From positions 1 through 44,053 of the forward strand of contig NBIV01000390.1 in NCBI GenBank assembly GCA_003194525.1: a stretch of 44,053 nt of DNA, written 5' to 3'. A model generated the notes under the pieces. That model was not told the origin of the DNA and did not search any database. It saw nothing but the letters and a program-made list of their open reading frames with translations. Below, one piece after another: positions 1 to 44,053 of this stretch (its first letter is position 1; every line of letters starts with the position of its first letter). Position numbers and translations under genes: made by a program. This stretch comes from Gracilariopsis chorda. Its lineage: Eukaryota; Rhodophyta; Florideophyceae; Gracilariales; Gracilariaceae.

Positions 1-5
1 GCATG

Positions 6-10
6 GAAAT
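6..10. repeat. Left target-site duplication of element 1 (GAAAT)
   Basis: The five bases GAAAT directly before the LTR beginning at 11 recur directly after the other LTR at 10895-10899. A 5-bp duplication is the size made by Ty3/gypsy integrases. This fixes both element borders to the base and shows that the two LTRs belong to one insertion. Confidence 0.93.
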
Positions 11-616
11 TGTGGTGAAGCGTAGTGCTCAAATGAAAGGTGCCAACCGGTCGGCCGAGGCTTCAGCGGTTGGTGGGTGTAGTTTCCTAGGAAGCCCGGA
101 CGGAGAATGGGCTCAAGGATCCGAAGCGGTCGGTCAGGAGACGTCGGGCGAGGGCGGTGGAACCGGACGGACAACTGCGCCAGGCGTGGTCAGTGTGCAC
201 GTTGGGTGTTGGCGGTCGTGTACCACTAGTGGTGACCGGTCGGACTAGCTGCGCTACCTAGTGCGCCGTCTGTATCGCGAACTAGAAGTAGGTGCTCGTA
301 GACTTGGTCAAGAAACGTCTGGCTTTACTCGAAAAGGGGTAGTGACCGTAGTGGTACCTATATACTAGCCCAGGCCCTAGTGGCTCACCTCGAGGGCACT
401 GTAATGGGCCTCGAGGTGCAGGCCCGTCGGCCGCACATGGGTCACTAATACTACCCTAGCTAGAAATACTAAAAATTAGTGTACCGCACGGAAAATCTCG
501 GTACGCGTTCTGATCATGTGCACAAGCACGCACGTGTACAACCTGTCCGATTCCCGGTCCGTCATCCGCTCGGTTACTCGCATTCCCCACCTTACCCGCA
601 CGTCCGCTATTCCACA
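11..616 (-). repeat. 3' LTR of element 1
   Basis: 606 bp, near identical to 10287-10894. Ends are TGTGG...CCACA, a 5-bp terminal inverted repeat with canonical TG/CA termini. It lacks two bases (CG) present in the other copy near 200. No ORF of note. It should supply the polyadenylation signal for the sense transcript, but I did not identify a clear one. Confidence 0.95.
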
Positions 617-618
617 TA

Positions 619-629
619 CCTCCCTTCTT
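619..629 (-). promoter_or_regulatory. Polypurine tract of element 1
   Basis: On the minus strand the 3' LTR is immediately preceded by AAGAAGGGAGG, an 11-nt all-purine run two bases from the LTR border. This is the expected position and composition for the plus-strand DNA primer of an LTR retrotransposon. Confidence 0.8.
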
Positions 630-1411
630 AGTCGCGCCACGTCCTCGTGGCGCGCCCATGTCCGGTCGGTCGCGATGGCGAGGTAAGTGCAATTCGGTCA
701 GATGGTACGCCTTCGTCGACCGTTCGGTTGAATGCCGAAATCCATTGGCGAGTGGCGCGCCATCAGACCGAATAGCGGGACGCCCCGCCCTTTCCATCAG
801 GCGGTTCGCGCCGCCTTCTCCCAATAGCGGAATGCACCGCACATTTCAGGGGGTAGCATCGCCGTGTAAGGAATAGCACAGCATGCCCAGGCGCCGAGCC
901 ACGCGCGATAGGCGCGGGCGTACCGAAGTGGCCTGCCCAGGCCGGGGATAGAATATGTCAGTTTCTCCCGAACGGTCTTGGTCTTGAGGCCTTTGGCCGG
1001 TTGCGAGGTGGGCGAAGATCGGAGAGCGGTCGGGTTCCAGGGCGGGCGTCGTGTTCCCGTCGGTATGAGCCATTACCTTCCAAGCGGTTGCGACGGCGAA
1101 GTGTTCCGACAGTCCCAACGTCCACTTACTGCTCGGCGTGGACAGAGGTACCAAGGGTACGTGGCGGCTGGAGGGGGACGGTGTATACCGTAGCCAAGGG
1201 GGCGTCCTGGTACACGTCCTATGAGGGTCGCGAGGTGGCATGGGCGGGGCTGCATTAACCCGGTTATTGTCCGTACGGCGTTTATAACCGCGCCGTGGCG
1301 GTCGTTGCCTGGGTATGCATTCGCTCGCCGTCCGTTCGGGTATCCTTCTTCCTCCTTTTGGTGAGTTCCTCCCTAGCGCCTCCCCAGCTTCTCCCGCTAC
1401 TTATACCCGCC
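630..1411 (+). promoter_or_regulatory. Leader/promoter region between 3' LTR and antisense gene of element 1
   Basis: About 780 bp without a convincing ORF on either strand. It lies upstream of the plus-strand antisense gene and downstream of pol on the sense strand. It contains a TATA-like TTTATAA at 1281-1287, 125 bp before the ATG at 1412, and CCGNNCGG octamers at 662, 720, 968, 1271 and 1332. Most likely it holds the promoter and 5' UTR of the antisense gene; this is inferred from position only. Confidence 0.5.
1281..1287 (+). promoter_or_regulatory. TATA-like box for antisense gene of element 1
   Basis: TTTATAA lies 125 bp upstream of the start codon at 1412. Element 2 has TATAAATA 105 bp upstream of its antisense gene, so spacing and type agree between two diverged elements. 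No transcript data. Confidence 0.45.
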
Positions 1412-3346
1412 ATGGTTCCTTCCCCAGTCACCACCAACTCCAAACCAACAGCGTGCGCACCTCCCCTTGCCCTGCCATCAGCCATGCCTCCCCCTACTGA
1501 TCCTTATGCGCGTGCGGCTGGTCCGTCTTCGGGTAATATGCCCGTTGTTGCGCGCACGCTTCCTGTTCCCGGTCAGCATCTCGACCATCGGGCTCAGCGC
1601 GATTACCGTCCAAATCGTCAGGACCGCGAGCCTCCGCTGTCCGTGCTGGAGTATCAGCGCCTCGCGACGCAATATCTCGACGCTGTTCGGTTTGGTCGGA
1701 TTCCATCCGTCCGGACCAATGCGGAGCTAAGCGTTCGTAATCTGAAGCGGACTGACGAAGAAGCTTGGAGGGCTCGTTGGGCACATCTGCCAATCCCGCG
1801 CGGTGTTTACCCTGCTCGGACTTTCGGGCGATGCGATATGCCGTTTGTCCGTTGCCCGGAGGAAGTGGACTATCAGTCGCGTCTCCAGCGTCTGTTGAAG
1901 CGGATGCAGGATGACCCCTACTTTCCGGCGTCGGGGCGCCACAACCTGTTGGAGCTCATTATGTTTGAGCCCCCTTTTGACGAACTGTACTGGCTGCGTC
2001 GCTCCCTCTGGGGTGACAGCGCTGCGACGGAAGCCCGTATTCGGTCATCGCTGAGGTACTTCTACTGCTGGCACAATGTCGAGTTCCATGACCTGGCACC
2101 TAGCGACCGAATCGGTGTGTACATGCCTATCCCGACGGGCTGGAAGGACTACGATGTAAGTCGCAACCTGTCGATCCCGACTCCTCCGATATTGGTGTAT
2201 CACACCACCGAGGTGTTGAATTCTGGACCGTTTTCGGATCGCGCCTTCCAGATAGTATACGCGGAGTGGGCGCTGTTCTCTTTCATGGCCTTCCTTCAGA
2301 CTGCGATTAACGGCGTGTTCGTATACACCTGTGACCGGGATGCTCGGTTACACGAGATGGATGAAGGCCCACATTATGGCCGTCTGCTACCACTGCCGCT
2401 CGGGCTTGTGGACTTGATCCGCGGCATGGGGTTACAGAACATCCTGCGTGGCTCTCGGATCCCTACGGCCGGTGCGGAGCGTGCGTTGCGTCTGTCGGTG
2501 GAAACCGACTGGTCCAGTACCCCGTGCTTTCTGTGGTATGACTTCTTCACTGGGGAGCTCCCCACCATGCCCGCGAGCGGGAACAGTGGGCCCATTTCCC
2601 GGCAGGAGCTTCCGGCCGGTCGTTGCCCCGAGTGGAAGGAGGTTACCGTCAGCAACTACTTCCCGAGCGGTTATCTGGGGTCAGACTTCCGTGCTGCCCC
2701 CAAGCCGATTTCACGCGGCCCGGTGGCCATTGGCCAGGCACCTCCTCCGACATCGGTTCCTGTTGCTCCGCTGGGTTCCACCGGCTTCCGTTCGGTTCCT
2801 TATCCGACGACACCGTCCGTGCCCGCTCCAATCCGTCAGCGGGTGGAGAGGGGCTCGCAGACCGATGAGCCGTGGCTCACGCCCGCCATTGAAGAGGCTT
2901 TCGATGCCCTATGCACTGTGTGCGAGAGCTTCGGGGAGAGTAAGCCCGAATCGGTTGAAGCTGCTCTCCTGTCTGCCCGTACTTGGATTCGTTGCGTTCA
3001 CACCGGCGGTCAGATGATGAGGCGGACTGCTGAGGAGCAGATGCGTCTCCTGGAGAGTATCCGCGTCCACTCGGTTCGGTCGTTGGAACTGTATGGCCAC
3101 CTCCTTATGGAAGCTGAAGCTTACGATCCCGAAATGGCCTCGAACAATCCGGCCACGTTGGCCGTTGCTGTTGCCCTTGCCCGTCCGGAGGGTACTGCGG
3201 GTCCTCCTACGGGAGAAGCTCCCACGTTGGACGATTTGACCTTGCGGATGGAGGGTGAGCGTATCGCTTCCCAGGCCATCACGGACCTATATAAGGAGTC
3301 CCATGGCGGTCGGGGGCTCCATCCGCTGTCGCGCCCGCGGTGGTGA
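1412..3346 (+). CDS. Antisense gene of element 1, 644-aa protein of unknown function
   Basis: A long open frame on the strand opposite gag-pol, between pol and the 3' LTR. I chose the ATG at 1412 because it lies in a GCCATGG context; the frame is open further upstream but without an ATG. The protein has a Pro-rich N-terminus (~60 residues), a central ~270-residue domain rich in aromatic and charged residues, a Pro-rich linker and an acidic, helical C-terminal part. No catalytic motif, zinc finger or signal peptide is recognisable. The central domain aligns with the protein of the antisense gene at 41274-42985: RYFYCW/RFGFLV, NVEFHDL/NLEVERL, PTGW..YDV.R/PLGW..FEV.R, PP.L.Y and AEWA. Plant Tat-lineage elements and some retroviruses carry antisense genes, but I know of no homologue of this one. 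The C-terminus may be shortened by frameshift (see 3340-3545). Confidence 0.75.
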   Translation: MVPSPVTTNSKPTACAPPLALPSAMPPPTDPYARAAGPSSGNMPVVARTLPVPGQHLDHRAQRDYRPNRQDREPPLSVLEYQRLATQYLDAVRFGRIPSVRTNAELSVRNLKRTDEEAWRARWAHLPIPRGVYPARTFGRCDMPFVRCPEEVDYQSRLQRLLKRMQDDPYFPASGRHNLLELIMFEPPFDELYWLRRSLWGDSAATEARIRSSLRYFYCWHNVEFHDLAPSDRIGVYMPIPTGWKDYDVSRNLSIPTPPILVYHTTEVLNSGPFSDRAFQIVYAEWALFSFMAFLQTAINGVFVYTCDRDARLHEMDEGPHYGRLLPLPLGLVDLIRGMGLQNILRGSRIPTAGAERALRLSVETDWSSTPCFLWYDFFTGELPTMPASGNSGPISRQELPAGRCPEWKEVTVSNYFPSGYLGSDFRAAPKPISRGPVAIGQAPPPTSVPVAPLGSTGFRSVPYPTTPSVPAPIRQRVERGSQTDEPWLTPAIEEAFDALCTVCESFGESKPESVEAALLSARTWIRCVHTGGQMMRRTAEEQMRLLESIRVHSVRSLELYGHLLMEAEAYDPEMASNNPATLAVAVALARPEGTAGPPTGEAPTLDDLTLRMEGERIASQAITDLYKESHGGRGLHPLSRPRW

Positions 3347-3545
3347 GCGAAGTGGTTGACCTTTATGAGGATGAGCCGTTGCCTCAGGCGCCGGCGTCTG
3401 GTCCTCCCAGCGGTCCGCCGAGCGTCGTCGTTTCCGAGCCCGCCACGGTTTGGTCTGACTCGTCGAGGGAGGGAGCTTGCCTCCGATCCCGAGGCGGTCT
3501 GCCCGTGCCCAGACTCCTGGTCGTGGCCGTGGTCGCGGTCGTTAG
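3340..3545 (+). pseudogene. Possible frameshifted C-terminal tail of the antisense protein
   Basis: Directly after the stop at 3346, the +2 register continues with coding-like sequence: an acidic stretch (EVVDLYEDEPLP), then Pro/Gly-rich sequence. A further shift near 3470 leads into a short frame ending in GRGRGRGR and a TAG at 3543-3545. An RG-repeat tail is typical of nucleic-acid-binding proteins. Two 1-bp lesions would explain the arrangement, in keeping with the decay of gag-pol in this element. This is inference; the element 2 protein does not show the same tail. Confidence 0.3.
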
Positions 3546-3868
3546 GGTTCCTTGCGGTCTTACTTCATCTCGATAAAGTGTGTGCTTGGTTGTGTGTTCT
3601 TCTTTCTAGGCTTCTCCTTATCTGTTATTACCCCCCCTCCCCTCGTAGGTTGAGATACTCCGTATCGGGTGATGAGGTTTGGGAGGCGGATGAGGAGGTC
3701 GCCGTGTTGAGGTCATTCGCTGGTGGCGGAAAGACCGGCCAATCATATTACGAAAATTTTGGCTGGCGGCGGAATGCCAGCCTTGGTTGTCTGCAAATAA
3801 CGGTGCACGGTTGGCATCGAAAATATTATCCAATAGCGTGCAGGGGTTGTGACGGTTCGCGTGATCAG
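3546..3868. other. Spacer between antisense gene and pol, element 1
   Basis: About 320 bp between the 3' ends of the converging antisense gene and pol. It contains a C-run (3631-3638) and an AT-richer segment. I see no gene or clear terminator. Confidence 0.5.
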
Positions 3869-6800
3869 TCACGGGGTTGGTGTACGAGGTGCAGGTTGTC
3901 GGCGTGAAGGGCGGCGACGACGCCAGTAATGTGCAACGAAGTGTTGTGGGATATTACCGGCGGGCTCGAGCGTATCATCCTCGGGTGGGTACCCGAACCA
4001 CCGGACTCGGTACCTCATCCCGTTTTTGGTTTCCTCATGTCCGACTATTCGGTCTACGACCGCTTCACGTGGTCGTTCGTCGGACGAGGTCGAAGGGGAG
4101 ACCGTTTGGTGGGCGTAGGGGCCCGTTGGGTCTGTTTCCGGTGGGGCTGTCGTCTGGGGTTGCGCCGATCGGGAGGAGTCCGTGCGGGTGGTGCGCCGTG
4201 GCGCCCGAGTGATACGGTCGATGCTGACGCAGTTTTCAACGCCGTCTTCGTCGATGACGACGGTATCCTCCGTGGCGGTTACGACGCGGAACGGTCCCGT
4301 CGTTTTCGGAAGCAATTTCCGGTAGTTGCGGTTGTATTCGTCGACGTCCGCCTGTGGGGCTGTCGGCATCCATTCCGGTCGGTCCACGTAAACCTCGTCA
4401 CCTGGCTTGAACCGGGGGAGAGTCCGTACGGATCTGTCAAAGTCCAGCTTATACTGGCGCTGGGCCTGAGTCGTCCGTGTCCGTGCGGATGCTAAAGCGT
4501 CCCGAAGGCGGGCCAGGATGTATCGCTTCACCTGCGCGGGTGATGCGGTGTCCGGACCGTCATCGGGGACCGTCGTGGGTGACGTCTCCACCTGTACGCC
4601 GGGCGGATGCCGCGTTAGCACGGGATCAAACGGGGTGGTACCCGTAGTGCGGTGGACCTGCATATTGTATGCATAGGTCAGCGGCTGCACGTACTCGTGC
4701 CATGCGGTCTGGTGCTCGGCCACGTAGTGGCGGAGGCGCTCCACGAGGGTCTTGTTAAACCGTTCGGCCTGCCCATTAGTTTGGGGGTGATAGGCCGTAG
4801 CGGTTATATGTTTGACGCCAAGCATACTGCACACCGCTTCGAAGAACTTCGAGACGAATTGGGTTCCGTTATCGGTTAGTACATATAGCGGGATCCCGTA
4901 CGGGTAGACCCAGTTCTCCAGGAAAGCCTGGGCTACGGCAGACGCCGTAGTTGACTTCAATGGGATCGCGCGGCAGAACTTAGTGAACCGATCGGTTATT
5001 ACCAAGACATATTGGTGACCCTTGGCGCACTTCGTAAATGGGCCGAGAATGTCCATCGCGACGAATTCCAGTGGACCCGCACCTGGGAAAAGCTTCAGAA
5101 GCTTATGATGTCGCTCGCGACTCCCTCAAGTGGAGACGCATGTGCGACAATCCCGTACGGTTTGGAAAATGTCGTTGGCCATCTCGGGCCAATAGTAGTG
5201 CCGCCGGAGGGTGTTATACATCTTTGTAGCACCCGGATGACCGGCATACCTGGGGTAATGGGACAAGTACAGAAGTCTCGCTTGCAGATTCTCCGGTACG
5301 TACCATTGGAGGGCCCCATCGAGCGGTGCCTTCCTTACCAATATCCCGTTTCGGTTCACGTCAAAGAGACTTTTCCCGTCTCCTACTTTCTCCCGTGCGG
5401 ACAGGGAGAGGGGGTCCTTCGCCTGCTCCTGCAGGAACTCTTCCACCGATATCGGACTGACGTCCTCCATTTCGGTGTTCACCTCGAGCACCGTGGGTAG
5501 CCCCAGTCCAACTGGTCCTTCCCACGGCCAATCAACTATGACGGTCTCTTCTATACCGTAATAACAAACCGTGGTCACTGTTGGCGTTTCTTCCGCTTCG
5601 GGCTCGCTTCCAAGTAACAGACACGGGACCTCGTCCTCCAGTGCTTCTGTATCCTCACCGTCCGTACGGATCCTGGAAAGGGCGTCGGCTGCTTGGTGTT
5701 TTACTCCCGGGCGGTGTACGACGTCAAAGTCGTACTCCATGAGGCGGAGTCCCCACCTTGCTAACCGTCCGGACGCATCGGCTAAATTGAGGATCCACCT
5801 CAATCAGTGATGGTCCGTTCGGAGAGTGAAACGCGTGCCTTCCAGGTACGGTCGCAGATGCAAGATGGCCCAGACTACGGCCAAGCATTCCCGTTCGGTT
5901 GTTGAGTATTTCCGTTCGGTTTTGCTTAATGACCGACTCCAGTAACCGATCGGTCGCAGATCACCTTCAGGTTGCTCCTGGAGGAGACAGCATCCGACCT
6001 GGGTGTTACAAGCGTCTGTGTCCAGGACGTACTTGTATCCGTTTCGGGGGAGGGCCAGGATTGGCGGGCGTATGAGACGTTGGCGCAGATCGTCAAACGC
6101 CTCATATTCCGCATCGGTCAGTGTCTCAAACTCGAAGGGCTGGTCTTTCTCCAGTTTCCGATTGAGCGGGCTGGCGATGCGAGCAAATCCCTCTACAAAG
6201 CGACGGAACACGTTGCATAGGCCAAAGAACGAGCGGAGTTCCGTCTGGTTGGTAGGGGGTTTCGCCTGCCGCAAAGCATCGCAAGCTTTGCCAGACACTT
6301 GTAGCCTGCCTGGACGGATCACATGGCCGAGATAGTCGACCGCCTGATGGAATAAGAAGCACTTCTCCAGGCGTAGAGTGATGCCAGCCGAACGAAGGAG
6401 TTCCAGTACGGTCTGTACATGCCCAAAATGCTCTTGGACCGATCGGGAGTATATTATGACATCGTCTAGATATACTAGCGCGAATTGCCACTTGACCCGT
6501 GAGAGGATGATGTCCAGCGCCCTCTGAAACATAGCAGGTGCGTTTTTGAGACCGAACGGCATTCGAACATAACGGAACAATCCCATGTGGGAGGTGAATG
6601 TCGTTTTATCCCGATCGGACTCATCTACCTCGCACTGCCAATAACCGCTATTGGCATCTAGCGTGGTAAACACCACTGCATCGCCCAGTGAGTCAATGCA
6701 CTCATCCATTCTGGGTATCGGATAAGTATCCCGTACGGTCATTGCGTTGAGGCGACGGTAGTCCACGCAAAAGCGTAGAGTGCCGTTCTTCTTTGGTGCA

Positions 6801-8077
6801 AATACGACCGGACTGGCCCATTCTGCGGACGACGGTTCTATCACACCCGCACGGAGTTGCTTCGTGACCTCTTCCCTTTCCAGGTCACGTCTCTTCTGTC
6901 CCGCTCGCTAAGGCATCTGGAAGATTGGCTTAGAGTCATCTTCCAGATGGATGCAGTGTTTGGCAATTGAGATTGCTCCCAAGTGTCCATCCCACATATC
7001 CGAGAATGGTTGCAGAAACTCGGTGATTCGTTCCCGTTCGGACTCATATTCATCGCCGATGCGGACTTTCTGCTTCCATCCGTCCTGGTCCACCACTTCG
7101 GTCTGTAGTTCCTGTCCGTTCTGGTTGTCGTTTTGGAGTGTTGGGGCCCCCTCCTTAGATTCGTCGTCCCCGCCGAATGGAGACGGTGAAATTAAGGCAA
7201 CCGGTGTGGGCATGGCAAGACCGACTATGGTGTTCTTGGCCAGATGTATCGGGCTGTTCCCAAAGTTGGAAACTAGGACCCGGAAGGACCGTTTCGGGAT
7301 AAGTTCCATGACGCCGTTGGCCATGAGCATGAGGCGCTTCTTTACCGTCTTTGGGTTCAGTTGGAGGAACGAAAGTCCTCCAACGTCAGCGGTAACCTGC
7401 ACCTCCGCTTGGGTCATTGGCGGTATATTAACCGCTCGGGCGACACGAATCTTATTCGATGTCGAGTTGTCCGTCGTGGGAAGCGATTCCTGTACGATCA
7501 TACTTTGGGTGCGCATAGACGCGCTCAGGAGTGCGACCGGTCGGGAGTGGTGAAAAGCAACCTGTTTCCGTTGTGGATAGATAGCCGTCACGTGCTTGTC
7601 GATAAAAGTAGTACCGAGCAAGCACGGGGTGGCCAGGTTTGTTGAGACTAAGAAGTGGTCCCACACACCAAGGTTACCGATTCGGATAAAAAGGCGGATG
7701 ACACCCAAAGTCCGCATACGGTTACGAGACGCATCCGTAATGTTCGGGTGGTCTCGAGTAAGCAGTTTCGATTGCCATCCGGGCGGAAGCGAATTCACAT
7801 GGACCAAGTTGGGCCCGGCGCCGGTGTCAAGGACACCAGTGACGGGTATCTGGACTTGGGAATCCAGACCGACCGAGAAAAAGACTTTGTAATGCGCTCG
7901 ATTAAAGAGCATTACCGGGTCGGTTTGCATGTTCCCAGGGTTGAGATCTTCGTCCGTATGGGTTGCTTCCGTGGGATCGTGCGGTTCCGAATCGGGTTCT
8001 TCATAAGACCGCGCGGTTTCCATGGTGAGGCTTTGTTGCCTCGGGGGGTGGCTCGCCTCTATGCACCCTCCGGGTAG
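3869..8077 (-). pseudogene. pol of element 1: protease-RT-RNase H-integrase-chromodomain, three in-frame stops
   Basis: One continuous register of about 1400 codons interrupted only by TAG (6908-6910), TGA (5804-5806) and TGA (5126-5128). Order: aspartic protease (LDTGAGPNLV, flap-like LGTTF), reverse transcriptase (VDYRRLN, FTTLDANSGYW, MPFGLKNAP, catalytic VYLDDVI), RNase H (DTDA, ERECLAV, TDH), integrase HHCC zinc domain (HYPRYAGH...CRTC), DDE core (MDILG, TDNGTQF, NGQAERF) and C-terminal chromodomain (VVDRIVG, YRVRWFGYPPEDD). The stops fall before the RT, inside RNase H, and between the zinc domain and the integrase core. The first ATG is at 8023, but the register is open back through the gag stop in the -1 frame, so entry by frameshift near 8077-8083 is likely. 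The usual chromodomain DTWEP is DTLEP here (CTC codon). Confidence 0.92.
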
Positions 8078-10250
8078 TTTTCCAGAGCGGGTGGTGAATC
8101 GGCGTCCACCAGGTGGACCGGTGGGTTTGTCTGTTCCGAGCGGTGAGGGGGGTCCGTTTGGGCTTGCGGAAAGCCCTGGCGGGGCCCTTGGTATCTCCGC
8201 CCGGGTCCGTTGTTGGTTGCAGTGCCGTGCGAGTTTCGAGGGAAATTATAGAACCCCTCCTCCTTACGGCGGTTGAAGTTCACTTCCCGTGCGGCCAGTA
8301 AAGCCGCACGAACGCCCGGCGGTAGCATCTGGCAACAGTCCGGATCCCGGGACAGACAGATCCGGCACGGCTTGTCCATTAATCGTGCGGATGTGGGGGC
8401 CGCTCCCCGTGGAGGGGCGGTGAACTGGACCGCTCGGGACGAGTGCGACGTGGTGGTGGTGGGTGTCGTCGGAGGGGATGGCAAGGTGTTGCCATTCCCA
8501 ACTGCGAACACTTGTCCATCACCAAGCGCGGACTCGTATTCGTCCGAGTCGGTGTCCAAACTCATCACCTTCGAGCGTGTGCCCTTCCGATGAGTTGGCA
8601 GAGAATCCGTGCGGGTCGCCTGCCGTCTGGCGGCACGGTGCGTGTTGCCATACGATTCCGCATATCGGGCGAGGGCATTCAGGCCGATGTGCGGGTGACT
8701 TGTCAGATGAGTTCTGACCTTGGACCGTATAGCGGGCAGCAAGTTCTCCACAAAGACGGACTTCAAACGTCTGTCCGAGAACACGTTTCCGCAACGGAGG
8801 GCTTTGTCCCAGAGCTTCTGAGCGAATTCCGTTTCGGACATGCCCGACGACTGGCAGTAGTTTGTCACATCCGCGTATGCGTCTGCGATAACCTCGTTGG
8901 TTGCATACGTGGTCAACAGGAAGTTGACACTTCGGAGTATGTCCGTAAGGTTTCCCGGCTTCGGACGTCCACAGCGTTCGTCTCCCCCGTGATACGGGAG
9001 TGTACCAGCGAGTGGGCCGATCCGGTCAGATAGAACTGGAAGCACCAGAGAGCTGCGCCCTCTGTGATCCCGTTGTGGTCACATGCGGTCTTGAACAGCT
9101 GTAAGAAGCCCAGTACGGCGATAGGGTCCGATCCGGAGAACGGGTTACCCTTAAGCTGAATATCCAGCTTCTTGTGGTAGCGGCCAATATATCTGGCCAC
9201 TTTGGAGTCTTACCGAGCGGACTTCTTCAATAGGCGGTAGGACCCGTAGTCTACCGCCTTTTTGAACAGGTCATTCAACGGCCTGAGTCGCTTGAGCGAC
9301 CTCTTGCCCGAACGGTACCGCAAATCACGCGAGTCATCACTCGCCTCTGAGTCCGACTGGTTGAACTCTTCTTCTGACTCTGTAAAGTCCGAGCGGTCCG
9401 TGTCTGAGTCCGAACGGTCTCTAAGTTTCCCACGGCGGGACCTTTTCTTCCCGCCGCGTTTCTTGTGGCCCGAGTTCGGAGACTTCCCCCGACGGTCGCG
9501 CTTGTAGCGAACTGAGCTCCCATCCTCGGAGCTACTGTCGTCGGGATCTGCACCCGGTCCTGGTTGACTGGGGATGGCCGGCAGGTATACCATTCGGGGA
9601 GCATCTCGATCGCTCCCGTCTGGTATTCCTGTACCGGTCTGTGGGTCTGGTGCGAAGCCCGTAGGGTTTGAAACGTACTTTGGGAGTGCCTGGGGATCTT
9701 GTGGGTCCCCGGGAAGCGGCGCTTGTGCCCGACCAGATGGAACGCCCACGAGGTTGACGCTTGGCTTCAAGCGTGTCACGACCTCCCTAGTAACCGTGCG
9801 GACGATATCAGACTCCTGCTGCTCCAAAATCTGAGGTATCCGATCAGCCAGATATTCTTCGACCGCCACGGGTACTCGAATCTCGAGTTCCGTGCGGACG
9901 AATACAGAAATGTGTGTCCATATACGGTCCCACAAGTCATCGGATCCATCATTTCCGATCGTTCTTGATCGCGAAGGAACGCCCGTTCCTGGTGGTTGGG
10001 CTGGTGCCTGAGGTGCTGGCTGTCCGTGCGGTACCGAGGGAGCTGACGCGCCTCGGCTGGCGCGCAGCAAGGCCTCGGGGTTTTCCGTGGCGGGTTGTAG
10101 GAGTGCTGACGCACTCCGGGTGCTTCGGTTTGTAACCAAAGCGGTGTCTGAAGCCGCCGCCGATGCGGCTTGAGACTCCGTAGCGGGCTTGGCTTGTTTG
10201 TGGCCCTCAGAGCCCTTCTGACTGGGAGGTTTCGGTAGCCTGGATTCCAT
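8059..10250 (-). pseudogene. gag of element 1 (nonsense plus frameshift)
   Basis: I chose the ATG at 10250 as the first in-frame ATG, 37 nt inside the 5' LTR border; the frame runs further up without an ATG. The N-terminal ~270 residues are low complexity (Ala/Pro/Ser, then KR- and DS-rich), as in many structural Gag proteins. The conserved gag core begins near 9230 and aligns with element 2 (FSGSDPIAVLGFL versus FSGEDPILVLDFL; LRCGNVFSDRR versus HRCGNVFTAFE). An in-frame TAA at 9210-9212 interrupts just before the core, and a one-base shift at about 8955-8990 moves the remainder to another frame. The knuckle region (CRICLSRDPDCC) lacks the His of the CCHC knuckle that element 2 retains. No functional Gag can come from this copy without recoding. 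Confidence 0.88.
8077..8083 (-). other. Candidate -1 frameshift site, element 1 gag/pol
   Basis: Minus-strand GGAAAAC in gag register G GAA AAC, 15 nt before the gag TAG (8059-8061). A one-base backward slip joins gag to the pol register at the codon CTA. A short ACCC-GGA-GGGT hairpin follows directly. The heptamer is not canonical in its first half. Element 2 has GAAAAAC at the equivalent place, with the same AAAACTA core. Confidence 0.4.
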
Positions 10251-10267
10251 TTCGGCCCGTATTGGTT

Positions 10268-10285
10268 TTCTAGGTCGGGAGACCA
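10268..10285 (-). promoter_or_regulatory. Primer binding site of element 1
   Basis: Minus-strand TGGTCTCCCGACCTAGAA starts one base after the 5' LTR. The same 18 nt occur two bases after the LTR of element 2 (33537-33554). The complementary tRNA end would be ...TCGGGAG-A-CCA, that is C1:G72 with A73, the eukaryotic tRNA-Tyr identity pair. The initiator-Met primer common in plant and fungal elements would read differently. Confidence 0.8.
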
Positions 10286-10286
10286 A

Positions 10287-10894
10287 TGTGGGGAAGCGTA
10301 GTGCTTAAATGAAAGGTGCCAACTGGTCGGCCGAGGCTTCAGAGGTTGGTGGGTGTAGTTTCCTAGGAAGCCCGGACGGAGAATGGGCTCAAGGATCCGA
10401 AGCGGTCGGTCAGGAGACGTCGGGCGAGGGCGGTGGAACCGGACGGACAACTGCGCCAGGCGTGGTCAGTGTGCACGCGTTGGGTGTTGGCGGTCGTGTA
10501 CCACTAGTGGTGACCGGTCGGACTAGCTGCGCTACCTAGTGCGCCGTCTGTATCGCGAACTAGAAGTAGGTGCTCGTAGACTTGGTCAAGAAACGTCTGG
10601 CTTTACTCGAAAAGGGGTAATGACCGTAGTGGTACCTATATACTAGCCCAGGCCCTAGTGGCTCACCTGGAGGGCACTGTAATGGGCCTCAAGGTGCAGG
10701 CCCGTCGGCCGCACATGGGTCACTAATACTACCCTAGCTAGAAATACTAAAAATTAGTGTACCGCACGGAAAATCTCGGTACGCGTTCTGATCATGTGCA
10801 CAAGCACGCACGTGTAAAACCTGTCCGATTCCCGGTCCGTCATCCGCTCGGTTACTCGCATTCCCCACCTTACCCGCACGTCCGCTATTCCACA
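10287..10894 (-). repeat. 5' LTR of element 1
   Basis: 608 bp, TGTGG...CCACA, about 98.7% identical to 11-616. It should contain the sense promoter for gag-pol. The octamer CCGNNCGG occurs several times in each LTR copy (in the left copy at 47, 96, 163, 236 and 484). Confidence 0.95.
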
Positions 10895-10899
10895 GAAAT
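10895..10899. repeat. Right target-site duplication of element 1 (GAAAT)
   Basis: Direct copy of 6-10. Removing one copy together with the element restores an uninterrupted minus-strand reading frame into the flanking transposase relic (codons reading ...QLFPC). Confidence 0.93.
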
Positions 10900-12156
10900 A
10901 ACTGAATCTTCGTATTAATATCTCGCCGTGCGGCTCTCAATTCTTCTGTAGGATCATGCGCGTTGACAATGTCAACCTAAAGAACACGTTTGCACCCATC
11001 AGTGAGACATTGTAAGGCTCGTTTTTCTTTAAGCCACTGCAAAAATACCCGCTTGTCCATCCATGCCTTTGGACCCGTTCGATAAGCCAAAAACTGAGAC
11101 ATAATCTGGGAGTACTCGGATGGGATAGTTTTTGTCCGCATTTTTTAATCTAAGCATGGGTGTTTTGAGTCAAGCATGTGGGCCGTAAAATATCAATACT
11201 ATCATCCTCATGCCGTCGTCAACAGATACGTCATCTGCGTATCAAACATTGGTCTCATCAACTAGAGCCAATGTTTTGTGATTGTCCATGTTTATGGAGA
11301 AATGAGTCTCGTCCGCGTTAAATACATCTTCCTCCTTAGGCCCCTTCGAACGAAAATCCCTTGCCAGTGGACCACGATGAAACGAAACTTCTCTTTCAAT
11401 CTGTTCCTGCTTAGTTGGTGAAACCTGGACTTTGCCACATTGCGACCGATTAACGATATGGCCTCTTTGCATGAATGATTGGATACATCTAGGAGTTATG
11501 CAATCCTTCAATTACGTTTTACTTATAGAATTAATCATGTGCTGATGATAGGGGCCTTCCGTGCTGCGTGATATAAGAGTAATTGTCAACCTACGGAGGA
11601 GTCGGGCGTTGAATTTAACTCCAGCCTTTCGCATGTGATTGAACTCTTCTAGTAAATCTGCTTGCAACGACGCTACCCATGCTGTCATTTTGCGTCCCAG
11701 GCCTTTGGCAGCCTTCGGGTAATGTTGCTGCAACCCGTTTTGCGTGTGTTTCACAAATGAACAGATATGTCTCTTTGCGATTCTGTCGTGTACAGCAGAA
11801 GGGGTGTAGCGGTATCTTGAATACCTATTTGCCCGTTGAAGATTGGCTTTTGTTGTTCTTTTAAATAACTGAGGAAAGTTTTTCACTTCTCCAGCTGGTA
11901 TGTGTTCTTTGCTCTCTGCAGTAGCGGTGTCAAGCATCCATTTTACTCTGCGGGCATTGATGGAAATGGTGAGAATGTGTTGAGGTTTTCTCTTACCTGT
12001 TCTGACTTCTGTGGTTGGTGAAGTCGCTAGAGGTGTGGGTCCATTGTGTGGAAGGACTGTGTCACTTTGTTGCAGTTCGGGAGCATTGCTGTTCTCGTTT
12101 GCCAGCAGGAGTACGCCTGAGAATACGGTTAGCAGTGGGGAGGCATAACGCGACAT
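10900..12156 (-). pseudogene. DDE transposase relic of the oomycete/algal type, split by element 1
   Basis: Minus-strand frame from an ATG at 12156. The N-terminal ~215 residues (DLLEEFNHMRKAGVKFN; HTH-like basic region) run to an in-frame TAA at 11512-11514. The same register continues with IQSFMQRGHIVNRSQ, KVQVSPTKQ and FNADETHFSINMDN, which matches the NADETHF...NMDN block of DDE_1-type transposases known from oomycetes. A second stop lies at 11242. Further blocks follow in shifted frames: YADDVSVDDGMRM, then YRTGPKAWMDKRVFLQWLKE. The relic runs up to the element 1 border and, across the empty site, into bases 10-1, so its C-terminus lies outside the window. There are at least two stops and one frameshift, so it is dead. 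Family assignment rests on motif memory, not a search. Confidence 0.72.
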
Positions 12157-12941
12157 GTCTTGACTCTCATGATCGCCTAATCAGAAAACTATGAGTGTCA
12201 TGTTGCACGATTTCACGACACAGGACGATGAAAGCCCTTTTGGTACCCTTCTATGCCGAAGAGTAGCTTGAAAATATATTCGTAGCTCGAGAGTACCAGC
12301 ACTGGCGTGCAATGCCAATAGATAGTAGACCGAAAAGGGTTAATAGCAACGTGATTAATGTGGCGGCAGGCAAAAGATATGCACGTCCTCGAATAAGGCA
12401 AGGCGGAAGTAGATGATGATAAAAGCGTACACAGAGCAGTGGCCCACTAGCAGCGGTAGAGAAGAACAATGGTGATGAAAGATTCGCGACCAAAAAATTA
12501 GGTCTAGCGAAATGTGGATACAAATGTCTTCACTGAATACGCACGAACAAAAACTTAGGTCTAGTACGTGGCTTGGCACGAACTAATACGCTGGCTGCTC
12601 TCGTAACAGACCTAGGCAGCCGAGTCACTCACGATGTGCAGGAGACCGTGCTGCACGGTTATGGAAGGAAAGTGGGATAGAGTAGTGTTGGAGGCAAGCA
12701 GGAACAGACAGCTCTAAGAGAAGGTGGGGGTCGCCAAAGGAAGGAGAAGTGGTCTGGCCCGAGTTGGCTTGGAGACCGCCGACCTCGGGCTTTTATAGAC
12801 AGTTAGGCTATGATTACAATCTCTAGTTATCTACACTAGACCTAAGCAACAACTCATAATAACCTATCATGGGCCACATCCTTGCCATGACGGACCAGCT
12901 TGGCAAAAGGTATTATACCACTTAGGCTATTTTTTTTTGTC
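12157..12941. other. Gene-poor spacer
   Basis: About 785 bp with only short overlapping frames on both strands and no recognisable protein. It may include the 5' flank of the transposase relic and, towards 12950, the promoter of the hypothetical gene at 13002. I see no RNA gene or clear repeat. Confidence 0.5.
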
Positions 12942-12948
12942 TATATAA
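12942..12948 (+). promoter_or_regulatory. TATA-like box upstream of hypothetical ORF
   Basis: TATATAA preceded by a T-run, 54 bp before the ATG at 13002. It is the only TATA-like element close to this ORF and mildly supports the ORF being expressed. Confidence 0.3.
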
Positions 12949-13001
12949 TATCTGGTGATGGCACAAGGTGATTTGAGCAGCATCTTTCCCACGATCTCAG
13001 C

Positions 13002-13412
13002 ATGGCTACGCATTCACGTCCGGATGCCACCCGACTCGTTCGAGAGATATCTGAAGATTCTTCCCCGGAATCACCTCCTAAGTGCAGTCCTTTCATTGAT
13101 GAAAAAGCCTCTGAAGCAGGGCCTTCTACCGAAGAAGCGCTCTCAATTCAGGCACAGTATGGTTTGACGCCTCAGGACAGCGCCATCAACCCATCTTACG
13201 GTGTTGCGCAGTTCGGTGGCCTACTTGTGGCTCTGGCGGATGGTCACAAGAAAGTAAATAAGCTGCAGTCCTCGCTTCAACATCGTTTGGAGCGCCTGCC
13301 GTTTTTATATATACAAGGTATACTGGAAGGAATGATATTAATGGCGCGGATTTGTCTGCGTCTTTTTGTGAGGGGTTTTATGCTCGCAGTGGCCACAGCA
13401 ATAGATGAATAG
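13002..13412 (+). CDS. Hypothetical protein, 136 aa (possibly first exon)
   Basis: ATG at 13002 followed by 136 codons. The N-terminal half is Ser/Pro/Glu-rich and hydrophilic (SEDSSPESPP). The second half is more ordered (YGVAQFGGLLVALADGHKKVNKLQSSLQHRLERLPF) and then turns hydrophobic. ACAAG|GTATAC near 13317 resembles a 5' splice site, so the hydrophobic end may be translated intron and the real protein may continue further downstream. I do not recognise a family. A TATA-like motif lies 54 bp upstream. Codon content looks more natural than the surrounding frames, but the call is weak. Confidence 0.35.
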   Translation: MATHSRPDATRLVREISEDSSPESPPKCSPFIDEKASEAGPSTEEALSIQAQYGLTPQDSAINPSYGVAQFGGLLVALADGHKKVNKLQSSLQHRLERLPFLYIQGILEGMILMARICLRLFVRGFMLAVATAIDE

Positions 13413-14990
13413 TTGCAGCGACAGGATTAATATTTGCTACCATCTTTCCCTATTACCTCGATAAACTGCTTCTTCTTGCGTGTATAAGTTGCAATAGAGA
13501 TGCGGTACTGCGGGTGGCGGCGCGGGAGTTTGTAGCGCCGCAGGAGCTGCTCTCCAGACTGCACGAAAGCGCAGAGCGCGGCCGACGTTGTTCGGCGACG
13601 CTTTGGAGCTCTGGTGGCAGTGGTTGCAGTGGGAGCGGAGACGGGGTGCGGGACGGCAGAGGCTGTTGCCGTGGGCGGAAGCGGCGAGAGGAAAGCAGGT
13701 AATGGTGAAATTCCGTCTGGTATCGACAATTGCCGATGGGATCAGAGTTGTGAGGGTGTGCATCTGGGCCGCAGGTGATTGACGCGACAAGAGCGAAGCA
13801 CTATGTGAAAGTAGCATGTTGAGATTTGAATACCTTGGACGCACAAGATGAATGAGCTTGCGCGGCTTAGTCCTGAGGCGATCAAGTGCCGATGACAGTT
13901 TGCGTTGGCGCTTGACCTTTTTCGGAATGGAGAGGCTCTTGCTGTGATTCTTTGCCAAGAAGTCCAGATCCAGAACCAAGTTGGGTACCTTTCTTTGCCT
14001 ACGACGGGAATTGATTCCTCGGGCGCTACAAAAGGTTTTATTGCTTCTGAACTAGTAGTGCAGCCAACGCGCCACTGGCTACTGGACTGAGTATTGCAAC
14101 AGCCGCACACTTTCCTGTTGAAGTCGGTTTCTGAGAAAAAGCGACCGCTGTAGCTACGCGGCTTTGCGAAGAGTTCGGGAAGACGGCACTGCGGGGGTGG
14201 AGAATAGCGGTGCCAACAACACAAATCTTCGGGATGGTGGACGCGTACGACATGGAGGAAGCGCTTTGCGTGTTTGTGGTATGCCAGAGGGTGCGCAGTG
14301 TTTCGAGGCTACGTGGTACTAATTCGCTGTTCGCAGCCGATTTCAAGCTGGGGCGCACACTCTGGCGGAGCAAAGAAGAATACGGGGCGGCCGTTGCTGC
14401 GGGCGGTAACGGAGGTAACATACTTACATATGCATTAAGTGTGGCAAGGTTCGCACGGCGCGGCGGCGAGGAGCATCAGCTGACGTGCTTGAAATTGCGC
14501 TGCAGCGACGGCGGAGAAGAAACACACTGCGCAAGAGCAGGCGAGCGACGGGACAGAGCTGGCGAGCAGCGCGGCGAGCAGCGCGGGAATGGATCTGTAA
14601 GGCGGCGGCGGCGATGACAAGGGCGCGCCGGACTGGATTGGGTACGAAATGATTGACCAGTCGGTGCTGCAGCAAGTGAACGATTTCGCCTTGCTGGGCG
14701 CGCGTCTGGAGCCGGTGCAGCTCAAGGGCGGCGGCGGCACGTGCGGCGAGTCATGGCGCGCGTTTTGATAGTGCGGGGCTCCAAGGCGGCGAGTGACACC
14801 TGGTGTGAAAGCTGCGAGAGGGGGTTGGCTCTTAGAATGAGATCGAATCTCATAGGGGTTCTACCACCTCCACGCCTTTTCCACCTATAACAAAGATGGA
14901 GAGGAATGCCTGACAAAAACGTTATCAGAATCGGTCTACATCTGGTAATCTGGTGAACCAATAAGTGCGCGTTTTCTGTTTATCTTGCAG
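13413..14990. other. Unresolved GC-rich stretch with overlapping frames on both strands
   Basis: Several 60-180-codon frames overlap on both strands. Examples are the minus-strand frame 13427-13729, ending RRHPQYRISIATYTRKKKQFIEVIG, and minus 14038-14421. None is long, and none carries a domain I recognise. GCG/CGG-rich composition alone would keep such frames open. A spliced minus-strand gene cannot be excluded, but I cannot draw exon borders. Confidence 0.35.
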
Positions 14991-15950
14991 AACGTGTTTC
15001 AAAGCCACTTTATTTGTTTGAGCAAACTTTTGTGCTACACAAGAATTAGAACACCCCTGGTGGTTGAGTAGTTGAGTAAATTTATGATTTTTGGAAATTT
15101 ATTTACTCACAATCAACTCTACTGGTGTGAATATCTCAAAAAAAATTGGCATTTGAGCAAATCTATCTTCAAACAGCGGATTGGGTGGCGACAAGTTTAC
15201 TCATTTACTCATAAAGAGATGGGAGTAGCGGTAAGCTATTTGGAAAATGAAAAAAACCATCGCGCCAAATGTAACGGAATACATACTCAATCCGGCTCCC
15301 CACTTCTTCCTCCCTCCCTCCACTCTCCTTTCTCGATCCGCCAATTTCTTCTGTCTCTTCCCTCTCTACTCTTCCTCATACTCTTCATTTCCTTCCTCGT
15401 AATGTTCCACGAGATCAAATACAGCAACTTCAAGCCAATGGAAGATCTGGTCCTGTCAACATGCTGGATTTTTGTGTCACAGTGAACGACGGAACAGAAC
15501 TCCGAGAAGTTCTGAAGTAGAGTCGCAGTTGACTACAACAGGCAGCCTAGCACGATGCATCGTTTTTCAGCCAGTCCCAAGTTTTGCTAGACGACAATAC
15601 AGAGGGTTACGCAGAACTTTCTCGGCGATGACAAGATGTATTGCCCGAGCATTCCGTCTGAAGAAACTGAAGAAGACACCAAGGCTCATGTAATGGAACT
15701 GTACCGACATAGGAACGGAACTGTGAAGAAGGATGGTACCAAGAAGCTCTTGGCTGCGGTCAAGTTTATTGAGGCAGTACCCCTTGTACTGGACCTCGTA
15801 CTCGATGCCCGTTACATTTCAAAGATCCAATCACGGCACATCACGTTTTTTGAGCATTTTATTTACTGTCTAACCAGTAGTGGTGCGTATGAAATAGTTA
15901 TCTCCAAATGGGATATGTATCATATTTAGCCTCTAGATTTAACCAAACCA
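14991..15950. other. AT-richer spacer with a small inverted repeat
   Basis: No recognisable gene. Around 15070-15130 there is an imperfect hairpin (GAGTAAAT...ATTTACTC), the kind of structure left by small non-autonomous DNA elements. A frame at 15636-15929 (EETEEDTKAHVMELYRHRNG) looks slightly protein-like but matches nothing I know. Confidence 0.4.
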
Positions 15951-16016
15951 GTAGGGGTGCTCTTAGTGTGGGCCACACTATATAGCGTGTCTACACTATT
16001 TTTCCGCCCAAACTAA

Positions 16017-16034
16017 TGAGTGCATGCAGAAATT
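16017..16034 (+). repeat. Left arm of Harbinger inverted repeat
   Basis: TGAGTGCATGCAGAAATT, repeated exactly in inverse orientation at 18553-18570, 2.5 kb away. An 18-bp exact match flanking both element genes is far beyond chance. Confidence 0.8.
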
Positions 16035-16229
16035 CCATGTCGGTCATTCGGTCAAATATTTGGCGGGGACCTCATGCGATTCAGAAATACATACATCACC
16101 GAACGCGCCAAATAATGGCGCGAAGCCCTCAACAGATATATCATGTCCCTACGCACTCCATGTAGATCACTGCCTATCAATCTCAGCATCTCACTGAGAA
16201 CAACCTGACTTGCAACGTGCAGTTTTGCA

Positions 16230-17097
16230 ATGAATACCCCGACATCCACCATTGTTGATATAAACCATCAAGTTGCGCCCCATCAGTGTCCACCGCAACA
16301 AAGTTCGTCGTTACTACCTGTCGCTCCAGCACGTCTTCCCGTTGTCACATCTCAAAACCAACAAACAAAAGCGACAAAAAAGAACACAAAAGGTCGTACA
16401 GGAGCCCCGAACTATAATGAAGATGAAATTACTGCTCTTTTAGATATCGTTGAACGGATTGAAACATTAGGTGCAAACATGTGGGCCATAGTAGCGGAAG
16501 AGTTCGACATCTGGCGCAAGAGCAGTGACAGACCTTTCAGGGACCACGATTCTCTCAAGAACAAATTTGACAAGCTCTGCAACCAACTCTAAAAAGCCTA
16601 CCGGTGATCCTTTGTGTCCCGCTAATGTGCGAAGAGCTAAACATATTGCTCGAGGTATTCAAGGAACAATTGGAGCCAAACTGCTTGAAGAAAAAAGTGA
16701 CGACGAGGATGAAGGCATCTCTCCAAAGAAATATGTGGAAAGCTAAAAGAACGTGGCTGGAGTTGGAGCGCGTGAGGAACGTCGAACAGTTGCGTTTGCT
16801 GGGTTACACGGTAAGAAGCAGAAGACGGACGATACGCTGGTAACAAGCGTGGAGTCTATGTCGCAGTTTATGGGCGTCATTGCGAAGTCATTTTCTTCAG
16901 GCTCCGATGCTGCTTCGAGCTCTTGCGACCAACAAGCAGTCATGTCCAGCGCGCTCAAGAGCGAAATGGATTTATTTCGTAAGGAAGTAAACAAGAACAT
17001 CAGCGACACAAGAGAGATGCTGTGTGGCGTCAAAAACACTCTAAAACTACTGGTTGGAAAACTCTCCGCGGTCAACCCAGAAGGAAATGATCAGTAA
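16230..17097 (+). pseudogene. Myb/SANT-like DNA-binding protein of the Harbinger element
   Basis: ATG at 16230. A low-complexity N-terminus of ~65 residues precedes a Myb/SANT-like domain (YNEDEITALLDIVERIETLGANMWAIVAEEF, DRPFRDHDSLKNKFDKL), the companion protein that binds element ends and helps the transposase into the nucleus in this superfamily. After DKLCN an extra base near 16580-16590 shifts the frame to SKKPTGDPLCPANVRRAKHI, the expected continuation. That register meets a TAA at 16744-16746, then runs on through a Ser-rich, coiled segment to 17095-17097. One frameshift and one nonsense codon: a broken gene. It converges with the transposase, about 100 bp between ends. Confidence 0.75.
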
Positions 17098-17199
17098 TGC
17101 AACTGAACAGGACGCCGATTCACCTGTTTGGTTTTCCGCTCAAAAGCTCGCATTCGCGGACTTTAGTCCTCGAGCTGCGCCGTGCACGAGCAAAGCGCA

Positions 17200-18405
17200 T
17201 CACTCGGAATGGTTGTAGGTGCTGGCAATTCGGTTCCTTCCCAACGTGCGTGTTCGAAAATTAAACAGCCGTACGCACAACTCCAGTATAATCTCACGCC
17301 GTATTGCGTCTGATGTTAGCGTAGCGCTAAGACGATTAAAAGGACCTTTGAGAGCCCGAATTCCCCATTCTGTGCTTTGCCTTTCGCTTGGTAGGATGCG
17401 CTGTAGAATGAGATCAATCGCAGCTAGCTGCTCTGACTGCGGTATATCACTCGTTTCGTTCGTTTTGCGTGCGCGAACGATCTTTCCGTTGGTGCATCTC
17501 GTATTGTTTACGAATGCAGAGTCTCCAAGAATGGCCATCCCTGGAGGGGTTCTTTCATCACTTGGTTGTTTATGATACAGTCCAGAGACAGATGCAAGCC
17601 TTGTGTCATGCCAGCTTCCAGGATAATTTATGGCTGCATGTATGATCTCGCCATAAAAGTTAAAGACAAACAAGTTGGTGACCTGTTCTTGTTGCGTGTA
17701 GCCCTAGAAGAACGCGTTTTGGAAGTTGGGGTCTCCATAGTTTTGGCAGCGAAATCGACCTTCGTCTGTGATACCAAATACCCCCTCTAACAGTGGGCCA
17801 AATTTTCTATTGTTACGAAGTAAAGAAGCAGATGACTTTTGCTCTTCAACAGTTGGCCAGCGAACGTAAAATTTGTTCGCCTCAGGAAGCTTCGTCGCTT
17901 TTAGAAGTACATATAAAGAGTAGTCGAGCCATACAATTAGAATTGAAGGTAAAATACCAAAAAAAGGATACAGCTGGTACGCTTTGACTTCGGTTTTCAA
18001 ATACACAAGTGTCAACGCAAGCAAGTCAACGGACAACAACAGAGCCTTTCTTCCTCTTTTGGACTGAGTCCTTCTGTAAGGGCTGCCAGAAGTTGTTGTC
18101 AAGCGGGCTTTGACAAATAGATGAAGAAGCTCTTGTGTGTAGATTGATCTTGTAAAGTTGGTAGTGACGATGAAGTCTGAATCACAACCATGTTGTAGCA
18201 CTTTCTGCCAAGGAGTGAGCTGTTTTGTAGTTTTTGGATGTATCAACCCTTTACGGGTATGGTGGGCTGCGGTATGTGTCCGCTCATACGTTCTGCGGTT
18301 TGCATTGCGTTTCTTAATGATCAAAGTGACGCTTAGAGCGGCAGTATACGCAGCTACACAAGCTGCTATTGCGGCTTTTCGAAGTCTCATGTTCATGATG
18401 GACAT
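17200..18405 (-). pseudogene. HARBI1-type DDE transposase with in-frame TAG
   Basis: ATG at 18405. The basic N-terminal region is followed by DDE_Tnp_4 blocks: FGITDEGRF, DPNFQNAFF, then a TAG (17704-17706), then in the same frame GYTQQEQ..NLFVFNFYGEIIHAAINYPGSWHDTR (second acidic residue in the PGSWHD block), GMAILGDSAFV and the STEWGIRALKGPFNRL acidic block. Total about 400 codons, near the usual HARBI1 length. The single stop sits where relatives have a Tyr/Asn-Gly motif. Only one lesion, so the element may have died recently. It lies beside the Myb/SANT partner inside the shared inverted repeat. Confidence 0.82.
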
Positions 18406-18552
18406 GAGACATCAAGTGGCGGGCGGTCTGGTGGTCTGAATCGACCCTTAGAGGCCCGGTTCTATCTGCCAAATTTGGAGCAGCGCATGCCAAATGAGTT
18501 ACGACTTGGCTCCTTATTATTGGTGCAATTTTGACCAGGCGGCGATATGGCC

Positions 18553-18570
18553 AATTTCTGCATGCACTCA
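18553..18570 (-). repeat. Right arm of Harbinger inverted repeat
   Basis: Exact reverse complement of 16017-16034; see the left arm. Confidence 0.8.
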
Positions 18571-18790
18571 ATCACAGTGATCGCCTGTAGCTCCGCTAGC
18601 ACAATTGCACTCCAGGGTGCGTTGGAACAGCAGATTGAAATTGATGTCTGTCAAGGTTACTATCAACACCGCATCTCGTCGACAGGATCCTTGATACTCT
18701 AGGCTTCTGTGTTGCATGCGGCCGTTGTTTCCTCTGCAAGGACGGCCAAGACATTTGTTTTCCTACCGAGCACCGCGGAGGCCTGTGAAA

Positions 18791-19744
18791 ATGCATTTCA
18801 TCGACATTGCAGCAAACTTAACTGATGACAGGTTTCAAGGAAACTACAATGGCACCAGTCGACATGCGCCAGATCTTGATTCAGTGCTTTCTCGAGCCGA
18901 ATCGGCTGGGGTTATGCGAACTATTGTAACGGCTGGTACTTTGGCTCAATCTGTTGAAGCGCTCAAGGTATGCGAAACAAGTCCTCACTTGTTTTCAACG
19001 GTTGGTGTACACCCCACAAGAGCCACAGAGATGAAACCAGATCCGGTTCAATACTGTGATCGGCTGCTGGATGTTATCAAGCGTGGAGCTCAAAAGGTTG
19101 TAGCAGTTGGTGAATGCGGACTAGATTACGACAGGACACAGTTCTGTTCCAAAGAGGACCAAATACCTGGATTTGTAGCACAGTTCTCACTTGCCGAAAA
19201 GACTGGTTTACCTATGTTTCTTCATAACAGAAACACTGGTGGAGATTTCCGGCGACTGATCCAGGAGCACCGAAACCGATTTTGCACAGGGGTTGTCCAC
19301 TCCTTTACTGGGGCCATGGAGGAAATGAAGGCGTACGTTGACCTTGGTTTGTACATTGGAATTAATGGATGCTCTCTTAAGACGCAGGAAAACCTCTCGG
19401 TCGCTGCTGCCGTTCCGCTGGACAGAATCATGTTAGAAACTGACTGTCCTTACTGCGAAATCCGGTCTACACATGCAGGTATATCTCATGTGAAGAGCAA
19501 ATGGCCGGCAAAGGATAAGAAGAAGTACTCTCCAGATGCATTGGTTAAGGGAAGATCAGAACCGTGCATGATACGTCAGGTCTGCGAGGTAGTAGCTGCC
19601 GCAAGAGGGATTACAGAAGAAGAACTTGCAAGAGCGGCGTTCAATAACACAATGAAGGTCTTCTTCAAAGATGAGGCAGAGAACATGGGCTCATCTCCCT
19701 ACGATCTCAGTGTCGGAGCCGTACAGTCGGCCTCAATAACGTGA
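18791..19744 (+). CDS. TatD-family metal-dependent hydrolase (TATDN1-like), 317 aa
   Basis: I chose the ATG at 18791 because MHFIDIAANLTD is the usual family start. An in-frame ATG at 18716 would add 25 Arg/Pro-rich residues that could be a transit sequence. TatD proteins are TIM-barrel, metal-dependent 3'-5' exonucleases acting on DNA ends. Visible metal and active-site blocks are GVHPTRA, GECGLDYDR (Glu), MFLHNRN (His), VVHSFTG (His) and LETDCPYC (Asp). The N-terminal DIAANLTD replaces the bacterial HxH, as in eukaryotic TATDN1. Intronless, full length. It converges on the KAPA synthase gene with only 8 bp between stop codons. Confidence 0.9.
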   Translation: MHFIDIAANLTDDRFQGNYNGTSRHAPDLDSVLSRAESAGVMRTIVTAGTLAQSVEALKVCETSPHLFSTVGVHPTRATEMKPDPVQYCDRLLDVIKRGAQKVVAVGECGLDYDRTQFCSKEDQIPGFVAQFSLAEKTGLPMFLHNRNTGGDFRRLIQEHRNRFCTGVVHSFTGAMEEMKAYVDLGLYIGINGCSLKTQENLSVAAAVPLDRIMLETDCPYCEIRSTHAGISHVKSKWPAKDKKKYSPDALVKGRSEPCMIRQVCEVVAAARGITEEELARAAFNNTMKVFFKDEAENMGSSPYDLSVGAVQSASIT

Positions 19745-19752
19745 ACCTGACT

Positions 19753-20976
19753 CTAGAGCTTTGGACGTGCTTTCTCATTTTCCAGTGTTTGGGCAATTGC
19801 TGTTACAAGCCTTTCTATTTCCCCTTCTGTGTTATGGGCATGTATAATGATTCGAATTCTCTCCATTCCACGAGGAACAGTGGGAGATCGTATCGGATAA
19901 ACATCGAAGCCCTTCTTTATGAGCTTGTTTGCGACACGGACGCATTGGGTGTTTCCAGGAATGGCTATTCCTTCAATTGGCGTTTTGACTTTGTGGTGAA
20001 GGATGCAGTCGGAAGGAAGGCGTGTGGACGCATATGTGTAAAAATGATCAACCAGGCTCCAAACTCGGCGTCTAGCTTTATGAGCTTCTAAGCTCTTCAT
20101 GAAGGTATACACCGCTTGCAAAACGGCGACGCTGTGAGGGGGAAGGGCAGTGGAGTAGATAAAAGGACGTGCGTAGTTGACTAGGTACAGTTTCAATGTG
20201 GCTGATCCCAAGATGACAGCTCCGTGAGCCGCAAATGCTTTCCCGTGCGTTACAACCCTTGCTAAGAGGTTGGGATGGTTTTGTATTTTATGATGAACAC
20301 ACAAACCTGCTCCGTTGGGTCCGTACAACCCTCCTGAATGAGCTTCATCTACAATTAGGTACATTTCTCTCGATAATTGTTTCTCTAATGCGCACAAGGA
20401 GTTGAGCAGATCTACAAGAGGGGCCAGGTCACCGTCCATGGAATAGACTGACTCCACGCACACAATTACGCTTCCGGGATGCTGTGAAACTGCCTTCCTG
20501 ACGTTTGCTGTCATTGAACGCACGTCATTATGACGAAACGCGAATAGATTGTTGCGAGCTCTACTCATACGCATGCCATCATGCACGGAAGCATGAATCA
20601 GTTCGTCATGTATTATAGCATCCTGTGGTCCAGGTACGCTTGAAAGAAGCGACAAATTGGCATCATATCCCGAATTCATCAGCAAAGCGGTTTGAGCGCA
20701 ATGAAAAGTAGCCGCCGTGCTTTCGAACAGTTCCACACGTCGCGAGTGTCCGGAGAGCAAGCGAGAGCCTGTGGATCCCGTGGAAGAGGGGGCTCGAGGA
20801 TGAGAAGTGATATACTTGGCCACGAATTGTTGATATTTGTAGTTGGTGCAGAAACCTAGATAATCATTGGAAGAGAAGTCGCATGCTGTGGACACGGGTA
20901 TTCGAAGTTTGCGCAGCGCTCCTTTTGCCTTTCTGCTTTCGAGGGCCCCGTTTATCCTTGCATGTAGTCCCTCCAT
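19753..20976 (-). CDS. bioF: 8-amino-7-oxononanoate synthase (KAPA synthase), 407 aa
   Basis: PLP-dependent alpha-oxoamine synthase that joins pimeloyl-CoA (or ACP) and alanine in biotin synthesis. I chose the ATG at 20976; the frame extends six codons further up without an ATG. Signature blocks in order: DFSSNDYLGF, GSTGSRLLSGHS, SGYDANLSLLS, HDELIHASVHDG, FRHND, VESVYSMDGDLAPL, DEAHSGGLYGPNGAG, and the Schiff-base lysine in THGKAFAAHG. The F-R-H-N-D and DELIHAS blocks favour KAPA synthase over 5-aminolevulinate synthase or serine palmitoyltransferase. Length is near the bacterial ~385 aa, with no evident long transit peptide, so a cytosolic or peroxisomal location is possible (C-terminus ends RPKL). 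Intronless. Confidence 0.88.
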   Translation of the reverse strand: MEGLHARINGALESRKAKGALRKLRIPVSTACDFSSNDYLGFCTNYKYQQFVAKYITSHPRAPSSTGSTGSRLLSGHSRRVELFESTAATFHCAQTALLMNSGYDANLSLLSSVPGPQDAIIHDELIHASVHDGMRMSRARNNLFAFRHNDVRSMTANVRKAVSQHPGSVIVCVESVYSMDGDLAPLVDLLNSLCALEKQLSREMYLIVDEAHSGGLYGPNGAGLCVHHKIQNHPNLLARVVTHGKAFAAHGAVILGSATLKLYLVNYARPFIYSTALPPHSVAVLQAVYTFMKSLEAHKARRRVWSLVDHFYTYASTRLPSDCILHHKVKTPIEGIAIPGNTQCVRVANKLIKKGFDVYPIRSPTVPRGMERIRIIIHAHNTEGEIERLVTAIAQTLENEKARPKL

Positions 20977-21150
20977 CGTGCTCCCGGCGGGCAAAGTTTT
21001 AAGGATGAGGGTTAAGGCTTAGATTGCTAGCCCTTTGTTCGATGCACAAGTGCGGTTGAGCTCATGGGACCACGACCGGTCTCGACATGCAACGTTTTTC
21101 TACGCTGTGTTGCTGCCTTCATAACATCAAATGAATAGACTGGAAACACT

Positions 21151-21567
21151 TTACGAGCAATTTAAATTAATTTCTTTGCGCATTCGATACCTACTGTAGT
21201 CAGTAAGAGCAAACCTTTGATAGCAAGGAAGCATCATCAACGCCTCTCGTTCTGCATGCAGTGATTGCCCCGCTTCAGTTGCACGAGCATTCTTTCTTTT
21301 TCTTGCGGGTTCGGGAATGTTCAAGAGTAGGGGAGAAAGTGTTAGAACGGCAACCAAGGGTATGGTTAGTATGTAGGTACGGCTCACCCTAAGGTTTCTA
21401 CACCTAAAATGGACAATATCGTGCACAATAATCGCGCCCACGGAGCACAGGGAAATTGTACGCATGTTATTTCTGTTCCACACTAACCTCTTTAACCCTC
21501 TAACACTTAGACAGAGCCAAGGCAGTGTAGAAACGGTTCGCCTGCGTGGGACAACCCACGAAGACAT
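21151..21567 (-). CDS. Hypothetical small protein, 138 aa
   Basis: ATG at 21567, open to 21151. The middle holds one hydrophobic stretch (YILTIPLVAVLTLSPLLLNI) followed by a basic segment and a hydrophilic C-terminus, compatible with a single-pass membrane protein. No family is recognised, and no conserved neighbours support it. It may be a chance frame in an AT-richer spacer. Confidence 0.2.
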   Translation of the reverse strand: MSSWVVPRRRTVSTLPWLCLSVRGLKRLVWNRNNMRTISLCSVGAIIVHDIVHFRCRNLRVSRTYILTIPLVAVLTLSPLLLNIPEPARKRKNARATEAGQSLHAEREALMMLPCYQRFALTDYSRYRMRKEINLNCS

Positions 21568-22125
21568 AAACAGGGAGAACCTTCTCTCGTGCTGTACACT
21601 GCTCTACCCAAGCAACACCACAATAGAATAAGTACAGTACAATCAACCAGCGTGGAGTCCTCGCGTGAGGGACGCGGAACATCGCTCTCCATGTACCTGA
21701 ATCGCGAAATCCAGGTTGCGGACAGCCGCCTCGTGTCTAGCGCAGGTACGAGAACGGTAACACTGGACAGTTTTTGCAGACAACAGCGCATTGTCTGTCC
21801 CGATGTAGAAACGTGGGCACATTTCGTGCTCCGCAAACAGAAAGCAACCACAGTCCATTCTGCGGCGTGTTCTTGTTGTCGTCTTGAGCCGCGATTTTGC
21901 GTAGGCTTCGCGATACGAAAGCAACACCCCAGCAGCAACTCACGTTGTTCTAGAAAGCTCATCGCAACCGACAAATTTCAGCTCACCAGTGCTTCCACAA
22001 CATCCCAAATGTTACCGCTGGTAGATAACACCATCAACCGTCGCCAAATCGGCCCGAATCACCGTTGCTGCAATCCGTTGAAACCAGTGCGCCAGCCTGC
22101 CCGATATTCCCGGCAACACTGCATT

Positions 22126-22156
22126 ATGCAGGATGTACATGATGTACATCCTGCAT
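22126..22156. repeat. 31-bp palindrome (15-bp arms, 1-nt centre)
   Basis: ATGCAGGATGTACAT, G, then its exact reverse complement. It could extrude as a cruciform, fold as a hairpin in RNA, or bind a dimeric protein. It lies about 280 bp downstream of the AAA ATPase stop codon and is not part of any recognised element. Confidence 0.75.
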
Positions 22157-22437
22157 TGAGATCATCGTCTGGTGACCATCAGACTGAGTTCAGGGGCCCC
22201 GACTCGATGTAAGAGAAACCTTTTAAGTGTGCTTCAGCACCTCGCTCATGACATCGAACCCGGTTTGAAAGGTAACGGTTCGGGTCGTTGGGGAGAAATG
22301 TGACCACTCGCGCAGACAAAAGAAGACACCCATGTAGACGACATCGATAAGTGTGCGTGCTCGCACGCGTAGCGTTGCCACGGTACCGTACGTATCTGGC
22401 CAACCATTGGTGAAGAACAAGAAAGTAAGCACGGACG

Positions 22438-24018
22438 CTACGTAAGCAGCTTGAAATGTCTCATGGCTATGGTTGGTTTACGGTCAACGGAAAAGATGTG
22501 GGCCGGTTGAGTAGCGGGATTTCGAGCTCCATAAAGCTCTCGTAAAGCGGACAGAGCGGCTTCAGTACACAATGCCTTTAAGTCAGCGCCCGAATAACGA
22601 GGGGTACGTCTGGCAATGAGGTGCAAATCGATGTCAGGATGCAGCGACAAGCTGCGTGTGTGAATGCGCAATATGCCCAAGCGTGTGTGCTCATCAGGGA
22701 GGTGCACTTTCAAAATGTCGTCAAAGCGTCCCGGGCGCAATAAAGCGTCGTCAAGAAGGTCAACGCGATTTGTTGCAGCGATAACAAGTACTCCTTGAGC
22801 TGACACAATGCCATCCATCTCGGTTAGCAGTGTACTAAGCACACGCTGTTGAACAGCATTACCATCAACAAGACCACTGATCGAGCGCTTTCCCACAATT
22901 GCATCAATCTCATCGATAAACAGAATGCTGGGTGCGGCCACTCTGGCGGTAGAAAAGGCGTCACGTAGAATGCGCTCAGCCTCGCCGAGATAACAGGAGT
23001 AGATATCGGCTCCGCTGAGTCTAATAAACGGCAGGTGACTGTCGGAAGCGGCGGCGCGCACTAGAGAGGTCTTGCTGCATCCTGGAGGGCCGTGCAATAA
23101 AATTCCGCGCGGCGCTTTCAGTGCGAGGCGATTGAAGGTAGCTGCGTAACGAACAGGCCACTCGAGCGCGATTTTCAAGCGACGTTTGACGTGGTGCATT
23201 CCAGCAATGGAGCTCCACGACATGTCTGGCACCGCGGCAGCAACATGATGGCGAAGCACGGATGGCTTGGTGTCCCGGAAAGCGCGATCCAAAGAAAGTG
23301 AAGATGGATAGGAGTGTTCGCGGTGGTGCTGTTGTAGTTGGTGAGATTGAGCGGCGTCGCACAATGATCGCAAATCGGCTGCAACGAATGCAGACGTTCT
23401 CTCGGCGATGCGAGTGAGGTGGTGCGGATTGGCGCGTGGTAGCATGCGGTTGAGAAAGTGCAGTCGCTCCTGAAGTGAGGGCGGTTGCAACGCGACTTGG
23501 CGGTGGAAGCGGGTGGGGCTTAACAGCGCAGAATGGACAGCATGCGGGCGATTGGTAGCGGCAATGACGACGAGGAGCGGCTTATGGGCGGCGGACGGCC
23601 ACTTGGAGCGACGCGGGGGCGGGTTGAGCACGGCCATCAACAGCGCCGCAGCGGGGGTAGGCACGGCATTTCGCGCAGCGGAGGCGGACGACGACGCGGG
23701 ACAGACGGCGTCGATCTCATCGACGAACAAGAGCGACACTGACGAGGTGGGGGCGGTACGCGCCGATCGCAACGCATGGGCAAGACGCAGATGCACTTGC
23801 GGCACGGGGTTGACGACGAACAAAGGCAGGTTGAGCTCGTGGGCGACAAGACGTACTGCGGCGGACTTGCCCACACCAGGCGGGCCGCTGAGCAGCAGCG
23901 CAGTGGGGAATGACGAGCGAAGCCGCTGACTGTGATCTCGCAGCGCGCGTGGACGCGCATCGATGAGGGGCTGGAGCAATGCGCGCACGGTGTGCGTGGC
24001 GGCGGTGTCGCAGTGCAT
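22438..24018 (-). CDS. Tandem AAA ATPase, AFG2/SPATA5-like, 526 aa
   Basis: Two type-II AAA modules. D1 has Walker A GPPGVGKS near residue 45, Walker B LLFVDEID, and a sensor block VVIAATNRPHAV. D2 has GPPGCSKT, ILFIDEIDAIVGKR and ATNRVDLLDDALLRPGRFD with the arginine finger. GPPGCSKT in D2 is characteristic of the AFG2/SPATA5/SPATA5L1 group, hexameric unfoldases acting in 60S ribosome maturation and replisome turnover. Human members are about 750-890 residues with an N-domain. This one begins only ~40 residues before the first Walker A, so the N-domain is missing or not encoded here. D1 is also divergent (no RPGRFD; SPTRFH instead), suggesting that D1 may bind but not hydrolyse ATP. ATG at 24018, intronless, divergent from the zinc-finger gene. 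Confidence 0.85.
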   Translation of the reverse strand: MHCDTAATHTVRALLQPLIDARPRALRDHSQRLRSSFPTALLLSGPPGVGKSAAVRLVAHELNLPLFVVNPVPQVHLRLAHALRSARTAPTSSVSLLFVDEIDAVCPASSSASAARNAVPTPAAALLMAVLNPPPRRSKWPSAAHKPLLVVIAATNRPHAVHSALLSPTRFHRQVALQPPSLQERLHFLNRMLPRANPHHLTRIAERTSAFVAADLRSLCDAAQSHQLQQHHREHSYPSSLSLDRAFRDTKPSVLRHHVAAAVPDMSWSSIAGMHHVKRRLKIALEWPVRYAATFNRLALKAPRGILLHGPPGCSKTSLVRAAASDSHLPFIRLSGADIYSCYLGEAERILRDAFSTARVAAPSILFIDEIDAIVGKRSISGLVDGNAVQQRVLSTLLTEMDGIVSAQGVLVIAATNRVDLLDDALLRPGRFDDILKVHLPDEHTRLGILRIHTRSLSLHPDIDLHLIARRTPRYSGADLKALCTEAALSALRELYGARNPATQPAHIFSVDRKPTIAMRHFKLLT

Positions 24019-24548
24019 GGCGCCGTGCGGCGGCGTGCGGCGGCGGCACGCACGCCACGAGCATCACGCGTCGAAACCAAACAAGTGGAGGCGACGCCTG
24101 CGTCAGCAGCGCGTGTCACAAAGCTAAAATGCGTGTGGACCACAACACGGCGTGCACCCACAATTTGGCGCACGTTCCGCCCCGACTGCAGCCCCGACCA
24201 CGGCCCGGTGCGCGCACCAACAAGCGTTTCATCATGAAACTTTCGTGGCGCGCGCCTGCGTGACGCTCCTGCACTGCGTCGATCACCTTTTCTTCCGCTC
24301 CTTGCCGCTCCTTGCCGCTCCTTGCCGCTCCGCTCTCCCCACCCACCCTCTAAAGTTTACCCCCCCCCACCCCCAAAGTTACACTCTCGCACCACTTCCG
24401 CGTCATAAAAACAATCCCCCCAACCCCTTCCCCTGTGCACATCCCGCGCGCTATTGTACCTTCTCCACTCCTCCCCCTCCTCTTCATCTCGTCCTGTCAC
24501 AAACTCCCTCCCAGTCGCGCTTTCGCGCTTCCGACACTCTCCACCACC
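24019..24548. promoter_or_regulatory. Bidirectional promoter region
   Basis: 530 bp between the divergent start codons of the AAA ATPase (24018, minus) and the zinc-finger gene (24549, plus). It contains three exact tandem copies of CTTGCCGCTC (24301-24330), then C-rich tracts (e.g. 24361-24372) and CT-rich sequence up to a CCACCACCATG start. No TATA box is obvious. A pyrimidine-rich initiator on the plus strand is likely. Confidence 0.6.
24301..24330. repeat. 10-bp tandem repeat, three exact copies
   Basis: CTTGCCGCTC x3, preceded by a partial copy (TTCCGCTC) and followed by a further CGCTC. It sits in the shared promoter about 220 bp upstream of the zinc-finger ATG and could vary in copy number between strains. 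Confidence 0.85.
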
Positions 24549-26334
24549 ATGCTTAACCTCACGGAAGCGAACGTGTCCCACCCCGCGCCCATTGTGCCCA
24601 ACTACATGAGTGACGGCTCCGAGCTCTTCCCCTATCTGTGGCGCCACTTCCTCCGCCACCAGCCCGTGCGCGACTGGCTCATGCGTCGTCCTCCCTACCA
24701 CCGCACCGCCATATCCCCCGCCCACGTCGCCCAAGGCGTAGCCTTCTGCTGCAACTTTGAAACCCCCGACGTGTGGGCCGACATGGATTCCTCCTTCGAA
24801 ATGGGCGAGATGTTCATCCCGGACCACAAGTACCATCAGTTCATGTGCGGTTCCATCGTTGCCGCCACTCCCTTTCACAAGCATCTTATCTGCGCGTTGG
24901 GTCAAGCCGCCGCTCGCGACTACCGCGTCCTCCCCTCCTACCGCACCCGCGTCCGTCGCATGGTTGTCGATATGGTCTCCTCCCGCTCAATAAACATGTT
25001 CGAGTTCTCCTGGATGGAGGACGGCATGCTCATTGTCACCGCTAAGATACTTGTCCCACCGCCCCCGGGCACCCTCAAGGCCACGGCCGGATGCACTGGT
25101 GCATTCGCTCTCTTTGACAACGTCGCGCCCGGTGGTGATCTCCCCGCCGCCCCGCGCTCCTTTGTTAGCTTTGTGGAGGCTCCGCGCTGTCCGACTTGCT
25201 ATCAACAGGGCGCCTTAGGATGCTGCTGTCCCAACTCGCCGTCGTTGCTGGAAGCTGAATCGTCCGCTATCTGGCCCCCGACGTTTGAAACCGACAAGCA
25301 CGAACCCACCGTGCATACAATGACCAACGTGCGTGCAAAACTTGCATGCATTCAACGCGTGGCCCATGTGAAGGTCACTGCTCATGTCGTCACGCCGCAG
25401 ACCTTGCTCCGCGGCAATGGCCTGCCGTGGCGAACCTATAAACTTGGCCCCAGTCGGTTTACCGTCAAGGCCGTCATGTTCCGCCCGTCCACCCCGTTGG
25501 AGGCGGATACTTTGCGTCAGGTCGCTGATAGGTGGCGCTTACTTCGTTCGGCTTCGCTGCGATATCTGTCTATGCGTACCGACGAGGACGGGGTTGAAAT
25601 GGAACAAGACCCACTGGAAGAGAGGCCGATGATAGATTTGACCGCAGTGCCTACTAAGCAGTTTTCGCATGAACCGAATGATCCGGATTTATGCACTTCT
25701 ATGCTGAGCGTACCCGCTTGTACGTTTGTGACTGAAATGCTCAAGGGAGCTCGTGCTGCTTCGCCTATGGATTTGGTACCTACGTATCCGCCCGAACAGA
25801 TTTCGGAAGTGAACGCTTGCTCGTCGTGTGGGCGAAGCAGGGAGCCTTTGCTTGATGAAAATGATTTGTCCGTCTGTTCTTGTGACCTGTTGTCTGTTCT
25901 TAGTGAGCGAACTGCTTCGCTGGAGTCTCTGTCGCCTTCTTTGGATGATTCGAAGAACTGTGAGTCGGTGAATTCAAAGTGTTTGAAACGACCCACTTGT
26001 TCGTTGTGTGGGAAGACGTTCTCACAGCAGGGCAGCTTGAACCGGCACTTGAAGAATATTCACGAAGAAAAGAAGATTCCGTGCCAGTATTGCAACATGT
26101 CGTTTGGGCAGATGTTTGACTTACGGGTAGGTTGTGTGTGTGCGATTTGGCTTTTGTTTTTTTTTTTATGTTACGAGGAGTATGTACTAACGGGTGTGGT
26201 TTATTATTTTACTGGTTGCGAATTTGCAGAGGCATCAGAAGAGAAAACATCCGGATAGGCGCATTGCCAGCAAGAAATGCGAACGAATCGAAACGAAGAG
26301 CTTACGCGTACCTGTTGAGAGGATGAAGAACTGA
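24549..26334 (+). CDS. Two-finger C2H2 zinc-finger protein, 560 aa, one intron
   Basis: I chose the ATG at 24549 (ACCACCATGC); the frame is open upstream without an ATG. Exon 1 is 24549-26126, intron 26127-26229 (GTAGGT...TTTGCAG, 103 bp), exon 2 26230-26334. Without splicing the second finger is destroyed; with it both fingers are canonical: CSLCGKTFSQQGSLNRHLKNIH and CQYCNMSF followed by RHQKRKH with spacing C-X2-C-X12-H-X4-H. The tail is short and basic. The N-terminal ~250 residues form an unrecognised domain (FLRHQPVRDWLMRRP, VWADMDSSFEMGEMF, PDHKYHQF). A Cys cluster (CPTC...GCCCP) and a second CSSC...CSC cluster could bind further metal. Probably a nuclear DNA-binding regulator; target unknown. 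Confidence 0.82.
26127..26229 (+). other. Intron in the zinc-finger gene
   Basis: 103 bp, GT at 26127 and AG at 26228-26229, with a T10-class run and a pyrimidine-rich 3' part. Its removal restores the X12 spacing of the second C2H2 finger exactly, which fixes both borders. Confidence 0.88.
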
Positions 26335-26552
26335 CCAGCGGGCTGGTGTGCGTCGAGAAAGCTTAAGGTTACAGTTGTAGGGGCGACGACCGACAGTGGG
26401 TTGTAATTGATGTGTGGTGTAATTCATATGGGCGAGTGTCCGTGATGAGTGGATTGCAAGCTTGCAGATAGCTGTGTATTTATTCACGTTGTGTGGTTGA
26501 ATGGTTTGTACCAGACTGGTGTTTGTGGGGCATTGGGCAAGAAGTGAGGACG

Positions 26553-27125
26553 ATGGCAGGGTGTCGATGTTCTGGTGCAGGATGGCGAGCGGCGCGGACA
26601 GAAGCATATGGCGGTCTGTTGCTGCTAGTTGTTGGGGCGACGACTCTAGCTTTCGCTCGATGCCCAAGTCGGGTGATGGAGGCGAGCGCACGCACAGCGA
26701 ATTCAAAGCTGAGGACTGGGAGGGGAAGACTACCGCAGTCGGTTGCGTACGGCAATGCAGGCGTGGACGGGAGGATGCACGGCGGCTGGTGGGTCGGGCA
26801 TTTCGTTGACGGTGGGAGCATGAGGCACAGCAGTGCGGTTGAAACGAAATGGGCGTGGCACGCGGGTGGAAAACGGCATGACGGGTTTGCAACGAACAAA
26901 GTTGGTACGTCAATGGCGGTTCTGATCTCTGGAAGGCATCGACTGGAGTTTGAACGCTCGTATGTGGTGCTGGAGAAGGTCGGGGACTACGTGATTTGGG
27001 GAGCCGGGGTGGCTCACTCGTGGAGTGCGCTTGAGGACAGCACAATTCTGAGCATTCGGTGGCCTTCGCTTTCGGGGGATCAGGGCGAGCGAGGGGCGGT
27101 GCTGAATGCATCGGGAGCGGTGTGA
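26553..27125 (+). CDS. Cupin-domain protein of cyanobacterial type, ~190 aa
   Basis: I chose the first ATG in frame, 26553; the true start could be later (e.g. the Met before EASARTANS). The C-terminal ~130 residues are a small cupin barrel: VAYGNAGVDGRM, GHFVD, VETKWAWHAGGKRHDGFATN, SMAVLISGRHRLEFE, VLEKVGDYVIWGAGVAHSW and ILSIRWPS. The final half matches the cyanobacterial cupin consensus I know, (LISGRFRLEF...GDYVLWGPGVPHSW...VRWPS), including the HSW metal-side histidine. Function is unknown. The N-terminal ~55 residues have a hydrophobic stretch (GGLLLLVVGATTLAF) that may be a targeting sequence. A proline-rich frame on the other strand is open for most of this length but has no homologue I know. 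Confidence 0.68.
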   Translation: MAGCRCSGAGWRAARTEAYGGLLLLVVGATTLAFARCPSRVMEASARTANSKLRTGRGRLPQSVAYGNAGVDGRMHGGWWVGHFVDGGSMRHSSAVETKWAWHAGGKRHDGFATNKVGTSMAVLISGRHRLEFERSYVVLEKVGDYVIWGAGVAHSWSALEDSTILSIRWPSLSGDQGERGAVLNASGAV

Positions 27126-27805
27126 TGGTGGCGGGTGGTGGAGTTGTGGAGGGGAGGAGATGACGTGGAGAGAAGGGTTTGTATGTTGCGTAAAAGTGTG
27201 GTTCAATTTGGTTTTTGGTTTGTTGCCTTTTTGGTGGAGCAAGCCAGCCAGCGCCGTGCGAAGCGGAAGCGGATGGCACAGCGATGCATGGCATGTGATT
27301 ATTAGATACACTTTGCGAGAAAGTGTGTTGTTGGTGGACGCGGCGTGGACGAATCAGAGCGGCGGCTGGCGCATTGTTGCTGCGATGCCACTGCTGTGGC
27401 GCGTTGTCGTTTTTTTTTTTCTTTTTTTTTTTTTTTGCTTGGTCTTCGTTGCGTTTTGGTGGAAGCTAAATTACTTGCTTCGTTTGCCACTTTTGCGCTT
27501 CCGCTCGCCGTTCGTTGCTGCGACCCTGCCTTACTGTGAGAGACGCTCAACGCCTGAACTTTGGTAAAAACGCAGTGCACCAACGGTAACCCCCTGGTAT
27601 CCTAACCGCCTTGCACGCCAACTCGCACGTACCTTTGTACCAAAGGTACCTACACCCCCGCACGCCAAACGACCACCCCATCACTTCACAAACATCACAA
27701 CATCACACACAACGTCGTCAACCTTGGATTGCTGCCTTCGTTGCTTTCGCTACGCTCAGCTTGTTTTGTCGCAACCAACGTTCACAACTAGCGTCCCTCG
27801 TCCAC
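27126..27805. other. Spacer upstream of the RING gene
   Basis: 680 bp between the cupin stop and the RING-protein ATG. It contains an interrupted T-run, T11-C-T15, at 27410-27436, and from about 27600 a C/A-rich, pyrimidine-leaning leader into the ATG at 27806. No gene seen. Confidence 0.5.
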
Positions 27806-28780
27806 ATGAGTTCTGACACGCCTTCCGCTCGTCGCTGGACCGCCCGTATCCTGCACCTGTTTCCTCGCCGTCGCCGTCGCGCACCGCACTCGCAGCGACC
27901 GTCCGTCGCGCCCGTGGACAGCAGTCCGCCAAGTCGTACCACACGAAATCGACAGCCACGTCCATCCGATACGCCGTCTGTTGACTTGTCGCTCTCCAAT
28001 TCGCACTCCAATTCGCACTCCAATTCAACGCCCGCACTGCCGTCACCCCCCGCCGCTCGCTACCCACGCTTAGATGATGCAGATCATCTCGCCGACGTCA
28101 ACCACTCCACCGCCGTAATGTACTCCGTGCTGGCCGACATTGAAGACGGCGACATGGTGGCCATAGTCAATCCCATGTCCGATGACGACGACTACCAAAT
28201 GGCCAGACCGGAATATCGCCTCTTTCAAGAGCGCGTTCGCTTTGCCAATGGCCGCAATACTTACTACTTTGCGGGGCGGAGACAAACTCGTATCAGTCGT
28301 ATTAACGATGAATTTGCTAATGAGTTTAGAAGGAACTTGCGAATGTTGAGAAGCAACATGGCTGGCGCTAGTGTCAACCGCTATGAATGTGCTGCAAGTG
28401 ATGACCAAATCGAAGCTTTGCCTACCATCGTGATGGAAAAGGGAGACACCAGATCCGTCAAACAGATCTTCGACAGCATGAAAGATGATTCACATGTTGC
28501 TGTTGCCGCCCCCGCCACCGCTGCTTCGCACCAATGTGGAGGCCTTATGACCAGTTATACGGAATGTGCCATCTGCCTCTGTGAGTTTGAGGCGGGCGAT
28601 GAAATCACCGCTTTGCCTTGCGGACATGTGTTTCATCTCACTGGTTGTGTTCGAGAGTGGCTCCGAAATCACGCCCGAACTTGTCCCACTTGTCGTGCCG
28701 ATATTTGCGCGCCGTCTTGTGCATCGGATGATGTCAACTCACATTCCGCTACTTTGGCCACCTCGGAAGACTTGACATGA
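27806..28780 (+). CDS. RING-H2 E3 ubiquitin ligase-like protein, 324 aa
   Basis: I chose the ATG at 27806; upstream codons are open but without an ATG. The N-terminal ~90 residues are Arg/Ser/Pro-rich, with a run of NSHS repeats (SNSHSNSHSNS). Then come an acidic middle (SDDDDYQMARPEYRLF), an Arg-rich helix (RRNLRMLRSN), and a C-terminal RING: CAICLCEF, then LPCGHVFHLTGCVREWL, then CPTC. The linker IEALPTIVMEKG before the RING resembles the GLD-type segment of ATL/RNF-like E3s. One oddity: the His-to-Cys spacing is three residues (H-LTG-C) rather than the usual two. No transmembrane segment, so likely soluble. Intronless. Confidence 0.82.
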   Translation: MSSDTPSARRWTARILHLFPRRRRRAPHSQRPSVAPVDSSPPSRTTRNRQPRPSDTPSVDLSLSNSHSNSHSNSTPALPSPPAARYPRLDDADHLADVNHSTAVMYSVLADIEDGDMVAIVNPMSDDDDYQMARPEYRLFQERVRFANGRNTYYFAGRRQTRISRINDEFANEFRRNLRMLRSNMAGASVNRYECAASDDQIEALPTIVMEKGDTRSVKQIFDSMKDDSHVAVAAPATAASHQCGGLMTSYTECAICLCEFEAGDEITALPCGHVFHLTGCVREWLRNHARTCPTCRADICAPSCASDDVNSHSATLATSEDLT

Positions 28781-29314
28781 GACGCGCGTTGCGCTTTTCT
28801 TTTCTCACAACTGTTTGCTTAGCTGTTTTTCTTTTTTTAGTATGTACCCTTGTAACGAGAAACCGACGATGCGAAAGGACGCACTCTTTTTTGTTTTGTT
28901 TTTGGAGCTGGAAGCGCGCATGCGGGCAGGTGCTGTTGTTGCGCGCCGGCTTGGTTTGGAGCGTGTGCGTTTTGTGTAACATGGTTTTGTCTTTTCTTGC
29001 ATCTTCATCTTCAGCGTATCTGCTAGTGCAATAGACGGTGTTAAACGTGCCCTGTTTGCTGATCACGTAAACCAGTGCCGCGTGTCTGCTCTGTTCAACC
29101 GCCAGCCGAGCCACGTGCCGCCCCTTCCCCCCGCCTTGTCTGTTTTCAGCGCTGCGACTCACAAAACCTGCACGCGTGCCCTGCGCCACGCTGTGCCGTT
29201 TTTGCCAAAAACGGCTACGCGTTTAGCAGCTATCCCTGAACCCCCTTTGCTCACTTCCTCTGCTCAGGGAACGCAGCTCTACATCGCCACGTGCTTCGCC
29301 GCCATTCAACAATC
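28781..29314. other. Intergenic spacer, RING gene to phosphatase gene
   Basis: 534 bp. T-rich just after the RING stop (possible 3' processing signals near 28800-28840), then CT-rich towards the phosphatase ATG. No TATA box or RNA gene recognised. Confidence 0.5.
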
Positions 29315-29996
<682 letters not shown>

Positions 29997-30072
29997 CCTC
30001 CCACACCATCGCACCGAAAAAGCACCACTTTTTGTTGTCTTCACCTGCCTTCTCACTTCTTGCTGGTTGCTT

Positions 30073-31329
30073 TCACCTCTCCTTTCGCCTTCGTATCTCT
30101 GAGCTCGAAACATCTGCGCGAAACTTGCTGCTAGGAATCACCTCGAACATGTCGTCAAACCCTGCTGGCGGTTTCAGGTCCTCGAGCGTTTGAAATACAT
30201 CGCTTTTCACCCCGTCTTTTCTTTGTTCCAGTCTGCCGGCCACCAGAAAACTGCACCCGCGCGATTTCAGCTCCACCAACGCCTTTATCAGCTCGGTTTC
30301 CCCGCCGTAGTACTTGCCCGATACGATCCGAGTAGCCGTGTCCATGCCCACCACGAAACGCGAGTTGGGAAATAATTGCCCCTTCTCCTTGAACAACATG
30401 GCTCGCGAAATCAGGATGATATCGTCATCGTGGAATTGTTGTATGCGGCTTCGAACCACGCTTGCTTCCAAGGTCGGCTTGTCAACATTGGTCACGGACA
30501 GTTCGAATGCAGCTGTGTCATTCGGATACATGGATTGCGCTACGGCAAGCAATTCGCGATGCCCGTAATGCAGCGGATTGAAAGCACCTGGAAAAATCAT
30601 CGTCGCGTGCGTCGCCTCTCGGCTCCACACACCCCTCGTTAACTCCGCATATTTGATCTCACCTCGCACTACCGCTTCCACACAGTCACTGTGTTCATAT
30701 ACTACAGGCCCATGAAGCTGGTCCCCAGAAACCAAAAGATGTCGAACCAAAGCCATTGTACTATGTCGTGAAATTGATAGCGCCCCGCTCACCCCATCTG
30801 TCATCACGGTAGAGTCCGGACGCATCAATCCAGGGCTGCCTTCACAGTCGTCAAGCAGGGCTTGAAGCACAAATCTGGACGTTAGCTCCTCTTCATCATA
30901 GCGCTTTCGACGCCCCTTTTCCATCCTCAAGGTGTACTCTACCACTCGTTCAGAAGAATGAGCGACGACAAAGGCCCTGTGGTCACCTTTCTTCGGAGTT
31001 GATGATAGCAACGCGCATGCTGCAGCGATTCCGCACACTCGTACCCCGGGTTGGGACAGAGAAACGGCGCGACGGTATGCGGATTGGGCAAGGGCTCTTG
31101 CTGAAGCTGTCGATGAGAACGAAGTGATAGAATTACGCAATTCGCTGCCAATTGTTTCCAAAATTGCAGTCCTGTCATAGGGAATCCGCACTTCGAGAAC
31201 AGTGTTGGACGCACCGGGTACAGACAATAACCATGCTGATACATGTGATGCACCGCCAGATACGTGCAAGACGATGCGTGTCGGTGACTTGTGTATTAAC
31301 TCCACCGCTTGTTTCAAACTGTCTTCCAT
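30073..31329 (-). CDS. CinA-like domain fused to NMNAT-type nucleotidyltransferase, 418 aa
   Basis: I chose the ATG at 31329 (MEDSLKQAVELIH); the frame is open 24 codons further up without an ATG. The N-terminal ~165 residues resemble the CinA C-terminal/PncC fold (NMN deamidase): VSGGASHVSAWLLSVPGASNTVLEVRIPY and GVRVCGIAAACAL. The C-terminal half is a nucleotidyltransferase: HxGH-type motif in FPGAFNPLHYGHREL, and SSEIRRR at the very end in the ISSTxxR position. Such fusions occur in plants and other eukaryotes; a role in pyridine-nucleotide repair or salvage is likely but unproven. The classical NMNAT TRP block is not obvious, so the nucleotide could differ. Intronless, convergent with the phosphatase. 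Confidence 0.82.
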   Translation of the reverse strand: MEDSLKQAVELIHKSPTRIVLHVSGGASHVSAWLLSVPGASNTVLEVRIPYDRTAILETIGSELRNSITSFSSTASARALAQSAYRRAVSLSQPGVRVCGIAAACALLSSTPKKGDHRAFVVAHSSERVVEYTLRMEKGRRKRYDEEELTSRFVLQALLDDCEGSPGLMRPDSTVMTDGVSGALSISRHSTMALVRHLLVSGDQLHGPVVYEHSDCVEAVVRGEIKYAELTRGVWSREATHATMIFPGAFNPLHYGHRELLAVAQSMYPNDTAAFELSVTNVDKPTLEASVVRSRIQQFHDDDIILISRAMLFKEKGQLFPNSRFVVGMDTATRIVSGKYYGGETELIKALVELKSRGCSFLVAGRLEQRKDGVKSDVFQTLEDLKPPAGFDDMFEVIPSSKFRADVSSSEIRRRKER

Positions 31330-32619
31330 TTTTGATATGAAGAGTTTGTGTCCGCAGGAACACGTCCGTGTCCACACTTGTAGCTTAGCTCGTTTGCCCA
31401 AGATGGCGATATCTCAGATAGTATTGCGTTGGGCACGACAAATCTGACCCGGCAACAAAGGTAAGGGTTATCTACAGACGATCTACGAACGAGGAGAAAG
31501 AATCGCTATTTTATTAAGAGCGCTGAAAGAAACAAAGATCAATGCTGCGATTCTGTGATTATGCGTATGCAGCCCCATCATGGCATGATGCTCTGCTGGG
31601 GCAGTCTGCATACCCTGCAGACATGGGTGCAGCGCGGGTGCATTGGAGCAGTGCATCTGACGTGGGAGCGTTGTAACTCAACAGACCTACCCCAAAACTA
31701 TCAGCTTCGCAGAGTAAAGCAGGTCGGGGCTTTGGTTCTGGCACATCTGGCCTGTGTGGTTTCAGGATCAACTCAAATCTTACAGCGCAACAGAGCTTCT
31801 TAGAGCATCTCCACCGCCAGAGCCAAAACAGTAAACAAGTATTTTTCTTCACTGTTTCATCTCCAGTGGGACAAAAACAGGAGTGTGGGCGCCATCACGG
31901 GACGATGACGCAGGGGGCCAAAAAGTTGTAATAATAAATGCCAAAAGGGTGCTCTTCGTAGCTAAAAGCCCCAAAACAAGTTGAAAACAGTGGGATCAAA
32001 AGAACTAAACCAACTCGATGAGATAAAACAACACTAGGGAGAGCAAGAGGCTCAATCCCCAAATAAAACTTCTAAACTTCTTGTTGAAACGGCGCGCAAC
32101 CCAAGAATTATGTCAAGGATCACTAAGGATCAGACCCTCGGCTTCCAGTCAGACACTCCGGATGTGAAGTGGATTCTGCAGCCTACCTACCTCTGCACTA
32201 ACCGGAACCAGGCGCATACAATCCTTACAGGGCTTCCCGAGGAGAGCTACTAACAGCGGGATATGCTTTCAATCTATACCCAAGCTGGCCCTTTGCAGGA
32301 AAGGTTGCACGGCACGTCGCCTGCGGATAGCTTTCCGTGAAGTACTTCCATCCGGAAATCACCAGGTCTTTTGACCGACACCATTATCCGAGCAAAGCTC
32401 CGGTGGGGCTCACAGACGACAAAAAAAACTTCGGTACACACTATTCGTCTCCTGTCCACGCCTAAGGCGCTTCAACCGGTCTTAACGATGGTACTTACTC
32501 ACCCTTTTGGACAACTAGCGGCACACGCCTCACTAGAAGCCCTTTATCCAGCGGCGAACGCCTCACTGGTTGTTGATGATAGTTGAAGTGGCTGAAGGTT
32601 GATAGGGGGTGGGGCTTAG
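31330..32619. other. Intergenic spacer before element 2
   Basis: About 1.29 kb without a recognisable gene. It contains an inverted repeat hairpin (31565-31613) and a GAGCATCTCCACC sequence at 31804 resembling the ends of some DNA-transposon derivatives, though I found no matching second end. The element 2 5' LTR starts at 32620; the five bases before it (CTTAG) are the expected target duplication, whose partner lies outside the window. Confidence 0.5.
31565..31613. repeat. Imperfect hairpin
   Basis: GTATGCAG pairs exactly with CTGCATAC 33 bp later; the CCCC that follows the first arm can pair with GGGG just inside the second. The loop contains CATCATG-G-CATGATG, itself a palindrome. It could be a small structured RNA or a chance repeat. 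Confidence 0.45.
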
Positions 32620-33534
32620 TGTAGTGCAATACATTCCCGCGTACGGGCGATGGTGAAACTCATATCTGAGGTGTACTCGGTGCGAGCGATGAAGCGGGAT
32701 GCATGAATTTTAGCCCCCGTTTACCGGGCTAATTAGCGGTCGGGTTACCCAGGGTGGTTATGGGAACATTCATATTTTGTGGTACTTGCCTGCCAAGGGT
32801 GGTGGACACGTGGCTACAGCCCCAGCCAGGAGGCCCAAAATGGCTACTTATTTTAGTGTAGTTTAGGGGTTAATTTTACTTAGGCTAGTGCACTACCTAC
32901 TGTACTGCACTGAGCTAGTACTTGAGCGTCGGCCACACGACGGCGAGCTCACCAAGAAAAGAAAAAGGAGAGTTCGGCTCTGACTCTATTCGCCATGCGA
33001 AGTGTCTAACTCCTCGCGGAGGTACACCGCTTGCCCGGTAGTTTCACCCGACTCGCACCACCGAGGAGACCATGCTCGTCGTACCCAGTGGGTTGTGACC
33101 ACTCGTGGTATTCATTGTTGTCGTGTGACCGCCCGTACAGGCCCTATCTCCGCCCCAGTTTTGGGTATTGATATTACCGACGTGTGTCGTGAGACCGTGA
33201 GACCATCTCTTCCCCTCATATCCCCTAACCGCCGCGCGGTGCGTGTTCGTGTGTGTGTATCGGCACCCCCCTCCGGGGTCTGTCCCCGCTTTCCGCACGC
33301 CCCCGTCGGGTGGTCCCTTTCCCTCTTTTGTTCCCCTGCTCGCAGGCTACTTCCGTACCAGCCGTGGTTCCGACCCGTTCTAAGCCCTAAACCTCCGAGG
33401 TACATCCAGGCTCCCGACGGAGTTACACCCGTCATACGGGACACGGAGGGCTCTACTCAGCTGGGCCTACCTCTCCAAGAGAGCAAGGCTTCGAGCTGCC
33501 TTGGGTGCCTTTCCCACACCGGGATTGCACCACA
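32620..33534 (+). repeat. 5' LTR of element 2
   Basis: 915 bp, TGTAGTG...CCACA. The first ~893 bp match 43161-44053. The end is set by the CACA just before the PBS at 33537. It includes an AT-rich half (32700-32900), with sense transcription start expected somewhere after it. Confidence 0.92.
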
Positions 33535-33536
33535 AG

Positions 33537-33554
33537 TGGTCTCCCGACCTAGAA
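33537..33554 (+). promoter_or_regulatory. Primer binding site of element 2
   Basis: TGGTCTCCCGACCTAGAA, two bases after the LTR. Identical over 18 nt to the PBS of element 1 although the LTRs are unrelated, so both use the same primer tRNA (C1:G72, A73; tRNA-Tyr type by inference). Confidence 0.85.
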
Positions 33555-33683
33555 CGGGTTTGGCTTTCAATCCGGCCTGTCGGAAGTCCGCTTCCCCTTT
33601 TCCCTTTCATCCCTTTTTGCTCATTCGTTGAGATTCCCAAGCTGTGGGACTGGTGAAGTAAGCCGTGGACGGCTATCTGCAGT

Positions 33684-35726
33684 ATGCTGCCCACAGCTCC
33701 GAGTTCCCCCAGGAATGGTCCGCAACGGAACGCCGAAGCGGCGAGATCACGAAGGTCCGTTCCGGAACAACTACTTACCGATGCCGTCGGTGTGGAATCC
33801 CAAGGAATCCCATCGGCAACCTCGGTGCCTCGAGCCGTGACAGCTGTGGCCACTACGCCACCTCCGGTGGTCGAAATGCCGTCGGCTGTCCCCCCGAGAC
33901 CCGGGTCGCCTAAGTACCATCTCCTCGAGTCGAGAATCGACATTGCCAATGTGGCCCACGCCTCCCTCTCGCAGCAAGTTACCGATTTGGAACGGCGATG
34001 GAGTGACTCCCTGGCTCGGGATTATTCGGGAGATATTCGTCTCCTGAGAGCTGATGTGAATTCCATTCTGGAGTGTCTGGGTACTCCGGCTGCCTTCGTA
34101 GAAGGATATCGGGAGTTCGTGGAGGAAGTTAAAACCCATATGATGCGGGTAACCGGACGTATGGACACGCTGGAAGCGTTGCTCAGAGAAGACCTGAACG
34201 CTCCGAGACAGGAGGAAGTGAAGGTCATCTCACCCCAACACCGCTCCAGTCACCTCCCCCGTCACCCTGGAAAGAGAGTTCATCGTTATGAAGTCTCGCC
34301 AAGTTCCGACTCGGAAACAAGTTCGAGTAGCTCGTCTTCGAGATCATCGCGTGAAGGGAGAGGCCGCCGTCGCGGAGAAGAACCTAGTTCGAGGGCTACC
34401 TACACCTCCCATGGAGCAATCCGTGCGCGGGAGAAAGGTCGCCGTCATTTCGGCTTGAAGGAATTGAAACCGACGAATCCCCTTTACAGGAAGCTGTTGT
34501 CCTATCGTTATTACCGATTGGAAGACTCTTCGGGCACTCGAAGTTCGAGAGACACCGGTCGGGTGAAGGATCTCATACGTCGTATGAATGTGACGATGCT
34601 TAAGCAGAAGTTCTCCGGTGAAGATCCGATCCTCGTGTTGGATTTTCTGGCCCGCTTTGTGCAGGAAGCAGACGTACTCGAAATGAGTGAGGCGCAGGCA
34701 TACGTTGCGTTGCCCTACTTTCTTTCAGGAATAGCTGAAGATCAGTACAACTCGGTCAGGGGTTCGTCCAGGGCCTCAGAAGGAGGTGTTACGTGCTGGC
34801 CCGAGGCTGTACACTACCTGCTCAGGTCGTACGCGACGGGAACTGCAATCAGTCAAGCCATCGTGGCGATTCGCGATACGAAACAGAAGCCTGGTGAAAC
34901 GGAAACGTCGTATTCAACTCGCTTGAATAAAGCGTTTCATCGTTGTGGAAATGTGTTTACCGCTTTTGAGCGTTGCTCCATGCTGGTGGATGGTTTAGAT
35001 CCTGGTATCAGGGCACTGGTGTCCCGCTACAGGGAAGAGAAGCGCAAGGCGACGTATCTGGAACTGGTCCAGTACGCGCAGGCTGAGGGTGACACCCTCA
35101 GAGCGAGAGACCCGAGGCGTCGGTCGTCGAAGGCTCTCTTCGTCGAGAACGAGGCTTCCTCGGCATCTCTCCCTAACCCGGGACCACCTTCCAGATTTGC
35201 GGATAACATCCAGTATCTTGGCAGTCTTGAACAGTCGTTGGCAACCTCGGAACTGCCGTCCACGGTTACACCCACCGTGGTAGATCCGGCCTTTTACGCA
35301 AACCACGGTCGGGTTCTCCCAGCCCCGCTAGCCTACGCGTCGAGCGCCACAAGACACTCCCGCCCGGGATGGTCCAACCCGAAGCAACTAGCATTCCAAC
35401 CACAACACCCTCAGCACCGCGGAATGATGTCCCACGCCACCGGAACACGTTCAGCCCCGCTGATTTGCTACATTTGTTACCTTGAAGGTCATACTGCTTC
35501 GCAGTGTACCCTCCCCATTCGCGAGATGTGGAAGATCGTGGGAAATTATGAGAATCTCCCACCGGAGCATAAGGCTCGTGTCCCGAGTAATTCGTATGAA
35601 GACGCAAAGGCTGCGGTCCACAATGCTCAAGCTCGAGAAGCCGCGAAAACCGCGAACGGTAACAACCCTAACCTTTCGGAACGGGCTCAGCCGCACCCAG
35701 CGGTCGATTCGGTCCCGAAAAACTAA
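33684..35726 (+). CDS. Gag of element 2, 680 aa, intact
   Basis: ATG at 33684, 149 nt after the LTR. Order: Pro/Thr/Val-rich N-terminus; helical, possibly coiled segment around residues 80-170 (LESRIDIANVAHASLSQQV); Ser run and RGRRRGEE basic region near 215-235; retrotransposon gag core about 300-480 (FSGEDPILVLDFLARF, ETSYSTRLNKAFHRCGNVF); CCHC zinc knuckle CYICYLEGHTASQC near 593-606; hydrophilic end. This is the capsid/nucleocapsid protein that packages the RNA. It overlaps the pol register, which is open in the -1 frame from 35600; the stop is at 35724-35726, one codon after an A-run. Confidence 0.93.
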   Translation: MLPTAPSSPRNGPQRNAEAARSRRSVPEQLLTDAVGVESQGIPSATSVPRAVTAVATTPPPVVEMPSAVPPRPGSPKYHLLESRIDIANVAHASLSQQVTDLERRWSDSLARDYSGDIRLLRADVNSILECLGTPAAFVEGYREFVEEVKTHMMRVTGRMDTLEALLREDLNAPRQEEVKVISPQHRSSHLPRHPGKRVHRYEVSPSSDSETSSSSSSSRSSREGRGRRRGEEPSSRATYTSHGAIRAREKGRRHFGLKELKPTNPLYRKLLSYRYYRLEDSSGTRSSRDTGRVKDLIRRMNVTMLKQKFSGEDPILVLDFLARFVQEADVLEMSEAQAYVALPYFLSGIAEDQYNSVRGSSRASEGGVTCWPEAVHYLLRSYATGTAISQAIVAIRDTKQKPGETETSYSTRLNKAFHRCGNVFTAFERCSMLVDGLDPGIRALVSRYREEKRKATYLELVQYAQAEGDTLRARDPRRRSSKALFVENEASSASLPNPGPPSRFADNIQYLGSLEQSLATSELPSTVTPTVVDPAFYANHGRVLPAPLAYASSATRHSRPGWSNPKQLAFQPQHPQHRGMMSHATGTRSAPLICYICYLEGHTASQCTLPIREMWKIVGNYENLPPEHKARVPSNSYEDAKAAVHNAQAREAAKTANGNNPNLSERAQPHPAVDSVPKN

Positions 35727-35741
35727 TCTTGGGAGTCTCCC
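35717..35741 (+). other. Candidate -1 frameshift signal, element 2 gag/pol
   Basis: GAAAAAC (35717-35723) ends exactly at the gag stop TAA. Slipping back one base enters the pol register with CTA. GGGA-GTC-TCCC (35731-35741) forms a hairpin after a 7-nt spacer; an alternative CTCCC/GGGAG stem overlaps it. The first base G departs from the classic AAAAAAC heptamer. Confidence 0.5.
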
Positions 35742-38700
35742 CCACGGGAGGGGTGTCTTCCAAGCCGAAGTTGAAGACGCCTGAGGCGCCACCGCTTCGC
35801 TCCCCTGCCAAAATCCTTACGAGGAAACTGGCTCAAGAAGACGTGAGCTCGGACCACTTAGTGGCTCTGCGTCGTCCGTGGATACGGTCCCGTAACCTCC
35901 GCATCCCGGATCGAGTTTTGGTAATGGCCAAGAGGAACTATAAAGTTTATAGTGACCTCGGTCTCTCTAACCAGTTCATGGTTCGTCAGTTATCTGTCCT
36001 GGATACAGGTGCCGCTCCGAACCTGATCAATATCGGGATTATTCCACCCGCCATGCGGAAATGCATTCGCATTGGTCCAAGTCTGGATCTGGCGGACGCT
36101 AATAACAACCCGCTCCAGACTCTTGGAACAATTCCTCTGGTACTCAGACTAGGCACCTACGTGGTGAAGTTGGACTTCATCGTATGCGATTCTCTTGCTG
36201 CACCGGTCATCCTCGGTTGTGATTTCTGTGACCGCTTCGTGGAAGCTATCCGCCCTCGCTCCAGATCCGTGGAATTGGCCAACGGTTCGACCATCCCGAT
36301 TGTACGGAAGCCCTTGCGACACGCCTCCCGTAAACGGGTACCTTTACCTGCTGCTCAGGAAGCGTCCAATGTGGATCGAGCATCTACGAAGATTAGCGTC
36401 GCGGAACCAGTTTCGATCCCGAAGGAATCTCAGGTGTGGGTTTCAGTAACATCCAAACACCACGGGTTGCAGGTTTTTCAACCGCTCCCCTCGCTCTACG
36501 AACAGCGCCGTCTCGCATTAGCAAATGGGATCGTATCCGTCGAGCCGGACAAACCCTTTAAGGTTCTCGTTGCTAACCTCGGAACTACCACTCAGTGGTT
36601 GGTTAAAAACCAGGTCCTGGGCAACATGCTTCCGCATCCGTTGGCTATCCTTCCTACAAAGATTCCGATATCCGACGTTCTCGGAATACAAGACCCTAAG
36701 GAGGGGGAGGAGGTCCCGTTCGTTCCGTTGGATCCCGCCCGGGAAAGTTCAGATTCGACTGTCGAAGAAGCTCAGAAGAGCACGACTTCAGCATCGGCAG
36801 ATACTGCGTTAGACCCAGAACAGGCTTTGGATAAGTTGGACCTGGATCACATTAATGAATCTCATCGTGAGAAGTTTCGTGACATGCTCAGGGACTTTAC
36901 CGCCATGTGGGACGGTTCCCTGGGGACGATAGGGGTAACCGAACATCGGATTGATTTGTTGCCGGATACACGGCCTATTGCACAGCACCCGTATCGGGCA
37001 GGCCCTAAAGCAAGGGGGGAAGAGAAATCTCAGGTGGAGAAGATGCTGCGAGCTGGAGTTATCGAAGCAGCACAATCCCCTTGGGCTTCTCCTGTTGTCC
37101 TTGTTCCGAAAGCCGATGGATCATGGCGTTTTTGTGTGGATTACCGCCGCCTGAATGCGGTTACTGTCAAGGACGTCTATCCGATTCCACGAATGGACGA
37201 GTACATTGACTCCCTGGGGAGCGCAACGGTGTTCACTACCCTCGATGCCAATTCGGGATACTGGCAGGTCCCTATTAGGAAAGAAGATCGTGATAAGACC
37301 GCGTTTGTGTGCCATCAAGGACTATATCGCTTTAAGCGAATGCCGTTTGGACTAACGAATGCCCCAGCTACATTCCAACGGGCAATCGATATCCTCTTGG
37401 CGAGGTTCAAATGGACCAGCTGTCTGGTATACTTGGACGACATTATAGTGTTCTCCAATAACTTGGACGATCACCTGTCCCATGTCCGGGAAGTCTTGAC
37501 AGTGCTCCGCAACGCGGGCATCACCCTGAAGCTGGGAAAGTGTGAGTTCTGCGCCGATTCGGTAAAATATCTGGGGCACATCATCCGCCCCGGACAGCTT
37601 TCAATCGATGAAGCAAGAGTGAAATCACTTCGAGAGGCGAAACATCCGACTAATCAAACGGAGCTTCGATCCTTCCTAGGACTTTGCAATGTATATCGCC
37701 GATTCGTCCCGAACTTCGCCGACTTGTCAGCACCGCTTAACGCACTCCTCCGGAAAGGACAACCCACCGAACTGGACGTCTTTGACGAGGCTGAGTCGTC
37801 AGCATTCTCGTCTCTTGTCGACGCTGTAACGTCCCCGCCAGTTCTGGCCTTACCGCACCCGGACTTACCCTTCGAAGTGGATACTGACTCAAGTGCCCAC
37901 CAGGTGGGTTGTGCGTTGTTTCAAGTCACGGAAGAAGGAGAAAGACATCCGATCGGATATTGGTCACGTTCGTTGAACGTTCACGAGCGCAACTACTCGG
38001 TGTCCGAGAAGGAGTGTCTTGCTGTTGTTTGGGCGTTGGCAACGCTTCGCCCATACCTTATGGGTAACCATTTTAAGGTTCACACCGATCACTCGGCTCT
38101 CCGTTGGCTACTCGAAATTCGAGAACCGTCGGGCCGCCTCATGCGTTGGCGTCTCCGACTCTCAGAATTTACATTTGATGTCCTCTACAAGAAGGGATCC
38201 CTGAATACTCAGGCTGACGCCCTATCGCGCTTAGGAACATCAGCGGAAACCGAACCGGTCGACGATCTGGAAATACCATGTTTCATGGCACAATCCCCGG
38301 AGGGAACAGAAGAAGACGACCCAGACGTGAATGGGGATGACATCTGTGACGATATTCTGGCTGCAAACCCTACGGATCCTCCGGATGACCAGGTTGTTCC
38401 CATATCCTCTGAGGAAATGATCCGTGAACAACAGCAGGATCCTTTCTGTGCCCAGATTCGTGCCCGTCTTAACGGGGGCGCACAGATACCCTTTGCGGTG
38501 AACGATCGAGGCTACCTAGTCAGGTTGCTGACACGGGCCCCACAGATCGTTGTACCTCACACGCTGCAGCAGCGCGTCTTGCATCTATCGCATTACGCGA
38601 AGTTGGGTGCACATCCCGGCGGGAGGAAACTATACCTGACCCTTCGCAGGGACTTCTATTGGCCTGCTATGGCATTTGACTGCTGTGCAGTTCGCCGCTC

Positions 38701-40144
38701 GTGCGTGGAATGTGCGAAGAATAATGTGAAACTTCGGAAGTACTCGAAGAAGTTAACACTATTCCCGGCACGGGCGCCACTCGAATATGTCGCTATTGAT
38801 ATCTTGGGCGAGCTTTTCAAAACCAAACGTGGTTACAAGTATCTTCTCGTCATTACTGACCGCTTCTCAAAGTTGGTGAGAACAGTACCGCTTAAACGGA
38901 TTACCGCGGACGTGGTTGCGCGTGCGTTCGTAACCCACTGGGTCTTTACTTACGGCCCGCCGGTACATCTACTCTCCGACAACGGATCTCAATTTACCTC
39001 AAAGTTCTTTCAGGACGTATGTAGAATCTTGGGAATCAAGAATATGTTTACTACCACCTACCACCCGCAGTGTAACGGACAAGTGGAACGATTCAATCGT
39101 ACTATGCTCAACGCACTGCGCGCGTATGTCGCGGATCACCCCATGGAATGGGACTTGTACACGGACGCTATTACGTACGCGTATAACACCCAGGTACACC
39201 GGGTCACGACCCTCGCTCCATTTGAGCTGGTCCTGTCTCGGATTCCGCCACCCATGGCTATTGAAGCGCAACCGAACGTCTCGGGGTACCCTTCACCAAG
39301 GTTATATCGAGATTCCTGGAAGGAATGGTTGAAGAACATGGTCCCTACCGCCCGAAAGGCTATGGGAAAAGCCCAGGAGGCATACAAACAGAACTTCGAC
39401 GCGAAGATTCGTACCCCGATACCCCAGGTCTCGGAAGGGGATTCTGTCTTCCTGCGAAAGGAATATTATAATCCCGAAAAGGAGAAGCGCCACAAGTTGT
39501 CACCGATAGTGAATGGACCCTATCGGGTGGTTTCCGTCGCCGACGACACAGTCGTACTGGACATCGATAACCAGTTCGAACGCGTCTCACGCGACCGCGT
39601 AGCCCACGCGCCTGCGCCCCCTGAGGGCTCATCACCGCTCGTGACAATCCCGGAGGATGACCTCGTAACTCGGCCAACGGATAATCTGCTTCCGTCCCGC
39701 CCACCCGTCTTACCGCACCCGAAACGGGGACTCTCGGATCTTCCGATTGCCGATCAACCGGTTGAGCGCGCCGCGCGTATCGTGAAACGCACGCTTGACC
39801 CCAAACGCCTAACCGTTACTCCGCCCGCGGAGGTCCTTCAGCCTGAACCCACCGCCCTCTCACCTAAGGAGGGGGAGGGACGGGAATCGATCGCGCCATC
39901 GCGGAAGGAAGCTCCGGCGTCGGACGGTGTCCCGTTTCATACGGCATCGTCGGATAAGCACCCCCGGAGCAGGGAGGAGTTGAACGCATCGCGAAGCGAG
40001 AAGGCCGTCTCCGCGGACCCGGATGCACTCCTGTCGAGCGAGTCGCTGGGTAGCGAAGGAGGAAGTAGTGAACCGGACTCGGTGTGGTCACTAATGTGGC
40101 GAATGATATCTCCGAGCACGGAGCACATACAACCTCGGTCATAA
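35723..40144 (+). CDS. Pol of element 2: protease-RT-RNase H-integrase, intact
   Basis: About 1473 codons without interruption. No ATG begins this register, supporting expression as Gag-Pol by -1 frameshift. Protease LDTGAAPNLI with ILGCDF flap-side block; reverse transcriptase VDYRRLN, FTTLDANSGYW, MPFGLTNAP, VYLDDII; RNase H VDTDSSAHQVG, EKECLAVVW, HTDHSALRW; integrase HHCC zinc domain (HYAKLGAHPGG...CVECAK), then IDILGE, SDNGSQF and NGQVERFNR (D, D, E). After the GPYRVV SH3-like part of integrase comes a ~170-residue disordered Pro/Ser/Glu tail with no chromodomain; the chromodomain is in a separate ORF 450 nt downstream. All catalytic residues are present, so this copy may be active. Confidence 0.95.
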   Translation, partial: LILGVSPTGGVSSKPKLKTPEAPPLRSPAKILTRKLAQEDVSSDHLVALRRPWIRSRNLRIPDRVLVMAKRNYKVYSDLGLSNQFMVRQLSVLDTGAAPNLINIGIIPPAMRKCIRIGPSLDLADANNNPLQTLGTIPLVLRLGTYVVKLDFIVCDSLAAPVILGCDFCDRFVEAIRPRSRSVELANGSTIPIVRKPLRHASRKRVPLPAAQEASNVDRASTKISVAEPVSIPKESQVWVSVTSKHHGLQVFQPLPSLYEQRRLALANGIVSVEPDKPFKVLVANLGTTTQWLVKNQVLGNMLPHPLAILPTKIPISDVLGIQDPKEGEEVPFVPLDPARESSDSTVEEAQKSTTSASADTALDPEQALDKLDLDHINESHREKFRDMLRDFTAMWDGSLGTIGVTEHRIDLLPDTRPIAQHPYRAGPKARGEEKSQVEKMLRAGVIEAAQSPWASPVVLVPKADGSWRFCVDYRRLNAVTVKDVYPIPRMDEYIDSLGSATVFTTLDANSGYWQVPIRKEDRDKTAFVCHQGLYRFKRMPFGLTNAPATFQRAIDILLARFKWTSCLVYLDDIIVFSNNLDDHLSHVREVLTVLRNAGITLKLGKCEFCADSVKYLGHIIRPGQLSIDEARVKSLREAKHPTNQTELRSFLGLCNVYRRFVPNFADLSAPLNALLRKGQPTELDVFDEAESSAFSSLVDAVTSPPVLALPHPDLPFEVDTDSSAHQVGCALFQVTEEGERHPIGYWSRSLNVHERNYSVSEKECLAVVWALATLRPYLMGNHFKVHTDHSALRWLLEIREPSGRLMRWRLRLSEFTFDVLYKKGSLNTQADALSRLGTSAETEPVDDLEIPCFMAQSPEGTEEDDPDVNGDDICDDILAANPTDPPDDQVVPISSEEMIREQQQDPFCAQIRARLNGGAQIPFAVNDRGYLVRLLTRAPQIVVPHTLQQRVLHLSHYAKLGAHPGGRKLYLTLRRDFYWPAMAFDCCAVRRSCVECAKNNVKLRKYSKKLTLFPARAPLEYVAIDILGELFKTKRGYKYLLVITDRFSKLVRTVPLKRITADVVARAFVTHWVFTYGPPVHLLSDNGSQFTSKFFQDVCRILGIKNMFTTTYHPQCNGQVERFNRTMLNALRAYVADHPMEWDLYTDAITYAYNTQVHRVTTLAPFELVLSRIPPPMAIEAQPNVSGYPSPRLYRDSWKEWLKNMVPTARKAMGKAQEAYKQNFDAKIRTPIPQVSEGDSVFLRKEYYNPEKEKRHKLSPIVNGPYRVVSVADDTVVLDIDNQFERVSRDRVAHAPAPPEGSSPLVTIPEDDLVTRPTDNLLPSRPPVLPHPKRGLSDLPIADQPVERAARIVKRTLDPKRLTVTPPAEVLQPEPTALSPKEGEGRESIAPSRKEAPASDGVPFHTASSDKHPRSREELNASRSEKAVSADPDALLSSESLGSEGGSSEPDSVWSLMWRMISPSTEHIQPRS

Positions 40145-40592
40145 CCAGTTTCGTGGTGAGCTGAAAAGTAACCGCGGACACGGAGAGTGTGGTTGACACT
40201 GCGTGCGTTACCGCAGAGCCCCACAAATGGACACTGTCACGCCACTGTCACGCGGACGAAGCCCGAAATTCCAAACCGTGGAAAGGTGTACACGTACATA
40301 CCGCCGGCCAGCGTCAGGAGTACAGTCAAGACCCGCGTCGTGGAAAGACCGCGCGCGACACTTGCCGCCAGCGGCCAGCCAATCACAGTGTGTGATGCAT
40401 GGCAATCCGCCTCCTGGCGTCGGAACCGTAGTGAACCGCCTCCCTCACCGTGAACGGTCAAACTCACCAGAGTTGCACGGGTCGCGTGGGAGAAGAGCTC
40501 GCGAGCTGCGAGTCAATAGGGGAATCCGGTTATAACGGAAGGCCCCCCCCCCCCCCCCCACAAGGAGAGGATTAGGAAGCGGAAAGACCGCA
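40145..40592 (+). other. Spacer between pol and chromodomain ORF, with C17 tract
   Basis: About 450 nt. It holds a run of 17 C (40543-40559) and no sizeable sense frame continuous with pol. A GT-rich stretch after the pol stop (TGGTGAGC near 40155) could be a splice donor into the chromodomain ORF, but nothing proves it. Confidence 0.4.
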
Positions 40593-40937
40593 ATGCGGTA
40601 TCAAGTCCCAGCACTCGCAGCGTCGAGGAAAGCTGACTTTGCCCGCAGGGTCGCGCCAATTTCAGGCAAGTCCCCTCACAGGGTTCTCCCCTTAAGCCCT
40701 GCCATGACGTGTCAGGAGCCGGCTACGTACGACAAGGAGTTTGTCGTTGACCACATCGTGGATCATGTTCTGGACTCCAAAGGAGTGTGGTTTTACCAAA
40801 TCCGATGGTACGGATACCCCCCGGAAGAGGACACATGGGAGCCCATTCAGCACCTTCCTCGTTCCAAGGTGATAACCTACCACCGCCGGACGCGGTTCCC
40901 ACTCCCATCCACTTTGGACATGGCCCAGGTTGGGTAG
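40593..40937 (+). CDS. Stand-alone chromodomain protein of element 2, 114 aa
   Basis: ATG at 40593, in a different frame from pol. Residues ~45-100 form a chromodomain: EFVVDHIVDHVLDSKGVWFYQIRWYGYP, EEDTWEP and HLPRS, with the aromatic-cage tryptophan in DTWEP. In chromoviruses this module is fused to integrase and directs insertion to methyl-histone chromatin; element 1 has it fused. Here it is separated by 450 nt and a C17 tract. It may be joined by splicing, made by reinitiation, or be the product of a frameshift history in this copy. Confidence 0.75.
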   Translation: MRYQVPALAASRKADFARRVAPISGKSPHRVLPLSPAMTCQEPATYDKEFVVDHIVDHVLDSKGVWFYQIRWYGYPPEEDTWEPIQHLPRSKVITYHRRTRFPLPSTLDMAQVG

Positions 40938-41273
40938 GACGATACACTGCACTATGCAGAAGATTCCGAAGACAGAAGAGAAGTCTCCGAAGAGAAGAGG
41001 ACACAGGAAGAGATCTGGCTACAGAAGGTTACACGAATTAATGGACTGGATAGGGAAACCAATGGTCATTGGACGTCACACCGCCTAGCGGTCCGACCGA
41101 AGTAACGGTTTAATGAAGAATACCGCCTAGCGGTCCAGCATGAAGATGCTATGAAGAAGAAAAAGAAGAGTCCGGACATACGGATATAGAAGAAGGAAGT
41201 CGTTTACCACAAGCTATGGAGCGTTAAGCGCTAACCTATATCAGGTGTGTGGGCCACGGTCCAGGATCCTGAC
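40938..41273. other. Spacer after chromodomain ORF, with two palindromic direct repeats
   Basis: Purine-rich (GAAGA repeats around 40965-41035). ACCGCCTAGCGGTCC occurs at 41080-41094 and again at 41122-41136; each copy holds an ACCGC-CTA-GCGGT hairpin. This is the region where the sense and antisense 3' ends meet, so a role in transcript ends is conceivable. Confidence 0.5.
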
Positions 41274-42985
41274 TTAGGATGAGCCGCTCGTTGGCAGTTG
41301 GTAGTTCGCAGACGCGAAAGCCAATAACTCGCTCACGCTGGTGAGATTGGAAGGCGCAACCACTCCAATGGACTGGAGGTGAGCCCTGAGGGCAACGGCC
41401 TGAGGGTCCACGGGGACCGGAGATGCGGTAGACGGAGAAGCAGCCGCACTGGCGGCCATATTCCAGCCATCTGGAGCAGCCACATGCTGGCCGGATCCGT
41501 CGAGATCGTTGACCATCGCCGTTACCGGGGCTACGGCCTCCTCCACCTCATCGGGGTCGTCATCCACCATTGGATCATCCTCGTAGGAACCGTGCCAGTC
41601 ATCTGAAAACATGAACCCAACCGGGTGGCCTCGCGGAACGGAGCGTGGTACATCGCGTAACGCTAGCGCGTGAGCCCGTGAAGTCACGGATACCTCCCAA
41701 GGGTCATAGAAGACGAAGTTGCCAGCGTTTGGATTTCTCCGGCCTGGAGAGCGATCATGCCTGGAAGGCTCACCGTCAGGGACGTTGGAGACTGGGACTG
41801 TATCCCAGTTAACCATATCGATGGTGTTCAGAAGGCACTGAAGCTCATCCACATTGGCTTCGGATCCCAGAGGGATATAGAGATCCAATCGGCGGATAAC
41901 CTGGCGTAGGTGAGGAGGAATGTACCACAGACGGTTCTTGTCGTACACCTCCCAGAGGAGAAATGCGGCAACGCGAGCAGCCCATTCGGCGAGGAAGAGA
42001 GTCCAGTAACCGGAATCCGGATTGTTGATTAATCGTGAACCGATGTAGCTGAGGCACGGAGGCATCTCCGCAAAGCATCCCCTCGGGACTTCGAACCTGC
42101 TCCACCAAGGGGAAGAGGTGCATACCGGCCGCGCATCGCGGATGGACGGAGCCTCTCGACCTCGAGATTTTGGTATGGTACCAGGAACCCGAAGCGGGAG
42201 CGCGCCTTTCGCTCAAACCGGAGTCGGTCGAAGAAGGATCCGCGATGATTCGGACGACGAAGATATCGGAACTCTGCACGCAGAATTGGGCGCCTCCAGA
42301 GGAGCATCCCGGCTTCTATTGGAGTGGACCGGAACGGTGTAGATGGCTGGTAGGCAGCAAGGTTCTCGCAGTATGAGACTTCACCGTAGGTACGGTACCG
42401 CGAGAGGTCAAAGCTGTATTCCGTTGGTATCAGCTCATCCGGATAACTCGCGCGGGCGAGACGGTCGTAGGCGACCTTGGCCATCCCGGTACGGGCTTCA
42501 TTCAGCGTCTCGAAACCATATCTGGTGCGCTTCCGTGCGAGGAACTGTGGCTCTACCGCGATACGCGTCCTCCAGTCGAAGGAGTCGACCATATCCCGGC
42601 CTAGTCCCCCTGGGAGCTCGCCCTCCTCCACATAGGAGTCGCTGAGGTCCGAGTCGGAAACCCATGTGGGGTGGAACCAGGGCGCACGCGAAAAGAGGAG
42701 AGCGTCTTCCCGGGGATTGCGGGCCCAAAGTGTCGATGGTGACACCCAGCCGGCGGCGGTCGCAGTGATCGGTATCGCTTGAGCGGAATTCCAGGCGGCG
42801 ATACTCGCGGCATCCGAGCATCCAAGGTTGGAACATGAGACGATCCTCCAGGCAGAGGCAAGGAGAGGAACCCAGAGGTTGGGTGACGAACCCACGACCC
42901 GGCGTCGCGAAGGAAGGTTGTCCGCTCGCGGAAGTCCCTGCGGGGCGCTCGCAGGCGGGTTGTTCGAAAACGGAGTGTTGGTCAT
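41274..42985 (-). pseudogene. Antisense gene of element 2, broken by one frameshift
   Basis: Minus-strand ATG at 42985 opens 318 codons (to 42029); a second frame (42065-41274, 263 codons) completes the protein. Around 42101-42110 the homology to the element 1 antisense protein passes from the first frame (NLEVERL, RYAPLPLG) to the second (W.RFEV.RG, PP.L.Y, LAEWA, AFLLW, FYDPWEV), with no gap if one base is supplied. So a single 1-nt deletion broke an otherwise ~570-residue protein. The N-terminus is Pro/Ala-rich, the C-terminus acidic, then Ala/Ser/Pro-rich. Function is unknown. It sits opposite and downstream of pol, as in element 1, with its own TATA box at 43090-43097. Confidence 0.75.
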
Positions 42986-43089
42986 AGTAGAGAGGGGCGC
43001 AGAGTCTGTTGAAGAAGGTACCGAGGGTTGATCAGTTGTAACCGTGTTGGTACGGGGGACCGGTATCTCGGCGATTCCCTTCTCGGGAC

Positions 43090-43097
43090 TATTTATA
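43090..43097 (-). promoter_or_regulatory. TATA box for antisense gene of element 2
   Basis: TATAAATA on the minus strand, 105 bp upstream of the ATG at 42985, between PPT and gene. This is a consensus match, and its position parallels the TTTATAA before the element 1 antisense gene. Confidence 0.6.
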
Positions 43098-43147
43098 CCC
43101 TCGCGCTCATCTCCTCACGCCTATACTCACGTTCGTTTTCGGCCCTT

Positions 43148-43157
43148 AAGGAGGGGA
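43148..43157 (+). promoter_or_regulatory. Polypurine tract of element 2
   Basis: AAGGAGGGGA, three bases before the 3' LTR at 43161. Expected plus-strand primer. Confidence 0.82.
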
Positions 43158-43160
43158 TGT

Positions 43161-44053
43161 TGTAGTGCAATACATTCCCGCGTACGGGCGATGGTGAAAC
43201 TCATATCTGAGGTGTACTCGGTGCGAGCGATGAAGCGGATGCATGAATTTTAGCCCCCGTTTACCGGGCTAATTAGCGGTCGGGTTACCCAGGGTGGTTT
43301 TGGGAACATTCATATTTTGTGGTACTTGCCTGGCAAGGGTGGTGGACACGTGGCTACAGCCCAGCCAGGAGGCCCAAAACGGCTACTTATTTTAGTATAG
43401 TTTAGGGGTTAATTTTACTTAGGCTAGTGCACTACCTACTGTACTGCACTGAGCTAGTACTTGAGCGTCGGCCGCACGGCGGCGAGCTCACCAAGAAAAA
43501 GTAACAAGAGTTCGGCTCTGACTCTATTCGCCATGCGAAGTGTCTAACTCCTCGCGGAGGTACAACCGCTTGCCCGATAGTTTTCACCCGACTCGCACCA
43601 CCGAGGAGACCGTGCTCGTCGTACCCAGTGGGTTGTGACCACTCGTGGTATTCGTTGTTTGTCGTGTGACCGCCCGTACAGGCCCTATCTCCGCCCAGTT
43701 TTGGGTATTGATATTACCGACGTGTGTCGTGAGACCGTGAGACCATCCCTTTCCCCTCATATCCCCTAACCGCCGCGCGGTGCGTGTTCGTGTGTGTGTA
43801 TCGGCACCCCCCTCCGGGGTCTGTTCCCGCTTTCCGCACGCCCCCGTCGGGTGGTCCCTTTCCCTCTTTTGTTCCACTGTTCGCAGGCTACTTCCGGACC
43901 AGCCGTGGTTCCGACCCGTTCTAACCCCTAAACCTCCGAGGTACATCCAGGCTCCCGACGGAGTTACACCCGTCATACGGGACACGGAGGGCTCTACCCA
44001 GCTGGGCCTACCTCTCCAAGAGAGCAAGGCTTCGAGCTGCCTTGGGTGCCTTT
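43161..44053 (+). repeat. 3' LTR of element 2, partial at window end
   Basis: 893 bp matching 32620-33512 at about 97%. By comparison with the 5' copy about 22 bp are missing beyond the window. A further target duplication (CTTAG expected) would lie outside. Confidence 0.95.

Follow-up and report, generated by a model that had tools for sequence, protein, structure and literature searches.

Antisense open reading frames located between pol and the 3′ LTR (aORF-3R) are known from the Gypsy elements Grande, RIRE2, Retand, PvRetro13 and Boty (PMC7264820). The product of the Grande gene, GENE23, is nuclear and the gene is driven by its own promoter, an SMC domain has been reported for the antisense protein of PvRetro13, and the function of the antisense accessory genes of plant and fungal Gypsy elements is undetermined (PMC7264820). 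An excerpt of PMC11963269 places the TRP28 (PF04195) antisense ORFs of Retand between pol and the 3′ LTR and proposes that they encode a nucleic-acid-binding regulator. Outside plants, the Gypsy element Boty of Botrytis carries an extra antisense gene, brtn (PMC7264820; PMC8365987, the latter in excerpt). In algae, accessory genes have been described for DNA transposons, one of them opposite to the transposase (PMC12477816, in excerpt). Among the titles and abstract openings listed by a literature search that missed most of the subscription journals, none reports such an antisense gene in red-algal LTR elements.

The window studied here, a stretch of 44,053 bp that forms contig C390 of the red alga Gracilariopsis chorda, contains two LTR elements, A and B, and was compared with the genome (91.3 Mb in 1081 contigs; loci are numbered L). 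Both elements harbor a gene that is conserved, present in many copies, placed between pol and the 3′ LTR and antisense to gag-pol, and thereby resemble Grande GENE23, RIRE2 and PvRetro13 in position, orientation and copy number. The likeness extends to a conservation comparable to that of other element proteins and to the lack of informative relatives.

In element A (11–10,894), gag-pol is encoded by the minus strand. The two LTRs, a 3′ LTR at 11–616 and a 5′ LTR at 10,287–10,894 (both minus strand), form a direct repeat with 98.4% identity over 608 columns. Since this LTR pair is accompanied by a GAAAT direct repeat that abuts both ends of the element (6–10 and 10,895–10,899), element A looks like a complete insertion. 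Two ORFs at 8059–10,286 (minus strand) were assigned to gag by position only, and a Pfam search of this region gave no gag match. Protease-like, reverse transcriptase, RNase H and integrase zinc-binding sequences were recognized by Pfam at 5126–8023 (minus strand), where the protease-like match (E = 0.022) fell below the cut-off and pol is broken into several ORFs in the window copy. The pol end at 3869–5056 (minus strand) encodes the integrase core (rve, 4.4e-15) and a chromodomain (Chromo, 3.9e-10) in one shared ORF. Tail-to-tail with this pol end lies the antisense gene (1412–3346, plus strand), which comprises 644 codons from its ATG; an upstream GTG start would extend the ORF to 683 codons.

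Element B begins at 32,620, carries gag-pol on the plus strand and runs beyond the contig end. Its 5′ LTR (32,620–33,534, plus strand), the inner end of which was deduced from the CACA preceding the primer-binding site, and its 3′ LTR (43,161–44,053, plus strand), which is cut by the contig end, are 96.9% identical over 897 columns. A gag-like ORF (33,684–35,726, plus strand) contains the zinc-knuckle-like sequence CYICYLEGHTASQC, read by eye, and had no Pfam match. It is followed by pol with reverse transcriptase, RNase H and integrase (35,729–40,144, plus strand; Pfam) and by a chromodomain in a separate frame downstream (40,704–40,937, plus strand; Chromo, 1.8e-11). The first-pass annotation had attributed the antisense genes to red-algal chromodomain-bearing Gypsy elements, which these domain matches bear out: the chromodomain sits at the integrase C terminus in A and, with the reservation of its separate frame, in B. 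Between the pol stop and the chromodomain of element B, about 560 bases further on, we noticed a run of C followed by an acceptor-like ‘ttgcccgcag’ (within 40,144–40,937); the chromodomain may be joined to pol by splicing or may represent a separate ORF. The antisense gene of element B is broken in the window copy into two overlapping minus-strand frames, an N-terminal part of 318 aa (42,985–42,029) and a C-terminal part of 263 aa (42,065–41,274). Hence, the earlier description of an antisense gene of 570–644 codons in both elements was accurate for position and orientation and for the 644 codons of A, while the 570 codons ascribed to B do not apply to the window copy and fit its sibling copies (571 codons).

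The LTRs of A and B, already described as unrelated in the first-pass annotation, gave no blastn match to each other at E ≤ 1, and neither did the DNA of their antisense genes in the window. Similarity between the pol regions is weak. Both elements, despite their unrelated LTRs, carry just inside the 5′ LTR a primer-binding-site-like 18-mer (10,268–10,285, minus strand, in A; 33,537–33,554, plus strand, in B), and these 18-mers match each other exactly. At the protein level, one-to-one BLASTP of intact A and B antisense proteins gave E = 6e-9 (45.1 bits). With composition adjustment switched off, the score was 48.5 bits, compared with a best score of 30.8 bits in 1000 shuffles of B, so that the motif alignment initially put forward holds as homology, although part of its motif string spans the frame break in B. 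Profile–profile comparison of eight A/D/E-type sequences (including the database proteins P0002 and P0003, see below) with four B-type sequences yielded E = 7.7e-9 and a probability of 95.8% over 150 columns. As judged by these sequence comparisons, the antisense proteins of A and B are homologous. Over 89 codons, the two genes showed pN 0.56 and pS 0.69, near saturation at both kinds of sites; therefore, this pair demonstrates homology, not selection.

Searches of the genome revealed that the antisense genes are highly repeated. We recorded at least 71 matches to the A protein, at least 132 to the N-terminal part of the B protein, at least 82 to a subfamily termed E and at least 81 to a subfamily termed B′, the last being mostly B copies at about 49%. 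These counts are lower bounds taken from overlapping lists in which some loci appear as several fragments and duplicates were not merged. The proteins could be sorted into the subfamilies A, A′-like, D (824 aa), E (611 aa), B and B′ (537 aa), and a further group, seen as matches only, has a 738-codon open frame with 47–48% identity to E. Beyond the genome, a set of 5.8 billion proteins, with about 8000 candidates scored per search, yielded only three relatives, namely P0001 (97% to A), P0002 and P0003. When used as queries, P0002 and P0003 gave at least 131 and at least 149 matches in the genome, respectively, the closest among the matches listed being 57% and 62% identical. Such distances suggest that the protein family may be present in another species as well.

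Many copies are uninterrupted. The 571-codon B frame was unbroken in 21 of 30 loci (the best 30 of 132 matches, window included), and 8 of 30 A loci (the best 30 of 71 matches, window included) combined an MVPS start with at least 640 open codons. A lack of open antisense frames elsewhere, which the first-pass annotation had named as an argument against its own reading, was thus not encountered, as intact copies of 571 and 711 codons exist. The 711-codon version, found in four A loci (L011–L014), ends in an Arg/Gly-rich tail. The frame of the window A gene departs from these siblings close to the C terminus to give 644 aa. One further locus (L009 on contig C2, 5.8 kb from the contig end) encodes a protein identical to that of window A, altered C-terminal frame included; this is either a sister copy of very recent origin or an assembly segment present in duplicate. 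The arrangement relative to pol recurs as well: in 52 of the 60 loci L009–L068, two of which are the window itself and two of which (L026 and L029) overlap, the opposite strand carries a pol end (integrase and/or chromodomain) downstream of the antisense gene. Five loci (L025, L035, L036, L037 and L041) lacked any pol match, and in three (L022, L034 and L056) the pol match differed in part, place or strand. Subfamily D shows the same antisense arrangement to the pol end (L079). Many B copies lie near contig starts in one orientation. Telomere targeting was considered for this pattern and dropped by reasoning: the gene occupies the 3′ terminal part of a long repeat, so that contigs breaking within the element from the 3′ side would retain it in the orientation observed.

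To assess selection on the protein, we turned to comparisons between subfamilies. An intact A copy (L011) and 13 A′-like loci (L023, L024, L027, L028 and L030–L038) differed with pS 0.705–0.774 and pN 0.205–0.327, and third-position changes outnumbered first-position changes 1.5- to 2.3-fold (e.g., 183/134/368 changes at the three codon positions). Similar values were obtained for B and three B-like relatives (pS 0.64–0.77, pN 0.19–0.34), and the more distant pairs A–D, A–E and D–E gave pS 0.75–0.79 and pN 0.45–0.46. Since pS is near saturation while pN is far lower between subfamilies, the gene behaves as a selected accessory protein, not as a chance ORF. The integrase/chromodomain end of window A, compared with six of the same A′-like loci, yielded pS 0.65–0.72 and pN 0.25–0.32; between A and the A′-like loci, the constraint on the antisense protein is similar to that on the neighboring integrase. 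Read in any of the other five frames, the intact A and B genes contain 11–26 stops per frame.

Within families, the ratios were weaker. A copies compared with L011 showed dN/dS 0.22–0.62, with one locus (L029) at 1.21. For B copies compared with L047, values from 0 to 0.99 arose from few changes, two loci reached 1.39 (L040) and 3.47 (L042), and the window B copy gave 0.97 over 286 codons. A′-like pairs ranged from 0.40 to 0.78 (0.19–0.29 for pairs with L037), E copies showed pN/pS 0.7–0.8, and the D–D2 pair 1.0. We interpret the weaker constraint within families as post-insertion drift, selection having operated in those lineages that spread. The first-pass claim that selection has kept the protein agrees with the values between subfamilies (pS 0.64–0.79; pN 0.19–0.34 for close and 0.45–0.46 for distant ones). 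A dN/dS near 1, named there as a refuting outcome, did not appear between subfamilies, where pN lies far below pS, but the ratios within families are weaker, with 0.97 for window B.

The antisense proteins, about 537–824 aa in length, consist of a conserved central region with Pro-rich flanks. AlphaFold predicted a helical central region, in models of low confidence (mean pLDDT 38.2 and 42.7 for two proteins), and Foldseek searches with both models returned no match at E ≤ 0.001. In some subfamilies, the C terminus is Arg/Gly-rich or NLS-like: A and D carry RG-rich tails, and a KRAR sequence lies close to the end of E. The B and B′ proteins are devoid of a basic tail. In Pfam, no family was matched at E ≤ 1, nor at E ≤ 10 by nine members, and a PDB sequence search gave nothing convincing, its sole match being a ribosome-biogenesis protein (E = 0.041). 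No homology to TRP28 was found: PF04195 was detected neither in the proteins by Pfam nor in the genome at E ≤ 1, in a genome search for which 14 control genomes gave no positive control. Hydropathy maxima over 19 residues were 1.58 (A), 1.29 (B), 1.71 (D), 1.45 (E) and 1.23 (B′). The usual cut-off for a membrane segment is 1.6, which makes D, slightly above it, a borderline case; otherwise no clear membrane segment was apparent. Just before the C-terminal region, an SQTD or TQTD motif was observed in A (L011, residue 482) and D (L070, residue 515). This Ser/Thr-Gln-Thr-Asp motif resembles dynein light chain ligands; a reading as such a ligand was dropped, as the motif is absent from the B, B′ and E proteins examined.

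Upstream of both genes we found candidate promoters. A TATA-like box, TTATAA (1282–1287, plus strand), lies 130 bp upstream of the ATG of antisense gene A, and the same hexamer occurred within 150 bp of the ATG in all 14 A loci with an MVPS start (30 fetched). For antisense gene B, the box TATAAATA (43,090–43,097, minus strand) is located 112 bp upstream of the ATG and recurred within 150 bp in 27 of the 28 B loci with an MTNT start (30 fetched). Because the copies are close relatives, these counts amount to about two independent observations; the A′-like loci, whose start codons were not located, are outside the count. In element B, 175 bp separate the antisense ATG from the LTR, and the promoter must fit into this interval or extend into the LTR. 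Transcription of the antisense gene probably starts from a TATA promoter of its own, situated in the interval that separates its ATG from the 3′ LTR.

From the constraint, the copies and the conserved arrangement, we are highly confident that the antisense ORF is a genuine protein-coding accessory gene, belonging to a lineage of chromodomain-bearing Gypsy elements in the red alga. The protein would help or regulate the element, for instance by aiding its entry into the nucleus, directing it to chromatin or relieving silencing, in the manner of the Grande GENE23 product. That it acts as a nuclear or RNP-bound, nucleic-acid-binding accessory regulator is put forward tentatively as the most likely role, and the regulatory function suggested in the first-pass annotation is likewise tentative. 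As a whole, the material is best explained by an accessory gene with its own TATA promoter and a putative nuclear or RNP regulator as its product (probability roughly 0.6). A farther-reaching version appears doubtful to us: an old superfamily with about 30% identity, kept by selection as an obligatory trans-acting part of red-algal chromodomain Gypsy elements, whose LTR-independent expression would control host chromatin or silencing and whose origin would be independent of plants, fungi and deltaretroviruses.

Two alternatives retain the gene and assign its product another task, and we consider each of them unlikely. A structural or RNP protein, in the form of an additional Gag-like or nucleocapsid-associated component that is packaged along with the element RNA, would suit the helical central region of the low-confidence models, the Pro-rich ends and the RG-rich tail of A and D; yet the sense strand already has a gag-like ORF, Pfam detected no gag domain in the antisense proteins, and the models are too poor to judge. 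An anti-silencing factor that shields the element from RNA- or chromatin-based repression by the host would be in agreement with the apparent own promoter outside the LTR and with retention in many recently multiplied copies, but domain searches gave no support for it.

The accessory gene was also weighed against explanations that deny it. Having a TATA box of its own, the antisense gene looks like a self-contained unit, which could point to a captured host gene or to a nested element inserted antisense by chance. Against this, and making it very improbable in our view, the position is the same in A, A′-like, B and D elements, divergence parallels that of the integrase for A/A′, and only three relatives emerged among about 8000 scored candidates per protein search. 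An old capture may nevertheless have taken place. Still less credit is given to the view that the antisense transcript itself is the functional product, through pairing with RNA or dsRNA-mediated silencing, and that the ORF is incidental. This possibility is raised for antisense units in PMC7264820, and the gene does overlie the 3′ part of the genomic RNA of the element; however, an RNA-only function would not be expected to keep a protein while DNA similarity vanishes, and amino-acid constraint is confined to one frame, with near-saturated synonymous sites and the other five frames closed. On account of this one-frame protein constraint, we set RNA function aside as the sole explanation. An envelope-like protein, to which the hydropathy maximum of D (1.71) might hint, is the least credible reading, as an envelope gene would share the orientation of gag-pol and the maxima for the A, B, E and B′ proteins range from 1.2 to 1.6.

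The accessory gene favored here can be set against the described systems. The Grande gene has its own promoter; the candidate counterparts seen in the red-algal genes are TATA-like boxes. They are set apart from the plant aORF-3R genes by description, through their red-algal host and the failure of nine members to match any Pfam family at E ≤ 10. Retand is similar in its antisense gene and the position of this gene between pol and the 3′ LTR but is described in the excerpt of PMC11963269 as a non-chromovirus, in contrast to elements A and B with their chromodomains. Boty brtn, compared by description only, is alike as an antisense extra gene outside plants. The red-algal proteins thus form an apparently new family, apparently unrelated to those described; the positional class to which it belongs is known, and the host group is new. 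An antisense gene is also present in HTLV-1, and the likeness, again by description, is that of an antisense gene in a retroelement. The HTLV antisense promoter lies in the 3′ LTR (PMC7264820), unlike the red-algal TATA-like boxes, which are outside the LTR. An apparently separate red-algal family, with constraint equal to that of integrase where the two were compared, points to repeated emergence or persistence of such genes and to a function that the element requires. Since its small genome combines numerous near-identical, uninterrupted copies with several diverged subfamilies, the alga offers a practical study system.

The region between the two elements (18,716–31,401) contains host genes for a TatD-like DNase, an AONS-like aminotransferase, a double AAA ATPase, C2H2 and RING finger proteins and a cytidylyltransferase-like protein. 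The best matches of the AONS gene that bear a species name, proteins of Agarophyton chilense and Gracilaria domingensis, are both 65% identical to it, in keeping with a red alga related to Gracilariaceae; two further matches are closer (100% and 87%). A DDE_Tnp_4 transposase remnant, which we take to be of the PIF/Harbinger type, is located at 17,200–17,673 on the minus strand. Elsewhere in the genome, four contigs (C883, C573, C998 and C1001) exhibited RNase H matches about every 5.68 kb in the same orientation, a pattern that suggests head-to-tail arrays of another, shorter Gypsy element.
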